A stretch of DNA of 64,000 nt, from assembly GCA_027014605.1 (NCBI GenBank), contig JALWDJ010000071.1, positions 29,761 through 93,760 on the forward strand. Direction: 5' to 3'. This document shows positions 1 through 64,000 of this stretch, piece by piece (the first letter of the stretch is position 1; each line of letters starts with the position of its first letter). This DNA comes from Campylobacteraceae bacterium (GTDB lineage Bacteria > Campylobacterota > Campylobacteria > Campylobacterales > Sulfurovaceae). Both the position numbers and the translations under genes were made by a program. Below the pieces are notes generated by a model that saw nothing but the letters and a program-made list of their open reading frames with translations, was not told where the DNA came from and ran no database searches.

Positions 1-1416
1 GAAAAAAACTATGACAATTTAAAAAATCCATTTAACTCTTTTAAAAGAACTATATCTAAGCTTAATGGAGCTTATGCGACTCTACTAATTACAGAAGCAG
101 AACCAGATAGTATATTTTTTGCTAAAAATGGCTCACCAATGCTTATTGGATTTAATGGAGATGAGATATATTTTGCATCATCAGATACACCTATTATTGG
201 AAAGGCAACAGAGGTATATTATCTTGAAGATGGAGAGTATGGATATGCAAAAAATGGGGAAATTAGATTATTTGATAGTAGTAATATAGAGAAGAAAATA
301 ATGAAAAAGCCATTAACTACAGATAAAAAGATGGCCCAAAAAGATGGTTTTAGATTTTTTATGGAAAAAGAGATATATGAGCAATCACAAGTTATAAATG
401 ACTGTATGATTGGGAGAGTTTTAGATAAGAGAGCAGAGTTTGAAGAGTTAGACAGCTCTCTATTTAAAGATATTAATAACATAAAGATATGTGCATGTGG
501 TACAAGCTACCACTCAGCTCTAACAGGTGCATATCTATTAGAGAGATTAGCCAAAATTCCAACACAGGTTGAGATTGCATCAGAGTTTAGATATAAAGAG
601 CCACTACTACAAAAAAATACACTATTTATTACAATCTCCCAAAGTGGAGAAACAGCAGACACATTAGAGGCACTAAAGATGGCAAATAGAGCAGGACTTA
701 AGAGTCTTACTATATGTAATGTAGATAACTCATCAATAGTTAGAGAGAGTAGTAGTGCTATTTTAACAAGAGCAGGGATAGAAAAGGGAGTGGCAAGTAC
801 AAAAGCATTTGCAACTCAAACAATGGTATTGTGGTTATTGGCTCTATATATTGCAGAACTAAAAGATACTATCTCAAAAGAGAGATTAGATGAGGAGTTA
901 CATGCAATAAGAAAAGTTCCTAAAGCTCTAATTGTAACAGATAAACTACATGATAAAATACATAGACTCTCTAAAAGGTATCTTCATGGACATGGATTTT
1001 TCTTTATTGGTAGAGATATATTTTTCCCATTAGCTTTAGAGGGTGCTTTAAAGTTAAAAGAGATAAGTTATCTTCATGCAGAGGGTTATCCAGCAGGAGA
1101 AATGAAGCATGGACCAATAGCTTTAGCAGATAGTGAACTCTTTACTATTGCACTTATGCCAAAATCTCTACACTATGATAAAATAAAATCAAATGTAGAG
1201 GAGCTAAGTGCAAGAGATGCTACTATTTTAGCTATATCTCCAGAAGAGTTTGAGTTGGCAGATGATTTTATAAAGACAAAATATAGCTCTCATGCTATGT
1301 TAGAGTTTTTTGAGATGATGGTTATAACTCAACTATTAGCTTTGGAGATTTCTATTAGATTGGGAAATGATGTTGATATGCCTAGGAATTTAGCTAAATC
1401 TGTAACTGTTGAGTAA
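1..1416 (+). CDS. glmS: Glutamine--fructose-6-phosphate aminotransferase (isomerizing), 3' part
   Basis: GlmS converts fructose-6-phosphate and glutamine to glucosamine-6-phosphate, the first step towards UDP-GlcNAc for peptidoglycan and LPS. The frame is open from the first base of the window, so an apparent ATG at 139 is internal and about 470 of the usual roughly 600 residues are visible. The N-terminal Cys glutaminase core lies outside the window. Both SIS sugar-isomerase domains are present: CACGTSYHSA and ISQSGETADT in the first, and FFIGRD, GALKLKEISYLHAEGYPAGE and HGPIAL in the second. The C-terminus MPRNLAKSVTVE is typical and contains the Lys that forms the isomerase Schiff base in the family. 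Identification is secure; the 5' boundary cannot be seen. Confidence 0.96.
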   Translation, partial: EKNYDNLKNPFNSFKRTISKLNGAYATLLITEAEPDSIFFAKNGSPMLIGFNGDEIYFASSDTPIIGKATEVYYLEDGEYGYAKNGEIRLFDSSNIEKKIMKKPLTTDKKMAQKDGFRFFMEKEIYEQSQVINDCMIGRVLDKRAEFEELDSSLFKDINNIKICACGTSYHSALTGAYLLERLAKIPTQVEIASEFRYKEPLLQKNTLFITISQSGETADTLEALKMANRAGLKSLTICNVDNSSIVRESSSAILTRAGIEKGVASTKAFATQTMVLWLLALYIAELKDTISKERLDEELHAIRKVPKALIVTDKLHDKIHRLSKRYLHGHGFFFIGRDIFFPLALEGALKLKEISYLHAEGYPAGEMKHGPIALADSELFTIALMPKSLHYDKIKSNVEELSARDATILAISPEEFELADDFIKTKYSSHAMLEFFEMMVITQLLALEISIRLGNDVDMPRNLAKSVTVE

Positions 1417-1461
1417 TTTTTTTATAAAAATATTTATCCTGCTCATAGCTTAGTTTTACGC

Positions 1462-1467
1462 TATAAT
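1462..1467 (+). promoter_or_regulatory. Predicted -10 element for the ClpP-like gene
   Basis: A perfect TATAAT lies 36 bases before the ATG at 1504, with a purine-rich ribosome site (TAGGAGA) just ahead of the start. No convincing -35 is visible, which is normal for Campylobacterota vegetative promoters. Confidence 0.5.
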
Positions 1468-1503
1468 TTGATAATTATATATTAAATATAGTAGGAGATA
1501 AAT

Positions 1504-2223
1504 ATGATAGATAGTAAAAAAGAGTTAAGTAGTGAACAACATACATTATATATAGAAGCAGTCCCTGAAAAAAAAAGATTGATAGATAAAGAGAGAAGTA
1601 TCTATGAAATAATCCCAAAACATAAAAGATATAGAGTCTATATAGGTAGATTTTTTGAACTTAAAAAAGGGCTTCATTCCGTATTTAATGGTTTAAGAGA
1701 AGCTAGTAATAGAGATTATCTTGAACTTATGATAAACTCTGGAGGTGGACTTGTAAATGAGGGGCAACAGTTTTATAATATAATTCAAGAGAAGTTTTAT
1801 AAAAGAACTATTGCATATCTTGATAATATGGGTTACAGTATGGGAGCATTACTATTTTGTATGGCTGATAAAAGAGTTGTATATGAGTATTCTGACTTAA
1901 TGTTTCATACATATTCACATGGTTCTCATGGAAAAGGTGGAGAGGTAAAATCACATGTAGAACACACCTCAAAAAAACTTGAAAAATTTTTCTATAATAT
2001 TATTGTTAAAAGAGGCTTTTTAACAAAAGATGAATTTAGAAAAATGGTTATTGGTCAAGACTACTGGATGAATACTAAAGAGCTTTGTAAAAGGGGTATT
2101 GCTACACATGTAATCCTAGAGGGAAAAGAGATAACAGCAAAAGAGTATCTAAAAAAGATAAAAAAGAAGAAGAAAAAAACTCAAAAAAAAGAAGAAACTA
2201 CCATAGAAGAGAGTAAAAATTGA
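1504..2223 (+). CDS. ClpP-like serine protease with Lys-rich C-terminal tail
   Basis: This 239-residue protein has the ClpP/crotonase-like protease fold. The three catalytic positions can be matched to ClpP: Ser112 in GYSMGALL, His135 in LMFHTYSHG and Asp186 in GQDYWMN, so it is probably active. An INSGGG loop near residue 77 corresponds to the ClpP oxyanion region. It differs from housekeeping ClpP in its roughly 40-residue N-terminal extension and a C-terminal tail made almost only of Lys and Glu. There is no signal peptide, so it is probably cytoplasmic. It overlaps the following thioesterase by four bases, suggesting co-translation. It is best called a ClpP-like paralogue; partner ATPase and substrate are unknown. 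Confidence 0.72.
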   Translation: MIDSKKELSSEQHTLYIEAVPEKKRLIDKERSIYEIIPKHKRYRVYIGRFFELKKGLHSVFNGLREASNRDYLELMINSGGGLVNEGQQFYNIIQEKFYKRTIAYLDNMGYSMGALLFCMADKRVVYEYSDLMFHTYSHGSHGKGGEVKSHVEHTSKKLEKFFYNIIVKRGFLTKDEFRKMVIGQDYWMNTKELCKRGIATHVILEGKEITAKEYLKKIKKKKKKTQKKEETTIEESKN

Positions 2224-2591
2224 AAATAAGAATTTATTATGAAGATACAGATGCAGGTGGCATTGTATATCATACTAATTATATTAAATATTGCGAAAGA
2301 GCAAGAAGTGAGATATTTTTTAGTAAAAGTATAAATCCACTAGATAAAAATAGTGGATTTGTAGTTAGAAAAATAGAAGCAGACTTTTTAGGTTTTGCCT
2401 CTCTTGGAGATATTGTTGAAGTTACAACAGAGGTAATAAAAATTAAAGCGGTATCTATACTCTTAAATCAAGAAATATATAAAAACAATAAAAAAATTTT
2501 TAGTATGAAGATAATTCTAGCATTTATAAAAGATAGAAAACCTCATATTATTCCAGAAGAATTTAAAAAAGTTTTTAAGGAGAAAATATAA
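2220..2591 (+). CDS. YbgC/FadM-type acyl-CoA thioesterase
   Basis: This is a 123-residue single hot-dog-fold protein of the 4-hydroxybenzoyl-CoA thioesterase family, which hydrolyses acyl-CoA thioesters in the cytoplasm. The hallmark N-terminal motif YEDTDAGGIVYHTNYIKY is present with its conserved Asp and His, followed by CERARSE. The start codon is TTG, overlapping the TGA stop of the protease gene (TTGA), so translation is likely coupled. In many bacteria YbgC sits with tol-pal envelope genes, but not here. The substrate cannot be told from sequence. Confidence 0.85.
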   Translation: MKIRIYYEDTDAGGIVYHTNYIKYCERARSEIFFSKSINPLDKNSGFVVRKIEADFLGFASLGDIVEVTTEVIKIKAVSILLNQEIYKNNKKIFSMKIILAFIKDRKPHIIPEEFKKVFKEKI

Positions 2592-2593
2592 GA

Positions 2594-2668
<75 letters not shown>

Positions 2669-2695
2669 ATAAGTAATAAGCTAAACATAAAAAAA

Positions 2696-2770
<75 letters not shown>

Positions 2771-2807
2771 ACGGACAACTAAATCATCACGATTTAATTG
2801 GAATGAG

Positions 2808-2836
2808 ATTATAGACAAAAAACTCTTTAATGTCAA
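2808..2836 (-). promoter_or_regulatory. Consensus sigma-70 promoter of the tRNA-Asn pair
   Basis: On the minus strand the sequence reads TTGACA, 17 bases, TATAAT, a perfect match to the sigma-70 consensus. It points at the two tRNA genes, giving a leader of about 30 bases. The -35 overlaps the stop codon of the radical SAM gene and the hairpin at 2817-2845. Perfect -35 boxes are unusual in this phylum, but strong promoters in front of stable RNA genes are expected. Confidence 0.85.
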
Positions 2837-2845
2837 GAGTTTTTT
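2817..2845 (-). terminator. Intrinsic terminator of the radical SAM gene
   Basis: An 11-bp inverted repeat (AAAAAACTCTT / AAGAGTTTTTT, 7-base loop) ends in a T run on the minus strand, as a Rho-independent terminator should. It overlaps the gene's stop codon and lies inside the tRNA promoter, separating the two units. Confidence 0.6.
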
Positions 2846-3771
2846 AAATTTTTTTGTCTATTTAGTACAAAAAAATTGTATCCACCACTATTTTTAGTCT
2901 TAATCTGCCCCTCTTTTAATAGATTTTCAAATCTATCTATACTCTCTTGATTAAAAAGAAGCTCTATATCATCTTTAGTTAAAGGTCTCTTTTTAATTGT
3001 ATTTAGTATCTCCTCTTTGGTATAGTTTGATGGCTCTGCTGTAATCTTTTTTCTTGAAGCGATATATATTGGTAGAGAGTGGTTAAATTTAAATGATATA
3101 TCTCTTAACTCCTCATAAGTCAATGGCTCTACTCTATATGCAGGTGGTCTATCAATAGTTCCAATATCCACTCTTGTTGGATTTAACTCCTCTAAAAATC
3201 TATTTAACCCCTCTATCTCACTATCTCTATTATTAATACCTTTTACAAAAAGTATTTCTATAATAAGAGGATTTTTAAAACTCTTTTTAAACTCTAACAT
3301 ACCTCTTTTTATATCCTCTATTGAGATACTTTTCTCTGCTCTATCTAATCTCTTAAGACAACTCTCTGTTATACAATCTAATGATAACTTTACAGTATCA
3401 AATTTTTTTAATGCCTCTTGAACTTCAAAATTATTAATGGTACTACCATTAGATAAGATAAGAGTTTTTATATCCCCCTTTATAGTATCTATTCTATCCA
3501 TTAATTTAGATAGATGTGGATATAGAGTAGGCTCTCCATTTGCTGTAATAGTCAATATATCTATATCTTTTTCTCTCATTAAAACCTCTCTTAGAGATGT
3601 AATAACCTCATCAATAGATACAATATCACTGTACTTATCTGTAACTTTTGCTGGTTCAAGCTCACAATATAAACAATCAAAATTACACTGTTTTCTATGT
3701 GGACTCAAATCAATACCAAGAGATTTTCCAAATCTTCTTGAATTTATCGGACCAAATATTATATCTTTCAT
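2833..3771 (-). CDS. Radical SAM protein (COG0731-like)
   Basis: This 312-residue cytoplasmic radical SAM enzyme carries the cluster motif CNFDCLYC (CxxxCxxC) at about residues 29-36, which ligates the [4Fe-4S] cluster that cleaves S-adenosylmethionine. The TITANGEPTLYP segment matches the GGE-type SAM-binding strand, and ILFVKGINN and VDIGTIDRPP are typical of the COG0731 group related to wyosine-synthesis TYW1 enzymes. Bacterial members have no assigned reaction, so none is given here. The C-terminal 60 or so residues (KRPLTKDDIELLF) look like a small winged-helix domain. It stands alone, followed by a terminator and the tRNA genes. Confidence 0.85.
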   Translation of the reverse strand: MKDIIFGPINSRRFGKSLGIDLSPHRKQCNFDCLYCELEPAKVTDKYSDIVSIDEVITSLREVLMREKDIDILTITANGEPTLYPHLSKLMDRIDTIKGDIKTLILSNGSTINNFEVQEALKKFDTVKLSLDCITESCLKRLDRAEKSISIEDIKRGMLEFKKSFKNPLIIEILFVKGINNRDSEIEGLNRFLEELNPTRVDIGTIDRPPAYRVEPLTYEELRDISFKFNHSLPIYIASRKKITAEPSNYTKEEILNTIKKRPLTKDDIELLFNQESIDRFENLLKEGQIKTKNSGGYNFFVLNRQKNLKNS

Positions 3772-3914
3772 AATATAACCTTTTTTATAATATTATATCA
3801 AGTTATTACAATTTACTACATTTAAGTAAAAAATATAAATTACTCTTATTATTTAATAAAAATAGATAACTCAGTTTGATACAATAAAATTATCTAAAAA
3901 ATCAAAGGATGGAA

Positions 3915-4715
3915 ATGAAAAAAATTATTACCTATTCAACTATTGCTATATCAGCACTGCTTTTAATGGGAGGTTGTGCAGAAGATAGTGGAAAAGAACC
4001 TAAAGTAAAAATAGAAGAACACTCTACTAAACATGAGACACATAAACATTGGGGATATAGTGGAAATGTAGCACCTGAAAATTGGGGAAAATTAGATGAA
4101 AAATTTAAAATGTGTTCAGAGGGTAAGATCCAAATGCCTATTGATATTAGACCAACAAAAGATATTGATTTACCAAAACTAGATTTAAAATATGGAGCTA
4201 AATCTAAAAGTATAATAAATAATGGACATACAGTTCAAGTAAATATAGATAATGGAGATACTCTAACAGTCGATGGAAATGTTTATGAACTTAAACAGTT
4301 TCACTTTCATACACCAAGTGAGAATCATATAAATGGAAAATCATTCCCATTAGAGGCACACTTTGTTCATTCAACAAAAGATGGAAAATTAGCAGTCATA
4401 TCTGTAATGTTTAAAGAAGGAGCAATGAACCCAACTTTAACAAAAATTATAAAAACTTTTCCACTTGGAGAGAATAAATCTAAAAAACTTGAACTATCAA
4501 AAGAGTACATAGATGTAATGATGCCAAAAGATAAAGATTACTATAAGACAATGGGTTCTCTTACAACTCCTCCATGTAGTGAAAATGTCTTATGGATTAT
4601 ATTTAAAAATCCACAAACTGCATCAAAAGCTCAAATAGAAGCAATGCATAAGGAAATAAATAAAGATAATAATAGACCAATTCAACCTACAAATGGTAGA
4701 GAGATATATGAATAA
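3915..4715 (+). CDS. Alpha-type carbonic anhydrase, lipoprotein
   Basis: This enzyme interconverts CO2 and bicarbonate outside the cytoplasm. The N-terminus is a lipoprotein signal with lipobox LLMGGC (Cys21), predicting attachment to a membrane in the periplasm. The alpha-CA fold is clear: HWGYSG near the mature start, the zinc ligands His130, His132 and His149 (FHFHTPSENH and LEAHFVH), and SLTTPPCSE near the end. The start at 3915 is preferred because AAAGGA (3904-3909) is then five bases upstream; the ATG at 3909 overlaps that site. A periplasmic anhydrase would help an autotroph or CO2-requiring bacterium balance CO2 and bicarbonate. It stands alone, convergent with phoU. Confidence 0.93.
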   Translation: MKKIITYSTIAISALLLMGGCAEDSGKEPKVKIEEHSTKHETHKHWGYSGNVAPENWGKLDEKFKMCSEGKIQMPIDIRPTKDIDLPKLDLKYGAKSKSIINNGHTVQVNIDNGDTLTVDGNVYELKQFHFHTPSENHINGKSFPLEAHFVHSTKDGKLAVISVMFKEGAMNPTLTKIIKTFPLGENKSKKLELSKEYIDVMMPKDKDYYKTMGSLTTPPCSENVLWIIFKNPQTASKAQIEAMHKEINKDNNRPIQPTNGREIYE

Positions 4716-4736
4716 AATAATATAATTATTTTACAT

Positions 4737-4763
4737 CGCATATTTTAGTTAAAAAAATATGCG
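4737..4763. terminator. Hairpin between convergent carbonic anhydrase and phoU
   Basis: A 10-bp perfect stem (CGCATATTTT / AAAATATGCG, 7-base loop) sits between two converging genes, the expected place for a two-way terminator. Neither strand has a good T run after the stem, so termination is inferred from position. Confidence 0.4.
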
Positions 4764-4775
4764 AAAATCTAACTA

Positions 4776-5441
4776 TTAAAGTTTTCCACCCATTCTTGCA
4801 AAGATAACCCTTTGAGCAATAGTCTCTAGTCTATCTACAATTTTTAAACTTTTTCTAAAATATTTAAGTAGATTAAAATACTCTTGTACATTAACATCTG
4901 CATCACTCATTTTCTGTACAATCTCTTTTTCTAGTAGTGAATATATATCTTCTGTTTTACTCTGCTCAACAGTGATTTTAGAGTTTAGTTTTTTGATTTT
5001 ATCATCATCTTCAAAGGTATTTAACATCTCTAATGTATATTTAAATGCATCTAAAGCACATCTATTAATACGCAAAGAGTCCTTTACAAACTCATGAATA
5101 TCTTTATCATCTTCCATAATAACTGTTTGCATATTTTTAAGATAGCTATTTGTATTGTTCTGAATACGATTAAGTGCTGATGTTATCTTTAAGTAAGATA
5201 CTAACTCCCTTAAATCTCTAGCACTAGGAGTATATTTAGCAAAAATAACAACTACATCATTATCTACTTTCTCTGTAATAGTTTTAAAGTCTTTAATAGA
5301 TTTTCGTGCCTCTTCTAGCTCTTTGGCATTCCAATTTTTTACTGCATCTACAGCCATTTTATTGGCACTATATAGATTTTCAACCAAATCTATAACGGTA
5401 TCTCTTACGGCATGTCTTGCCTTTTGGTACTGTTTTAACAT
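4776..5441 (-). CDS. phoU: Phosphate transport regulator PhoU
   Basis: PhoU links the PstSCAB phosphate transporter to its two-component system and represses the Pho regulon when phosphate is plentiful. The 221-residue protein is all-helical with two PhoU repeats, matching the family length, and the conserved metal-binding type segment is recognisable around YTPSARDLRELVSYLKI. Its start overlaps the pstB stop by one base and it is the last gene of pstC-pstA-pstB-phoU. The neighbouring pst genes make the assignment firm. Confidence 0.9.
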   Translation of the reverse strand: MLKQYQKARHAVRDTVIDLVENLYSANKMAVDAVKNWNAKELEEARKSIKDFKTITEKVDNDVVVIFAKYTPSARDLRELVSYLKITSALNRIQNNTNSYLKNMQTVIMEDDKDIHEFVKDSLRINRCALDAFKYTLEMLNTFEDDDKIKKLNSKITVEQSKTEDIYSLLEKEIVQKMSDADVNVQEYFNLLKYFRKSLKIVDRLETIAQRVIFARMGGKL

Positions 5442-6223
5442 TATCCAAATCTCCCTGTAATATAATCTTCTGTAAGTTTTTGACTAGGGTTCATAAAAAT
5501 CGTATCTGTCTTATCATACTCAATTAAATCCCCCAAATACATAAATGCTGTATAGTCACTAAGTCGTGAAGCCTGTTGCATATTGTGCGTTACAATAACA
5601 ATAGATACCTCATCTTTAAGCTCTGCAATTAACTCTTCAATAGCCCCTGTAGAGATTGGGTCAAGTGCCGAGGTTGGTTCATCAAAAAGCAGAACATCAG
5701 GCTTTAGAGCAACTGCTCTAGCAATACATAATCGCTGTTGTTGCCCACCACTCATTCCAAGAGCTGAAGTGTGAAGTCTATCTTTGGTCTCTTTCCAAAT
5801 TGCTGCATCTTGTAGAGCTTTTTCTACTCTATCGTCAAGTTCAGATTTGTTTTTAACATCTGCTAGTCTCATTCCATAAGCAACATTGTCATAAATACTC
5901 ATTGGAAAAGGAGTTGGCTTTTGAAAAATCATCCCTACATCTTGACGAAGACGAATAAGGTCATTCTCTCTTTTTAGTTTTAAGATATTCTCTTTTTTCC
6001 CATCTTTAAAAAGGTTTATCTCGCCCTCATATTTATTCCCTGGATATAGGTCATGTATTCTATTCATAGCACGAAGGAGTGTTGATTTACCACACCCCGA
6101 AGGACCTATCATTGCTGTAATTTTGTTTTTCTCTATTGGTAGATTTATCTTTTTTAAAGAAGGAGCATCAACCCCTGCATAGGTAAAGCTAAAATCTTTG
6201 GTTTCCATTATTAAGTTGCTCAT
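5441..6223 (-). CDS. pstB: Phosphate ABC transporter ATP-binding protein PstB
   Basis: This is the ATPase of the high-affinity phosphate importer, 260 residues long. Walker A is GPSGCGKST near residue 38, the Q-loop [17 protein letters not shown] is diagnostic of PstB, the ABC signature is [14 protein letters not shown], Walker B is [12 protein letters not shown], and the switch His is in IVTHNM. It lies between pstA and phoU in one operon with short spacing and a one-base overlap with phoU. Confidence 0.97.
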
Positions 6224-6232
6224 TGCGACTCC

Positions 6233-7042
6233 TTATTTTTTATTTCTAGTCATATATCGACCCGTTAAGTTAATGATTAACACGATAGCTGTTAAAACAA
6301 ACGACGCAGCCCAAGCCAACTGGCGACTTTCCTCATCTGGGTATGTAGCTAAGTTATAGATACTTACGGTTAATGATGGAAACTGCCCTGTTAAATCCAT
6401 GGTAAAAAACTGATTGTTTGCCGAAGTAAAGAGCAGTGGTGCTGTCTCTCCAATAATTCTAGCAAATGAGAGCAGAACCCCTGTAGTTATTCCCACTTTA
6501 GCAGCTTTAATAATAATCTGCACAATAATCGTATGTTTACTCCCACCAAGTGCAATCCCTGCTTCTCTTAACTCTTTTGGTACAAGGGCTAACATATTGT
6601 CTGTAGTGCTTATAATAATTGGTATCATCATAATAGTTAGAGCAATAACCCCTGCAAAACCGTTATAGTTACCAAAAGGTGCAACAAAGAGAGCATAGAC
6701 AAAGACCCCAATAACAATAGATGGAGCAGACATCATAACATCGCTTAGATTTCTAATGACTGAAGCCAACTTGTTTTGGTTCGAGTATTCACGAAGCCAA
6801 ATCCCTGCAAACATTCCAATAGGTACAGCAATCGCCGAGGCGATAAGTGCCATGGTAAACTGCCCAACAAGTAGGTTTCTAATACCACCATTTACTAAAT
6901 CTTGTGTAAAGGTACTAAGATGAAGACTAGAGACCCCTTTGTAGGTTAAGGTTGCTAGTATCCAAAAGAGAAAGCTTATTCCAATCACTGCCGAGAGTGT
7001 TGAGAGTACCAATATGATTTTATTTAAGAGTAGTCTGTTCAT
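6233..7042 (-). CDS. pstA: Phosphate ABC transporter permease PstA
   Basis: This inner-membrane permease has 269 residues and about six membrane segments. The permease coupling loop (EAGIALGGSKHTIIVQIIIKAA) that contacts PstB is clear, and FARIIGETAPLLFT is characteristic of PstA. Its start overlaps the pstC stop by one base, so the two permease subunits are probably translated together in equal amounts. Confidence 0.96.
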   Translation of the reverse strand: MNRLLLNKIILVLSTLSAVIGISFLFWILATLTYKGVSSLHLSTFTQDLVNGGIRNLLVGQFTMALIASAIAVPIGMFAGIWLREYSNQNKLASVIRNLSDVMMSAPSIVIGVFVYALFVAPFGNYNGFAGVIALTIMMIPIIISTTDNMLALVPKELREAGIALGGSKHTIIVQIIIKAAKVGITTGVLLSFARIIGETAPLLFTSANNQFFTMDLTGQFPSLTVSIYNLATYPDEESRQLAWAASFVLTAIVLIINLTGRYMTRNKK

Positions 7043-7899
7043 TACTTAACCTTTTTCCCTAAGAAGTAGAATTTTGCTATGGAGATAATGGCAAAACTCA
7101 CAACAAATAAGATAAGAGCCAAATAATACATGGAACTCATCTCAAGACCCTCTGCTTCTGAAAAATTATTCGCTAAAAGAACAGGAATAGAGGTTGTTGC
7201 ATCAGTTATTTTACTTGGTAGTTGCATGACTGAACCAATAAGGAATGCTACAGCCATAGTCTCACCCAATGCACGACCAAGAGCCAAAATAATAGAGCCA
7301 ATAATACCACCTTTAGCATAAGGCATAATAACATCTTTTATAACCTCAAACTTAGTTGCTCCCATCGCATAAGCTGACTCTTTGAGTACATCTGGAACAG
7401 TATTCATGGAGTCACGAGTAATTGCAGCCATAAAAGGGATAATCATAATTGCTAAAACAATACCTGCTGTAAGAAGTCCTACACCATTACCTCCAAAAGT
7501 GGATTGAATAATTGGAGCAAAATAGAAAAGCCCCCACATACCATAGATAATACTAGGAATAGCAGCCAAAAGCTCAATAGCAATAGAGACAGGCTTAATT
7601 AGGCTTTTATGTGCAATTTCAGTTAAGAAGATAGCAATTCCTATTGCAAGTGGAGTAGCAATAACCATAGCAATAATGGTACTTAACATTGTACCAAGAA
7701 GAGGGATATACCCACCAAATACGCCTAACTCTGCATCATCCTCATCAGCTTCCCACACTTCACTACCTAAAAAATGAAATCCAAACTCATGAATTGAATC
7801 TTGTGCATAGATAAAAAGTATTGAAAATATACCAACAAGGATAAAAAAAGAGAGTGTAGCTGAGAAAAATGAGAAATTTTTAAAGAGTTTTCCACCCAT
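7042..7899 (-). CDS. pstC: Phosphate ABC transporter permease PstC
   Basis: This is the second permease subunit, 285 residues long, with an N-terminal membrane segment, a short periplasmic stretch and the permease domain. The coupling loop (KESAYAMGATKFEVIKDVIMPYA) and ALGRALGETMAVAFLIG are typical of PstC. It is the first gene of pstC-pstA-pstB-phoU. A Pho-box-like repeat and a -10 lie just upstream, so this unit can be expressed separately from pstS. Confidence 0.96.
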   Translation of the reverse strand: MGGKLFKNFSFFSATLSFFILVGIFSILFIYAQDSIHEFGFHFLGSEVWEADEDDAELGVFGGYIPLLGTMLSTIIAMVIATPLAIGIAIFLTEIAHKSLIKPVSIAIELLAAIPSIIYGMWGLFYFAPIIQSTFGGNGVGLLTAGIVLAIMIIPFMAAITRDSMNTVPDVLKESAYAMGATKFEVIKDVIMPYAKGGIIGSIILALGRALGETMAVAFLIGSVMQLPSKITDATTSIPVLLANNFSEAEGLEMSSMYYLALILFVVSFAIISIAKFYFLGKKVK

Positions 7900-7926
7900 T
7901 TTTTACCTTTGTTTTTTTAATGGTTG

Positions 7927-7959
7927 ATAATACTTTAAGGTGGTAACATTTTGGTAACA
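7927..7959 (-). promoter_or_regulatory. Pho-box-like operator and promoter of pstCAB-phoU
   Basis: On the minus strand two TGTTACC repeats (7953-7959 and 7942-7948) are spaced at an 11-base period, followed after nine bases by TATTAT (7927-7932). This is the architecture of a PhoB-activated promoter, where the direct repeat replaces the -35. The same layout precedes pstS and phoB. Confidence 0.75.
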
Positions 7960-7968
7960 AGAGGAGTT

Positions 7969-8130
7969 TTATATTTTTAAGATATCAAAGAGCTTAAACA
8001 TCTGACTACAACTTAAAATGTTTTCAATATCAAATTCTCTCTCTTTAGCATTCTTACAAGCATTTTGTAGATAGGGAGATAATTTTTCTACTAACAGTTG
8101 AAAAACAACGCAAAAATCACAATAAAATAG
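7969..8130 (-). pseudogene. Possible gene remnant, unrecognised
   Basis: A 53-codon open stretch ends in a normal stop but has no start codon; an in-frame stop lies directly upstream. The predicted peptide has protein-like composition (VEKLSPYLQNACKNAKERE, then IENILSCSQMFKLFDILKI). It lies in the 494-base gap between pstC and pstS, an unusual place for a gap in a pst locus. I do not recognise the family; chance cannot be excluded. Confidence 0.3.
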
Positions 8131-8219
8131 CTAATAAAAATAAAAAAAATATTTAAAAAATTAAGATATACACAATAAAAAATATTATATAATACAGATG
8201 TCTATTAAAAAAGAAATAA

Positions 8220-8339
8220 CATAATCAGCGAAATCCAAGCTTTTATGGGATTTACTATAAATTAGGACAAAAATTACAAAAAGGTAGCTTAGACCTTAAT
8301 CATGACCTTAATCTTTGTGATTTTGGCGATTTAAACTAA
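8220..8339 (+). pseudogene. Possible gene remnant, unrecognised, opposite strand
   Basis: A 39-codon open stretch without a start codon reads NPSFYGIYYKLGQKLQKGS and then a Leu/Asp/Asn-rich end before TAA. A good -10 (TATAAT at 8188-8193) and an ATG at 8198 with only eight codons lie just before it in another frame. It may be a frameshifted small gene or the tail of a lost one. The rest of the gap is very AT-rich with nothing else recognisable. Confidence 0.25.
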
Positions 8340-8350
8340 GAGTTACTTAA

Positions 8351-8368
8351 CCCTATGCAATAATAGGG
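8351..8368 (-). terminator. Hairpin after pstS
   Basis: A six-base-pair stem (CCCTAT / ATAGGG, 6-base loop) lies about 25 bases after the pstS stop. The following T run is short, so this is a weak candidate terminator. Confidence 0.4.
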
Positions 8369-8393
8369 CTAAAATGTAGTGAATAAAGGGGGA

Positions 8394-9398
8394 TTAATTA
8401 TTTAATCCTTTTGTTTCCCAGTATTTTCTAATAGCATCTTTAGTCTCTTTTGGAAGAGGTACATAACCTAAGTCAGACGCTACTTTGTTTCCATTTGTGT
8501 ATGCCCAGTCAAAGAACTTTGTTACTTTTTTATTTGTATCTACTTTCTCTGTTGGAAGTAAGATAAATGTTGCAGCAACTATAGGATAAGATGTTTCACC
8601 TTTAGGGTCACCAATAACAGCATAAAAGTCTTTATCTGCTGTCCACTCTGCATATTTTGCTGCATCTTGGAATGACTCTAGTGTTGGATTAATAAATTTA
8701 CCCTCTTTATTCTCTACTTGTGCTGCAGGAAGTCCTAATTTCTCTTTGAAAGAGTACTCAATGTAACCAATAGAGTTTTTAATCTGTTGAATATTTGCAG
8801 ATACACCAGAGTTTGACTTACCAGCAACAACCTTAGGTGCTTTCCATTTTGGTTTCTTGCTTACTTTAAAACTTTTATCAAGTTGATGTAAAAAATAGGT
8901 AAAATTAAATGTTGTACCTGATTTATCAGCTCTAACTGCAACAGTAATAGGAGCATGAGGAAGTTTTAAATCTTTGTTATCCTTAGCAATAATCGCATCA
9001 TCCCAATTTGTAGCTTTTCCACTAAAAATGGCAGAAATAGCTTTACGAGATAATTTTAATTTACCATCTTCAATACCATCAATATTATAAGCAAGAACAA
9101 TTGAACCTACAACAGCAGGAAACATATAAAGTTTTTTCTTTTTAAGAATTTTTGGTTTTAATGGTTTATCTGAACCTGCAAAATCTACCATTCTTTTTGT
9201 AATAGATTTAATTCCATCACCTGAACCTGTCGGTGTATAGTTAACTTGATTTTTTGTTGCCTTAAAATAGTCTGATGTCCATGCTTTATAAACAGGTGCA
9301 GGAAAAGATGCTCCTCTACCTTTTAGTTCATCTGCATAAACGAAAGTTGATGTAACAGTTGCTACAAGAGCTACTGTTAAAAGTTTTGATAGTCTCAT
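8394..9398 (-). CDS. pstS: Phosphate-binding periplasmic protein PstS
   Basis: PstS is the periplasmic receptor that delivers phosphate to PstCAB. The 334-residue protein starts with a Sec signal peptide (KLLTVALVATVTSTFVYA). The phosphate-binding signatures are present: GRGASFPAPVYKAW, YTPTGSGDGIKSI, DFAGSDKPL and VRADKSGTTFNFTYFL. It is transcribed from its own promoter with a Pho-box-like repeat and separated from pstC by 494 bases, which would allow the receptor to be made in excess over the membrane parts. Confidence 0.96.
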   Translation of the reverse strand: MRLSKLLTVALVATVTSTFVYADELKGRGASFPAPVYKAWTSDYFKATKNQVNYTPTGSGDGIKSITKRMVDFAGSDKPLKPKILKKKKLYMFPAVVGSIVLAYNIDGIEDGKLKLSRKAISAIFSGKATNWDDAIIAKDNKDLKLPHAPITVAVRADKSGTTFNFTYFLHQLDKSFKVSKKPKWKAPKVVAGKSNSGVSANIQQIKNSIGYIEYSFKEKLGLPAAQVENKEGKFINPTLESFQDAAKYAEWTADKDFYAVIGDPKGETSYPIVAATFILLPTEKVDTNKKVTKFFDWAYTNGNKVASDLGYVPLPKETKDAIRKYWETKGLNN

Positions 9399-9427
9399 AT
9401 TTGACTCCTTATCTTTAAATATGAGAA

Positions 9428-9460
9428 ATTATAAAATGAATTAATAACAGATTGATAACA
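9428..9460 (-). promoter_or_regulatory. Pho-box-like operator and promoter of pstS
   Basis: On the minus strand two TGTTAT repeats (9455-9460 and 9444-9449) have an 11-base period and are followed, exactly ten bases on, by a perfect TATAAT (9428-9433). The whole element sits in the 65-base gap between phoB and pstS. Confidence 0.8.
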
Positions 9461-9463
9461 TAC

Positions 9464-10147
9464 TTAAGCTAATTTATAACCTACTCCCCAAACGGGAATA
9501 AAATACTCTTTTTCTCCCATTGGATCAATTTTTTTTCTTAATCTATTAAGAGTTACATTAATAGTTTTATCATTAAAATTTATACTATCCTCACCCCAAA
9601 CCTCATCTCTTAAAAAATCTCTATCTAATATAATATTTGGATTTTTAATAAAAGTATATAGTAGTTTAAATTCTAAATTCGTAAGCTCTATATCTCTATC
9701 TTCTATAATAACTTTATGATTTGAAATATTTAAAACTATATCTCTATATTTTATCTTTTCATTAAAAATCAAACCTGAACGACGAAGCAGTGCTTTAACA
9801 CGCAAAACTAACTCTCTTGGTTTAAAAGGTTTCGTAATATAATCATCACCACCTCTTATAAATCCCTCTTCAATATCTTCATCTCTATCTTTAGCTGTTA
9901 AAAAGATAACAGGTATATTATATCCATTCTTTCTAAGGTTAAATACAAATTCACTCCCTTCATAAGATGGTAGATTTCTATCTATAATCATTAATGAAGG
10001 GTTCTCCTCTTCTAAAAACTGCTCAACTCCCTTTGTAGAGAGAAATCCTATAGTCTCATATCCCACCTTTTGTAAATGATATTCGACCAATTCTAAAATA
10101 TCCTCTTCATCCTCTATAATAACAATTTCTATAGCTTTAGTTTTCAT
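9464..10147 (-). CDS. PhoB-like OmpR-family response regulator
   Basis: This 227-residue response regulator has a receiver domain (acidic pocket EDEED, phosphoacceptor Asp56 in MIIDRNLP, Thr84, Lys106) and a C-terminal winged-helix DNA-binding domain (LTNLEFKLLYTF, and NVTLNRLRKKI as recognition helix). Its place directly upstream of pstS, and the shared 11-base-period repeats in front of phoB, pstS and pstC, make it the likely phosphate-starvation activator. No histidine kinase gene is adjacent, so the sensor must be elsewhere. The specific link to phosphate is inferred from context. Confidence 0.87.
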   Translation of the reverse strand: MKTKAIEIVIIEDEEDILELVEYHLQKVGYETIGFLSTKGVEQFLEEENPSLMIIDRNLPSYEGSEFVFNLRKNGYNIPVIFLTAKDRDEDIEEGFIRGGDDYITKPFKPRELVLRVKALLRRSGLIFNEKIKYRDIVLNISNHKVIIEDRDIELTNLEFKLLYTFIKNPNIILDRDFLRDEVWGEDSINFNDKTINVTLNRLRKKIDPMGEKEYFIPVWGVGYKLA

Positions 10148-10154
10148 AAAATAG

Positions 10155-10187
10155 AGTTTACTCTTAATTGATAACTAAATAATAACA
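10155..10187 (-). promoter_or_regulatory. Pho-box-like operator before phoB
   Basis: On the minus strand two GTTAT blocks (10182-10186 and 10171-10175) again have an 11-base period. A weak -10 (TAAACT, 10155-10160) lies ten bases further on. The element lies between the Cj0069-family gene and phoB and suggests autoregulation. Confidence 0.6.
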
Positions 10188-10194
10188 AAACTTA

Positions 10195-11259
10195 CTATTC
10201 TATTTTATTATGTCTATTTTCAATTCTTTTAATAACCTCATCAGCAACTAATTCTTGTATCCCCATATCTAAGTGACTAAAAAAACCAACACATGAGCAA
10301 TTCATCTCACCCAATACAAATTTATCATTACCATCTTCATCAGTATCTAACATAAAGTCACCTGTCCAAATAATTGGTGTATTTTTGATTTTTCCAAGTT
10401 TATCTGAAATCATTGGAATAGAGTTAACAAACTTATCTACAAGCTCTTGATACTCCTCTGGTTTATAATATGTATATTCAGCTCCTGATGCAATAGTTGC
10501 AGAAAAAGCATCTTTTTCTTGAACTGGTTTTTTATGAACAACAAAAATTGGTTTATCTGCTACCATTAAAATACGAATTTCACCCTCAACAATTCTAGGC
10601 ATAAATCTCATATCAACAAGCATTCCATTATCACCCTCTATATATCGTTTACAAAACTTTATAAACTTACCAAGAGAGTTATACTCAACATGGTTATCAA
10701 CAGCTTCAGTACATTTAATAACTGTATCTAAAGGTAGCGTATCTCCTGCTTCATAATCTACCTTATTATCTACAATCTCTACTCTCCAAATACCCTCTCC
10801 TGTTGAACCTCGATTTTGTTTAAGAACTCTTGTCCCATAAGATATACTTTTTGGAAAATTCTTTTTAAACTCATCATAAGTATAATAAGCATAAGTGTCA
10901 TCTGGAACAAGGTCAGTATCTGCTAATTTAGCTAAAGCATCTTTAGCCCCAAAACGAATCATAGTATTTGGATGTGTTAAGATAATTACACCACTATCGT
11001 GAAGTTGACGAAGCATCTCAAAAAGTCTAGCCTCTCCATTAGGAAGATTTCCTGGATTAATCCTTACTATTACAGCATCTGCTTTTTCTAAAATATAATC
11101 AAATACATCACTAAACCATTCATCACGATAATAGATTACCTCTGCTCCATATCCTTTTTCTATAATAGCATTAACAATTGGCATAGTATCTCTTCTATGC
11201 CCATCAATCCACTTATCTGCCCCACCTTCTGCCTCCAAAACAATTACATGTCTTTTCAT
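10195..11259 (-). CDS. Cj0069-family ATP-grasp-like protein
   Basis: This 354-residue cytoplasmic protein resembles the Campylobacter Cj0069 family and has the layout of ATP-grasp enzymes, which join a carboxylate to an amine or thiol through an acyl phosphate. An N-terminal Rossmann-like part (VIVLEAEGGADKWIDGHRRD) is followed by a central part with GTRVLKQNRGSTGEGIWRVE, a glycine-rich ATP-binding type segment, and a C-terminal FVLGEMNCSCVGFF that could carry the metal-binding acidic and Asn residues. Substrate and pathway are unknown. It lies 47 bases upstream of phoB on the same strand, but an operator separates them. Confidence 0.6.
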   Translation of the reverse strand: MKRHVIVLEAEGGADKWIDGHRRDTMPIVNAIIEKGYGAEVIYYRDEWFSDVFDYILEKADAVIVRINPGNLPNGEARLFEMLRQLHDSGVIILTHPNTMIRFGAKDALAKLADTDLVPDDTYAYYTYDEFKKNFPKSISYGTRVLKQNRGSTGEGIWRVEIVDNKVDYEAGDTLPLDTVIKCTEAVDNHVEYNSLGKFIKFCKRYIEGDNGMLVDMRFMPRIVEGEIRILMVADKPIFVVHKKPVQEKDAFSATIASGAEYTYYKPEEYQELVDKFVNSIPMISDKLGKIKNTPIIWTGDFMLDTDEDGNDKFVLGEMNCSCVGFFSHLDMGIQELVADEVIKRIENRHNKIE

Positions 11260-11468
11260 TAATTTTCCTTTTTTATCTTTTTCAAAAATCCCAAAGCATT
11301 TTAATTTGTTACTTAACCCTAATTCAAAATTCTAAAGAGTATTTCTAACATATCCTATCAAAAAAAGTATTAAAAATTCAATAATAATTAAGATTATAAT
11401 TATTATTATAATCTTAATCTAATCTATCTTCTACTATTATTAGCAATTTAATCTAAAAAGGCTTATTT

Positions 11469-11576
11469 ATGAATAGAGAACCATGGGTTGTATATTTAGT
11501 TGTTATTGGTGTTGTAGTTGCTATGATGTATGGAAAATATTTAATGGCTAGTGGTGATAAAGAGGATAAAAAGTGA
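11469..11576 (+). CDS. 35-residue single-pass membrane peptide
   Basis: A small gene starting at ATG 11469 encodes a 35-residue peptide beginning MNREPWVVYLVV. It has one hydrophobic helix of about 20 residues and a charged, Lys/Asp/Glu-rich C-terminus (SGDKEDKK). It overlaps the GTG start of the DUF89 gene by four bases (GTGA), the usual arrangement of translationally coupled genes, which argues that it is real. I do not recognise the family; small subunits of membrane complexes can look like this. Confidence 0.6.
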   Translation: MNREPWVVYLVVIGVVVAMMYGKYLMASGDKEDKK

Positions 11577-12421
11577 ATATAACAACTGATTGTATAAATT
11601 GTCTTTTAAATCAATCAATAAGAGTTGCTAAAAATCTAAATTTAGATGAATTTAAATCAAAAGAGTTAAGTAAAATTGCACAAGAGTCTATCTCTAAATA
11701 TAGTGGCGTAACACCTGTTGTAGTAGCTTCAGACCTCTATCCAAAGATGAATCATTTTATAGGAAGTAGTGATATTTATGCTGATTTAAAAGCAAAATCA
11801 ACTAAAGAGGCATTAAAACTTCTTAGAGAGGTGGAGGCTACTTTAAACAATTTAGAAGATAGAGTAAAAGGTGCAATTAAAGTGAGTGTAGCTGGAAATG
11901 TTATAGATTTTGCTACACCAAATCAGTTTGATTTATCTAAAGAGTTTAAGACAGTTTTTAAAACTCCATTTGCCATTGACAATCAAGATAAATTTTTAGA
12001 TAAACTAAAGAGTGCTAAAAGCCTTATGATAGTTGGAGATAATGTAGGAGAGCATGTTTTTGATAAACTTCTACTTCAAGAGATAAAAATAGCATATCCC
12101 AATATAGAGCTATATTATGCTACTAGAGGTGTGCCTATTATTAATGATGTAACTATGAAAGAGGCAAAAGAGATAGGTTTAGATGAAGTTGCAACTCTAA
12201 TTGATAGTGGAGTTAATACCCCTGGATTAGATTATAATAGAGCTAGTAGTAGCTTTATGGAGATATATAACTCAATGAATTTAATATTGGCTAAAGGCAT
12301 GGGAAACTATGAAGCTTTAGATGAGGTAGATGATAATAGAATTTTTCATCTTCTAAAAGTAAAATGCAATGTTGTAGCCTCTAGTATAGGTGCTAATTTA
12401 GGGGATTTAATCTTTAAATAA
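11573..12421 (+). CDS. DUF89 / damage-control phosphatase-like protein
   Basis: This 282-residue protein belongs to the DUF89 (ARMT1-like) family, metal-dependent phosphatases thought to remove damaged or excess phosphometabolites. The N-terminal Cys pair (DCINCLLNQ, Cys7 and Cys10) marks the bacterial/archaeal subfamily. The conserved metal site is recognisable in IVGDNVGEHVFDKL, in LYYATRG.PIINDVT, in AKGMGNYEAL and in KCNVVASSIGANLGDL. It uses GTG and overlaps the upstream 35-residue membrane peptide. The substrate is not predictable from sequence. Confidence 0.8.
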   Translation: MNITTDCINCLLNQSIRVAKNLNLDEFKSKELSKIAQESISKYSGVTPVVVASDLYPKMNHFIGSSDIYADLKAKSTKEALKLLREVEATLNNLEDRVKGAIKVSVAGNVIDFATPNQFDLSKEFKTVFKTPFAIDNQDKFLDKLKSAKSLMIVGDNVGEHVFDKLLLQEIKIAYPNIELYYATRGVPIINDVTMKEAKEIGLDEVATLIDSGVNTPGLDYNRASSSFMEIYNSMNLILAKGMGNYEALDEVDDNRIFHLLKVKCNVVASSIGANLGDLIFK

Positions 12422-12472
12422 TAAGTAGTAATTTGTTAAAATGTCTATCTTAGAAATTAAAGGGTTTAATAG

Positions 12473-14734
12473 ATGATAAATAGAAGTAAAGATTTTTTAC
12501 GAAAAAGAGTTGAAGAGGATTTAAAATTAGGTAGATATAAAAAGATAGTTACAAGATTTCCTCCAGAGCCAAATGGTTTTCCACACATTGGACATGCTAA
12601 ATCTATTAGTATAAATTTTGGTATTGCTAAAGAGTATGGTGGAGAGTGCAACCTTAGAATGGACGATACAAATCCAACAACAGAGAATATTGAGTTTGTA
12701 GAGGCTCTAAAAGATGCTGTAGAGTGGCTTGGATTTAAGTGGAGTGGAGATGTTCGTTATACCTCTGATTACTTTTTAAAACTCTATAACTATGCTATTA
12801 AACTTATTAAGATGGGAAAAGCCTATGTTGATAGTCTCTCTGAAGAGGAGATAAGAGAGTATCGTGGAACAGTTACCTCAGCAGGAAAAAGAAGTATATA
12901 TGCTAAAAGAGGCATAGAGGAGAATTTAGAGCTATTTGCTAGAATGAGAAGTGGTGAGTTTAGAGAGGGAGAGCATGTATTAAGAGCTAAGATTGATATG
13001 AGTTCTGCTAATATGAAAATGAGAGACCCACTACTATATAGGATTAAGAGAGCAGACCACTTTAGAGCAAAAGATAAGTGGGCAATCTATCCTATGTATG
13101 ATTTTGCACACCCTCTATCTGACTATATAGAGGGGGTTACACACTCAATCTGTACATTAGAGTTTGAGAATAACCGAGATATTTATGATTGGTTAATTGA
13201 TACATTAGAGCTTAAGCCTCCAAGACCATATCAGCATGAGTTTGCAAGATTAAATATAAACTATACTATTATGAGTAAAAGAAAAATTTTAGAGCTAATA
13301 GATAAAAATATAGTTAGTAGCTGGGACGACCCACGACTTCCAACTATTGCAGGGCTTAGAAGAAGAGGTTATACACCAGAGGCTATATTAAACTTTTGTG
13401 AACAGATAGGAGTAGCTAAGGCAAACTCTATTGTTGATATTGCACAACTTGAATTTGCCATTAGAGATGATTTAAATCCAAAAGTACCACGAGTTATGTC
13501 TGTATTTAAACCACTAAAGGTTACTATTGAAAACTATAGTGGATTTGAAGATATTGAAGCATCTTACTATCCTCATGATGTTCCAAAAGAGGGTTCAAGA
13601 GTACTCCCTTTTTCTAAAGAGATTTATATTGAACAAGATGATTTTATGGAAAATCCTCCAAAAGATTACTATCGTCTAACTCCAAATCAACCTGTAAGAT
13701 TAAAATATGCCTATATTATCTCTTGCCAAGAGGTTATAAAAGATGATAATGGTAATATAGTTGAGATAAAAGCAAAATATTATCCTAACTCAAAGAGTGG
13801 CTCTGATAGTAGTGGAATTAGAGTAAAGAGTGCAATTCAGTGGGTCGAAGCTAATAGTGCTAAAAAAATTGAGATTAGATTATACGATAGACTATTTAAA
13901 AAAGAGACTCCTGAAAGCATTGAGGATATTAATCCAAACTCATTAGAGATTATTAAAAATGCCCTAATTGAACCTGCTGTTATCCAAGATAGAGTTAATG
14001 ATAGATTTCAATTTGAGAGACATGGATATTTCTATAGAGACCCAGTAGATTATAGTGATAAAAGACCTATATTTAATAGAGTTGTATCTCTAAAAGACTC
14101 ATGGGCTAAAAAGATAAAAAAAGATAATAGAAGAGATAGAAACAAACCTAAAAAAGAGCATATAGAGGGTAAAGTAGCACCTATGAGTAGAGAGGAGGAG
14201 AATCTATTTCAAATCTACACTAAAAAGCATAATTTAAATAAAGAAGTAGCAAATACTCTTGCACGAGATATAGAGCTATCCAAATTCTATCAAGAGGCAT
14301 TAAAAGAGTTTAACAGTCCTATAACTATTGGAAATATTACTACTAATGAAGTTGCAAGAGAGCTAAAAATTAAAAAGATAGATGAGGTAAAGTTTACTCC
14401 AAAATATATAGCAGATTTAGCTAAAATGATAGATAGTGAAACTATCTCAACTAAAATTGCAAAACAGGTTTTTGAAGAGATGAACAAAAGTGGTAGAGAG
14501 CCAACTAAAATAGTTGAAGAGAGAGGACTTAAACAGATAAATGATAAATCCCTTATATTAGCTATTATAAGAGATGTAATATCTAAAAATGAAGATAATG
14601 TAAAAAAATTTAGAGATGGAAATAAAAAACTTTTAGGCTTTTTTATAGGAGAAGTTTTAAAAGCTTCTAATGGAAAAGCAAACCCTAAAATAGTCAATAG
14701 TCTAATTATAGAAGAGTTAAATAGAGCATTATAA
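12473..14734 (+). CDS. glnS: Glutamine--tRNA ligase fused to a YqeY domain
   Basis: GlnRS charges tRNA-Gln with glutamine. The class I signatures are present: PPEPNGFPHIGHAK near residue 24 (HIGH) and TIMSKRK near residue 270 (KMSKS-type). The usual enzyme is about 550 residues; this one has 753 because residues from about 565 form a GatB/YqeY-like helical tail (from MSREEENLFQIY to the end). That tail resembles the tRNA-binding tail of the GatB amidotransferase and probably strengthens tRNA binding. Many Campylobacterota make Gln-tRNA indirectly through GatCAB, so a direct enzyme here is notable. An AAAGGG ribosome site precedes ATG 12473. Confidence 0.93.
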   Translation: MINRSKDFLRKRVEEDLKLGRYKKIVTRFPPEPNGFPHIGHAKSISINFGIAKEYGGECNLRMDDTNPTTENIEFVEALKDAVEWLGFKWSGDVRYTSDYFLKLYNYAIKLIKMGKAYVDSLSEEEIREYRGTVTSAGKRSIYAKRGIEENLELFARMRSGEFREGEHVLRAKIDMSSANMKMRDPLLYRIKRADHFRAKDKWAIYPMYDFAHPLSDYIEGVTHSICTLEFENNRDIYDWLIDTLELKPPRPYQHEFARLNINYTIMSKRKILELIDKNIVSSWDDPRLPTIAGLRRRGYTPEAILNFCEQIGVAKANSIVDIAQLEFAIRDDLNPKVPRVMSVFKPLKVTIENYSGFEDIEASYYPHDVPKEGSRVLPFSKEIYIEQDDFMENPPKDYYRLTPNQPVRLKYAYIISCQEVIKDDNGNIVEIKAKYYPNSKSGSDSSGIRVKSAIQWVEANSAKKIEIRLYDRLFKKETPESIEDINPNSLEIIKNALIEPAVIQDRVNDRFQFERHGYFYRDPVDYSDKRPIFNRVVSLKDSWAKKIKKDNRRDRNKPKKEHIEGKVAPMSREEENLFQIYTKKHNLNKEVANTLARDIELSKFYQEALKEFNSPITIGNITTNEVARELKIKKIDEVKFTPKYIADLAKMIDSETISTKIAKQVFEEMNKSGREPTKIVEERGLKQINDKSLILAIIRDVISKNEDNVKKFRDGNKKLLGFFIGEVLKASNGKANPKIVNSLIIEELNRAL

Positions 14735-14738
14735 ATAT

Positions 14739-14780
14739 GTAAACTACCTCTAACTAAAGAGCTAGAGACTTCCTAACTAG
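14739..14780 (-). mobile_element. IS200/IS605-type right end hairpin
   Basis: On the minus strand this reads AGTTAGGAAGTCTCTAGCTC, then an imperfect hairpin and GAGGTAGTTTAC. This is the layout of an IS200/IS605 right end: a short subterminal stem-loop with a TTTAC/TTCAC-like cleavage site. It lies about 90 bases after the stop of the decayed tnpB, the correct place. The central part (14744-14768) recurs at 28002-28026. Confidence 0.6.
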
Positions 14781-14826
14781 CAGATTCCAACAAATCTTAA
14801 TTTGAAAGGCTCTCTGATTTATAGTC

Positions 14827-15000
14827 TTAAAGGCTAGTTCCTAGCCCAAGAGACTCTAATCCTCTCTTCTCTATATACCGATACCTATTGCAAGTTTAAC
14901 TTGTATATTGTGGATTAACTTTTACAAATAGTTTCTCATTAAGTATAGTCTGTTTATTGAGTCTTAGTATTTTAAATCGCTTACTATCTTACTTTAAAAT
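14827..15000 (-). pseudogene. Decayed tnpB (IS200/IS605 OrfB) remnant
   Basis: The minus strand encodes KVNPQYTS, an in-frame stop, TCNRYRY, and then RGLESLGLGTSL before the final stop at 14827. This matches the TnpB C-terminus, where VxPxYTSxTCxxCG is the start of the zinc ribbon and RGLESLGLGTSL a common final segment. The region between the two zinc-ribbon halves is deleted, the ribbon Cys residues are mutated, and the upstream end (about 14960-15060) is out of frame. TnpB nuclease activity is certainly lost. The element probably lost its left end and most of the gene. The upstream boundary is approximate. Confidence 0.7.
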
Positions 15001-15063
15001 TGAGTATCCCTGATTGTTCCAATTTACTCATTAGTGTCAATCCTTTTTGTTTATTTATATTTT

Positions 15064-16461
15064 TTAACTAAAAATTGCTGATAATCTCTTTTTATTAATT
15101 ATTCGTTTTTCTTTAGATGGTTTTCTAATCTTTTTAGGTTTTGCAACACGCTGAATATTAAGTAGATGTTTAGCTGTAATATTATCTGTTGTAATATTGC
15201 GACCATCTGTTCCACAACCTAGAGTAAGTGATGGAGTTAAATTATTATATAATCCTCCTACAGCTCCTTGTGCTGATGGACTATTTATAATAATTCTGCT
15301 AGTATTAATTAACATAGAATATCTCATAATTTTATTTTTATCATTTGAAAAGATACTTGCAGTATGTCCTTTTCCTCCATAATTATTAATGTCTAAACAG
15401 ATTTTCAAAGCATGTTCAAAATCATTAGCTTCATAAATAGCAATTACTGGTGCTAAAATTTCTGAAGATAGAGGATATTCTTTTCCAACATTTGTCTGTT
15501 TAGCAACTAGTAAAGAGATATTATTAGGAACATTCAGCTTGGCCTTTTTAGCAATAAAATTTGCTGTCTTTCCAACTATATCACTTGACATAATCTCTAA
15601 TTCTCTATTATATACAACCTCTTCTAAAGCTTTAATTTCTCTATTAGGAACTATATATGCACCATATTTCTCTAAAGCCTCTATTGCTTTTTTCATATTG
15701 GGCTTTTCAATAACAATTGCTTGTTCACTAGCACAAATTGTACCATTATCAAATGTTTTTGAATGAATAATTTTTTTAATTGCTAATTCAATATTAAAAG
15801 AGTTTTCAATAAGTACAGGAACATTTCCAGGTCCTACACCTAAAGCAGGTGTTCCAGAACTATATGCTAAATTAACTAAATTTTTACCTCCTGTCGCTAA
15901 AATAAGTCCTAATCGTTTATCTCTCATTACTTTTTCTGTTTTTTCTCTACTAGGATTTTTAATCCATTGAATACAATTCTTAGGTGCTCCTGCTTTTAAT
16001 GCTGATTTATATAATAATTCAGCTGTATAATTACAAACATTCTTAGCACGAGTTGGAGCGCTAATAATAATAGGGTTTCGTGTTTTAAGAGCAATTAAAA
16101 TTTTAAACATTACTGTAGAACTAGGATTAGTAGATGGAACAATAGCTAAAATTGTTCCAACAGGCTTAGCTATCTCAATAATACCTAAATTATTATCTTC
16201 AAATATAACACCAACTGTCTTCAAATGTTTTATATCCTCATAAATATATTTTGTTGCTAAAATATTTTTAGTTACTTTATCTTCCCATTTTCCAATACCT
16301 GTTTCAGCAACTGCCATTTTTGCCAATAGAACACGATTTCTAAAACCTCTTAAATAGACTTCCTTAATAATTTTATTAACTTTAAATTGAGAATATTTTG
16401 CAAATTCTACTGTAGCTTTTTCTGCATTTTCCAAATATTGTTCTATATCACTATTATTCAT
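15064..16461 (-). CDS. CoA-acylating aldehyde dehydrogenase (AdhE N-terminal-like)
   Basis: The 465-residue protein matches the acetylating aldehyde dehydrogenase domain of AdhE and EutE-type enzymes, which interconvert acetaldehyde plus CoA and acetyl-CoA with NAD. AdhE-like features include ETGIGKWEDKVTKN, the KTVGVI segment, IVPSTNPSS, LGVGPGNVP and the catalytic Cys in FDNGTICASEQ. It ends after NIQRVAKPKK with a basic tail, just where AdhE would continue into its iron alcohol dehydrogenase domain, so only the aldehyde half is encoded. The decayed IS605 element begins right after its stop. It may be a natural stand-alone enzyme or a truncated AdhE. Confidence 0.8.
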   Translation of the reverse strand: MNNSDIEQYLENAEKATVEFAKYSQFKVNKIIKEVYLRGFRNRVLLAKMAVAETGIGKWEDKVTKNILATKYIYEDIKHLKTVGVIFEDNNLGIIEIAKPVGTILAIVPSTNPSSTVMFKILIALKTRNPIIISAPTRAKNVCNYTAELLYKSALKAGAPKNCIQWIKNPSREKTEKVMRDKRLGLILATGGKNLVNLAYSSGTPALGVGPGNVPVLIENSFNIELAIKKIIHSKTFDNGTICASEQAIVIEKPNMKKAIEALEKYGAYIVPNREIKALEEVVYNRELEIMSSDIVGKTANFIAKKAKLNVPNNISLLVAKQTNVGKEYPLSSEILAPVIAIYEANDFEHALKICLDINNYGGKGHTASIFSNDKNKIMRYSMLINTSRIIINSPSAQGAVGGLYNNLTPSLTLGCGTDGRNITTDNITAKHLLNIQRVAKPKKIRKPSKEKRIINKKRLSAIFS

Positions 16462-16624
16462 AAATGATTTTCCTCTTTTTATATTAAAGATATAATTATC
16501 TCCTCGCTATCTAAAAAAATCTAAGTAAGTTTAAAATTTTTTATATCTTATATAATTGTGTTACTTTTTGTATCATTTAATAGTAGTATTCATATATGGA
16601 CTATTTATAATTATAATTTTTAAG

Positions 16625-17611
16625 CTATTTATAAAAATGTGCCATCTTAAACTTATCTCCCATAATAGTTGGTGCTATCAGTGTTTTTATCTTATCTGCC
16701 TCTCTTAGATAATTAGCTTGTGTAGTCTGTGAAGCAAACTGCTCCAATATATCAATAAGTCCAAATCTAATTAAGGCTCTTGCTTGTGTCTCATAACTAT
16801 CTAGTTTAAAGTCATTACCTAGAAAAGAGTCTATTAGGTGGTTAAAGTTTACATCATAGGTTATATCTGCCTTTTGATATACATCTCTTAACTCTAACTC
16901 CTCATCAAATAGGGGAAAAGTCTTATGCTTTTGATATACTCTAATAGAAAAATCATTTCTTACTAACCTCTCTCCATAATCAAAAGTTACAAAATCAAGA
17001 CTATTAACCCCTTTTGCCATATTTTTAGCAAACTCCTCATAACCTATAGAAACTTCACCCTTTACCTGTCTATATTTTGATGCAAAATCTAATATTTTTT
17101 TATCTGCTTCTCTCCACTCTATCTTATGACTTTTTACAAATGCCATCTGCTCATCTTTAATAAGTTCACAAGGAAAAGCATCAAATATCTCATTTGCTAC
17201 AAAAAAAGCATACTCTGCTATAACCTCATCTACACTACTAAAGTGTCTTATTTTAATATCATCTCCAAATCTTTGTTTAATATATTTTAACTGCTCCTCT
17301 CTAACCTCTTTTTGTCTCTCTACAATTCCAAATTTAAGACTCTTTACTAAAGAACTATCTATTGTATATAACCACTGTATCATATCAGAAATTAGATAAC
17401 CTTGATGAGCTCCAATCTCAATAAGCCACCCATCTCTCTTAAAACTATCCTTTTCTATTAAACTATAAAAGTAGTTTGCAATACTTGCTCCAAAAAATGA
17501 ACTTGTACTAACTGCTGTATAGAAATCTCCTTCTTTTCCAATAGCCTTAAAGTTCTTATAATAGCCATTCTCTCCATATAACCACTCATTTATATATCTA
17601 CTAAATCTCAT
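16625..17611 (-). CDS. MidA/NDUFAF7-type SAM-dependent methyltransferase
   Basis: This 328-residue cytoplasmic protein belongs to COG1565 (MidA, NDUFAF7). Typical features are GDFYTAVSTSSFFGASIANYF near the start, WLIEIGAHQGYLISD as SAM-binding loop, and ANEIFDAFPCELI as the conserved post-SAM motif. The mitochondrial relative methylates an Arg in the 49-kDa (NuoD) subunit and is needed to assemble complex I. A complex I operon is in this window, but a link for the bacterial protein is inference. It is a single gene with no operon partners. Confidence 0.82.
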   Translation of the reverse strand: MRFSRYINEWLYGENGYYKNFKAIGKEGDFYTAVSTSSFFGASIANYFYSLIEKDSFKRDGWLIEIGAHQGYLISDMIQWLYTIDSSLVKSLKFGIVERQKEVREEQLKYIKQRFGDDIKIRHFSSVDEVIAEYAFFVANEIFDAFPCELIKDEQMAFVKSHKIEWREADKKILDFASKYRQVKGEVSIGYEEFAKNMAKGVNSLDFVTFDYGERLVRNDFSIRVYQKHKTFPLFDEELELRDVYQKADITYDVNFNHLIDSFLGNDFKLDSYETQARALIRFGLIDILEQFASQTTQANYLREADKIKTLIAPTIMGDKFKMAHFYK

Positions 17612-17767
17612 TAAATCCCTTTTTAAATTTAAAAGAATTTTATCATAATTTGATTGATAATGATGATTATTTAGAATTTTAAAATTACATAAGTAACATA
17701 ACTCTTATATTATAACAATTAATTATAAAATATCTTACAAATCATCTAAAAAATAAATCATATATTG

Positions 17768-17773
17768 TATAAT
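17768..17773 (+). promoter_or_regulatory. Predicted -10 for the beta-propeller gene
   Basis: A perfect TATAAT lies 23 bases before ATG 17797, with a TAGGAAA ribosome site in between. No -35 is apparent. Confidence 0.5.
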
Positions 17774-17796
17774 GGAATTAAAAAATAGGAAACGAT

Positions 17797-18984
17797 ATGA
17801 TAAAAACTTATGGTAAAATAATTTTAGCTTCAATACTACTCACTCCCATCTTATATGCTAAAGATAGCACAAAAAAGATAGTTAAACCTGCTTTTAAAAC
17901 TATTTGGCAAAAGACTTATGGTGGAAGTGATGATGATATTGCTAATGGTGTTATAATGTTAGAGAATGGTGATAGTGCAATTATTGGTATGTGTAAATCA
18001 GCAGGAGCTATTAGAGGTGATATATGTGTAACTCGTATCAATAGCAATGGTGATACTAAATGGCGTAAACTAATTAAGGGTAAAAAAGAGGATAGAGGGG
18101 TAGCTATTAGTAGAGCTAAAGATGGCAATCTCTTAATTTTAGGTAGTGGAAAATCTTTTAATGATAATGGTGATAGAGATTTATATGTAGCAAAGATGTC
18201 GCTTAATGGAAAACTGTTATGGCATAGAACATTTGGAGGAGATAGAGATGAGTTTGCTGGAGGTATCGCTGGAACTAATGATGGTGGTGTTTTAGTTGTA
18301 GGAGATAGTGAGTCCTTCTCTAAAAGAGGATATAAAGATATATTAATAATTCGTCTCGATAAAAATGGTAAAACAGTCTCTGAGAAGAGAATTGGAGGTA
18401 AAAGAGGAGAGGAGGCAAAAGCTTTAACTCGTACTGCTGATGGTAACTTTATGATGGTAGGCTCAAGAGAGGTAAAACGCTCTGGTGATGCTGATTTCTT
18501 CTTATTAAAATTAGACCAAAATGGAAAAAAGATATGGGCTAGAACTTTTGGTGGAGATGATTATGATGTATTAAATGGGGTAGCACCTACTCCTAATGGA
18601 GGAATTGTAGCTACTGGTGCAACTCGTTCATTTGGAAGTAAACAGAGTGATTTATCTGTTATGTATTTCAATAAAAATGGAAAACTTATATGGCATAAGA
18701 TTTATGGGTATGATTATGAAGATAGAGGAAATGCAATTACTATGACAAAAGATGGTGGATATATGATTGCAGGTACTACAAACTCTATAGGAAAAGGTGA
18801 GTATGATACATACATTATTGCACTAAATAGTAAAGGTTCTCTAATCTGGTCAAAACTTTATGGTGGACGAGAGAATGATATAGCTCATGGGATTACAAGA
18901 ACAACTGATGGAGGAGTTATAGTAGTTGGGCAGAGTGATAGCTTTACAAGAAGCAAAGATTTCTATATGATAAAATTAAGGTAA
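17797..18984 (+). CDS. Exported repeat protein, predicted beta-propeller
   Basis: The 395-residue protein has a Sec signal peptide (about residues 1-20, ending LYA) and then about seven repeats of roughly 50 residues. The consensus is W-x-TFGG-x-x-x-D, then TxDGGxxxxG, then a D-x-x-x-x-KL-x-x-NGK stretch. Seven repeats each with four predicted strands fit a beta-propeller, as in secreted proteins with the T9SS-like or delta-60 repeat motif. A periplasmic or surface binding role is likely, but the ligand is unknown. A small exported protein follows at 19047 and could be functionally linked. Confidence 0.6.
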   Translation: MIKTYGKIILASILLTPILYAKDSTKKIVKPAFKTIWQKTYGGSDDDIANGVIMLENGDSAIIGMCKSAGAIRGDICVTRINSNGDTKWRKLIKGKKEDRGVAISRAKDGNLLILGSGKSFNDNGDRDLYVAKMSLNGKLLWHRTFGGDRDEFAGGIAGTNDGGVLVVGDSESFSKRGYKDILIIRLDKNGKTVSEKRIGGKRGEEAKALTRTADGNFMMVGSREVKRSGDADFFLLKLDQNGKKIWARTFGGDDYDVLNGVAPTPNGGIVATGATRSFGSKQSDLSVMYFNKNGKLIWHKIYGYDYEDRGNAITMTKDGGYMIAGTTNSIGKGEYDTYIIALNSKGSLIWSKLYGGRENDIAHGITRTTDGGVIVVGQSDSFTRSKDFYMIKLR

Positions 18985-19013
18985 ATTATTGCTAAAAGTT
19001 ATATAAAAGATGA

Positions 19014-19019
19014 TATAAT
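19014..19019 (+). promoter_or_regulatory. Predicted -10 for the small exported coiled-coil gene
   Basis: A perfect TATAAT lies 27 bases before ATG 19047; a TAAGGAA ribosome site is in between. It gives the small gene its own promoter, separate from the propeller gene that ends at 18984. Confidence 0.45.
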
Positions 19020-19046
19020 TTCTTATAAAAAACTATAAGGAATAAA

Positions 19047-19280
19047 ATGAAAAATTCAATTAAAATACTACTCGTTGCTATATTATTAATACCAACTTCA
19101 AATCTTTTAGCAAAAGATGACTCTAAAAAGATAACAATAGAGGAGATGGAGATACATCTAGCAACCTTAGGTGCAGAGATTGCAAAAGAAAAAGTTAAAA
19201 TTTACGAGAAAGAGGCACTACTAAATGAGATGAAACTTGATTTAATTAAAAAGAAAAAAAAGAGAGATTCAAAAAGATAG
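19047..19280 (+). CDS. Small exported coiled-coil protein, unrecognised
   Basis: The 77-residue product has a signal peptide (about residues 1-22, ending LLA) followed by a 55-residue, highly charged helix with heptad-like Leu/Ile spacing and a Lys-rich end (KKKKKRDSKR). The family is not recognised. A strong terminator overlaps its stop codon. Its position after the predicted beta-propeller gene is the only functional clue. Confidence 0.55.
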   Translation: MKNSIKILLVAILLIPTSNLLAKDDSKKITIEEMEIHLATLGAEIAKEKVKIYEKEALLNEMKLDLIKKKKKRDSKR

Positions 19281-19307
19281 ACCTAATTAATTAGGTCTTC
19301 TTTTTTT
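19279..19307 (+). terminator. Rho-independent terminator
   Basis: A perfect 20-base palindrome (AGACCTAATT / AATTAGGTCT) is followed at once by TCTTTTTTT. It overlaps the stop codon of the small exported gene and lies just before the convergent SCP2 gene. Confidence 0.85.
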
Positions 19308-19704
19308 AAGATATTTTAGACATTAATTCAAAACTTTTAACAAAAGGCTCTGCCATAGATGGATTTTTAATCATTGCCTTAAAGTCACCTTTTACAAATT
19401 TTAATTTTCCTGTAGCTACAGCAATTCCCATTGAAACCATAGTTAAAGGTTTCTTACTCCATTTCTCCCAATCTTTCCGAGATGCTCTCATATCCCAATC
19501 AGCTACCTCATCATTATAAAGTCCAGCTGATACAGCCTTACCATCTTTTACTACAAATACACATAATGGTTTCTCATCTTCTTTAAAACCACATGCTATA
19601 GTTGAATTAAAATTAATTTCAGCAAGTTTATCTGAAACCTCAGGAGTTTTATTCCATAGCTCTTTTAGTTCATTTATCCATTGCTCTGAAAATAGTTCTA
19701 TCAA
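19306..19704 (-). CDS. SCP2-like sterol/lipid-carrier domain protein
   Basis: This single-domain 132-residue cytoplasmic protein resembles the SCP2 fold: a hydrophobic-pocket domain that binds lipids or acyl-CoA. The C-terminal pattern, a Met/Gly/Ala-rich helix then GKLKFVKGDFKAMIKN and a helical end with FELMSKI, is typical of bacterial SCP2 proteins. A central WDMRASRKDWEKW segment is conserved-looking. The ligand is unknown. It is a single gene converging on the terminator at 19279. Confidence 0.6.
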   Translation of the reverse strand: MIELFSEQWINELKELWNKTPEVSDKLAEINFNSTIACGFKEDEKPLCVFVVKDGKAVSAGLYNDEVADWDMRASRKDWEKWSKKPLTMVSMGIAVATGKLKFVKGDFKAMIKNPSMAEPFVKSFELMSKIS

Positions 19705-19847
19705 TTCTTTCCCTTTTTATTATTTAAAATTATCAGAAATATAATCTGAGATTAAATTTTACTTTATATATAATTAAAAAAAGGGAAATTAACCTTAAAT
19801 TATTTAAAATAATTCCTAATAAGTTTCAAAACTATACTATCAAATAT

Positions 19848-20495
19848 CTATATCTCATTTAATTTTTGATTTTTAAGTAAATATCTTTTATCACAAAATT
19901 TAGCCATATTCTCATCATGAGTAACCCAAACTAAACTAGCATCATTATTTTTAATATAGTCTAAAAGAACTTCCATAACAAGATATGATGTCTCTTTATC
20001 AAGATTTCCTGTTGGCTCATCTGCAAATATAATTTTTGGCTTTTTACTTAAAACTCTAGCAATAGAGACTCTCTGCTGTTGTCCACCAGATAAATCACCT
20101 ATCTTTTGATACATATTATCTGATATTTCCAATTTTTCAATAAGAGAGTTATCTATATTAGTATCTGCTAACATTGTAGCAATCTCTAAATTTTCTAAAG
20201 CTGTCATACCTTTAAATAGATAATGTGTTTGAAATATAATCCCTAAATCATATCTTCTAATATGTTCAATTTCATTTTCATCTAATGAATATATATCTCT
20301 ATCAAATAGTTTAATATAACCACTATTTGGTTTTATAAATGTTGAAAAGATATGAAGTAGTGTTGATTTTCCTAAACCACTTCTACCAAGTATAGCTTTA
20401 GATTCATGAACTTTTAATTCAAAATCTATATTTGCAAATAGTGGATAGTCAAATCCATGTGATATATTAGAAGCTTGTAGTATAGAGGTGGACAT
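19848..20495 (-). CDS. LolD-like ABC transporter ATP-binding protein
   Basis: The 215-residue ATPase of the LolD/MacB type has Walker A GRSGLGKST near residue 38, Q-loop IIFQTHYLFKGMTALEN, signature LSGGQQQRVSIARVL, Walker B IIFADEPTGNLD and switch VTHD. LolD powers lipoprotein release from the inner membrane; related proteins drive FtsEX or macrolide export. No permease is adjacent. The position just after tsf is the same as in Campylobacter, so the partner is probably encoded elsewhere. LolD is the most likely specific role, but this cannot be shown from the ATPase alone. Confidence 0.8.
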   Translation of the reverse strand: MSTSILQASNISHGFDYPLFANIDFELKVHESKAILGRSGLGKSTLLHIFSTFIKPNSGYIKLFDRDIYSLDENEIEHIRRYDLGIIFQTHYLFKGMTALENLEIATMLADTNIDNSLIEKLEISDNMYQKIGDLSGGQQQRVSIARVLSKKPKIIFADEPTGNLDKETSYLVMEVLLDYIKNNDASLVWVTHDENMAKFCDKRYLLKNQKLNEI

Positions 20496-20558
20496 GATGA
20501 TTATATCCTTTAAAATAATTTCAATTAGAGAATAGATTAAATATCTACTCTCAATATA

Positions 20559-21614
20559 TTAAGCCATTTGCTTTGCAACTTCAGCAGCAAAATCTTCCTC
20601 TTTAACCTCTATACCTTCACCAACTTCAAGTCTAATAAAGTCTGTGATTTCAGCTTTTCCTTTAGAAATTTTTTTAAAATACTCTCCAACACTCATACTA
20701 TCATCCATTACATATTTTTGGTCAAGTAAAGCTAACTCTTGGTCAAGTAGAGTATTGTCAGAGATATATCTTCCTAACTTACCAGGTAAAATTCTATCCC
20801 AAATCTTTTCAGGTTTACCCTCAGCTTTAAGCTCTGCTCTAATTTTCTCTTTTGCTTTCTCAATTACTTCATCAGTTAACTGCTGTCTACTCACAAACTC
20901 TGGTATATTTTTAAGAGTCTTTCCAAGTCTTGCTAACTCTTCATTCTCTTTTTTTATTTTTTCTATTCTACCATTTGTTTCATCTTCTACAAATTTAGCA
21001 TCAAAATCTTTATAAGATAAAGTAGATGGACTCATAGCAGCTGCATGCATTGCAATATTTTTAAGCTCGGCTTTTACTTTATTAGCAGTAGCTTCATCTT
21101 CACATTTTGCACCAAGTAGTACACCTACTCTATTATTTGCATGCAGATATCCATTTATCGCAAATGTTTTATCATCAGAACTTATTATTCCTGCCCTTCT
21201 TACTACAAGATTTTCACCAATAGTTGCAATTTGTAAAGATAGATACTCGCTAAAGGGTTGTCCATTAATCTCTGAAGAGTTAATCTCTTTAGCACTACCT
21301 AAATTGTTATTGTAAGCATGTTCTGTAATTGTATTAACAACATTTTTAAAAACATCATTTTGAGCAACAAAATCTGTCTGAGAATTAACCTCAATAATAA
21401 CAGCTTTATTATCTCCAACTTTAATAGAGATAACACCCTCAGCAGCTACTTTACTAGCTTTTTTAGCAGCAGCCCCTAAACCTTTTTCTCTAAGCCATGC
21501 AATAGCCTTATCAAAATCTCCATCTGACTCTTTTAATGCCTTCTTACAATCCATCATACCAGCATTTGTAGTCTCTCTTAATTTTTTAATATCTTTTGGT
21601 CCAAACTTTGCCAT
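20559..21614 (-). CDS. tsf: Translation elongation factor Ts
   Basis: EF-Ts exchanges GDP for GTP on EF-Tu. At 351 residues it is longer than the E. coli protein (283), as usual in this phylum. The N-terminal UBA-like part with KKLRETTNAGMMDCKKAL is diagnostic, and the core binding motif NSQTDFVAQN is present near residue 107. It lies three bases after rpsB, the standard rpsB-tsf operon. Confidence 0.97.
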   Translation of the reverse strand: MAKFGPKDIKKLRETTNAGMMDCKKALKESDGDFDKAIAWLREKGLGAAAKKASKVAAEGVISIKVGDNKAVIIEVNSQTDFVAQNDVFKNVVNTITEHAYNNNLGSAKEINSSEINGQPFSEYLSLQIATIGENLVVRRAGIISSDDKTFAINGYLHANNRVGVLLGAKCEDEATANKVKAELKNIAMHAAAMSPSTLSYKDFDAKFVEDETNGRIEKIKKENEELARLGKTLKNIPEFVSRQQLTDEVIEKAKEKIRAELKAEGKPEKIWDRILPGKLGRYISDNTLLDQELALLDQKYVMDDSMSVGEYFKKISKGKAEITDFIRLEVGEGIEVKEEDFAAEVAKQMA

Positions 21615-21617
21615 TGA

Positions 21618-22463
21618 TTATGCCTTTACCTCTTCTGTTTTTTTCTCTTCTTCTTTTCTACCCTCTTCTACAGCTTCAGCAACAACCTCTTTAACCTCTT
21701 TGGTTATCTCTGCTTCCATCATTTTTTTTGCAAATTCACTATCAGCAGATGGTGCTTGTTCAACATCTTTACCTTCAGCTTCAGCTAATTCAGCTTGTCC
21801 TTCAATAATTGCTTCTGCCATCTCTTTACAAAATAGATTAATTGAACGAATAGCATCATCATTTCCAGGAATTGGATAATCAACTAAATCAGGGTCACAG
21901 TTTGTATCTAATGGTGCAATAACTTTCATACCCATTCTTCGAGCCTCTTTTACTGCAATATGCTCTTTTACTGCATCTACTACAAACATCATATCTGGTA
22001 ACTTTTTCATATATCTAAAACCCTCAAGATATGAACTAAGCTTCTCTTTTTTTCTTATTAACATTAAAGCCTCTTTTTTTGTTAAAAGCTCTAATTGTCC
22101 ATTCTCCTCCATCTGCTCAATAATTTCAAGTTTTCTAATAGATTTTTTCATTGTTGGATAGTTTGTTAACATCCCACCCAACCATCTAGTAGATACATAA
22201 GGCATACCACATCTCTCAGCATGTTCTTTAACAGCATTTCTAGCCTGTTTTTTAGTTCCAACAAAAATTATTGTTTGACCCTCAGCAGCTGCATCTTTTA
22301 CAACATTATATGTATATTTAAAATATCGTAGAGTCTTTTGTAAATCTATAATATATATATTTTTTCTCTCACCAAAAATAAACTTTTTCATTTTTGGATT
22401 CCATCTTCTCGTTTGGTGACCAAAGTGTACTCCACACTCTAGTAAATCTTTCATCGTTACCAT
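21618..22463 (-). CDS. rpsB: Small ribosomal subunit protein uS2
   Basis: S2 is a late-binding 30S protein. Signatures include [38 protein letters not shown] and RWLGGMLTN. The ATG at 22463 is chosen because AAGGAG lies eight bases upstream and the protein then begins MVTMKDLLE as in homologues; an earlier ATG at 22550 would add 29 unrelated residues. It has 281 residues with a Glu/Lys/Val-rich C-terminal tail of about 40 residues beyond the core. The roughly 170 bases upstream can fold and may serve in feedback regulation by S2. Confidence 0.97.
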
Positions 22464-22512
22464 TCTTGCTCCTTGCAAATAATTCAATTTTTTTATAGAG
22501 ATTTCTCTTTTA

Positions 22513-22552
22513 GGTTTTGCCTCTGTAGCCTTCAACACTAAACAGTGCAACC
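22513..22552 (-). promoter_or_regulatory. Structured leader of rpsB, possible S2 feedback element
   Basis: On the minus strand GGTTGC at the 5' side can pair with GCAAAACC at the 3' side, with a two-base bulge, enclosing a small CACT/AGTG hairpin. It lies 50 bases ahead of the rpsB ribosome site. S2 is known to repress its own rpsB-tsf mRNA through leader structures in other proteobacteria; the match to any known motif is not checked. Confidence 0.35.
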
Positions 22553-22638
22553 ATTCAAGGAATAACTACATGAGAATTTATCTTAAAATAGACGCGAAAG
22601 TCTATCTAAATAGCACTTAAGATAAAGATAAATCGGTG

Positions 22639-22644
22639 TATAAT
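22639..22644 (+). promoter_or_regulatory. Predicted -10 directly before the ACC-deaminase-like gene
   Basis: A perfect TATAAT ends six bases before ATG 22651. A start of transcription at the normal distance would fall on the ATG itself, giving a leaderless mRNA. Confidence 0.5.
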
Positions 22645-22650
22645 TTGACT

Positions 22651-23550
22651 ATGAATATAGACAAATATAGCATATGTAACTCACCAATTGAAGAAAGATT
22701 TTTTCAAAATCAGAAAATATATATAAAACGAGATGACCTTCTTAATTCTAAATTTTCAGGTAATAAAGCTAGAAAATTTTACTATTTTATACTAAAAGAG
22801 TTTCCAGATATTAAAAAAGTTATCTCATATGGTTCAAATCAATCTAATGCAATGTACTCTCTATCTGTCTTAGCAAAGGCTAAAGGGTGGAAGTTTGAAT
22901 ACTATACTGACCATCTCTCATCATATTTAAAAGAAAATCCAATTGGAAACTATAAATATGCCATAGAGAATGGTATGAGAATAATTATAGGAAAAGGAAA
23001 ACCAAAAAGAGAGAAGCTAGAGAATAAAGATACACTATTTATTGAAGAGGGAGGAAGAGAAAAAAATGCAAGGGTTGGAATTAAAATATTAGCTCAAGAG
23101 ATAAAATTGTGGCAACAGGCACAAGGAATAAAAAATTTAAACATATTTTTACCATCAGGTACAGGTACTACAGCACTATTTTTACAAAAATCACTATTTG
23201 AATTTGATAGTAGATTTCAAGCAAAAGTATATACCGTCCCATGCGTTGGTGATAGTCTATATTTAAAGTTACAATTTGTAATGCTAGATAATAATTTATT
23301 AAAATATCCAACAGTAATTAACCCAAAAAAGAAGTATCAATTTGGAAAACTATATAAAGAGGCTTATGATATTTGGAAAAGATTAAAATATGAAATGGGA
23401 ATTGAATTTGATATGCTATATGACCCAATAGGATGGTTGACACTAATAGAAAATTCTAAAATTTTAAAAAAACCTACTCTATATATTCATCAAGGTGGAT
23501 TAATTGGAAATGAAAGTATGCTAGAGAGATATAAACGAAAATATAGTTAA
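22651..23550 (+). CDS. PLP-dependent ACC deaminase / D-cysteine desulfhydrase-like protein
   Basis: The 299-residue protein has the fold-type II PLP family pattern of ACC deaminases and D-cysteine desulfhydrases. IYIKRDDLLNSKFSGNKARK carries the probable PLP Lys, SYGSNQSNAMYSL is the substrate-loop motif, and LPSGTGTTALFL resembles the phosphate-binding Gly/Thr loop. It is shorter than typical family members (about 330). A GTG at 22636 would add five residues but would overlap the -10; ATG 22651 is preferred. The substrate is not certain; cysteine or D-amino-acid breakdown is plausible. Confidence 0.75.
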   Translation: MNIDKYSICNSPIEERFFQNQKIYIKRDDLLNSKFSGNKARKFYYFILKEFPDIKKVISYGSNQSNAMYSLSVLAKAKGWKFEYYTDHLSSYLKENPIGNYKYAIENGMRIIIGKGKPKREKLENKDTLFIEEGGREKNARVGIKILAQEIKLWQQAQGIKNLNIFLPSGTGTTALFLQKSLFEFDSRFQAKVYTVPCVGDSLYLKLQFVMLDNNLLKYPTVINPKKKYQFGKLYKEAYDIWKRLKYEMGIEFDMLYDPIGWLTLIENSKILKKPTLYIHQGGLIGNESMLERYKRKYS

Positions 23551-23641
23551 AATTTAACAAATTTAAATATTTTTAAATAAATAAGCTTACTTTTAACTTT
23601 TTTTTAATAAAATACATTAATAATATATAAAGGATTTTATC

Positions 23642-24205
23642 ATGATATATAGACCAATTGCTATTGATGAAGAGATAAAATTTAGCAAAAAAAAGTTTAT
23701 AGTAAGTAAAACAGATTTAAAAGGTAATATTATTTTTGTTAATAAAAATTTTTGTGATATATCAGGCTATAGAGAAGAGGAACTTATTGGTGCACCACAC
23801 AATATAGTAAGACACCCTGATATGCCAAGAGCTATATTTTATCTAGTATGGAAAGCTCTTCTGTCTGGAAGAGCAATATCTGGAGTTATAAAAAATTTAG
23901 CTAAAAGTGGTAAATATTATTGGGTTATAGCTGATTTGGAACCCAAATTTGATAAAAATGGAAATATTATATCCTTAACAGCATTTAGAAGAGCAGCTCC
24001 TCAAGATGTAATAGATACAACAGAAGAGTTATATGAAGTAATGTTAAATATAGAAAAAAAACATGGAATGGAAAAATCTTTAGCATATCTTGAAGGTTTT
24101 TTGGAGGAACATAATATGACTTATGATGCATTCATTATAGAATTAATAAAACCTAAAGGGATTATTGCTAAACTTCTTAGTGCTTTTAAGAAGTTGTTTG
24201 GATAG
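23642..24205 (+). CDS. Aer/CetB-like PAS domain sensor
   Basis: The 187-residue protein has one PAS domain (about residues 20-125). TDLKGNIIFVNKNFCDISGY, then LIGAPHNIVRHPDMP and GKYYWVIADLEP are typical of FAD-binding PAS domains of Aer and the Campylobacter energy-taxis protein CetB. There is no methyl-accepting domain, so, as with CetB, a separate partner (CetA-like) would be needed. A C-terminal amphipathic stretch (IIAKLLSAFKKLFG) could touch the membrane. Energy or redox sensing is inferred from family resemblance. Confidence 0.75.
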   Translation: MIYRPIAIDEEIKFSKKKFIVSKTDLKGNIIFVNKNFCDISGYREEELIGAPHNIVRHPDMPRAIFYLVWKALLSGRAISGVIKNLAKSGKYYWVIADLEPKFDKNGNIISLTAFRRAAPQDVIDTTEELYEVMLNIEKKHGMEKSLAYLEGFLEEHNMTYDAFIIELIKPKGIIAKLLSAFKKLFG

Positions 24206-24220
24206 ATTAAATAAATATAT

Positions 24221-25258
24221 CTATCTAAATACTCTACTACAATCCTTTTCTATAGCCTCTGGTATAGTAGCAATAGTCATAAATTCTTCCATCTTTAAAT
24301 TAGGATACATTACAGATATATAATATTTAGGGTCTAATATCACTGCTTTATTATTCTCTATTAAAACAGGATATGGTAATAATCCAGCATTTTTTAATCC
24401 AATTTTTTTAGGAAATTTTTTTGTTCTTTTTGATAACTTTACTCCAACTATTGTTGAATCCTTATCTAAATTTAAAACAAATGCAACTCGTTTATTATTT
24501 TTAACTTTTTCTAATAAATCAGTTCCATTTCCAATCTCTATCATATCCTTATAGTGTGGCATTCCTTCCATAAATTGATATTTTGGTAATCCTTGAAATT
24601 TAAATCTATCTAATGAGTCTCTCAGTCCATTAAACTCTTTTGTTATTTTATTTAAAAGTTTTTCTGAGTTCTTTTTATCAAAATCATCTTGTAAAAAAGC
24701 TTTTGTAATATATAATGGATTTGTAATTGCAAAAATTTTATCTTTTTTATCTATAAGAAGTCTTAGAGTTCCAGCAAAACCTCTACCATTTTTACTAGCC
24801 ATTTTCTTTAGAGTATCATCTGTAAATACAATAGATACTAAACTTCTTCTCTTATTAATATGATAAACTTTTACAATCTTAAATCCTGCCTTAATCAATT
24901 TTGCTTTAGCATCTTTTGTCTTAATTAAATCACCTATTAAATTGACAGATACTCTACCATGATTAATATATCCTACTTTAGTAGAGTTATTGCTCTCTTT
25001 ACTCATTTTAGCAATTTTATCTTTTAATGGAATATAGTTTGGAGGATATCTTTTTGAAAATTTAATCTTACGATTTGATATATCCATATTACCATTTTTT
25101 ACATCTAACTCAACTACCTTTGGAGATTTGACTACTTTTGGTATTATAATGTGTATATTACTAGAACTATTAATATCTCTATCTATCTCATTTGAAAATA
25201 GCATTGATGATGCTAATAATATAATACCTAATGTTAATAGATAACTCTTTAATTTCAT
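24221..25258 (-). CDS. Exported protein of unknown function
   Basis: The 345-residue protein begins with a clear signal peptide (about residues 1-23, LGIILLASSMLFSNE). The mature part is basic, Lys/Ile/Asn-rich and without Cys until the last residues (EKDCSRVF). Segments such as FAGTLRLLIDKKDKIFAITNPLYITKAFLQDDF look like a conserved globular domain, but I do not recognise the family. It is convergent with the PAS gene. A periplasmic location is likely; a function cannot be given. Confidence 0.6.
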   Translation of the reverse strand: MKLKSYLLTLGIILLASSMLFSNEIDRDINSSSNIHIIIPKVVKSPKVVELDVKNGNMDISNRKIKFSKRYPPNYIPLKDKIAKMSKESNNSTKVGYINHGRVSVNLIGDLIKTKDAKAKLIKAGFKIVKVYHINKRRSLVSIVFTDDTLKKMASKNGRGFAGTLRLLIDKKDKIFAITNPLYITKAFLQDDFDKKNSEKLLNKITKEFNGLRDSLDRFKFQGLPKYQFMEGMPHYKDMIEIGNGTDLLEKVKNNKRVAFVLNLDKDSTIVGVKLSKRTKKFPKKIGLKNAGLLPYPVLIENNKAVILDPKYYISVMYPNLKMEEFMTIATIPEAIEKDCSRVFR

Positions 25259-25400
25259 TTGATTTCCTTAAAAATTCTTATTATAAATATAATAACATAA
25301 TTTTATAGAAAATGTAATTTTTGATTATTGTGTTTTATTATTTTAAAAGATAAAGCTACTAAAAGTGACTAGTAACCTTATTTTATCTAACTATCGTTAG

Positions 25401-25649
25401 TTAACTCTTCTTTCTATCATTAGATATATCTTTTGCAGACTCTTTTCTATCTTTAGATATACTCTTTGTACTATCTTTATCTGAAATACTTTTTCTTACA
25501 TCATTAGCATTATCAGAAATATCATTTATTGCGTCTGTAGCATTATCGGTAACATGTTTCGCAGCCTCTCTCATATCATGGAACATACTACTAAAGAAAT
25601 CAGCTGATAAAAATGTTACTACTATTGAAAAAATAATAATCTTTTTCAT
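25401..25649 (-). CDS. Short exported LEA-like repeat protein
   Basis: The 82-residue protein has a signal peptide (about residues 1-17) and then FFSSMFHDMREAAKHVTDNA, followed by short DxxxxxSxNA-type repeats rich in Asp, Ser, Lys and Asn. It is a shortened relative of the gene at 25828-26574: both share the region after the signal (DMF/SMF.DM.EAA) and the 11-residue KDS..(I)S.D pattern. Such repeats form amphipathic helices like LEA or apolipoprotein segments. The role is unknown. Confidence 0.6.
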   Translation of the reverse strand: MKKIIIFSIVVTFLSADFFSSMFHDMREAAKHVTDNATDAINDISDNANDVRKSISDKDSTKSISKDRKESAKDISNDRKKS

Positions 25650-25827
25650 TAAGAAATCCTTTATATTGATATATGATATGATAACACTAATTATTCTAAA
25701 TAATACTTAAAAGATATAAGAAATAGTAATATAAATAAATTATATTCATAGATGTAACTAAGGGTAAATATTAAAAAATTTTGACAAAGCTATAATATAT
25801 AGCCTTATCTAACTAAAAATATAGAAA

Positions 25828-26574
25828 TTATTTTTTATCATCTTTAATCTCTTTTGTTGCATCATTTGCATCATTAGAGATAGTTTTTGTTGTATCTGCT
25901 GTATCATTAGATACCTCTTTTACTGCATCTCTAGTATCATTAGAAACTGTTTTAGTTGAATCATTTACATTATCAGAAACATCTTTTACAGAGTCTCTAG
26001 TATCATTCGATACAGTCTTAACAGAATCTTTTGTATCATTAGAAACAGTTTTTACTGAATCTCTACTATCATTAGATACAGTCTTAACAGAATCTTTTGT
26101 ATCATTAGAAACAGTTTTTACTGAATCTCTACTGTCATTAGATACAGTTTTTACTGAATCTGTAGCATCATGAGAGACTGCAACAGCCGAATCTTTCATA
26201 TCCTTTGATGCAATAGTTGTACTATCTTTAAGGTCTTTTGTTGTATTTGTAATTGAATCTTTTGTATCTTCAGCTACCTCAACAAGAGAATCTCTACTAT
26301 CTTTACTTGTTGAAACTTCAGAAGTTTTAAGGTCATCAGAAACTTTTACTGCACTATCTTTTGCATCACTACTAACATTTGTTATGGTTCTCTCAGCACT
26401 TTTACTTGTCTCAACTGCACCATCTTTCATAGATGCAACACTATCTTTTGCATCTTTACTCATACTTATAGCAGCCTCTTTCATATCTTTAAACATATCT
26501 CCAAAACTAAAATCAGCCTGTACATTTATAATCATTCCTGCTACTATAGCACTTAAAATTATACCTTTTCTCAT
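25828..26574 (-). CDS. Exported LEA-like 11-residue-repeat protein
   Basis: The 248-residue protein has a Sec signal (about residues 1-20, ending QA), a short FSFGDMFKDMKEAA block and then about 18 copies of an 11-residue repeat, best seen as DSVKTVSNDTK/R. The period of 11 with alternating hydrophobic (V, V) and charged residues predicts long amphipathic helices as in group 3 LEA proteins or apolipoproteins; 11-mers also favour right-handed coiled coils. The repeats give almost no Cys, Trp or aromatic residues. A role in envelope stress, desiccation or membrane coating is a guess from composition only. A smaller relative lies directly downstream. Confidence 0.65.
   Translation of the reverse strand: MRKGIILSAIVAGMIINVQADFSFGDMFKDMKEAAISMSKDAKDSVASMKDGAVETSKSAERTITNVSSDAKDSAVKVSDDLKTSEVSTSKDSRDSLVEVAEDTKDSITNTTKDLKDSTTIASKDMKDSAVAVSHDATDSVKTVSNDSRDSVKTVSNDTKDSVKTVSNDSRDSVKTVSNDTKDSVKTVSNDTRDSVKDVSDNVNDSTKTVSNDTRDAVKEVSNDTADTTKTISNDANDATKEIKDDKK
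26016..26147. repeat. Two tandem 66-bp direct repeats inside the LEA-like gene
   Basis: Units 26016-26081 and 26082-26147 are nearly identical, differing by one base that I can see. Each unit encodes two of the 11-residue repeats (66 = 2 x 33), so the protein has recently grown by in-frame duplication. This is a likely site for length variation. Confidence 0.8.
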
Positions 26575-26749
26575 TTTTATCCTTTTATTGTTTTTTTAAT
26601 AACCTCATCTTAGCAATATATATTTGAAATAATACTTAAACAAGATAAAAAAAAATAATAAGATTAAATGATGTTTATCAATGAAACTTAGTAATTAAAG
26701 ATAATTTGTTACAATACAATTATAAAATACTTTCAAAAGGACAAATAAA

Positions 26750-27160
26750 ATGAAAAGATTACTATTAATTCCAATTATTGCAACAACAATAAATTATGCT
26801 AATGGATACACACAAGCAGATAGAATTTTAGATATGCAAAAAATGGCAAAAGCTATGGAGGCAATACAGACAGGATTTTTCTATAATAACCTAGATATAG
26901 TTAATGAAGGGGTAGATGTATTAGAAAAGACAATCGTTAAAGTACGGGCAATAGACTCAGAAGTAAATAATAAAGATATATATGAAAAGTGGATAAATAA
27001 TAATCTTAAAATGACAAATAAAATAAGAAAAAAAATCATTCAAAAGTCTGAAGATATTAAAGCAAGATTTAAAGCAGGAGATGCAATTCAAGCACTTCAA
27101 GCATATAGCAAAATTACTCAACAATGTATGAAATGTCATATTCAAATAAGAAAATGGTAA
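26750..27160 (+). CDS. Periplasmic monoheme c-type cytochrome (class II-like)
   Basis: The 136-residue protein has a signal peptide (about residues 1-19, ending YANG) and one haem-binding motif CMKCH at residues 126-130, near the C-terminus. The rest is helical. A single CxxCH close to the C-terminus of a helical protein is the layout of class II cytochromes c (cytochrome c' type). It would carry electrons or bind small gases in the periplasm. It is followed 18 bases later by an RND-type adaptor, probably in one transcript. Confidence 0.75.
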   Translation: MKRLLLIPIIATTINYANGYTQADRILDMQKMAKAMEAIQTGFFYNNLDIVNEGVDVLEKTIVKVRAIDSEVNNKDIYEKWINNNLKMTNKIRKKIIQKSEDIKARFKAGDAIQALQAYSKITQQCMKCHIQIRKW

Positions 27161-27178
27161 TAGGATTAATGGAATAGT

Positions 27179-27967
27179 ATGAAAAAAATATTAATTGTAT
27201 CATTTTTACTCATTATATCACTAAGAGCTGATAAAATTACTCTTACAGGTACAGTTGTATCAGACGGGCAGAAGATGATAGGTAGTAGATATATGGGATA
27301 TGTCAAAAAAGTCTTTGTAAAACTTGGAGATAAAGTAAAAAGAGAGGATAACCTATATGAGATGGAGTCAGCAGAGTTTGATATTATGAAATCACAAGCT
27401 GACTTAATGTTAGAGCAGTCAAAAATTGTTGTAGAGTTTTGGAGAAAGAGATTAGCACGAATTAATGCCAAAAAGGAGAGACTAAAAAAGAGAAAAAAAA
27501 TTCCTATGATGGATTTAGATGATTTAGAAGCACAAGCTGAAAATTTTCAAGCTATGCTAGACTCAGCACAAATTATGGTAGAACAGGCTTCAATTAAAGC
27601 TAAACAGATGGCTAGTATCTATAATTATATAAAAATGAAAGCTCCATCAGATGGTGTTGTTGTTCAAAAAAATATTAAAGTTGGAGATATGGTAATGCCT
27701 GGGATGTTAACAATTATGATTGTAGATACAGAACATTTAGAGATTGATGTTTCAATTTCTGAGAGTATTATATCTAAAGTACATGTTGGACAGAAAATCC
27801 CTGTTGAAATCCCATCTATAAAATTTCATACAGTGGGTAAAATCAAAGCTGTAATACCAGATGCAAATCCAATGACACATAAGATAAAAATCCGTGTATC
27901 ATTCGATAAGAAAAATAAAAATATATTCCCTGGAATGTATGCTAAAGTAACACTTCAAGATTTTTAG
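27179..27967 (+). CDS. RND/HlyD-type periplasmic adaptor subunit
   Basis: The 262-residue protein has a signal peptide (about 1-18, ending LRA). Its beta-barrel/lipoyl-like parts flank a central helical hairpin of about residues 65-150. GYVKKVFVKLGDKVKRED and MKAPSDGVVVQKNIKVGDMV are the two halves of the lipoyl domain, as in membrane fusion proteins of tripartite efflux systems. The protein is short and no inner-membrane pump or TolC-like gene follows; the next gene is on the other strand. It is linked upstream to the cytochrome c gene. Its pump is unknown. Confidence 0.78.
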   Translation: MKKILIVSFLLIISLRADKITLTGTVVSDGQKMIGSRYMGYVKKVFVKLGDKVKREDNLYEMESAEFDIMKSQADLMLEQSKIVVEFWRKRLARINAKKERLKKRKKIPMMDLDDLEAQAENFQAMLDSAQIMVEQASIKAKQMASIYNYIKMKAPSDGVVVQKNIKVGDMVMPGMLTIMIVDTEHLEIDVSISESIISKVHVGQKIPVEIPSIKFHTVGKIKAVIPDANPMTHKIKIRVSFDKKNKNIFPGMYAKVTLQDF

Positions 27968-28001
27968 TATTACTAATTTAAAAAAAATGTTCAATTATTT
28001 A

Positions 28002-28026
28002 CTACCTCTAGCTCTTTAGCTAGAGA
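28002..28026 (-). mobile_element. Solitary hairpin matching the IS605-like right end
   Basis: The sequence CTACCTCTA, seven bases, AGCTAGAGA occurs here and also at 14744-14768 with the same total length. Here the stem is perfect for eight base pairs (CTCTAGCT / AGCTAGAG, loop CTTT). No tnpB or tnpA is nearby. It may be a relic end of the same family or a convergent-gene terminator; there is no T run on either strand. Confidence 0.45.
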
Positions 28027-28030
28027 TAAT

Positions 28031-28225
28031 TCATATAAGTCCTAATTCTATTAGAATAGGCTCTATATCTTTTGAAATCTCAACCAACTTTTTATATAAA
28101 ATTCCAGAAGCTTTATCTTCTCTTGACCACTCTTCAATAATCTTAAAACTAGAACTCTTCTGTTCCTCTGTTAATTTATTTGAACTACCTATTGACTCTT
28201 TAATCTTTTCTAACTTTTTTTGCAT
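28031..28225 (-). CDS. Small helical protein of unknown function
   Basis: The 64-residue, charged, helical protein (KLEKIKESIGSSNKLTEEQK...) starts 13 bases after the hslU stop on the same strand, with good spacing for operon expression (AAAGGATAG before ATG). It has no signal or known motif. In Campylobacter the gene after hslU is era; here it is this small gene instead. Function unknown. Confidence 0.55.
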   Translation of the reverse strand: MQKKLEKIKESIGSSNKLTEEQKSSSFKIIEEWSREDKASGILYKKLVEISKDIEPILIELGLI

Positions 28226-28238
28226 TTTCTATCCTTTT

Positions 28239-29588
28239 TTATAAAATATATCTAGTAGTATCTTCACTATCTACTAACTTATCTAATTTCTCTTCAATAA
28301 GAGCCTCATCTATTACTATATCTTCTCCTGCATACTCATCTGCATTAAAACTAATATCTTCTATAATCTTTTCCATAATTGTATGAAGTCGTCTAGCTCC
28401 AATATCTTCTGTCTTCTCATTCGCAAGAGCTGAGTAGTTTGCAATACTTCTTAGAGCATCTTCATCAAATATTAGATTTACACCCTCAACTGCTAGTAGT
28501 GCTTTATACTGCTTTACAAGTGAATTTTGAGGCTCTGTTAAAATCCTATATAGTGCTTCACTATCTAAACTATCAAGTTCAACTCTTAGAGGGAAACGCC
28601 CTTGAAGTTCAGGAATTAAATCACTTGGTTTACTTAGATGAAATGCTCCTGCTGATATAAATAGGATATGGTCAGTTTTTACTACTCCTATACGAGTCTG
28701 AACATTAGAACCTTCAACTATTGGTAGCAAATCTCTCTGAACTCCCTCTTTAGATGGGTCTTGTCTTGAATTTGAGTTTGCAGGAACTGCAATTTTATCA
28801 ATCTCATCAATAAATATAATTCCACCCTGCTCTATCTTTTTTACTGCTAAATCTTTTAACTTATCTTCATCAAAAAGTTCTCTACTCGCCTCTTGGGCTA
28901 ATATCTTTTTAGCCTCTTTAACTGTTACCTCCTTCTTTTTACCCTTTTTATTTAATCCACCTATAACTTTAATAATAGACTCTTGAACATTTGCCATTTC
29001 AGGTGGAACATTACCTGCTGTTGATACATCAATTGTTGGTGCTGGTAACTCAATCTCTATCTTTAAATGCTCAAGCTTCCCCTCTTCAAACTTCTTCTGC
29101 ATTCTAGCAAAAGAGTTCTCATAATCTTTTAATTTTGCCTCACTCGCACCAGCTGGGAGAGGTGGGAGTAGTTTTTCTATAATTTTATTCTCAACATAAG
29201 CTTCAATCTTATCTATATTTAACTCATTCTGCTCCTCTCTAACTAAGGAGAGCGAATTTAGAGCTAAATCTCGTATCATGGATTCTACATCTCTACCTAC
29301 AAAACCAACCTCTGTATATTTACTAGCCTCTACTTTTACAAATGGAAGACGCATCATTGTTGAGAGCCGTCTTGCTATCTCTGTTTTTCCTACACCTGTA
29401 CTTCCTATCATAAGAATATTTTTAGGCATAACATCTTTCTGTAACTCAGGGGTTAATTGCATTCTCCTATACCTATTTCGTAAAGCTACGGCTATTGTCT
29501 TTTTTGCATTTTGTTGCCCAATTACATATTTATCTAAAAATGAGACAATCTCTTTTGGTGTAAGATTGGTTGATACTGTTTTACTCAA
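28239..29588 (-). CDS. hslU: ATP-dependent protease ATPase subunit HslU
   Basis: HslU unfolds substrates for the HslV peptidase. The 449-residue AAA+ protein has Walker A GSTGVGKTE near residue 58, VKVEASKYTEVGFVGRDVES, an intermediate I-domain (about 110-240) and Walker B GIIFIDEIDKIA. EDIGARRLHTIMEK is the sensor-2 region and the C-terminus DTTRYIL is the tail that docks on HslV. It lies directly after hslV, whose stop is adjacent to its ATG. Confidence 0.97.
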   Translation of the reverse strand: MSKTVSTNLTPKEIVSFLDKYVIGQQNAKKTIAVALRNRYRRMQLTPELQKDVMPKNILMIGSTGVGKTEIARRLSTMMRLPFVKVEASKYTEVGFVGRDVESMIRDLALNSLSLVREEQNELNIDKIEAYVENKIIEKLLPPLPAGASEAKLKDYENSFARMQKKFEEGKLEHLKIEIELPAPTIDVSTAGNVPPEMANVQESIIKVIGGLNKKGKKKEVTVKEAKKILAQEASRELFDEDKLKDLAVKKIEQGGIIFIDEIDKIAVPANSNSRQDPSKEGVQRDLLPIVEGSNVQTRIGVVKTDHILFISAGAFHLSKPSDLIPELQGRFPLRVELDSLDSEALYRILTEPQNSLVKQYKALLAVEGVNLIFDEDALRSIANYSALANEKTEDIGARRLHTIMEKIIEDISFNADEYAGEDIVIDEALIEEKLDKLVDSEDTTRYIL

Positions 29589-30119
29589 TTAAAGCTCCAA
29601 TATTTTAATATTTGTATTTGTATATATGCAGAGTTCACCTGCAATTTTAAGACTCTCTTCTACTAATTTACGAGCCTCCATATTTGCATGTCTATCTAAT
29701 GCCCTAGCTGATGATATAGCGTAATTTCCACCACTACCAATAGATGCAATCTTCCCATCTTCTGGCTCTACTACATCACCTGTTCCAGAGAGTATAAATA
29801 TATGCTTCTTATTTAAAACTAACATCATAGCCTCTAGTTGCCTTAAATGCTTATCTTTCCTCCACATCTTAGAAAATTCAATAACAGACTTTAGTAAATC
29901 ACCCTTTTTTTCATTTAATATTGTTTCAAACATATCAAACAAATTAAAAGCATCAGCTGTACTACCCGCAAATCCAGCTAAAATTTTTCCATGATAAAGA
30001 GTACGAATTTTAGTTGCATTTCCTTTTAATATGGTATTTCCAAATGTCACTTGCCCATCTCCACCAATAACAGCAGAATTTTCACCTCTATAAGCAAGAA
30101 TTGTTGTTGCTTCAAACAC
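29589..30119 (-). CDS. hslV: ATP-dependent protease proteolytic subunit HslV
   Basis: The 176-residue peptidase belongs to the Ntn-hydrolase family. Mature N-terminal Thr is expected at residue 5 or 6 ([12 protein letters not shown]), exposed by removal of the short pro-segment; other core segments are [24 protein letters not shown] and the Na-binding-type loop near [14 protein letters not shown]. It follows rplI by four bases and precedes hslU, the typical order in this phylum. Confidence 0.96.
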
Positions 30120-30123
30120 TAAT

Positions 30124-30567
30124 TTACACTCCTACAACTTCTACAACAGTATCTGCATGGATACCATGCCCTAGTTTAATATCTATTTTAAACTCTCCTG
30201 TTGATTTAATCGCTTTTTTAAGACCTATATTTCTCTTATCTATGGTAATATTCAACTGCTCTTTAATTGCATTAAAAATATCATCTTTCTTTACAGAACC
30301 TTGAATACCAACAGGAGCTAATTTTTTTGGTATAATAATCTTTTTAGCCTCTAATATACCCTTCTCCTTTTTAAATCTCTCTAGCTCATCAGCTAACTCT
30401 TTAGCTAATCTCTCCTGTTCTGCTTTCCAATCCTCAACAATCTTTGGAGTTGCTAACTTTGCCATACCTTTTGCTATAAGAAAATTTTGACCATAACCAT
30501 CTTTTACCTCTTTTATATCACCCTTTTTACCTAAGTTTTTAACATCTTTTATAAGTAATACTTTCAT
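30124..30567 (-). CDS. rplI: Large ribosomal subunit protein bL9
   Basis: L9 binds 23S rRNA with its N-domain and reaches out from the ribosome with a long helix. The N-terminal motif [28 protein letters not shown] is unmistakable. ATG 30567 is used because AAAGGA lies ten bases upstream and the protein then begins MKVLLI; an ATG at 30597 would add ten odd residues. It has 147 residues, normal for L9. It leads the rplI-hslV-hslU unit. Confidence 0.96.
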
Positions 30568-30714
30568 TTTATATAATCCTTTTAAATAAATTATCATTTT
30601 TTTTATAATTCATAATTTTAGCAGGTTTTATTTAGAAATGGGATATTATAAGAATAATATCTATTTTTTTATTATTTAACATGAAATGTTATTTAAAATT
30701 AATATATATTATTA

Positions 30715-30720
30715 TATAAT
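30715..30720 (+). promoter_or_regulatory. Predicted -10 immediately before the GGDEF-EAL gene
   Basis: A perfect TATAAT ends seven bases before ATG 30728. Transcription would start at or next to the ATG; no ribosome site precedes it, again suggesting a leaderless mRNA. Confidence 0.45.
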
Positions 30721-30727
30721 GGTTATT

Positions 30728-32695
30728 ATGAAAAAGGCAATTAATTACTTATTAGAAAATATATCCAGATTAAATGTTAGAGATACTCTTATAAAAAAGA
30801 TATACTACTCCATACCCAAAATTGCAATATTAATATTTATACTATCTATCATTTTTTTCTATATATTTAAAGATAAAATCCAAAATAATATGGCATTAAC
30901 AGGTTGGATTATATCTCTAAATACTCTAGTCTTTATCTTTCTATATGACTATCTCTATTATAGACTATTTTATAGACGAAAAAGTGAAGCAAGATATAAG
31001 AATGCAAAAAGAAAATTGGAGATAAAAGGAAAAAAACTCTCTCTTCTACTTAGTCAAGCACCTATAGGTATATTCTATTATGATAAAAATCTAAGAATTT
31101 TAAACTACAACAAAATATTTTATAAAATATTTGGATTAAAAAGAGATCTAAAAGGTTTTAATCTAAATCACTTAAGTGATAGAAAAGTAGTAAATACTAT
31201 GAAAAGTGTCTTAATTAAAAAAGAAGCTAAAAACCGTGTTGGCTCCTACGGTTTTACTTTTCAAAATAAAGCTATTTGGGTAGAGCTTAGATGTTCTGCA
31301 CTTATCGATGATAATGGTAATGTTATTGGAGGTATTGGAATTTTGGAGGATAAAACAAGAGAACACGAAGCTTATAAAAAGCTAAACTATGTATCACTAC
31401 ATGACTCTTTAACAGGACTTCCTAATAGAAGACACTATAAAAATTTTATGCGTAAACTAGTTAAAGATAAAAGAAATCAAGACTACTTCTCTATACTATT
31501 TTATATGGATTTAAATCACTTTAAAGAGATTAATGATACCTTTGGACACTCAGTAGGTGATAAACTTCTACTTGAAGTTGCCAATAGATTTAAAACTTTA
31601 AAAATAAAAAATAGCCACTTAAGTCGCCTAGGTGGAGATGAGTTTACTCTAGCAGTTACATTTATATCAAAAAAAGAGACAGAAACTATAGAAAAAGCAA
31701 AAGAGATTGCTCATAGGATAAAAAAATTATTTAATAAAGTATTTGAAATAGAGGGATTAAATCTATATATGACATCAAGTATAGGTATTGTTATCATCGA
31801 ACCTAAAACAGATAATATAGATACAATTATTCGTCATGCAGATATGGCAATGTATCAAACTAAAAGAGATGGACAAAATAATATAAAATTTTATGACCAT
31901 ACACTAGATTTAGAAAGACAAGAATTAACAGCATTACAACAAGATTTAAATCATGCAATAGATAAAGGAGAACTTAAACTATATTATCAACCAATAGTAG
32001 CTATAAAAGATGATAAACTAAATGCTATAGAGGCTCTTATTCGTTGGCAACATCCCACAAAAGGCATGATTATGCCTGATAAATTTATACCTATGGCAAC
32101 AGAATCAGGTCTTATTAATAGAGTTGGCTGGTGGGTAGCCAATGAGGTTTGTAAACAACTATCTATATGGAATAAAAATGGGTTAATAAATTTTGAATAT
32201 GTAGCAATCAATATAAATGCAAGACAGTTACACGAGATAAATTTTCCGCAACATCTTGAAAAATGTATTTTAGATTATAAAATTAATCCCTCTCTAATCA
32301 AATTAGAAGTTACAGAAACAACTCTTATAGATAGTTTTACAAAAACACAAAAAATTATTAAAGATTTAAATAGGATAGGTATAGAGTGTAATATTGATGA
32401 TTTTGGAACAGGATACTCATCTCTATCTTATCTAAAAAAACTCTCATTTAAAGTTTTAAAAATAGATAGAGTATTTGTTAATGAGCTTCTAATAAATAGT
32501 GATAATTTAGAATTAATAAAGAGTATTATTAAAATAGGTAAACAATTTAACTATAAAATTATTATAGAAGGTATTGAGACACTAGCACAAAAAAAGAAAA
32601 TTTTAGAAATTGATAGTGACGTCTCATATCAAGGATTTTTATGCAGTAGGGCAATTCCTGCTAAAGAGTTTGAAGATAGATTTTTAAAAAATTAA
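30728..32695 (+). CDS. Membrane PAS-GGDEF-EAL cyclic-di-GMP enzyme
   Basis: Two membrane helices lie in the first 100 residues. A PAS domain follows (about 105-230), then a GGDEF domain with an intact RLGGDEF (synthesis of cyclic di-GMP). An EAL domain has EALIRWQHP, NINARQL, LEVTETTL, IDDFGTGYSS, LKIDRVF and EGIETLAQ, all residues needed for hydrolysis. Both domains therefore look active. The RxxD inhibitory site that usually precedes GGDEF is missing. ATG 30728 is chosen over 30686 because it follows the -10 at the leaderless distance. Which activity dominates is unknown. Confidence 0.88.
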   Translation: MKKAINYLLENISRLNVRDTLIKKIYYSIPKIAILIFILSIIFFYIFKDKIQNNMALTGWIISLNTLVFIFLYDYLYYRLFYRRKSEARYKNAKRKLEIKGKKLSLLLSQAPIGIFYYDKNLRILNYNKIFYKIFGLKRDLKGFNLNHLSDRKVVNTMKSVLIKKEAKNRVGSYGFTFQNKAIWVELRCSALIDDNGNVIGGIGILEDKTREHEAYKKLNYVSLHDSLTGLPNRRHYKNFMRKLVKDKRNQDYFSILFYMDLNHFKEINDTFGHSVGDKLLLEVANRFKTLKIKNSHLSRLGGDEFTLAVTFISKKETETIEKAKEIAHRIKKLFNKVFEIEGLNLYMTSSIGIVIIEPKTDNIDTIIRHADMAMYQTKRDGQNNIKFYDHTLDLERQELTALQQDLNHAIDKGELKLYYQPIVAIKDDKLNAIEALIRWQHPTKGMIMPDKFIPMATESGLINRVGWWVANEVCKQLSIWNKNGLINFEYVAININARQLHEINFPQHLEKCILDYKINPSLIKLEVTETTLIDSFTKTQKIIKDLNRIGIECNIDDFGTGYSSLSYLKKLSFKVLKIDRVFVNELLINSDNLELIKSIIKIGKQFNYKIIIEGIETLAQKKKILEIDSDVSYQGFLCSRAIPAKEFEDRFLKN

Positions 32696-32732
32696 AAATC
32701 CTCATAGTCCTCTATTATTTAACTAAAAAAGA

Positions 32733-32738
32733 TATAAT
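32733..32738 (+). promoter_or_regulatory. Predicted -10 for yebC
   Basis: A perfect TATAAT lies 40 bases before ATG 32779, and AAAAGGAG is placed at a normal distance before the start. Confidence 0.5.
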
Positions 32739-32778
32739 TCTATAAAAAATTATATTTTAGATTTAAAAGGAGTTTCTT

Positions 32779-33516
32779 ATGGGTAGAGCGTTTGAGTATC
32801 GTAAGGCAGCTAAAATGAAAAGATGGGGAACAATGTCTAAACTGTTTCCTAAATTGGGGAAAATTATTACAATGGCAGCTAAAGCAGGTGGTACAGACCC
32901 AGATATGAACCCTAGACTTAGAACAGCTATCTTAAATGCAAAAGCCCAAAATATGCCAAAACATAATATTGAATCAGCAATTAAAAGAGCAACAGGAAAA
33001 GATAGTGCAGATATAAAAGAGATACACTATGAAGCAAAAGCTCCTTATGGAGTACAACTTATTATAGATTGTGCTACTGATAATCCAACAAGAACTGTAG
33101 CAAATGTAAAAGCAACACTTACTAGAAATAGAGCAGAATTATTAACATCAGGGTCTTTAAATTTTATATTTACTAGAAAGGCTGTATTTATTCTTGATAA
33201 AAAAGATAATATAGATTTAGAGGAGTTAGAGTTAGAGCTTATTGATTTTGGTTTAGAAGAGATAGAAGAGGATATTGAACCACAAGATAATGGAAAAGAT
33301 AAAGATATTATTAGAATTTATGGAGAATTTACTTCATTTGGTGAATTATCTAAAGCTTTAGAAGATAGAAATATATCTGTTACAAAAGCAGAAATTCAAT
33401 ACATTGCAAATAATCCAATAGATTTAACAGATGAACAGATGGAAGAGATTGATATATTAATAGACAAACTTGAAGATGATGAAGATGTTCAAGCTGTCTA
33501 TACAAATATTAATTAA
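32779..33516 (+). CDS. YebC/PmpR family protein
   Basis: The 245-residue protein is a typical member of the YebC family (TACO1), which are DNA-binding regulators or ribosome-associated factors depending on the species. [21 protein letters not shown] and [25 protein letters not shown] are the family N-terminus; the central [22 protein letters not shown] is also conserved. It has its own promoter. Its stop overlaps by three bases the stop of the converging gene at 33513. A precise role is not claimed. Confidence 0.9.
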
Positions 33517-34415
33517 TTAGTGCTAAATTTCATACCTAAATTAAACATACATCTATAGGAGCTATCAAAATTATTCTCTTCTCTCCATAATATAGATGGA
33601 CTAACCTCATAATATAACCAATTTTTATAAAAAATCTCTCTATATGCTATATATAGCTGTTGATAACTAAGATATGCTTTTAGTGCATCTAATCTACTAG
33701 CAAAAGAAACTCCGGTTGTTAACTCCTGCTTATGTGAGATAATTTTAGTCATTGATATACTATTTATTATAGTAGTACTATTTGTTCTATCTTTATACTT
33801 AAAGAAGTTACGATATAGTATATATATATTTTTTTTAAGATGTTCAATTTTACTAAGAGTAACTGCATTTTCAAATTTTCCATCACTATATAGACGAAAA
33901 CGACTATTTGCTATAAAATCTCTGTTTTCAAATAGATATTTAACTTTTAAGTTAACATAAGGATATAGATTAAACTTTCTAAATTTAACTCCAAATCCTG
34001 ATGTAAAATCTATCTTCTTAAATATATAATCAAAAAAATCTAATCTTAAAAAGTAACTCTTATTATTAACTCTATATCTATTATCTAATTTAGTACCATC
34101 ATAAAAAATATTATCACTATCTTCATCTTCAAAAAAAAGTCTAAATTTTTTTTGAATTTTAGGAAGATTTATCCTTAATCTAAACCTAAGAGCATATTCA
34201 CTCTCTCTATTACTCTCTACTGCAAAAGATGTCTTTAACTCTGCTTGAGTTTTACTCTTTTTTATACTATGTGTCTCAATAAAATAGTCATCAACGCTAT
34301 TACTACTCTCAACTAAAATTTGAGATAATTTATCATGATATATATCTAATATTGTAGTATTAAAATCTCCAAACAGCAGTGATGATAAAATTAAAAGATA
34401 TAAAAATTTAGACAT
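33513..34415 (-). CDS. Predicted outer-membrane beta-barrel protein
   Basis: The 300-residue protein has a short signal peptide (about residues 1-16, LILSSLLFG) and a mature part rich in alternating aromatic/hydrophobic and polar residues, as in outer-membrane beta-barrels. Repeated short strands such as [22 protein letters not shown] and [11 protein letters not shown], and a final aromatic-type strand, fit this. No family is recognised. It converges on yebC and the two stop codons overlap. The barrel call is from composition only. Confidence 0.5.
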
Positions 34416-34471
34416 ATTTAATTATATCATAATAAAAAAAACTATAAAAAAGAATTTTAAAAAATATAATT

Positions 34472-35911
34472 TTATATTGAAATTTTATTTTTAGTATCAA
34501 TAACTTCATTAAAAAGAAATGAAACTACTGAAACATTTATATTCCTCCTATTATAATAGCCATATTTCATTGCAAAATCCTCTTCATCTAATATAATGGA
34601 ATCAATATGTTTTTCAAATTCCTTTTCTAAAGCCTCTTCTCTAATAAGCTCTTCTATCTCCTTTTCTGCTTTTTTAGAAGCCTCTTTTATTTTACTATCT
34701 ATCTTTAATATAAGTGGATCAACTCTAAGTGCGTTACTATTTATACCCATTAGTTTTAATCCCTCTAAACTTCTAATTCGAGATAGAGCTACATACCCCT
34801 GTCCAACTTCAAAAGTTTTTGATAGGTCAATTTGAGCTGAACTTAGTGTCATACCCTGTGATTTATGGATAGTTATTGCCCATGCAAGTCTTAGAGGAAT
34901 TTGAGAAACTGTAGCTAAAATTTCACCACTATCATTCTCTATTGACCACTCTTGATAATCTACCTTTATCTCTCTTCCATTAGAAATTTTTACTATTGGT
35001 AAATTATCCTTTTTATCAAATCTTTCTACTACTCCTGTAGTTCCATTTACATAACCATCTTCATAATCGTTTTTAATAAAAATAACAACAGCACCTTTTT
35101 TAAGAGTTAACTCTTTTAAGACAAGAGAAGATTTAAAGATTTTGTCAACATTTCTTTCACTACCTTTAGAGTCAAATACAAATAGTTTAGGTTTTCCTTT
35201 AAGTTTAACTAACTCTGCATTGTTTATTCTATCAACATCAAAATTGTGTGTATATAGTTTAGTAGGAGTAAAATTTGGACTTAAACTCTTTTTATATCTA
35301 CTCCTTAAGATACTATGTGTTACATCTGTAATATTTCCACTTCTAATATCATCTAAAACTCTAATAAGTTTATCATCTTCTTGTCTAAACTTCTCTTCTA
35401 AGTAGCAACTTGTTAATTTTAAGTCTCTCCAAGATTCAGATTGCCAAGCAAATCTCTTCTCTTTTGGCTCTTTTGATATTGGTGGTAGTTGAAAAAAATC
35501 TCCTGATATTACAACTTGAACTCCACCAAAAGGCTCTATTGAACCTTTAAAAGATTGTAGAATTATGTCCATTGCAGAGAATATCTCTGGAGATACCATT
35601 GATACCTCATCAATAATTAATACTTTAATTTCACTAAACTTTTTTCGTAAATATCTCTTATCTAAGAGATACTCTATATATCCATCATCAATTTTGTCTC
35701 TAATACCTAAAGAGAAGAATGAGTGGATAGTCTGTCCCTTAAGATGTGAAGCAGAAATTCCTGTTGGTGCAACAACAGATGGATATATACCCTCTTCCTT
35801 TAAATATTTTATATATTTATTTAAAAGATAGGTTTTTCCTGTACCTGCTGAACCTGTAATAAAAACATTTTTTCCTGATTTAAGTATGTTTAATGCTGTT
35901 TCTTGTTTCAT
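34472..35911 (-). CDS. Pif1/RecD-like superfamily 1 DNA helicase
   Basis: The 479-residue cytoplasmic helicase begins with Walker A ITGSAGTGKTYLLNK near residue 19, then VVAPTGISA (motif Ia), VLIIDEVSMV (Walker B), VISGDFFQLPP (motif III), and LRLAWAITIHKSQGMTL and YVALSRIRSLEGL (motifs V and VI). These are typical of bacterial Pif1-like and RecD2-like helicases that move 5'-3' and unwind forks or G-quadruplexes. It is smaller than most eukaryotic Pif1 proteins, without extra domains. It is a single gene. Confidence 0.88.
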   Translation of the reverse strand: MKQETALNILKSGKNVFITGSAGTGKTYLLNKYIKYLKEEGIYPSVVAPTGISASHLKGQTIHSFFSLGIRDKIDDGYIEYLLDKRYLRKKFSEIKVLIIDEVSMVSPEIFSAMDIILQSFKGSIEPFGGVQVVISGDFFQLPPISKEPKEKRFAWQSESWRDLKLTSCYLEEKFRQEDDKLIRVLDDIRSGNITDVTHSILRSRYKKSLSPNFTPTKLYTHNFDVDRINNAELVKLKGKPKLFVFDSKGSERNVDKIFKSSLVLKELTLKKGAVVIFIKNDYEDGYVNGTTGVVERFDKKDNLPIVKISNGREIKVDYQEWSIENDSGEILATVSQIPLRLAWAITIHKSQGMTLSSAQIDLSKTFEVGQGYVALSRIRSLEGLKLMGINSNALRVDPLILKIDSKIKEASKKAEKEIEELIREEALEKEFEKHIDSIILDEEDFAMKYGYYNRRNINVSVVSFLFNEVIDTKNKISI

Positions 35912-36001
35912 ATTTAAATCATAACATTATTAAAATTAATATTTCTTTTATAATATAAATAATATTAATATATTTAATCATATATTAGTAAAAATATCTA
36001 T

Positions 36002-36072
36002 TCAACTAGTAATTTAGAACCTAATAAATCTATAATTATTATCATATAACTCTTCTTAAGTTCTCTAGTTGA
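36002..36072. other. Long imperfect inverted repeat downstream of nuoN
   Basis: TCAACTAG (36002-36009) pairs with CTAGTTGA (36065-36072) and AGAAC with GTTCT, with a six-base bulge. It lies in the 200-base gap between the Pif1 gene and nuoN. No gene is visible here; it could be a small-RNA end or a relic of a repeat. Confidence 0.25.
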
Positions 36073-36083
36073 GATATGTTTTA

Positions 36084-36109
36084 TTACCTCATTATAGATA
36101 ATGAGGTAA
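36084..36109 (-). terminator. Hairpin ending the nuo operon
   Basis: A 12-bp perfect stem (TTACCTCATTAT / ATAATGAGGTAA, two-base loop) lies just after the nuoN stop. On the minus strand it is followed by TAAAAC, so the T run is weak, but position and stem support a terminator. Confidence 0.6.
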
Positions 36110-36113
36110 AATA

Positions 36114-37610
36114 TTAAAACCCACTAATTTGAACCATATGAGTAATATAGTCTAAAAGTGGTTGAACAAAAAACATTGAACTAACAGTAGCAAATACAGT
36201 AATACCTAAAATTGTCATCAATGGTTTAGATATATTAAAATAAACTGTCTCTTTACTTGTAGCGTGTGTAGGCTCTTTTAAAAACATATATACTATTAAT
36301 TTTAGATAGTAATATGCAGATACTGCTGAGTTTAAACCCATTATAATAGCCAACCATACCATACCAACATCAACAGCTGCACTCATAATATATATTTTTC
36401 CCCAAAATACAGAAAATGGTGGAACACCTGCTAATGAGAGCATAAATAGAGCCATAACAACAGCACCAATTGGCATAATATGTATCATTCCTGAAAATTT
36501 CTCATAAGGGTGATCATATCTCTCATGATGAACTCTATGTTTATGACGACTTACCCAAAGCATAGTAAATGCACCAAAGTTAGTAAATAGGAATAATCCA
36601 TAATATAGGAATATTGCAGAGTTTGCTTTAGTCGTAGCAATAGCAATAGCACTCATTACAAAACCTGCATGTGAGATTGATGAGTATGCTAACATTCTTT
36701 TTACATCTTTTTGAACTAATGCCATAATATTTGCAAGTGTCATAGTTGCAACAGATAGTGCTAATATAGTAGTCTGTACCCACTCAATATTAAGTTTAAT
36801 AAACATCTCAAAAATTCTCATAGCAACAATAAATGCAACTAGTTTTGGAACAACAGACATAAATCCAGCTAATGGAGCTGAAGCACCCTCATAAACATCT
36901 GGAGCCCATGTATGAAATGGAAATAGAGATAGTTTAAATGCAAATGCAGCAAGTAAAAAACCAGCTCCAGCAATACTAAGTGCTAAAATTCCTGTATCAC
37001 TTAATCTTAATTGAAGAACATCTGCTATCTGATTTAACTCTAAACTTCCACTCACTCCATATAATATAGCAGAACCCATTACAAAGAAACCAGCTGCTAA
37101 TGCACCCATTGTAAAGTACTTAACAGCTGCTTCAAATGAATTTGCACGATTGTGTAGTGCAATTAGAGTATATAAAGCTAGAGATGATGTCTCTAAACCT
37201 ATAAATATCAAGATTAAATTAGAAGTAGCAACCATAAACTGTAATCCAGCTAACATAAATAGAAATAGTGCAAAAAACTCAGGATATGAATATTCATGAA
37301 ATCTCTTTGATGTTAATGCTAAAGGGATAAATAACATAGATGCCACTAAGATTATAATCTGTGTAACAACTGAAATACCATCAATAAGCATTAAATCAAA
37401 AAAGCCCTTCTCATTCCCACTAAAACCTACCGTTGTACCTAAATCTATAATTAAAATTAAAAGAGTCAACATTACATATAAAGATTTATGTAAATTCTCT
37501 TTTAATAAATCAACTATTAATATAATAAGACCACCTGCAATAGCAACAAGCATAGGCATAAGTGTTGCAAGATTAAGTGCCTCTAAACTAACTTTTACTG
37601 GCTCTAACAT
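36114..37610 (-). CDS. nuoN: NADH-quinone oxidoreductase subunit N
   Basis: NuoN is one of three antiporter-like proton-pumping subunits in the membrane arm of complex I. The 498-residue protein has about 14 membrane helices. [16 protein letters not shown], then [13 protein letters not shown], and the [22 protein letters not shown] segment are typical; [14 protein letters not shown] carries the conserved Lys. It is the last gene of the operon, overlapping the nuoM stop by one base. Confidence 0.95.
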
Positions 37611-39142
37611 TATTTCTCCTCCTTAGCTCGTTGAATTGAGATAATTCTCTTTTTTGCCTCTGGTGTTCGAGCTTTATACTCCATATCTGTTAATAGTTTT
37701 TGAACACTATTATCAATTGGCTTTAATATTGGTTTAGGATAGATACCTAACCACACTACAATAGCTACCAATGGTAGTAGTGCTGTTAACTCTCTTGCAT
37801 TTAAATCTTTTAAACTTCTATTGCTCTCATTTGTAACTTCACCAAAGAATGACTTTTTAAATAGTGATAACATATAGATAGCACCAATAATAATTGAAGT
37901 TCCTGCTATAACTGTTGCAATTGGAGATACTTCATAGAACCCTAATAGTACTAAAAACTCACCAACAAATCCAATAGTTAATGGAAGTCCTACAGATGCC
38001 ATAAGCATTACACCAAATATGGTTGCATATACAGGCATAATAGATGCAAGTCCACCAAATTTACTCATAGTCTTAGTTCCTGTTCTCTCATAGATAATAC
38101 CTACAAGTAAAAATAACGCACCTGATACCATACCATGAGATAACATTTGGAAAATTGAACCAGTAATCCCCTCTGCATTCATAGCAAAAACACCAATCAT
38201 AATAATACCCATATGGGATACTGATGAGTAGGCAATTACCTGTTTCATATCTTTTTGAGCAAATGCAACCATAGCAGTATAGATAATCATAATAATAGAT
38301 AATACAGTAACCATTGGTATCATCTCAACTGATGCATCAGGGAATAGTGGAAGAGAAAATCTTACAAATCCATAAGTTCCCATTTTAAGTAAAACAGCTG
38401 CTAATATTACTGAACCAATTGTTGGTGCTTGACCATGTGCATGTGGTAACCATGTGTGAAATGGAAACATTGGTACTTTAAATGCAAATCCAACAAATAG
38501 TGCTAAGAATAACCAATATTGTAGATTTACAGATAAATCTAACTGATACCAATCTAATAGATTAAATGTCCACACACTTGTCTCTAAATGATATAGATAT
38601 GCTATTGATAATAGTCCAACTAACATAATTAATGAACCTGCAAATGTATATAAAAAGAACTTAACAGCTGCATATACTCTTGTAGGTCCCCCCCATGCTC
38701 CAATAATATAGAGCATAGGTACTAATGAAAGTTCCCAAAATAGATAGAACATAATAGCATCTAAAGCTACAAAAACACCAACCATTGTCATCTCTAAAAA
38801 TAATAGAGATACAATCATATTCTTCATATTATCTATTTTCTCTTCATTTAGAGAGATAATACCAATTAGAGTTATCATAGTTGACATAATAACAATAAAT
38901 AGTGAAATACCATCTACTCCTACATTATATGATATACCAAACTCTTTAATAACAGGTAAAAATTCAGTAAATTGCATATCTGCACTATTTATATCAAAAC
39001 TAAACCATAACCATAGAGATAATATAAACTCAATTGCTGCTACAGATATACCATAAGCTCTAGCAGACTCCTTCTCAACAATAAATCCTAATATCCCAGC
39101 TAATAGTGGGAAAAATATTAATATAGTTAATATATGTTCCAT
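37610..39142 (-). CDS. nuoM: NADH-quinone oxidoreductase subunit M
   Basis: The second antiporter-like proton-pumping subunit, 510 residues with about 14 membrane helices. [18 protein letters not shown] has the conserved Glu, [14 protein letters not shown] the Lys-containing broken-helix region, and [18 protein letters not shown] is typical. It lies between nuoL and nuoN, and starts 13 bases after nuoL. Confidence 0.96.
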
Positions 39143-39155
39143 AGACCTCTCCTCC

Positions 39156-41066
39156 TTAACCCATAACTACAGCGATAGCTGAAGCTAATATTAACAATAC
39201 TGCACCTATACCCATCCAATTAAGATATGATGAGAGGTTACCATTTTGCATAACTCTTGCACTATCACCTGTTTTATAGATTACTTTTGCAATAAAGTCA
39301 ACAGTTGCATCAACTACTGCTTTATCTATAGCCCAGAATTTATCAGATATAACAGTATAAGGTTTAATAATGAACTCAACATAAAAAGCTGGAATATAGT
39401 ATTGATTCATAAGTAGTTTATAGAAGAAACCACTCTCAACTTTTTCATCCTGCTTAAATGCCTTATCACCCTTACGAGCATATTTCACATATGCAATAAG
39501 AATACCTGTTACTGCAAAAGCTAATACTAACAAACCTAACCACCAAGCGTTATGATGTGTATGATGACTCATCTCATAATCTGGAAGTAGCGTTGTGATA
39601 AACTCATGGAAACTACCTTGAAACCAACCCGCAATAACTGCTAAAATAGCTAATGGTGACATTGCAATTAATACATATCTATACATCTCATGAGGGTGGA
39701 AACCAAATTTTTTATATCTCTCTTCACCCTCAAATGTTAAAAATACCTGTCTAAAGCTATAGAATGCTGTAAGACCTGCTGTAAATACCAATGTAAACCA
39801 TAAAATATAAGTTCCCTCATTAAATGCTGTTTCAATAATTGCATCTTTAGAGAAATATCCAGCTAATGGTGGAATACCTGCTAATGCAAGTGATGCAACT
39901 CCCATATATAGATATGTTCCTCTCATTACCTTTTTAAGTCCACCCATCTTAAATATATCAAGCTCATCATCCATAGCATGCATAACATTACCTGCACCTA
40001 AAAATAATAATGCTTTAAAAAATGCATGAGCTGCAAGGTGAAAGAGTGCAATCCAATATGCACCAAGTCCAGCTGCTGCAAACATATATCCTAACTGCGA
40101 TAGTGTAGAGTATGCAATAATTCTCTTTAAATCTCTATTGACTAATGCCATAGATGCTGCAAAAAAAGCTACAAATGTACCAAGTGCTGCAATAAAGTAG
40201 CTAACATTTGAGACTGCATCTAAACTATATAGAGGATTAGCTCTAATTACCAAAAATACCCCTGCTGTTACCATTGTAGCTGCATGAATTAATGCTGAAA
40301 CAGGAGTTGGACCCTCCATTGCATCTGTTAGCCAAGTATGAAGTGGGAATTGAGCTGATTTACCCATCGCACCAATAAATAGAGCTATTGCAATAGCTAC
40401 TAAGATACCATCTGCTAGATGAGGTAACGCTTTAAATACTACATCGTATTGTAGAGAGCCTACATTCCAATAGATTAAAAATATTCCAACTAACATACCA
40501 AGGTCAGCAATACGGTTCATAATAAATGCCTCATTTGCTGCATAAGATGGAGAGATAGCAGGATTTATATCTGGTGTAACATCTTTTTTGTGATACCAAA
40601 AACCAATTAGTAACCAAGAACAGACACCAACTCCTTCCCAACCAATAAATAATCCAGCAAAGTTATCACTCATAACTAAAACCATCATTGAGAATACAAA
40701 TGCAGATAGATATGAGAAGAACCTATTAAAACTCTTGTCATTGTCCATATAACCATTTGAATAAACATGCACTACTGTTGATACTGTAGTAACAACTACC
40801 ATCATAGTTACACTAACCTCATCAACTACAAAACCAAATGGAATATGTAATGCCCCAGCACTAATCCAATCCATCATGGTTACATGAATTGCACCATGTT
40901 CTGCTACATGAAATGCTAATGCAACTGATGCTAACCAAGAGATAAAGATAAGAGCAGGATTTACAATACCTACAATAATATTTTTAGGACTTCTTGCAAA
41001 AAATAATCCAGCAAATAGTGAACCAACAAAAGGTGCAAAGAGTGCTATATATACCAATTTTTCCAT
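39156..41066 (-). CDS. nuoL: NADH-quinone oxidoreductase subunit L
   Basis: The distal antiporter-like subunit, 636 residues, with the long C-terminal lateral helix region. Typical segments are FFSYLSAFVFSMMVLVMSDNFAGLFIGWEGVG, AMEGPTPVSALIHAATMVTAG and RIIAYSTLSQLGYMF. It starts four bases after nuoK. Normal length for the family. Confidence 0.96.
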   Translation of the reverse strand: MEKLVYIALFAPFVGSLFAGLFFARSPKNIIVGIVNPALIFISWLASVALAFHVAEHGAIHVTMMDWISAGALHIPFGFVVDEVSVTMMVVVTTVSTVVHVYSNGYMDNDKSFNRFFSYLSAFVFSMMVLVMSDNFAGLFIGWEGVGVCSWLLIGFWYHKKDVTPDINPAISPSYAANEAFIMNRIADLGMLVGIFLIYWNVGSLQYDVVFKALPHLADGILVAIAIALFIGAMGKSAQFPLHTWLTDAMEGPTPVSALIHAATMVTAGVFLVIRANPLYSLDAVSNVSYFIAALGTFVAFFAASMALVNRDLKRIIAYSTLSQLGYMFAAAGLGAYWIALFHLAAHAFFKALLFLGAGNVMHAMDDELDIFKMGGLKKVMRGTYLYMGVASLALAGIPPLAGYFSKDAIIETAFNEGTYILWFTLVFTAGLTAFYSFRQVFLTFEGEERYKKFGFHPHEMYRYVLIAMSPLAILAVIAGWFQGSFHEFITTLLPDYEMSHHTHHNAWWLGLLVLAFAVTGILIAYVKYARKGDKAFKQDEKVESGFFYKLLMNQYYIPAFYVEFIIKPYTVISDKFWAIDKAVVDATVDFIAKVIYKTGDSARVMQNGNLSSYLNWMGIGAVLLILASAIAVVMG

Positions 41067-41070
41067 TCTA

Positions 41071-41373
41071 TTACCCCCTCATTGTTGATATTATATCTAA
41101 ATCTAGCGTATGGTATTTTTTATAAAGTACAATCAATAGCCCCAAACCAACAGCTACTTCACTAGCTGCAACTGCGATGATAAAAAAGGCAAACATTTGA
41201 CCTGATAAATCACCATAATAATTACCAATTGCTGCAAAAGCGATATTTACTGCATTTAACATCACCTCTGTGGCAAAAAATAGCATTAGAAGATTTTTTC
41301 TTCTAAGCACACCCATAAATCCTATACTAAACAGTAGTCCTGACAGTATAAGATAGTGACTAATACCTATCAT
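41071..41373 (-). CDS. nuoK: NADH-quinone oxidoreductase subunit K
   Basis: NuoK is a three-helix membrane subunit, 100 residues, with the two conserved membrane Glu residues (in FATEVMLNAVN and AASEVAVGLGL) needed for proton translocation. It overlaps nuoJ by four bases and precedes nuoL by four. Confidence 0.96.
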   Translation of the reverse strand: MIGISHYLILSGLLFSIGFMGVLRRKNLLMLFFATEVMLNAVNIAFAAIGNYYGDLSGQMFAFFIIAVAASEVAVGLGLLIVLYKKYHTLDLDIISTMRG

Positions 41374-41948
41374 CTGCTCTCCTTTTTTAAAATCTCATCT
41401 TCACTCTCTTTATCTACTAGAGGTAGTACAGTAGTTGTTAAAGATTTATCCATCTTCTTACCTGCTAAGATAATACCTGCAACCATTGCAACAAGAAGCA
41501 TAATAGCAGCTACCTCAAATGGAACTAAATATTTTGTAAATAAAACTATACCAACAGCTTGTGCATTACCTACGCCATCAGTTATAGGAGATGCTACTTG
41601 AATATTCTCTCCTATAATTGGTGCAGAGAATATAATTACAAATACAACTGCCATAAGTCCACCAAGTAGAAATACTAATTTTGGATTATTATATTTCTCT
41701 TTAACATCTTTAGTTGTATCAAAAAACATCATTGCAAAAGCATATAGTGCCATAACAGCACCAACATATACAATAAGTTGAACAACACCTAAAAAGTCTG
41801 CTCCCAAAAGGAAGAAAAATCCTGAAATCATCACCATTCCTGCAGCTAATGAAGTCATAGCATAGAGAACATTTTTACTTAAAACCGTAATCAAAAACAG
41901 TATCACTGTAGATATTGCAAAGATATAAAAGGCTATAAACTCATACAT
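41370..41948 (-). CDS. nuoJ: NADH-quinone oxidoreductase subunit J
   Basis: The 192-residue membrane subunit has about five helices. LGVVQLIVYVGAVMALYAFAMMFF is the family signature. The C-terminus is a charged cytoplasmic tail (VDKESEDEILKKESR). It overlaps nuoK by four bases. Confidence 0.94.
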   Translation of the reverse strand: MYEFIAFYIFAISTVILFLITVLSKNVLYAMTSLAAGMVMISGFFFLLGADFLGVVQLIVYVGAVMALYAFAMMFFDTTKDVKEKYNNPKLVFLLGGLMAVVFVIIFSAPIIGENIQVASPITDGVGNAQAVGIVLFTKYLVPFEVAAIMLLVAMVAGIILAGKKMDKSLTTTVLPLVDKESEDEILKKESR

Positions 41949-41962
41949 TTTATCTCTCCTCC

Positions 41963-42586
41963 TTAATACGCTAAAGGCGTTTTTTTGATATTATCATCAG
42001 CATTCGGGCTAATAGCACCAAAACCTTGATACTCTTTTTGAAGATTTAGTTTATCAATAGGAGTTAACATATCTTCAAATAGAGAGAAACTTGCTCTCTG
42101 TTCAGATGCAGTCTCATATCTTCCTCCATGAACAATGGCCAACTCTGGACAAACCTCTGCACAATATCCACAAAATATACATCTACCAAAATTAATTGTA
42201 TATTCACTAACCTCTTTTCTCTGGTTCTCATCATATCTTGTCTCCATACTAATACAGTTAGAGATACAAATTTTTTCACAGAGTCCACACCCGATACATC
42301 TATAATGTCCACTCTCTAAGAGTCTTAACATCTCATGGATAGCTCTATATCTAGGACTAATTGGAAGTTTCTCTAAAGGATACTGTGTTGTGTGCATTTT
42401 TCCTCTAAATAGAGCATTAATCATCTCTCTTAGAGTTACCCAAAGTCCAATACATAACTCAGGCTTAAATGTTCTTGATACTACCTGCTTAAATCTATCC
42501 CAACCACTCTTTGGAGGGTGAGTTAAATCTAGTTTTTTATAATTTTGTGTTCCGATATTTCTATCTTTAAACTTTTCTAAACCCAT
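41963..42586 (-). CDS. nuoI: NADH-quinone oxidoreductase subunit I
   Basis: NuoI carries clusters N6a and N6b that lead electrons from NuoG to NuoB. The 207-residue protein has two complete ferredoxin motifs, CIGCGLCEKICISNC and CIFCGYCAEVCPELA. An N-terminal stretch of about 70 residues can lie on the membrane arm. It has slightly longer N- and C-terminal parts than E. coli NuoI (180). It lies between nuoH and nuoJ. Confidence 0.96.
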   Translation of the reverse strand: MGLEKFKDRNIGTQNYKKLDLTHPPKSGWDRFKQVVSRTFKPELCIGLWVTLREMINALFRGKMHTTQYPLEKLPISPRYRAIHEMLRLLESGHYRCIGCGLCEKICISNCISMETRYDENQRKEVSEYTINFGRCIFCGYCAEVCPELAIVHGGRYETASEQRASFSLFEDMLTPIDKLNLQKEYQGFGAISPNADDNIKKTPLAY

Positions 42587-42595
42587 TACTACTCC

Positions 42596-43606
42596 TTATC
42601 CTGCCATCATCACGATACCTGTGATAACAACATTTATAACTGCCAATGGCATTAATACTTTCCAACATAGCCACATAAGTTGGTCTGGTCTAACATGAGG
42701 CCAAGCAGCTCTTACCCATAACATAAAGAAGAAAGAGAATGCAATCTTAGCAAGTATCATAATCCAACCTGGGAAAATCCACCAATCATTATATCCACCA
42801 AGAAATACAATAGATGCAATAATTCCAATAGTAATCATATTAGCGTACTCACCAATAAAAAACATTCCCCATCTCATACCACTATACTCTGTAACATAAC
42901 CAGATACAATCTCTGCTTCATGCTCTAATAGGTCAAATGGTGTTCTATTTGTCTCTGCATAACCTGCAATTAAAAATAGAATAAATGCTACAGGTTGATA
43001 TACAACTAACCAAGTTCCATCAGATTGATAGTTATTAAAGTCCACAAAAGATAGAGAACCAACTAACATAATTGGAGCTAAAAGAGACAATCCTGTTACA
43101 ACTTCATAACTCAAAAACTGTATAGCTGTTCTTGCACTACCTAATAATCCCCACTTATTTGATTGAGCCATACCTGCTAATAGAGGTCCATATAAACCTG
43201 CTGCCATCATTCCAAGTACAAATAAAATCCCAACATTAACATCAGATGCTATTGATGGAACATATACATCTACAAGTGGAATTGTAAAATCAGGAAATAC
43301 AGGAACTGCTCCAAGAGCAATAAAGGCAGTCGCTGCTGTAATTGCAGGAGCAACTGCAAATATTAATCTATTTGCATGTTGAGGAATAATATCCTCTTTT
43401 GTAAATAGTTTAATACCATCGGCTGCTAGTTGAAGTAACCCATAAGGCCCTACATGTTGTGGACCTAATCGTCTCTGCATAAATGCAAGTACTTTTCTCT
43501 CAATATAAGTACCAAATCCTGCTATGGCAGATATTATTGCTAAAATTAAAATAGCTTTAATAATAACACCAACAGCAGTAACCTCTGGTAACATTGTTGC
43601 ATCCAT
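42596..43606 (-). CDS. nuoH: NADH-quinone oxidoreductase subunit H
   Basis: NuoH forms the quinone chamber with NuoB and NuoD. The 336-residue protein has eight or nine helices; ERKVLAFMQRRLGPQHVGPYGLLQLAADGIKL and the loop AETNRTPFDLLEHEAEIVSGY are diagnostic. It follows the second nuoG by one base. Confidence 0.97.
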   Translation of the reverse strand: MDATMLPEVTAVGVIIKAILILAIISAIAGFGTYIERKVLAFMQRRLGPQHVGPYGLLQLAADGIKLFTKEDIIPQHANRLIFAVAPAITAATAFIALGAVPVFPDFTIPLVDVYVPSIASDVNVGILFVLGMMAAGLYGPLLAGMAQSNKWGLLGSARTAIQFLSYEVVTGLSLLAPIMLVGSLSFVDFNNYQSDGTWLVVYQPVAFILFLIAGYAETNRTPFDLLEHEAEIVSGYVTEYSGMRWGMFFIGEYANMITIGIIASIVFLGGYNDWWIFPGWIMILAKIAFSFFFMLWVRAAWPHVRPDQLMWLCWKVLMPLAVINVVITGIVMMAG

Positions 43607-43607
43607 T

Positions 43608-45941
43608 TTATACCTCCCTTATAATTACTTTTTGGTATCTTGAAGCTCCAAAGAGTTCATAGATATTTTTATCACTCTTAAAGTCTGGAACAGCAACTAT
43701 ATCACCATCCATTCTCTCATCAATTTTAACATCAAGCTCTAAATTGCCACTGTCAAACTCAACTACAACTCTCTTACCAAGGGCTTCTGCTCTTTTTGGA
43801 CTTGCATATAGTGCAAACTCCTCAAATATCTGATGAGCCTTATTGGTAAAGTCACTAAATTGTCTCTGAGGATTACATCTATATGCAATATCTCCATCTA
43901 AAGCAATATTTTCATCAAACTTATCAACATCTATCTCTTTAGCCTCACTAGTTATCTCTGTAAGTAGATAACCTCTATTTTCTGTTCCATCATTACTATA
44001 TCCATTTGGAAGTGAGTCAAAATCAATAGATTTAAAACCTTTATTTATAGGTAATTTAGGTGTCCAATCAATAGTATATTTAGTTGGAATATTTAGTAAC
44101 TCTTTTACTATATCATGTAAAGTATAACCATTATATTCAAGTGCTACATTGGTAGGTGTGACTCTTTTATGCATATTGGTTAGAGTTCCCTCCTGTTGGT
44201 TCATAGCAGGAGCATCTAAATCCCCATCTCCAAGAGCTGAGAATTTAAAATCACCTAAAGCATTATATCCAATAGTATAACCCTTAGCCTCATCATCAAG
44301 GTCACAAATTAGTGCTACACCAAGAGAATTTGTCTTTGGAGGTATCATAGCTACCTTAATAGGTGAAGTCTTCTCTAAAATAGTAATCAATTTTACAATA
44401 TTTTTTGCTTTTGGGTGGAAATATAAATCCTCTCCAACTATTAAAGAGAACTTCTCTTTCTTCTTCATAATTTTACTGAATGAGGCTTCAAATTTACTAT
44501 CTCCACCTAGAAGTTCAACAAGTTTTTCTCTATCTAACTGCTCTTTAACTATATCTGGTAACTCATCTTTATTGCTAAATAGCTCTATGAGAAGAAGTAA
44601 AACAGCCTCTTCATGTCCAACTTTATGAGCAAATGTTAAGATATTTCTACCAAATGTAGGCACTAGAGTATCTCCTACAGGGTGAAAATAGAGTCCTGCT
44701 CCTTTATTCATCTTTTGAACATTATTAAAAGCATATCTTGCATTTGGATTATCATTTCTTAGACTTGTTCCAAGACTTATAACAAAATCACTAGCCATAA
44801 TCTCTTTAAAGTCCAAGCTATATAGTGATTTTCCACTATACTGCTTATAGAAATCTAAAAATATCTGAAATGCTCTAGCTTCACGATTAATAAGTTTAAC
44901 TCCAAGCTTCTCTTTTAGAGTCTGTAGCATTAGAGCCTCTTCATTTGTAATAACAGATGTAAAGTTGATAACTTTTGCCTTTTTAAATGCCTCTATAGCT
45001 CTTTTAAATGCCTCTTTATCTTTTTTTACCTCTCTATTTTCAAAATCATACCCAAATCTACCAGCTCCACATAGAGATACATAATTCCACTCATTAGTAA
45101 CTCTATAAATCTTCTCTCTTCTATCACTAATAGATGTAGGCTTAGTCTCATAATATATCTGACACCCACTACTACAGTGAGCACAAGTGGCAGGGATTTT
45201 CTTTAAATCCCACGCATTTGTTGTATATTGGAAATCTCTACTAACTAATGCACCAACAGGACATACAGCTATACACTCTCCACAATCAGAACAGTTTGTA
45301 TGCTCTGTTCCATTACTTGGTGCAATAATAGACTTTTGAAGTTTATTCCACATAGCATAAGCATCTTTTGGCATACTACCTTTTAGACTCTTATCTAATG
45401 CAGAACCACCTCTTTTTGTTGTTTTGATAGCTGAGTCACCTATCATATCTTTACATACAGTAGTACATCTCTCACACACAATACATAAACCTGCATCATA
45501 GTGAAGAACACTACTCCAATTTTTTGTCTCTCGTTTTGTATCTGGAATTGAGTAACTTTGTGAGTCAACTGCTAGTTCAAGTGTATAGTTTTGTAACTCA
45601 CACTCACCACTCTGGTCACATACTCCACACTGAAGAGGGTGATTTACATCATAAACCTCCATAATGGCTCTTCTCTCCTCTAGGATATTTGGAGTAGTTG
45701 TTACTATCTCCATACCCTCTTTAACTCTAGCATTACAAGAGTAAACCTGTTTTCCATCTGCTTCAACTAAACATATCCTACACGCAAGTGTTGGTGAACA
45801 TCTTGTTAAATAGCAGATAGCAGGGATAAAGATGTCATTTGCTCGGGCTGCATTTAGGATATATTCACCCTCTTTAGCCTTATACTCTTTTCCATCTATT
45901 GTAATGCTAATCATGTTTTTTACTAGTTCTATTTCACTCAT
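43608..45941 (-). CDS. nuoG: NADH-quinone oxidoreductase subunit G, second paralogue (NuoG2)
   Basis: NuoG is the iron-sulfur subunit that passes electrons from the input module to NuoI. This copy (777 residues) has the N1b-type set Cys43, 54, 57 and 69, the N5 set His101, Cys105, 108 and 114, and two ferredoxin-like motifs (Cys153-156-159-163 and Cys217-220-223-227). The N7 set Cys253, 256, 260 and 291 is complete. The C-terminal half is the molybdopterin-type domain without cofactor residues. It follows NuoG1 by one base. It has one more cluster motif than its neighbour. Confidence 0.92.
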   Translation of the reverse strand: MSEIELVKNMISITIDGKEYKAKEGEYILNAARANDIFIPAICYLTRCSPTLACRICLVEADGKQVYSCNARVKEGMEIVTTTPNILEERRAIMEVYDVNHPLQCGVCDQSGECELQNYTLELAVDSQSYSIPDTKRETKNWSSVLHYDAGLCIVCERCTTVCKDMIGDSAIKTTKRGGSALDKSLKGSMPKDAYAMWNKLQKSIIAPSNGTEHTNCSDCGECIAVCPVGALVSRDFQYTTNAWDLKKIPATCAHCSSGCQIYYETKPTSISDRREKIYRVTNEWNYVSLCGAGRFGYDFENREVKKDKEAFKRAIEAFKKAKVINFTSVITNEEALMLQTLKEKLGVKLINREARAFQIFLDFYKQYSGKSLYSLDFKEIMASDFVISLGTSLRNDNPNARYAFNNVQKMNKGAGLYFHPVGDTLVPTFGRNILTFAHKVGHEEAVLLLLIELFSNKDELPDIVKEQLDREKLVELLGGDSKFEASFSKIMKKKEKFSLIVGEDLYFHPKAKNIVKLITILEKTSPIKVAMIPPKTNSLGVALICDLDDEAKGYTIGYNALGDFKFSALGDGDLDAPAMNQQEGTLTNMHKRVTPTNVALEYNGYTLHDIVKELLNIPTKYTIDWTPKLPINKGFKSIDFDSLPNGYSNDGTENRGYLLTEITSEAKEIDVDKFDENIALDGDIAYRCNPQRQFSDFTNKAHQIFEEFALYASPKRAEALGKRVVVEFDSGNLELDVKIDERMDGDIVAVPDFKSDKNIYELFGASRYQKVIIREV

Positions 45942-45942
45942 A

Positions 45943-48177
45943 TTAGCTTCCTACTTTCTCTAATCTATTAAATCTATAAGAGGATAACAAAGCCGTACTT
46001 AAGCCCATATCATAGGTTGGATTAAGTGCTATTGTTCCCTTTAAAGATGTATCAATTTTAAACACTCTACTAAACTCAATATTATCAATTACAAATTTAA
46101 CTCTGTTACCATCTTTTAGTTTTGCAGCTATTGCAAACTGCTCTGAACCCAATAAATTAGGCTCATTTTTTAATATTTTAGATATAGCTGTAAATGGAGA
46201 GAAGTGTTCTTGTGGATTACAGTTATATATAACAGCTCCATCAATCCCCTCAAACTCCAAAGGCTCTTCTATGCTATTGTCTATATCTGTATTGATTTCA
46301 GATAAGATATAACCTCTATTCTCTTCTCCTGTAATAGAGTAGTTATCTGGTAAACTATCAAACTCAATATTTTTAAATCCACTCTCTAATGGTAACTCTT
46401 TTGTATACTCTATAGTATATTTAGATTTTAGACCTAACTCATTTGCAATATCATTTAGTATATATCCACCATAATCTAAGGCTACATTTATAGGAACAAC
46501 TCTTTTATCTATCGAGGTTAAAGTTCCCTCCTGTTGGATTAGTGAAGGCATATCTAAATCTCCACCACCAAAAGCAGACAAAGTAAAGTCACCCTTTACA
46601 TTATAGCCTATAGTTTTACCCTTAACCTCATCATCAAGTTCACATATTAAAGAGATACCCATTCCATTTCCAGCAGGTGGAGTAGCTATTAGATTAAATC
46701 CTGCATACTTCTCTAATAGAGCTAAGAGTTTAGCAATATTTTCTGCTCTGGGGTGAGAGTATAAATCTGCACCAATAACTAAAGAGTATCTATCTTTTTT
46801 AATAAGGGATTTGGTTAAATCCTCTAACTCCTCTTCACCAATATTAGTTTCAGCAGATAGATTTCCAATATCAAGTTCATTTAAAATATCTCTAATCTCA
46901 TTAGGAACTTCTATATCTCTAAGAAGTGTATCAGCTAGTAGTGCTGATACCCCCTCTTCACTCCCTGCATCATACTTAATAAATTGAGTAACAATATTAG
47001 ATATATTACTATCTTCAATTGGGTGCATATAGATAACTCTAGCTCTATTGTGTTTACTAGCCATATTTATGCTATATTTTACCAATGGAGCATCATCATT
47101 AACTCTAGTTCCCACAATAATAATAGCTTCTGATTTACTAAGAGTCTTTAAATCTCCTCCATAGAGTTTTTTCCCCGTGATTTTACTATAGGCACTCATA
47201 AATTTCTGATATGCTCTTGCCTCATAAGAGATTAATCTATAACCCTTAAGCTCTTTTAGCTTTTGAAGAATTAGAGCCTCTTCATTAGATATCTCATTAG
47301 CAAATATTATACTCTCTGCACTATTAAATGCCTCAATAGCTCTACTAAAAGCTTTAGTATCTTTTGTTACATTCTCATTTGCAAAATCAAATCCATATCT
47401 ACTAGCACTACACATAGTACTAAACTCTGCTTCATTAGATACTCTATAGATTTTGCCCTTTTTAACCTCATAGATAACATCATGTCCACCTCCACAGTGT
47501 GGGCAAGATGATGGGATTTTAGTTAACTCCCAAGCGTTAGATGAATATTTAAAATTAGTATCTACTAATGCACCAACAGGACAGACTGAAGCTGCCTCTC
47601 CAAGAGTCGCAAAGTTTTTATCTTTTTTTACATTCTCAATAGTTGAGCTATATCCACCAAACTTAACCTTTAATGCCTCATCTCCTGTAATCTCTGTTGA
47701 TACTCTAACACACTTCTCACACATAATACATAGAGATGGGTCATAAGATACATATCCCCAATTCTCAACTGGACGAGCCATATCTTTTGCTGTAAAAGTT
47801 TGAATATCTACCCCAAACTCCATAGTTTTATTTTGTAAATCACACTCACCACTCTGGTCACACACACCACACTCTAGTGGGTGATTTACATTATAGAGTT
47901 TCATAATATTTTGTCTCTCTCTATATAGCTCCTGATTTTGAGTTGTAATAACAGCTCCATCGGTTGCTTTCTCTTGACAAGAGAGTATAAACCCATCAAC
48001 CCCTTTAACCTCTACAACACACATACGACAAGAGGCTATTGGTAGCACTTTAGTTAAATAGCACATAGTTGGAATATATATACCATTCTCTCTTGCTATC
48101 TCTAATATAGTCTGTCCAAATACCCCTTTACACTCTTTTCCATCTATAGTGATTGTTATATCTTTTAAACTACTCAT
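45943..48177 (-). CDS. nuoG: NADH-quinone oxidoreductase subunit G, first paralogue (NuoG1)
   Basis: A second NuoG (744 residues) in tandem with the one at 43608. N1b (Cys39, 50, 53, 67), N5 (His99, Cys103, 106, 112) and N4 (Cys150, 153, 156 and the distant Cys199 in CPVGAL) are present. The N7 set is changed: Cys225, Cys228, then His232 where the other copy has Cys, then Cys256. The second ferredoxin motif of NuoG2 is absent. The ATG at 48177 (MSSLKD) shares one base with the preceding stop (TAATG); an ATG at 48216 would run 13 codons into the upstream gene. Sequence similarity to the downstream copy shows a duplication. Confidence 0.92.
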   Translation of the reverse strand: MSSLKDITITIDGKECKGVFGQTILEIARENGIYIPTMCYLTKVLPIASCRMCVVEVKGVDGFILSCQEKATDGAVITTQNQELYRERQNIMKLYNVNHPLECGVCDQSGECDLQNKTMEFGVDIQTFTAKDMARPVENWGYVSYDPSLCIMCEKCVRVSTEITGDEALKVKFGGYSSTIENVKKDKNFATLGEAASVCPVGALVDTNFKYSSNAWELTKIPSSCPHCGGGHDVIYEVKKGKIYRVSNEAEFSTMCSASRYGFDFANENVTKDTKAFSRAIEAFNSAESIIFANEISNEEALILQKLKELKGYRLISYEARAYQKFMSAYSKITGKKLYGGDLKTLSKSEAIIIVGTRVNDDAPLVKYSINMASKHNRARVIYMHPIEDSNISNIVTQFIKYDAGSEEGVSALLADTLLRDIEVPNEIRDILNELDIGNLSAETNIGEEELEDLTKSLIKKDRYSLVIGADLYSHPRAENIAKLLALLEKYAGFNLIATPPAGNGMGISLICELDDEVKGKTIGYNVKGDFTLSAFGGGDLDMPSLIQQEGTLTSIDKRVVPINVALDYGGYILNDIANELGLKSKYTIEYTKELPLESGFKNIEFDSLPDNYSITGEENRGYILSEINTDIDNSIEEPLEFEGIDGAVIYNCNPQEHFSPFTAISKILKNEPNLLGSEQFAIAAKLKDGNRVKFVIDNIEFSRVFKIDTSLKGTIALNPTYDMGLSTALLSSYRFNRLEKVGS

Positions 48178-50189
48178 TATACAGCCACCATCGATATGTA
48201 GTAACATCGCATACATCGCTCTGCTTCTGCTATCGCCTCTTGACCAGTAAATCCAAGATTTACCTCTCTATTGTTTGTTTTTCGCTCATCAACACCTAAC
48301 TTCTCACTAACTTGTCTAGGAATGTTTGGCATCCAACCTGTAATCTTCTCATTTTTATTATAAACTTTTAATTTAGAGAGGTGGTCTTCCATAATCTCAT
48401 CATCAGTTAGAGTACATTTTCCACCATTATATAGATAACGACTAATTACAGAGGCAGCCCTTTTTGCTTGACCAACTGCATTTACAATAGTCATAGGACC
48501 ATATTCGCAATCTCCCCCTGCAAAGACTCCATCTTTTGATGTCATATAGTCTTTACCATTAGTTAAGATTGTACCCCAAGAGGTTAGTTTCATATCCCAC
48601 TCCTCTGGTAAAAGTTGTAAATCAGCAGATTGAGATACAGCAGGGATTAAGTAGTCACACTCAATCTCAAAATCAGCACCCTCAATCTTAACCAATTGGG
48701 CCCTTCCACCATTAGGGTCTGGAACTAACTCAAATTTATTAACTTTAAGCTTCTCTATACGCTCTCCATTATCAAAAATCTCCTCTATTGATGAGTGGAA
48801 TATAAACTCAACCCCCTCTTCAACAGCCTCATGATACTCCTCATAGGTTGTATTTCTAATAATGGTCTTCTCATCTCTTCGATAGAGCATAATAACCTTT
48901 TTAGCTCCTTCTCTAATGGCACATCTTACAACATCCATAGAGGTAAATCCACCACCAACACAGACAACAACCTTATCTTTAAGCTCATTACTAGCAGGGC
49001 TTCCAATACCGTACTTATTCCAGAGATTTACCTTATCAAGCATATCAATAGCACCCCAATATCCACCCATTTTAGGGTTCTCATTTTTGGCACGAACTTT
49101 TTTAGATAGTCTTGTTCCAAATCCTAAAAAGGTTGCATCATACTCTGCTTCAATCTCTTTAAGTCTATTGGCATCAACTCTATGGTTATTATATATAGTA
49201 ACTGCTTCCATCTCAAGAACTAAATCTATATCTTTTTGATATTTACTAATCGGCATTCTATATTCAGGTACACCCACAGCTACCTCTCCACCATTTACAG
49301 GTAACTCTTCAAAAATATCAACCTTAATCCCCTCTAATGCTAAATAGTAGGCTACTGTAAGTCCAGCAGGTCCTGCTCCAACTACAGCTACCTTTTTTCC
49401 ATCATTTTTAAGAGGTTTTGGGGGATATGGATGTTGCCAACCTAATCCATGGTCTGTCTCATAGTCTGCTCCAATTCTCTTTAACTCCATAATAGAGATA
49501 GGTTCATCAAGATTTGCTCTTCTACAAGCATCTTCACATGGGTGAGGACAGACTCTCCCACATGTATGAGCTAGTGGCATGGTCTGTCTTGTAGCACTTA
49601 GGGAGTCAGCAAATAACATATCTCTAACCCCCTCAATATATGCAGGAATATCAACATGTGCAGGACACATATCTGTACATGGTGCTGTTATCTTTGCAAT
49701 ATATGAAATATCCCCATTATAGTGTTTTGATGGAATTTGTGCATCAATACATCTATCAAACTGCTCTTTATAATACTCCATTAAATCTAAAATAGGTTTA
49801 GGAACAGTCCTTCCAATCTCACACTTAGAAGTAGTCATCATTGTTTGACTAATCTCTTTTAGATGTGCAATATCATCATGACTCCCCTCACCTCTAGCTA
49901 TTTTGTCGAGTAAATCATATAGGATTTTTCCTCCCCATCTACCTGGTGCACACCGTCCACACGCTTCAGAGTACTTTTGATACTGTGAAGCATATTGGTT
50001 TGCCAACTCAACAGCATCTATATCTTCATCAAAAATGGCTACACCATCCCAACCTATAAATGCTTTTGAATTTTTCTCTCCATGATAAGTCTCTGGCAGT
50101 TTAAATCCTGACTCACTCCACTCATTAGATGATTTACCTCTATTATCAATAAATTCACCCTGCCAAGTAGAGAAAAGTAGTTTTGCCAT
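48177..50189 (-). CDS. Hybrid NuoF-type Fe-S / GltD-like FAD-NAD(P) oxidoreductase
   Basis: The 670-residue protein stands where NuoF should be. Residues about 60-145 resemble the NuoF C-terminal [4Fe-4S] (N3) domain, but the motif is CGRCAPGR, with Gly83 where the third ligand Cys is expected; Cys77, Cys80 and Cys123 remain. From about 165 it is a GltD-like glutamate synthase small-subunit protein: Cys motifs CTDMC and CGRVCPHPCEDAC, an FAD site VAVVGAGPAG at residue 268, and an NAD(P) site VCVGGGFTSMDVV at 409. The NuoF FMN/NADH domains are absent. It lies between the NuoE-like gene and nuoG. A role as electron-input subunit taking NAD(P)H or reduced ferredoxin/flavodoxin electrons is inferred. 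Confidence 0.8.
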   Translation of the reverse strand: MAKLLFSTWQGEFIDNRGKSSNEWSESGFKLPETYHGEKNSKAFIGWDGVAIFDEDIDAVELANQYASQYQKYSEACGRCAPGRWGGKILYDLLDKIARGEGSHDDIAHLKEISQTMMTTSKCEIGRTVPKPILDLMEYYKEQFDRCIDAQIPSKHYNGDISYIAKITAPCTDMCPAHVDIPAYIEGVRDMLFADSLSATRQTMPLAHTCGRVCPHPCEDACRRANLDEPISIMELKRIGADYETDHGLGWQHPYPPKPLKNDGKKVAVVGAGPAGLTVAYYLALEGIKVDIFEELPVNGGEVAVGVPEYRMPISKYQKDIDLVLEMEAVTIYNNHRVDANRLKEIEAEYDATFLGFGTRLSKKVRAKNENPKMGGYWGAIDMLDKVNLWNKYGIGSPASNELKDKVVVCVGGGFTSMDVVRCAIREGAKKVIMLYRRDEKTIIRNTTYEEYHEAVEEGVEFIFHSSIEEIFDNGERIEKLKVNKFELVPDPNGGRAQLVKIEGADFEIECDYLIPAVSQSADLQLLPEEWDMKLTSWGTILTNGKDYMTSKDGVFAGGDCEYGPMTIVNAVGQAKRAASVISRYLYNGGKCTLTDDEIMEDHLSKLKVYNKNEKITGWMPNIPRQVSEKLGVDERKTNNREVNLGFTGQEAIAEAERCMRCYYISMVAV

Positions 50190-50605
50190 TATTTACCCTT
50201 TTTTTTAGCTGTTGTAGCTTTTTTTCTTATAGTTGTCTTTTTAGTAGATGTTTTTTTACTATCCTCTTTAGTTTTAATCTCTGCCTCTTGGTCAGATTTC
50301 ACCTCTGCTTTAGCTTTAGCCTCTGCCTTCTCTTTATCTTTCTTCTCTTCTTCTTTTCTTTTTGCAATAGTTTTAGCATCTACCTTTTTTACAACTATTG
50401 TCCAATCAACCTCATTAAATTTTAGTGAGTTCATAAGCTCATGTCCCAACTCTTTAATAAAGTCAGCACTCTTTTGAATAGATGAGTAGTCACCAACCTC
50501 AAAGAGAAAAATTCCAACCTCTCCCACTTTTAGATTGTTATTAATAAGTTCACCCATTCTACTATAGAAATCATCATGTAAATGTCTTAAATCATATCTC
50601 TGCAT
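50189..50605 (-). CDS. Short NuoE-like protein with Lys-rich tail
   Basis: The 138-residue protein occupies the nuoE position. Its first 95 residues (RYDLRHLHDDFYSRMGEL, GEVGIFLFEVGDYSSIQKSADFI, NSLKFNEVDWTIVVKKV) match the Campylobacter Cj1575c-type proteins annotated as complex I subunit E. The four Cys that bind the [2Fe-2S] cluster in true NuoE are absent, so no cluster is expected. The rest is a Lys/Ala/Glu/Thr-rich tail that can be disordered or helical. Its stop touches the start of the NuoF/GltD hybrid. Flavodoxin or ferredoxin docking is a guess. Confidence 0.75.
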   Translation of the reverse strand: MQRYDLRHLHDDFYSRMGELINNNLKVGEVGIFLFEVGDYSSIQKSADFIKELGHELMNSLKFNEVDWTIVVKKVDAKTIAKRKEEEKKDKEKAEAKAKAEVKSDQEAEIKTKEDSKKTSTKKTTIRKKATTAKKKGK

Positions 50606-50617
50606 ACTCTCTCCTCC

Positions 50618-51847
50618 TTAACGGTCAACTTCACCAAATACAATATTAGTAGAACCAATAATTGTAACAACATCTGCTATATAAGTACCTACTAAAAGCT
50701 CTTGAAGTAGCCCTGTATGGAAAAATGATGGGGCCCTACACTTTAATCTATATGCGTAAGGTTCACCCTCTGATTTAATATAAAATCCAAGCTCTCCCTT
50801 TGGTGATTCTGTTGGAACATAGACTTCACCCTTTGGTGGTCTCATACCTTGAGTTACCAATACAAAGTGTTGCATTAGTGCATAGTTTTGTGTCATAATC
50901 TCCTCTTTTGGAGCAGATATATATTGTGGAGCATGTGCCATAAGTTGAGGTTCCGTCTCATCATATTTAACAATAAGCTGTCTAATAATCTTTGTTGACT
51001 CCTCCATCTCTGCCATATATAATCTATATCTTCCATAGCTATCATTAGTATCAGCTATAGGAATATCAAAATCTAACTCACTATATAACTCATAAGGCTC
51101 TTCTTTTCTAATATCATAAGCAACTCCACTACCTCTTAACATAGGTCCTGTACAGCCCCAACTAAGTGCATCTTTACTTGATAGTACACCAACATTCTCA
51201 AGACGCATTTTCCAAATTCTATTTTTCTCTAAAAGTGCATTATATGTGTGCTTTAACTCATAATCAACCTTATCACACCACTTTCTAAGTGCTATCATCC
51301 AACCATCTGGAATATCCAATGGAACACCACCTATTCTTACTGCACTATGTGTAAGTCTAGCTCCACAATAGTCCTCCATCAAGTCCATTCCAAACTCTCT
51401 CTCTCTAAATGCATATAGGAAAACTGACATTGCTCCAACATCTAGTGCATGTGTTGCAATAAAAAATAGATGAGATATTATTCTATTAACTTCAAGTAAA
51501 ATAGTTCTAATCACTTGAGCTCTTCGTGGTACTTCAAGTCCAATTAACTTTTCAACAGCTAAAGCATAAGCATAATTATTCGATGTTGATGCTATATAGT
51601 CTAGTCTATCTGTTGTAGGAAGAAATTCATTATATGTCATATTTTCAGCCATCTTCTCAATACCACGATGAAGATATCCAATATCTGGATAAGCTTTTAC
51701 AACCTTTTCACCATCAAGCTCTAACATAAGTCTTAATTGTCCATGAGCTGATGGGTGTTGAGGTCCAAAATTTATTACCATTGTATTATCTTCTCGTTCA
51801 AAATTGAGATTTTCAAAAAATGGGGATAGTCTATTTGGTTGTTGCAT
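50618..51847 (-). CDS. nuoD: NADH-quinone oxidoreductase subunit D
   Basis: NuoD (49-kDa) forms the quinone site. The 409-residue protein has [33 protein letters not shown], and the C-terminal [39 protein letters not shown], all diagnostic. It is separate from NuoC (unfused). An Arg in this subunit is the target of the MidA homologue in mitochondria; a midA-like gene is at 16625. Spacing to neighbours is about 12 bases. Confidence 0.97.
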
Positions 51848-51859
51848 ACTCTACTCCTC

Positions 51860-52648
51860 CTACTTTCTATCTTCTAATTGTGTCTGAGACGCATTATAAT
51901 CAACTAAGAATGTAGTACTATACTCAATTGGTGTCTCTGGTTCACCATTACTAATATCTGCACCAAATGGTACTTCTCTACCAACTCTTGAAAATCTTTT
52001 AGTATCATATCTATCAATTCTAGCTGGGTCTCTATTTTCTGGTCCAATTGCCTCTCTAGCATCTTTTCCAAAAATCTTATCAACCTCATACCAAGAGGCA
52101 AACTCATCACCTTGAAGAGGATATGTTTTAAGTAGTGGGTGTCCCTCCCAATCATCTGGCATAATAATTCTCTTTAGGAATGGGTGATTATTCACTACAA
52201 TTCCAAACATATCAAACATCTCTCTCTCTGCAAAGTTTGCAGCTTTATATAAAGGAACTATAGACTCAACTGCTAAACCCTGCTCTATCCTACATACAAC
52301 TCTGACTCTCTTTCGCTCTTTAAGATTTAGTAGTTGATAAAATACCTCAAAAGTACCATCTTTTGCTAAATAATCAACAGCACTCATCTCACTCATCATC
52401 TCGTAACCACACTCATTTTTAAGTATCTCTATTGCCTTGTAGTTATCTTGATGATTAATCTCAACTCTCATCTGACCCACTTGAATATAAGCTGATTTTA
52501 TCTCAACCTTACTACTTAAAATCTCTAACTGTTTTGAAAAAATCTCATCTGTGCTAACATCTTGTGTTGGAACAGATGGGACTACATGAAATCTATCTGT
52601 ATAGTAAGCCTTTTTCTGAACACTATCTTTTGGAACATATTTTCTCAT
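51860..52648 (-). CDS. nuoC: NADH-quinone oxidoreductase subunit C
   Basis: NuoC (30-kDa) is part of the peripheral arm. The 262-residue protein is separate from NuoD. EREMFDMFGIVVNNHPFLKRIIMPDDWEGHPLLKTYPLQG is the diagnostic segment. A long N-terminal part precedes it and a C-terminal tail of about 70 residues follows. Its start shares one base with the nuoB stop. Confidence 0.95.
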   Translation of the reverse strand: MRKYVPKDSVQKKAYYTDRFHVVPSVPTQDVSTDEIFSKQLEILSSKVEIKSAYIQVGQMRVEINHQDNYKAIEILKNECGYEMMSEMSAVDYLAKDGTFEVFYQLLNLKERKRVRVVCRIEQGLAVESIVPLYKAANFAEREMFDMFGIVVNNHPFLKRIIMPDDWEGHPLLKTYPLQGDEFASWYEVDKIFGKDAREAIGPENRDPARIDRYDTKRFSRVGREVPFGADISNGEPETPIEYSTTFLVDYNASQTQLEDRK

Positions 52649-53166
52649 TATATTAACCTTAGATTTTGTTTTTTATTTTTATTCATATTAGCAGACTCTT
52701 TTCTAATCTTCTTTTGAAGCATCATTAAAGCATACTGTAGAGTCTCTGGGCGTGGTGCACACCCTGGAAGATATATATCAACAGGTACAATTCTATCAAC
52801 TCCTTGAACTGTTGCATAGGTATTAAACATTCCACCTGTATTTGCACAACTCCCCATAGATATAACCCATTTAGGCTCTGTCATCTGGTCATATAATCTT
52901 CTTGCAAACTCTGCATGTTTTTTAGATAGAGTCCCTGCTAATATCATAACATCTGCCTGTCTTGGAGATGCTCTAAAGATAGTTCCAAATCTATCAAAAT
53001 CATAACGGCTATCTCCTGATGCCATCATCTCAATGGCACAACATGCAAGACCATAAGTTAAAGGCCATAAAGAGTTACTTCTCCCCCAATTTATTAAATG
53101 GTCAACTGTAGTAAGTGCTACTGGCAGACCTCCTGCTGATGCGTAATTTACTTGATGCTGTGCCAT
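52648..53166 (-). CDS. nuoB: NADH-quinone oxidoreductase subunit B
   Basis: NuoB carries cluster N2, the last before quinone. The 172-residue protein has the tandem Cys motif [10 protein letters not shown], the third ligand in [11 protein letters not shown] and the fourth in LPGCAPRPE. Its start lies inside the nuoA end (19-base overlap). Confidence 0.97.
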
Positions 53167-53537
53167 TCAAGTGCTCCTTTCTTCCATGCGTAAATAAATC
53201 CAACTGTTAAAAGTAAAATAAATAGTATCATTTCTGCAAATCCAAACCAGCCAAGTAGTTTAAAATCTATTGCCCAAGGAAACATAAATATAATCTCCAC
53301 ATCAAAAAGAATAAATAGAAGTGCTATTAAATAGAACTGTGTTGAAATTGTATTAGGTTGTTTAGTAACCTCTGGTCCACACTCATAGATTGTTAGCTTT
53401 AACTTCTCAGTATCAAGCTTTGCCAATTTTCTACTTATCAATCGAGCTAGAAATAGCGTTGCATTAAACGCACCTACCGTTACGATAAATAAGAAGAAGA
53501 TACCTAAGTAGGGGTGATTGTTAATCACATGAGTCAT
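53148..53537 (-). CDS. nuoA: NADH-quinone oxidoreductase subunit A
   Basis: This small membrane subunit has 129 residues and three helices. [41 protein letters not shown] is the family core, including the Cys-containing loop that senses quinone-site state. It is the first gene of the operon; the promoter must lie in the 225-base region upstream, where I see no clear -10. Confidence 0.95.
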
Positions 53538-53745
53538 TAGAACTCCTTTACTTTATTTAAGATATTATTCTTTGTTACAAATTTCTACAAAAAATTTAAG
53601 AAATAAGAAGAATATTAGGCTTATATTAGCAGAAAAGTTATTAAATAGATTGTGTAATTATTCGGCTTTTATGGTATGTGAATAGTTTGTAACAAAGTGT
53701 TACGCTAAGTAATATTGTGAAGATTTGATAACTACTATTTATATT

Positions 53746-53771
53746 ACTCTATAACTTTAAAATTATAGAGT
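53746..53771. terminator. Hairpin overlapping the end of the small exported gene
   Basis: A nine-base-pair stem (ACTCTATAA / TTATAGAGT, 8-base loop) spans the stop codon of the gene at 53763. There is no T run, so it is a weak terminator candidate that would isolate it from nuo. Confidence 0.4.
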
Positions 53772-53990
53772 AAACTTAAATAGTAAAGAAAAAACCTTTC
53801 TATAATCTATATTATCATCTATAGGTGTTGATGCTGGTTTTAATAAATTTATATCTTCTATCTTAATATTGTCTCCATTTTTAATATATGGATTTGCAAT
53901 AATGTTTGATTTAATTGGAGTACTTTTGGCATCTAATTCTATTGTTAAAATTAAAAAGGCTAAGGCTAATAGTTTAATATCTCTTTTCAT
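53763..53990 (-). CDS. Small exported protein, unrecognised
   Basis: The 75-residue protein begins MKRDIKLLALAFLILTIELDAKS, a Sec signal peptide cleaved near residue 18-20. The remaining 55 residues are rich in Asn, Ile and Pro and match no family I know. ATG 53990 is preferred over 54005 because AAGG lies eight bases upstream. It stands between nuoA and tmk with its own hairpin. Function unknown. Confidence 0.5.
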   Translation of the reverse strand: MKRDIKLLALAFLILTIELDAKSTPIKSNIIANPYIKNGDNIKIEDINLLKPASTPIDDNIDYRKVFSLLFKFTL

Positions 53991-54094
53991 AATTTTTACC
54001 TTCATTAAAATATATTATTAACTATTATAGAGAAATGAAGATTAAACTTAACTTATGATTTATAATATTTTTTTAAGCTATTCTTAAGAAATAA

Positions 54095-54673
54095 TTATAT
54101 TATATCTATTAAACTAACTATTCTTCTATAAATACTCTCTATATCTTTTGATGCATCAATAGTTATATAGGGAATATTTAGTTTTTCTAAGCTACTAATC
54201 ATATTATCTTGAACTACTAAAAGATAATCTAAGCCTCTCCCTTCTATGGAGTCTAATTTTTTAGAGCTAGTTCTCGCTTTAAGCGTTTGCATATCTATTT
54301 TAAAAAAGATAATCAAATCAGGAAAAGTATCTTCAAGTGCAAATCTATTAAGCTCAATTAAATAGTTAAAATTAAAATCATCATTAGCTAGAGCATAACC
54401 TATTCCAGATAAAAAACCCCTATCTGATAATATTATCTTATCTCTATTTGGTTTTATAATCTTCTCATAGTGTTCAGCTCTATCTGCTAAAAATAGTAAA
54501 AGTTCAGCTCTCTTTGAACTAAGTGAGTTTGATAGAAGAATCTCTCTTGCTCTTTTACCAAAATCTGTTCCACCAGGTTCTTTTGTAATAATTACATCTT
54601 TTAATCTCTTAGATATAAGCTCTATCTGTGTGGACTTTCCACAAGTATCAATACCTTCAAATATAATATACAC
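54095..54673 (-). CDS. tmk: Thymidylate kinase
   Basis: Tmk phosphorylates dTMP to dTDP. The 192-residue protein has the P-loop IIFEGIDTCGKSTQIEL, ITKEPGGTDFGKRAREIL and ILSDRGFLSGIGYAL. It starts with GTG, five bases after coaD. It has the usual kinase length. Confidence 0.95.
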   Translation of the reverse strand: MYIIFEGIDTCGKSTQIELISKRLKDVIITKEPGGTDFGKRAREILLSNSLSSKRAELLLFLADRAEHYEKIIKPNRDKIILSDRGFLSGIGYALANDDFNFNYLIELNRFALEDTFPDLIIFFKIDMQTLKARTSSKKLDSIEGRGLDYLLVVQDNMISSLEKLNIPYITIDASKDIESIYRRIVSLIDII

Positions 54674-54678
54674 TTAAA

Positions 54679-55158
54679 CTAATTCCTATTTTGAATATCA
54701 TCTAAAATAATCTTTGGAACTAAATGAGAAACTTCTCCATTAAAAGGAAGAATAGAGCGAACAATAGAAGAGCTAATAAAAGCATTTTCTAAAGTTGGCA
54801 TAAGATAGACTGTCTCTAACTCTTTTTTTAAAGAGGCATTAGCATAACCCATCTGTAATTCATACTCAAAATCACTTACAGCTCTAAGTCCTCTAATAAT
54901 AATATTTGCATTTAACTCATCAGATAGATTAACTAAAAGAGAGCAAAAGGATATTACTTTAACTTTAGGAAACTCTTTTGTAGCTTTTTCTACCATCTCT
55001 ATCCTTTTATCTAATGAGAACATAGGTTTTTTAGCATCATTTTTGGCTACTGCTACAATAATTTCATCAAACATTGCACATGCTCTTCTAATAATATCTA
55101 AATGTCCATTTGTAATTGGGTCAAATGTACCAGGATATATTACTCTTCTAAACTCCAT
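54679..55158 (-). CDS. coaD: Phosphopantetheine adenylyltransferase
   Basis: CoaD makes dephospho-CoA from phosphopantetheine and ATP, the penultimate CoA step. The 159-residue protein begins [23 protein letters not shown] (T/HxGH nucleotidyltransferase motif) and has [19 protein letters not shown] and the ISSSIVRSI motif. It lies one base after ubiX and five before tmk in the proA-ubiX-coaD-tmk unit. Confidence 0.97.
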
Positions 55159-55159
55159 T

Positions 55160-55687
55160 TTAACCTTCCCATCTTTTATATAGACTATTTTCTATTCCTA
55201 AAATATCATACCACTTACCAATAATAAATCTCTCCATATCCTCTACACTATTAGATGTTGAGTAGTAACCAATAATAGGAGGTGCGATAATAACATTTAG
55301 TTTTGCTAACTTTTGCATATTTTCAAGTGCAATAGCAGAAAATGGCATCTCTCTTGGTGCAAGTAGAAGTTTTTTCTGCTCTTTAATTGCAACTGAAGCT
55401 ACTCTTGTTACTAAATTATCTGCAATTCCACAAGCTATCTTAGCTAAACTATTCATACTACATGGAATAATAGCAGTAGCATCAACTCTAAATGAGCCTG
55501 AAGAGATAGAGGAAGCTATATTTGAGTTACTATGAATAGTAAGTTTTTTACTATTTTCAAAATGATTTACTCTTAGTGCATTATCTGATGAGATAATATG
55601 TACCTCTATCTCTTTTGGTAGATACTCTATAAATTTCAGACCAAGCTCTACCCCTGATGCTCCTGTAATTGCTACTACTAATCTCAT
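55160..55687 (-). CDS. ubiX: Flavin prenyltransferase UbiX
   Basis: UbiX attaches a dimethylallyl group to FMN to make the cofactor of the UbiD decarboxylase, used in quinone synthesis. The 175-residue protein begins [20 protein letters not shown], then has [27 protein letters not shown] and [17 protein letters not shown], the family signature. A ubiD gene is not in this window. It sits between proA and coaD. Confidence 0.94.
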
Positions 55688-55693
55688 TTTGGT

Positions 55694-56929
55694 TTATCTA
55701 ATCTGCCCATTACCATAAATTTTAAATTTATATGTAGTAAGCTCATTAATTCCCATAGGTCCTCTAGCATGTAGTTTATTTGTTGAAATTCCCACCTCTG
55801 CTCCAAATCCAAAAACTCCACCATCTGTAAATCTAGTACTAGCATTTACATATACACAAGCTGCATCTATCATATTTAAAAATTTCTCTGAAGCAGTATA
55901 GTTCTCTGTAATAATAGCCTCTGAATGTCCTGAACCAAATCTACTAATATGTTCAATTGCTTCATCAATATTCTCTACTATTTTTATATTTAGCTGATTT
56001 GATAGATACTCTGTATCAAAATCCTTATCTGTAGCAAGTTCTACAAATATAAACTCTCGGGTCAAAGGACACCCTTTAAGTTTTGTTCCTGCATCAACAA
56101 ATGCTTTATATAGAGCTGGTAAAATCTTTTTAGCTATATCTTTATCTATAATAAGTGTCTCCATAGCATTACAGACTCCTGGTCGTTGACATTTTGCATT
56201 TATTGAGATGGATATTGCCTTTTTCGGGTCTGCATCTTTATGAATATATGTATGACATAAACCTTTATCATGTTTTACTACAGGTACAGATGCATTTTTA
56301 GATATATATCTAATTAACCCCTCTCCACCACGAGGTACTATTAAATCTACAAAACTATCCTCTTTAATAAGTTTGGCAACACCCTCTCTTGAACTATCTG
56401 GCAAGAGTGATATAATCTCTTTTGGTAGGGAGTGATGCTCTAAGATACTCTGTAATACATCTGCTATTGCTCTATTTGAGTTCTCTGCCTCTTTCCCTCC
56501 CTTTAAAATAGCAACATTTCCACTCTTAAAACATAATCCTGCAACATCTGAGGTTACATTTGGTCTTGATTCATAAATTACACCAATAACCCCAATAGGT
56601 ACAGATATTTTCTCTATCCTTAAGTTATCATCATTTATCCAACCATCTAAAACTCTACCAACAGGCTCTTTTAGATTTGATATTTCAACTAAAGATTTTG
56701 CCATACCTCTAATTCTCTCTTTATCTAAGAGTAACCTATCAAGAAGTGCAGAGTTAAGTCTATTTTTTTTACCAAGTAACATATCTCTTGAATTAGCGTC
56801 AATTATATATTCACTATTATTAACTAATGCCTCTGCCATTTCATACAAAATTCTATTTTTTGTTCTACTATCTAGTGTAGCTACTATCTGTCTTGATGCT
56901 TTTGCTTTTGTTAAAAATCCTCTCATCAT
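55694..56929 (-). CDS. proA: Gamma-glutamyl phosphate reductase
   Basis: ProA reduces glutamyl-5-phosphate to glutamate semialdehyde in proline synthesis. The 411-residue protein has GVIGVIYESRPNVTSDVAGLC, LKGGKEAENSNRAI, the catalytic Cys region NAKCQRPGVCNAMETLI and the C-terminal GFGAEVGISTNKLHARGPMGINELTTYK. It leads proA-ubiX-coaD-tmk and is divergent from trpB. The start is one of two adjacent ATGs. Confidence 0.96.
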   Translation of the reverse strand: MMRGFLTKAKASRQIVATLDSRTKNRILYEMAEALVNNSEYIIDANSRDMLLGKKNRLNSALLDRLLLDKERIRGMAKSLVEISNLKEPVGRVLDGWINDDNLRIEKISVPIGVIGVIYESRPNVTSDVAGLCFKSGNVAILKGGKEAENSNRAIADVLQSILEHHSLPKEIISLLPDSSREGVAKLIKEDSFVDLIVPRGGEGLIRYISKNASVPVVKHDKGLCHTYIHKDADPKKAISISINAKCQRPGVCNAMETLIIDKDIAKKILPALYKAFVDAGTKLKGCPLTREFIFVELATDKDFDTEYLSNQLNIKIVENIDEAIEHISRFGSGHSEAIITENYTASEKFLNMIDAACVYVNASTRFTDGGVFGFGAEVGISTNKLHARGPMGINELTTYKFKIYGNGQIR

Positions 56930-56993
56930 TCATTCCATTTTTTCTTTTTCGCATATTATATCTTAAGAATTTTATAATTAAGCACCTATAAGA

Positions 56994-56999
56994 TATAAT
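56994..56999 (+). promoter_or_regulatory. Predicted -10 for trpB
   Basis: A perfect TATAAT lies 27 bases before ATG 57027 in the divergent proA/trpB region. A GAAGA ribosome site precedes the ATG. Confidence 0.5.
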
Positions 57000-57026
57000 C
57001 ACCCAACTACTTTAAAAAGAAGAAAA

Positions 57027-58253
57027 ATGAGAGATTGTAAAGATATATATATTCCAAAGCCAAGTCCAAATGACCCTGATATTAATGGACATTTTGGCAT
57101 TTTTGGAGGGAGATTTGTACCAGAGACACTTATGCCTCCACTTGAACAGTTAAGAGTCGATTATGAGAAAGTTAGATTTGATAAGGAGTTTTGGAGTGAG
57201 GTTGATTATTACTATAAAAATTATGTAGGTCGTCCATCTCCTCTATATTTTGCAGGGAATTTATCTAAAGAGTTAAATGCAAAAATCTATCTAAAGAGAG
57301 AAGATTTAAACCATACAGGAGCTCATAAGATAAATCATACGGTAGCACAAGCAATTTTGGCAAAGAGATTGGGCAAAAAAAAGGTTATTGCAGAGACAGG
57401 TGCAGGGCAACATGGAGTAGCAACTGCTACAGTAGCTGCACTTTTTGGATTGGAGTGTGAGATTTTTATGGGTGCTAAAGATGTAGCAAGACAAGAGCTA
57501 AATGTATTTAGAATGAAACTTTTGGGTGCTAAAGTCCACTCCGTTGAGAGTGGTAGTAAGACTCTAAAAGATGCTATGAATGATGCAATTCGCCACTGGG
57601 TAACAAACGCTAGAGATACATACTATATTATAGGTACAGTAGCAGGACCTCACCCATATCCTATGATGATACGAGATATTCAATCTATAATTGGTTGGGA
57701 GGCAAAATCTCAACTAAAGAGTGTTGAGGGGGTTCTTCCTGATAAAATAATTGCTTGTATTGGTGGTGGAAGTAATGCTTTAGGTATATTTAATCACTTT
57801 TTAGAAGATGAGAGTGTAGAGTGTATAGGAGTTGAGGCTGGTGGATTAGGCTTAGACTCTAAACATGGTTGCTCTCTAGCAAAGGGTAACCCAGGGGTAC
57901 TACATGGACAACTTAGCTATCTACTTCAAGATGAAGATGGACAAATCCTTGAAGCTCACTCCATATCAGCAGGGCTTGACTACCCTGGCATTGGGCCAGA
58001 ACACGCCTACTTAAAAGATAAAAATATGGTAACTTATGACTATATTACAGATGAAGAGGCTCTTGATGGTTTTGTTTGGCTATCTCAAAAAGAGGGGATT
58101 ATTCCTGCATTTGAATCCTCTCATGCTATAGCATATCTTAAAAAGATGAGAAAAGAAGAGATAGAAGAAAAAGTTATAGTTGTAAATCTTTCTGGAAGAG
58201 GAGATAAGGATATGATACAAGCAAAAGATATATTAAAAAATCAATTTAAATAA
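57027..58253 (+). CDS. trpB: Tryptophan synthase beta chain
   Basis: TrpB joins indole and serine to tryptophan. The 408-residue protein has [14 protein letters not shown] with the PLP Lys (Lys101), [17 protein letters not shown], and [11 protein letters not shown] for the phosphate. The C-terminal NLSGRGDKD is typical of TrpB1. No trpA or other trp gene is adjacent, so the partner alpha chain is elsewhere. It is a single gene with its own promoter and a weak terminator hairpin. Confidence 0.96.
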
Positions 58254-58270
58254 CTTCCTATCTTAGGAAG
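58254..58270 (+). terminator. Hairpin after trpB
   Basis: A seven-base-pair stem with a three-base loop (CTTCCTA TCT TAGGAAG) begins right after the trpB stop codon. It is followed by CTATTTATCTATTTT, a loose T-rich run. It also lies before the converging lipoprotein gene. Confidence 0.55.
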
Positions 58271-58278
58271 CTATTTAT

Positions 58279-59868
58279 CTATTTTGGTTCTATATACTCA
58301 TAAGTAGTATAAGTATGATCTTTTCTATCAGGATAACTACTATATGTAGTATAACTATCTATTCTTATTGGCATATTACTACTATTATACTGTATCTCAT
58401 TTTTTTGAGTAGTTGTATAACTTGTATCACTATATTTAGTTGTAGTAATCTCTTCAATTATATTATTTTTTCCAAACCAACCAAACCAATAGTAATCTTC
58501 TTGTTGCCATGAGTAGTAGTATGGATTTAGTTTATTATCAAATTTTCTATCTTTACTCCAAGTAGTATCTCTAGTACTACCCTCTAAATGAGTTGGGTTA
58601 TCACCTGTATAGATAGCATTATAAGTTGAAATATCCTCTTCTTCCCCTGTTTGACTATTATAATCTATATATCTCCATTTAATAGGTTTATTTCCACTCC
58701 ATTCCAAAATCTCCCAAGATGAAGATAATTTTCCATCATTATCATAATCTAACTCTTTATATAACTTATTATCTTTATATATTATATCTGTATTGGAATT
58801 AGTTACTTCAGTTTCTTCTCCATAAGAAGACTTTCTAGTTTCACTACATACATCTCCTATATATTTACCACTACTATTATAATTATAAGTACATGTCTCT
58901 GTAGTGGTATCTGTTTCTTCACCATTATTATAAGTTGTAACTATATTCGTTATACTTTTAATAGTTTGATTTTTATTATTATATTCATAAGTTATAGTAG
59001 TTTTAGTCTCCTCATATTCAGATTTTTCTACTTCTACTTCTTTTGATACAAGTAGTCCTTTTTTATTATTATGAACTGTAGGTGTAGGTGTTGCACTATT
59101 ATCTCTTCCTGATTTAATAGTCTCTGCTTTCTCATTGGAAATTATTATATGAGTAGAGAGAGTATCTAATCTTCTATCTATACATTCATTATCTGTTCCA
59201 CATCTATTTAAATCTTGTGGTAGAGTATCTTTTATTCCATCTACTATTAATTGATTTGCCATCTCTTTTAGATTTTCTGACATTGCATCTTGTGGATTTA
59301 ATCCAACAGCTCTTAAAGTATTTATATTATCTTCTAATGCTTTTAATAGTTTTGCATAAAATTTATCTTGTGTATCTTTACTATTTAAGTGTCTAATAGA
59401 GTACAATTCACTATCACTAAAATAGTTTTTATCAACCATGGAAGCTAAGATAGATAACTCTTTAGTCTCATTATTTTCATGGGTTTTAAATCCACTAAAT
59501 GGAAGAGTAAATTTACCATTATCATAATTTACATTTGCAATATCTTGAAGTTCTAATAGAATTGGTTTAGTTATATCTCTTGTCTCTAAAAAGTATTTAC
59601 CATCTTCAGTTAGAGAAATTTTTTGCAAAATATCACTAAAACTATCACCTCTATTTAGAGTAACTTTAGTTTGTAGTTCAAAATTTTCACAAATTCCATT
59701 CTCATTTCCATCTTGACAGATATTGACTACAATCTCTTGTGGAATACCTACAACTTGAAGTATCTTTTGAAGTAGCTCTTTTGCCTCTTTGCTACTTCCT
59801 CCACCACCTCCACAGCCCATAAAGCTAAGTGATATAATAGTAGTTAATATTAATATTAATCTTTTCAT
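58279..59868 (-). CDS. Lipoprotein with RHS/YD-like repeats, unrecognised
   Basis: The 529-residue protein has a lipoprotein signal with lipobox LSFMGC followed by a Gly-rich linker (GGGGGSSKE). An early part (about 60-240) is globular and has two Cys pairs of a calcium-binding type look (CQDGNENGICENF). The second half is rich in Tyr, Thr, Asn and Glu and consists of short strand-rich repeats (ITYEYNNKNQTIKSI, IIYKDNKLYKELDYDNDGKL) like the YD/RHS or DUF4595 type. Outer-membrane or surface location is likely. It is a single gene convergent with trpB. Function unknown. Confidence 0.55.
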   Translation of the reverse strand: MKRLILILTTIISLSFMGCGGGGGSSKEAKELLQKILQVVGIPQEIVVNICQDGNENGICENFELQTKVTLNRGDSFSDILQKISLTEDGKYFLETRDITKPILLELQDIANVNYDNGKFTLPFSGFKTHENNETKELSILASMVDKNYFSDSELYSIRHLNSKDTQDKFYAKLLKALEDNINTLRAVGLNPQDAMSENLKEMANQLIVDGIKDTLPQDLNRCGTDNECIDRRLDTLSTHIIISNEKAETIKSGRDNSATPTPTVHNNKKGLLVSKEVEVEKSEYEETKTTITYEYNNKNQTIKSITNIVTTYNNGEETDTTTETCTYNYNSSGKYIGDVCSETRKSSYGEETEVTNSNTDIIYKDNKLYKELDYDNDGKLSSSWEILEWSGNKPIKWRYIDYNSQTGEEEDISTYNAIYTGDNPTHLEGSTRDTTWSKDRKFDNKLNPYYYSWQQEDYYWFGWFGKNNIIEEITTTKYSDTSYTTTQKNEIQYNSSNMPIRIDSYTTYSSYPDRKDHTYTTYEYIEPK

Positions 59869-59915
59869 TTCTAACTCCTTAAGTTTAAGTTAAAAATATT
59901 ATATCACATTTTTAG

Positions 59916-60647
59916 TTAATTTATTCTAAATGCTCTAATATCTCCAAATAAAATTAAATCTTTTAATACAGCTTTTTTAGCAATGCCATCATCTCCAATA
60001 CTTAAAAATAGCTCACCTTTACTACTAGAAAATATCTTTTGATGGACAATAGCTCTAGCATACCAAGCCCCATCATCTCCTAATAACTCTCTATATTCCT
60101 CCATTTCACTAGGTTTTGGAATATGAATATCAACAAATCCTTTCTGTATCTCTGCACCAACTGCACTAAAATGGTAATCTTCACTCACATTCTTATCTTC
60201 TATATATTTATTTAAATTAAAATAGAGTGTTAAAAGGTCATCTTTAGAGTAGTATTTCATAACTTTTGTCTTATCTTTATATAATTTTCCTCTTTTCCAC
60301 TTTTTATCTTTCCTTATGACCTTCTTTAGTTTATGGTCTATTGTATATATTCTATTACTAGCTTTAGAGCCATGTGACTTAATAATCTGATACATATCAG
60401 AGACTAATAATCCATTTTCTATATGTCCTTTAGATATATGCTCCTCCCTTCTATCTCCAGATAAAACTTTTGTCATACCCATTGTCTCTAACTTTATATC
60501 TATTTCATAAATTGTAGAATTTTTAGTTAATTTAGCATGTGCTACACCTATCTCCCCCATAATTCCAAATTCGACTTTATAATTAACCTCAATGGTTTTT
60601 GCCTCTATATTAATAAACATAAAAAATAGAATAATTAAAATTCTCAT
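59916..60647 (-). CDS. DUF3108-like periplasmic protein
   Basis: The 243-residue protein has a signal peptide (about 1-17, ending IEA) and then a lipocalin-like sheet region. NYKVEFGIMGEIGVAHAKL, YEIDIKLETMGMTKVLSG and DLLTLYFNLNKYI fit the DUF3108 family of periplasmic proteins. Its role is not known; some members are suggested to bind lipids. It is a single gene, 47 bases downstream of the lipoprotein gene start on the same strand. Confidence 0.65.
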   Translation of the reverse strand: MRILIILFFMFINIEAKTIEVNYKVEFGIMGEIGVAHAKLTKNSTIYEIDIKLETMGMTKVLSGDRREEHISKGHIENGLLVSDMYQIIKSHGSKASNRIYTIDHKLKKVIRKDKKWKRGKLYKDKTKVMKYYSKDDLLTLYFNLNKYIEDKNVSEDYHFSAVGAEIQKGFVDIHIPKPSEMEEYRELLGDDGAWYARAIVHQKIFSSSKGELFLSIGDDGIAKKAVLKDLILFGDIRAFRIN

Positions 60648-60735
60648 AAAATTCCCTTTCTATTAAATCACATCTTTTAAGATAAAATGTGTTATTTAAA
60701 GGATATTATAACGAAATTATTAATCAAAAGAAGTG

Positions 60736-60741
60736 TATAAT
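60736..60741 (+). promoter_or_regulatory. Predicted -10 for pepA
   Basis: A perfect TATAAT lies 33 bases before ATG 60775, with AAGGAAA as ribosome site between. Confidence 0.5.
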
Positions 60742-60774
60742 CTATAAATTTTTTAATGAAAAATAAGGAAAAAT

Positions 60775-62241
60775 ATGAATTTCAAATTAACTAAAGAGCT
60801 AATAAATAATATAGAGGCTGAATTAGAGATAATTTTAGTCATAAATAAAAATTTTGAACATCGATTTATAAAAGATAGAGAGTTATTAGAAAAAATTGGA
60901 TTTAGAGGTGAACAAGATGAGGTCGCACTATTAATAGAGAAAAATAGAGCATATGTAGGAGCTGATAAAATTGGTAGTTCTACAACTAGAACAGCAGTAG
61001 CATCTGTTATTAGAAGATTAAAAACCACTAAATATAGAAGTTTAAAAATAGCATCATATATGAACCACCCTAAATGTACATCTGTAATTCGTGCAATAGT
61101 AGAGGGATTTATATTAGGTGGATATAGTTTTGATAGATATAAGAATGAAAAGAGTAAGCTCAATATTAAAGAGATTATAATCTCACTAGAGGATTATAGA
61201 GAGTTTGATTTAAATTTAGAGGCTTGTAGCCCTGTTGTAAAGAGAGCTAAAATATTGGCTAAAGCTACCAACTTTACAAGAGATATAGTAAATACTACTC
61301 CAGATGATTGCTATCCTAAAGTATTAGCAGATATTGCAGAGAAGTTAGCTAAAAAAAATAGTTTAGAGTGTAAGGTTTTAAAAACAAAAGAGATAAAAAA
61401 AGAGAAAATGAATGCACTTCTAGCAGTAAGTAGAGCATCAAGACATAAACCAAGAGTTATACATCTAGCACATAAACCTAAAAATCCTATTGCAGTAGTC
61501 TCACTTATTGGAAAAGGGTTAACTTATGATAGTGGTGGACTTAGTCTAAAACCATCTGATTTTATGGTAACTATGAAATTAGATAAGAGTGGAGCTAGTG
61601 CAGTTCTTGGTATTATGAAGAGTGTATCTGAAATGAATTTACCTATAGAAGTTCATGGATTTATTGGAGCAGTTGAAAATATGATAGGAGGAGATGCCTA
61701 TAAACCTGATGATGTATTGGTTGCTAAAAATGGTAAATCTATTGAGGTTAGAAATACTGATGCAGAGGGGAGATTAGTATTGGCAGATACACTATGTTAT
61801 GCACAGCAAGAGGTAAAGGCAGATTATATTTTTGATTTAGCAACCTTAACAGGAGCTAGTGTTGTGGGAGTTGGACAATATACATCTACTGTTATGGGAG
61901 AGAGTACTAAAATAAAAGATATGATAGTAAAAGGTGCAAATATAGCAGGAGAATTTGCTACTAAATTAGATTTTAATAGATACCTTAAAAAGAGTCTTAA
62001 GAGTGAAGTAGCTGATATTTGTAATATATCAAATACCCGTTATGGTGGAGCAGTTACAGCAGGATTATTTTTAGAAGAGTTTATAGATGAAGAGAATAGA
62101 GATAAATGGGTTCATATAGACATAGCGGGGCCAGCTTTTGTAGAACATATTTGGGGAGAAAATCCTTATGGTGCAAGTGGTGTTGGAGTTAGAACTATAA
62201 GTAGAGTTTTAGAAGCATTAGTTAGAGATAAAAAATCATGA
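60775..62241 (+). CDS. pepA: Leucyl aminopeptidase (M17 family)
   Basis: PepA removes N-terminal residues from peptides with two metal ions. The 488-residue protein has KGLTYDSGGLSLKP, then SGASAVLGIM, and the M17 signature NTDAEGRLVLADTL near residue 325, all with the metal and catalytic residues. The C-terminus (YGGAVTAGLFLEEFI, WVHIDIAGPA, GASGVGVRTI) is complete. In other bacteria PepA also binds DNA. It overlaps the VanZ-like gene by four bases (ATGA). Confidence 0.95.
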   Translation: MNFKLTKELINNIEAELEIILVINKNFEHRFIKDRELLEKIGFRGEQDEVALLIEKNRAYVGADKIGSSTTRTAVASVIRRLKTTKYRSLKIASYMNHPKCTSVIRAIVEGFILGGYSFDRYKNEKSKLNIKEIIISLEDYREFDLNLEACSPVVKRAKILAKATNFTRDIVNTTPDDCYPKVLADIAEKLAKKNSLECKVLKTKEIKKEKMNALLAVSRASRHKPRVIHLAHKPKNPIAVVSLIGKGLTYDSGGLSLKPSDFMVTMKLDKSGASAVLGIMKSVSEMNLPIEVHGFIGAVENMIGGDAYKPDDVLVAKNGKSIEVRNTDAEGRLVLADTLCYAQQEVKADYIFDLATLTGASVVGVGQYTSTVMGESTKIKDMIVKGANIAGEFATKLDFNRYLKKSLKSEVADICNISNTRYGGAVTAGLFLEEFIDEENRDKWVHIDIAGPAFVEHIWGENPYGASGVGVRTISRVLEALVRDKKS

Positions 62242-62615
62242 TAAATTTAACAAAAAAAGAGTATAAAATACTCTTTTATATAACAGCATTAACTGTTTTT
62301 ATACTCGCTATTGTTCCTAATGACCATATTGATATATATATTGATAATGCTGATAAAATCAAACATATAATAGCATTTTTTACACTATCATATCTACTTA
62401 ATCGTGCCTCATCAACAATATCACATAGACTAAGAAACATGATAGCACTATTACTCTTTGGAATATTTATTGAGTTTGTTCAGAGTTATCTAATATATAG
62501 AAGCTCATCTATATATGATATATATGCTGATTTAATAGGAATTTTACTATTTCAACTTCTTTTATCTATATATAGATTTATTCAAGAGTTTAAAAGTGTA
62601 GAGAAGCAGAGGTAA
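62238..62615 (+). CDS. VanZ-like integral membrane protein
   Basis: The 125-residue membrane protein has about four helices. The VanZ signature is seen as KIKHIIAFFTLSYLL, then GIFIEFVQSYLIYRSSSIYDIYADLIGILLFQ. VanZ gives low-level teicoplanin resistance in enterococci, but most family members have no known role. It overlaps pepA by four bases, suggesting coupled translation. Confidence 0.75.
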   Translation: MINLTKKEYKILFYITALTVFILAIVPNDHIDIYIDNADKIKHIIAFFTLSYLLNRASSTISHRLRNMIALLLFGIFIEFVQSYLIYRSSSIYDIYADLIGILLFQLLLSIYRFIQEFKSVEKQR

Positions 62616-62621
62616 AAAACT

Positions 62622-62813
62622 CTACTTCTTCCCAATTAAATTGCACTGTTTTGTAATGCCACATAGTGGACAAAAATTGATAAGACCTGCAATAAGAGGA
62701 ATTATTCCTAAGTAGAACCAATGATTATGACTCACAATTCCATAACCTATTAATAAAATTCCTAATATAACTCTAAATGGTTGACAGAATTTACTTATCT
62801 TTTTAGCATCCAT
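62622..62813 (-). CDS. DUF2892 / YgaP-type membrane protein
   Basis: The 63-residue protein has two membrane helices. FCQPFRVILGILLIGYG and FYLGIIPLIAGLINFCPLCGI match the DUF2892 pattern (GxxLixxG.., GliPLitGl..fCPly). Cys residues in FCPLCGITKQC lie at the membrane edge. The ATG at 62813 (MDAKKI) is preferred to an earlier one at 62855. Members sit next to rhodanese genes elsewhere; none is here. Function unknown. Confidence 0.7.
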   Translation of the reverse strand: MDAKKISKFCQPFRVILGILLIGYGIVSHNHWFYLGIIPLIAGLINFCPLCGITKQCNLIGKK

Positions 62814-62857
62814 TCCTATTTGTATCCTTTTTTTTATTATATATAAATATAACATAA

Positions 62858-63745
62858 TTAATATAGTAATTTACTAAAATCTTTTAATTTAAATAGTAGT
62901 AAATTATGAATGTTACTATTTTGGAGTTCATTGGAAAATCCATTTTTAGAAAAAAGTGCATATATATTCACATTTATATTTGACTCTTTAGCTTTTAATT
63001 TGAGTTTAGATAGTTCACTTTTACATATCTTTCTATTTTTATATTTACACTCTCCCAATATAACCCTATTATCCTCTGTTTTAGCTAAAATATCAAACTC
63101 ACTATTTTTATCCCAATAACTCCCCATAGATTTTAGTCTATTATTAAAATGAGTATTTAATAGCTCATTTGATAACTGCTCAAATACTAAACTATTAAGA
63201 CGAGAGAAGTGTTTTTCAAAATTTTTAAAAAATCTCTCTGAATTTTTTTTAGATAAATCCTTGCTATATGGCTCTACAAAACCAAACCAAAAACGATAAA
63301 ATGGAAATATAAAACGAATTTTTGGCTCTATTTTATATGAACGAAGAGATTTCTCTAATTTTTGATTAGGATATTTTTTTAAAGGCTCTTCTCGTGAGAG
63401 TTCAAATCTAATAATATCTAATCCTTCTAACTCTCTTAAAATCTCTAATCCAAGAGTGCTACCAACTCTAGCTTTTCTAAATATATTTGATAACCTTCCA
63501 TCACCTCTAGCTATAGCTATTAATATATCTCTGTATGGTTCATTCAGAAGAAAGACTGGATTAATTATAGATTTTAAATTCCTATAGTTATTTATAAAAT
63601 TAAAACGAATTATAGTCTCTATATCATCAAATGGGTCTAACTCTATATACTCTTCAACTCCACCAAATAGAGAAAATACTTCTATTGCTTGGTCTAACTC
63701 TAAATAGCCAAAATGGTTAAAGAAGTTTTTAAATTGTACTTTTAT
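62858..63745 (-). CDS. Stand-alone DUF234-type nuclease-like protein with ATA start
   Basis: The frame is open for about 300 codons from an in-frame TAA at 63758-63760 to a stop at 62858, but contains no ATG, GTG or TTG until ATG 63127, near the end. An AGGAG (63751-63755) lies exactly five bases before ATA (63745), so a start at ATA is most likely, giving 295 residues (I/M-KVQFKNFFNHFGYLELD). The C-terminal third is the DUF234 domain of AAA-family proteins, with a PD-(D/E)xK-like core SEFDILAKTEDNRVILGECKY. The usual N-terminal ATPase is missing. The ATA could also be a start-loss mutation or a sequencing error. Confidence 0.65.
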   Translation of the reverse strand: MKVQFKNFFNHFGYLELDQAIEVFSLFGGVEEYIELDPFDDIETIIRFNFINNYRNLKSIINPVFLLNEPYRDILIAIARGDGRLSNIFRKARVGSTLGLEILRELEGLDIIRFELSREEPLKKYPNQKLEKSLRSYKIEPKIRFIFPFYRFWFGFVEPYSKDLSKKNSERFFKNFEKHFSRLNSLVFEQLSNELLNTHFNNRLKSMGSYWDKNSEFDILAKTEDNRVILGECKYKNRKICKSELSKLKLKAKESNINVNIYALFSKNGFSNELQNSNIHNLLLFKLKDFSKLLY

Positions 63746-63779
63746 ATTGTCTCCTAATTAATTAAATTATATCTATTGT

Positions 63780-64000
63780 TTAATTTATTAACTCAGCAGG
63801 ATTAATTTTAAACTGCAACATATTAGCCGTCTCTCGTCCATTATCCCCACCTTTTCGCTGAACAGTTATATTCCCAATTTTAAAACTACCTCTAGGTGTA
63901 ATTTTAACCTCACCATTTCCAAAATGATTTAAAACTTTATTAATAGGCTCTAACGCCCATTGAATATTCTCTCTATTTTTTAATTTCAAGATAACCAACA
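63780..64000 (-). CDS. C-terminal part of a possible type II restriction enzyme
   Basis: The frame continues to the end of the window, so the gene is cut by the edge; an apparent TTG at 63998 is not a real start. The visible 73 residues end in NITVQRKGGDNGRETANMLQFKINPAEL, a combination I associate with the C-termini of some type II restriction endonucleases. It ends 20 bases before the DUF234 frame, same strand. A methyltransferase would lie upstream, outside the window. The assignment is from this short motif only. Confidence 0.4.
   Translation of the reverse strand, partial: LVILKLKNRENIQWALEPINKVLNHFGNGEVKITPRGSFKIGNITVQRKGGDNGRETANMLQFKINPAELIN

Follow-up and report, generated by a model that had tools for sequence, protein, structure and literature searches.

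A fused N3-like and GltD/StnC-type protein in complex I operons of Campylobacterota as part of a putative NADP(H) input arm

The reductive TCA cycle requires reduced ferredoxin. To our knowledge, the source of low-potential reductant for this cycle in sulfur- and hydrogen-oxidising Campylobacterota, whose complex I lacks NuoEF, is an open question. The nuo operon in the 64,000-nucleotide stretch of a Sulfurovaceae genome analysed here (contig JALWDJ010000071.1; hereafter the window) gives this question a concrete form: which proteins make up the electron-input arm of such a complex? A preliminary description had proposed that NuoF is replaced by a fusion of an N3-type Fe-S domain with a GltD-like oxidoreductase, and that no NuoF FMN/NADH domain is encoded in the operon.

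Domain composition of the fusion protein and its operon

The fusion gene (48177..50189, minus strand) lies inside the nuo operon, starts with ATG and encodes 670 aa without internal stop codons. Pfam searches bore out both parts of the proposed architecture, with matches to NADH_4Fe-4S (PF10589; residues 65–146, 6.8e-20), Fer4_20 (PF14691; 169–247, 1.8e-22) and Pyr_redox_2 (PF07992; 265–575, 1.2e-25), the motifs GAGPAG and GGGFTSMDVV beginning at residues 271 and 412, respectively. Complex1_51K (PF01512), the FMN/NADH domain of canonical NuoF, is absent from the protein. On the minus strand, the N3-like domain corresponds to positions 49752..49997, Fer4_20 to 49449..49685, the FAD and NAD(P) Rossmann domains (about residues 265–587, including GAGPAG, GGGFTSMD and YRRDE) to 48429..49397, and a C-terminal RCMRC segment (633–664), delineated by alignment to StnC and Nfn-type chains, to 48198..48293. 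No curated GltD-type model was reached, the best 25 of 45 NCBIfam matches all being below cut-off. The AlphaFold model has a mean pLDDT of 79.5 and is weak at residues 213–232, 607–622 and 660–670, that is, around the Fe-S ligands.

All genes of the operon are on the minus strand. TAATG overlaps join the start of the fusion gene to nuoX (50189..50605) and its stop to nuoG1 (45943..48177), for which the list of open reading frames places the start 39 bases further upstream. NuoX, a protein of 138 aa with a Lys/Glu-rich tail, had been described as NuoE-like; it belongs in fact to the HP1264 family (PF16514; 3.7e-39), its only match, and not to thioredoxin-like [2Fe-2S] NuoE (PF01257). FMN binding has been reported for its relative HP1264. 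NuoG1 is a second NuoG with the cysteines of clusters N1b, N5 and N4, and NuoG2 (43608..45941) has these together with an extra [4Fe-4S] set and N7. The remaining genes are nuoD, nuoC, nuoB and nuoA (50618..53537; nuoD assigned by Pfam and the other three from sequence), nuoH (42596..43606; named from sequence and position), nuoI (41963..42586; 4Fe-4S ferredoxin-type domains) and nuoJ, nuoK and nuoL (39156..41948; named from sequence alone).

A hidden NuoF elsewhere in the genome was also considered and rejected: the 1.98-Mb assembly yielded no match to PF01512, and its single PF10589 match is the fusion itself. The preliminary description had named a separate full-length nuoF and nuoE elsewhere in the genome as what would speak against its reading; for NuoE, a single frame, of 132 aa, matched PF01257, and its score was below cut-off. 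Another GltD-type match in the genome is a 468-aa frame on a different contig.

Compared with a canonical NuoEF head, the fusion shares the N3-type domain and the position before nuoG, but lacks the FMN/NADH domain, the thioredoxin-type NuoE and one N3 cysteine. NuoX between nuoD and nuoG, the absence of NuoEF, the operon order and NuoG2 are all features of the epsilon-type complex I of Campylobacter and Helicobacter; unlike that complex, the window has the fusion and a full NuoG1 in place of the short NuoY that follows NuoX.

Distribution and shared fate with the second NuoG

The fusion had been regarded as the most system-like novelty of the window. It is not private to it: when 150 genomes of the class were searched, the same two-part protein turned up in 33, from several families, and 250 relatives were found in genome contigs, of which the 80 kept have the fusion, so that an oddity or assembly artefact of the window is ruled out. 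(The homologue search, limited to the best 120 of 7224 matches, covers close kin only.) A PF01512 protein is nevertheless encoded in 4 of the 33 fusion genomes (G007, G117, G134 and G060), and absence of NuoF is thus no rule for all of them. In a synteny sample of 110 loci (108 distinct, the window included) the expected neighbours were found wherever they fell inside the locus, nuoX directly upstream of the fusion in 106/106 cases and nuoG1 directly downstream in 109/109.

This constancy bears on one alternative, in which the fusion would act as a soluble oxidoreductase of its own, merely sharing the operon. Some source names among the matches listed ('formate dehydrogenase beta subunit', 'glutamate synthase small chain') would fit such a protein. 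However, the NuoF-type N3-like domain, the constant position, the TAATG overlaps on both sides, the shared fate with NuoG1 and the mosaic operon described below all argue against it, and we consider it very improbable.

A NuoG-type match adjoins the fusion in 33/33 fusion genomes, whereas a second NuoG frame is lacking from all 40 fusion-less genomes in which a match reached E <= 1e-60; the other 77, which have no match at that threshold, are uninformative for this count, which was tallied by hand from the matches listed. Reading of 46 operons (the window, 32 genome stretches and 13 named loci hand-picked from L001–L080) revealed full-length NuoG1 in 31/31 with the fusion and 0/15 without it. 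In these rows, L154, where no NuoY was recognised, was entered as having no full NuoG1, L179, whose NuoG1 frame (508 aa) ends at the contig end, was entered as full, and L188, a partial operon, was omitted. The cysteines of N1b, N5 and N4 are retained in NuoG1 in 31/31. The fusion and nuoG1 are kept or lost together, which we report as new; on a nuoBCDHI tree the joint state changes four times, and the link rests on four independent pairs, all of which agree (p 0.125).

The fusion-less operons indicate what becomes of nuoG1. Their NuoY matches the C-terminal part of NuoG1 and, as judged from sequence, where the fusion is absent nuoG1 is cut down to NuoY, a tail without Fe-S ligand positions that is annotated as NuoF in Helicobacter. 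The comparison with Campylobacter drawn earlier thus holds, and the relation is closer than had been noted. Loss of the input module would have been accompanied by trimming of NuoG1 to this tail. What is called NuoY (the HP1265 position in Helicobacter pylori, and probably also Cj1574c) would then be the tail end of an additional NuoG, changing models of flavodoxin entry into the Helicobacter and Campylobacter complexes. A single origin of NuoY was tried and rejected by the AU test (p 0.034), a weak result, with long branches in family f2.

One metagenome contig, L074, carries a mosaic operon. Its nuoABCD, nuoG2, nuoH and nuoI are closest to fusion-less f10 loci, and its fusion and nuoG1 are closest to those of L066 (80 and 63%, respectively). 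By these similarities L074 is a Sulfurospirillum-type operon with a Sulfurovaceae-type fusion–nuoG1 pair, also reported here as new; its NuoX, although not clearly assigned, is probably of Sulfurovaceae type as well. Taken with the synteny and the shared fate with nuoG1, the mosaic operon places the fusion in the input arm of complex I. The arm envisaged in the preliminary description is retained in this form, except that it appears to consist of three genes, nuoX, the fusion and nuoG1, and not of the fusion alone. Complex I heads would then be seen moving as cassettes in nature.

Nucleotide and Fe-S sites of the fusion protein

The nearest solved folds to the GltD-like module are StnC/NfnABC, NfnI, GltD and DPD, with a phmmer score of 283.5 bits against StnC/NfnABC (9bov_A). 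Residues were compared in an alignment of 110 rows, comprising the window and 109 of the 110 loci (L075, cut at 580 aa, was dropped). The YRR that terminates the second Rossmann strand is invariant in the fusion rows. Together with the nearest folds, it suggests that the module uses NADP(H). Every row has Phe415 where the usual GGGN/D motif has Asn or Asp, a replacement which may alter nucleotide binding.

Like StnC (8oh5, 9bov, 9n5u), the fusion combines a GltD module of FAD/NADPH fold with a C-terminal RCxxC and a lysine at the proximal cluster, and would likewise be wired to NuoG-type Fe-S domains. In StnC, however, the GltD module and the NuoG domains share a single polypeptide, which serves a soluble bifurcating module with FMN; in the fusion the partner of the GltD part is an N3 domain of NuoF type, the gene lies in the operon of a membrane complex I, the two NuoG are separate genes and no PF01512 protein equivalent to the StnA/StnB FMN module was found in the genome. 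The RCxxC segment follows the Rossmann domains in StnC and the fusion but precedes the Fe-S domain in Nfn-type chains; one row, L058, has a gap at Cys659/662. StnC Cys114 corresponds to Ile181. The Fer4_20 domain contains six invariant cysteines and Lys237, which aligns without gaps to StnC Lys170 and is present in 31/31 diverse and 110/110 alignment rows.

Lys237 bears on a further alternative, in which the module would be confurcating or bifurcating, joining NADPH (at the FAD of the GltD part) and ferredoxin (at the extra cluster of NuoG2) or the FMN of NuoX on one quinone-linked circuit. The nearest folds do come from bifurcating complexes, NuoX has an FMN-binding relative, and two NuoG subunits could form two branches. 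The lysine is, on the other hand, the ligand type of StnC, where the adjacent flavin does not bifurcate, the equivalent residue being Glu in bifurcating NfnB-type chains (4ylf, 5vj7), and a search of the genome found no StnB/HydB-type partner. Both observations point away from flavin bifurcation, which we regard as improbable; of the inputs suggested earlier (NAD(P)H, ferredoxin or bifurcating chemistry), NADP(H) is the one favoured by the folds and YRR.

The motif of the N3-like site, CGRCAPGRWGG instead of the expected CGxCxPCRxG, lacks one canonical ligand. Cys77, Cys80 and Cys123 are kept, with Gly83 at the third position, in 31/31 diverse rows and 110/110 alignment rows, whereas, of the 18 PF01512 proteins that the class yielded, the 11 that were read all have Cys at this position. 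Glycine for one of the four N3 cysteines in all fusion rows is new here, and it makes electron passage through the site putative.

Predicted electron path and its relation to autotrophy

We propose, at a probability of roughly 0.6, that the fusion, NuoX and NuoG1 form the electron-input module of complex I, a non-bifurcating NADP(H) port replacing the NADH-oxidising NuoEF and mostly run in reverse for the reductive TCA cycle. Electrons would be exchanged between NADP(H) and the FAD of the GltD module, then pass two [4Fe-4S] clusters, for which eight invariant cysteines and one lysine are available as ligands, and continue through the three-Cys N3-like cluster to N1b, N5 and N4 of NuoG1, NuoG2, NuoI and menaquinone; the path is predicted, as are its cofactors, NADPH specificity, substrate, direction and stoichiometry. 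In these autotrophs the proton motive force would probably drive menaquinol electrons up to NADP+. At about even odds, nuoX–fusion–nuoG1 is a transferable cassette and a new complex I head, with which the pump works as a menaquinol:NADP+ reductase (NADPH:menaquinone in the forward direction) and supplies rTCA Campylobacterota with NADPH by reverse electron flow, the flavodoxin-type complex of Helicobacter and Campylobacter being the same enzyme after loss of the head and NuoY a decapitated second NuoG. No description of an input arm of the fusion type was found in the literature searched, and a head of NADP(H) type would offer a concrete, testable answer on reductant supply.

Alternatively, the arm could be mainly a ferredoxin or flavodoxin port, as has been suggested for the Campylobacter type, the GltD module being a docked ferredoxin:NADP+ reductase leaking electrons to NADPH. 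The extra [4Fe-4S] cysteine set of NuoG2 is present in 42–43 of the 43 rows in which NuoG2 was read, with and without the fusion (in the stretches of L079, L154 and L179 no frame reaches 700 aa), and the demand of the cycle for reduced ferredoxin would suit such a port. Published work on the epsilon type links that complex to flavodoxin or ferredoxin. Since the port leaves the joint keeping and loss of full NuoG1 and the fusion unexplained, we hold it to be possible but rather unlikely. In the NADP(H) arrangement, too, the extra NuoG2 cluster may be the site for ferredoxin or flavodoxin, a use already suggested for the Campylobacter type. Comparable by description is NUO-2 of Nitrospina and Kuenenia, with an altered, FMN-less NuoF2, an extra NuoG cluster and a proposed ferredoxin link in ferredoxin-using autotrophs; for NuoF2, unlike the fusion, ferredoxin-like clusters are described together with a domain for NADH binding, and the available part of its description mentions no GltD module.

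PntB, the sole route of NADP+ reduction covered by our search, was not found. ATP-citrate lyase is encoded in 30/33 fusion genomes versus 8/117 others, a contrast for which the Fisher p-value was set aside because relatives are not independent. Over four pairs, an average of 1.7 changed the same way, 0 in opposite ways and 2.3 showed no difference; the link between the fusion and autotrophy is not phylogenetically independent. Three fusion genomes are without the enzyme and, of the eight that have it without the fusion, six, of family f4, are without nuoX.

Domain architecture and conserved residues

The fusion gene (48177–50189, minus strand) is a 670-aa reading frame in which Pfam recognises a NuoF N3-type domain (PF10589, residues 65–146), a GltD-type Fe-S domain (PF14691, residues 169–247) and a Pyr_redox_2 domain (residues 265–575); the Pfam search found no PF01512 in the protein. 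The preliminary description of an N3 domain fused to a GltD-like module is thus correct. A separate full-length nuoF and nuoE would have spoken against that proposal; in searches of the source genome (1.98 Mb, 97 contigs, stated completeness 99.99%) PF01512 had no match, the single PF10589 match was the fusion itself and the single PF01257 match fell under the cut-off. TAATG overlaps join the fusion to its neighbour on each side. One of these, nuoX (50189–50605), had been called NuoE-like, but Pfam places it in PF16514 together with H. pylori HP1264 (2LXR), which is reported to bind FMN and to adopt an IF3-like fold without conserved Cys (PMC6269979). The NuoX of the window is 138 aa long, with a tail rich in Lys and Glu; beyond the 74-residue domain, NuoX proteins extend to between 73 and 332 aa from the conserved start (86 measurable loci).

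In an alignment of 110 rows (the window and 109 loci, the window's own sequence being counted twice) the N3-like motif reads CGRCxPGRWGG, and Cys77, Cys80 and Cys123 are invariant. The third canonical N3 Cys position is occupied by Gly83 in 110/110 rows and in 31/31 of a more diverse set, where Arg84 and Trp85 vary; of the 18 PF01512 proteins found in the class, the 11 that were read all carry Cys at the equivalent place. With its three Cys the site may hold either a [3Fe-4S] cluster or one of the [4Fe-4S] type in which the fourth ligand is not a Cys. In the GltD module, Cys171, 175, 210, 214, 218 and 222 are present in all 110 rows, and Cys659 and Cys662 in 109, the remaining row being a gap from a cut locus.

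An AlphaFold2 model of the fusion based on 33 sequences (mean pLDDT 79.5, pTM 0.78) showed low confidence at the Fe-S ligand regions 213–232 and 660–670, among other stretches. The closest solved folds were the GltD-type transhydrogenase subunits of the StnC/NfnABC type (9bov_A, 8oh5_C and 9n5u_A), followed by NfnI, glutamate synthase GltD and DPD, and a sequence search gave nearly the same set. Throughout the 110-row alignment a basic YRR closes the second Rossmann strand; basic residues ending this strand are a customary sign of NADPH. The RCMRC segment follows the Rossmann domains in the fusion and in StnC, whereas in Nfn-type chains it precedes the Fe-S domain. In a gap-free alignment Lys237 falls on StnC Lys170, where the aligned Nfn-type chains have Glu; according to PMC10482914, Lys170 coordinates the cluster beside an FAD that does not bifurcate, and its counterpart in NfnB is Glu. 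Ile181 stands at the place of StnC Cys114, and the invariant Arg311, equivalent to both StnC Arg239 and NfnB Arg201, does not discriminate between the two types. An NADP(H) link without bifurcation is predicted for the fusion-based input module: of the options raised earlier for this arm (NAD(P)H, ferredoxin or bifurcation), NADP(H) is favoured by YRR, and the identity of Lys237 with StnC Lys170 speaks against bifurcation. Phe415 (GGGFTSMD), at a position where Asn or Asp is usual, and the extra Cys410, Cys423 and Cys561 of the nucleotide-binding domains are invariant as well.

Occurrence, gene order and autotrophy

A scan of genome_contigs returned 250 relatives, of which 80, mostly labelled Sulfurovum, were kept. 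The search for the same domain fusion in Campylobacterota genomes, suggested by the preliminary description, located it in 33 of 150 genomes of the class, a count taken by hand from the listed matches and including G041, whose two pieces form one 733-aa frame. Altogether 110 loci were read (80 + 30, with the window's own copy, L081, included; 108 distinct by their last 600 residues). The next nuo gene upstream of the fusion was nuoX in 106/106 loci (the neighbour lay beyond the sequence in four), and downstream it was nuoG1 in 109/109 (beyond the sequence in one). The fusion-based input module is lineage-typical. Public names of the protein (P0005, P0008, P0033, P0065 and others), such as 'FAD-dependent oxidoreductase', 'formate dehydrogenase beta subunit' and 'glutamate synthase [NADPH] small chain', conceal its place in complex I.

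PF16514 is present in 119/150 genomes, including all 33 with the fusion, and PF01512 in 18/150, four of which are among the 33. Three loci (L183, L184 and L185, from G122, G060 and G061) display a second, canonical-looking nuo operon, marked by a PF01512 match and NuoA/B/D matches, in genomes that carry the epsilon type too. In three fusion genomes (G134, G007 and G117; loci L180, L181 and L141) the PF01512 proteins are 545–548 aa long, a HydB-like size, and are possibly diaphorases of a hydrogenase or formate dehydrogenase; L180 and L181 have a short NuoG-like frame in the same stretch.

ATP-citrate lyase (PF16114) was detected in 38/150 genomes, the source genome included. It co-occurs with the fusion in 30; three genomes have the fusion only (G007, G117 and G041) and eight the lyase only (six of family f4, G061 and G109). 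Over four independent tree pairs, a mean of 1.7 were concordant, 0 opposite and 2.3 without difference, so that the link between the two is at most suggestive. PntB was not found in the source genome. Reduction of NADP+ by menaquinol is ∼0.3 V uphill by midpoint potentials, reachable with four protons per electron pair.

Operon forms and the relation of NuoY to NuoG1

From the class genomes 40 stretches were taken, mostly around nuoX, with each genus represented once or twice. The operons fall into two forms, nuoABCD-X-fusion-G1-G2-HI (form A) and nuoABCD-X-Y-G2-HI (form B). Among 46 operon rows, fusion and NuoG1 were both present in 31 (one NuoG1 frame being cut by a contig end), both absent in 15 and never separated. 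Class-wide, a NuoG-type match lies immediately beside the fusion in 33/33 fusion genomes, and a second NuoG frame occurs in 0/40 fusion-less genomes having a match at E ≤ 1e-60 (the two matches of G122 are one frame); the 77 genomes without such a match are uninformative on NuoG1. The nuoBCDHI tree implies four changes between the forms, with an outgroup (L182) on a very long branch.

NuoY, present in 14/15 form-B rows as frames of 235–350 aa, matched the NuoG1 profile in 14/14 cases, within positions 330–510 and 594–750 of 751, scoring 61–218 against this profile vs 4–80 against that of NuoG2. The Fe-S Cys of NuoG1 precede the matching part, the last one in the window's protein being residue 269. 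NuoG1 and NuoY form one clade vs NuoG2 (support 100/100), and NuoY monophyly is disfavoured (AU p 0.034); the NuoY of L167 groups with its own family's NuoG1, with weak support (80/62). Resemblance to the C-terminal part of NuoG1, not to NuoF, was seen at L153, L155, L157–L163, L167, L176, L177, L187 and L189. In an unaligned listing of 12 NuoY frames, Cys positions vary from row to row. Because the NuoX of L155 is identical to 2LXR over the 74 residues compared, its NuoY should, by gene order, be HP1265 or a near copy. Earlier reports annotate HP1265 as NuoF (PMC3561388) and have Cj1574c take the place of nuoF and mediate flavodoxin entry (PMC4178425). We infer that family f3 is Campylobacter.

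Other sources describe replacement of nuoEF by nuoXY in the epsilon group, probably for flavodoxin or ferredoxin (PMC6682613, PMC4585668), the lack of nuoE, F, G and K in Nautilia (PMC2628731), and a Nitrospina NUO-2 that has an additional NuoG cluster and a NuoF2 lacking FMN and that may serve ferredoxin (PMC3578206). Among the literature matches listed, none was seen to describe a nuo operon with a GltD fusion or to take NuoY for a part of NuoG; either may have been mentioned earlier, for example in the genome paper on Sulfurimonas denitrificans, the flavodoxin paper on C. jejuni or the complex I survey of 2018.

The Cys of N1b, N5 and N4 are kept in NuoG1 (31/31 rows) and, in both operon forms, in NuoG2 (43/43), which also has an extra [4Fe-4S] Cys set in 42–43/43 rows of both forms. 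The joint loss of the fusion and the Fe-S half of NuoG1 would be expected if electrons from the fusion pass via NuoG1. The extra set is present in 21–22/31 NuoG1 rows; the window's NuoG1 (45943–48177) lacks it, positions 173, 202, 205 and 208 being S, F, L and A, and His245 replaces the third N7 Cys.

A composite operon in a Sulfurospirillum-labelled contig

Locus L074, on a Sulfurospirillum-labelled metagenome contig, holds a Sulfurovaceae-type fusion and nuoG1 (6001–8007 and neighbours), probably with nuoX, within a Sulfurospirillum-type nuo operon. For its NuoA, B, C, D, G2, H and I the best matches lie in fusion-less loci of family f10, whereas its fusion and NuoG1 are closest (80 and 63% identity) to those of L066, labelled Nitratifractor, with which the NuoG1 tree pairs it (support 99/97). 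Mosaic assembly may also account for this pattern; N runs are absent from the contig. The contrasting affinities indicate that the fusion and nuoG1 were acquired together, and the input module is apparently transferable. Probably nuoX entered with them: the NuoX of L074 scores highest with L066 (76%), L049 and L174 being only ≤3 bits away, and f10 NuoX proteins rank 16, 26 and 27 of 45.
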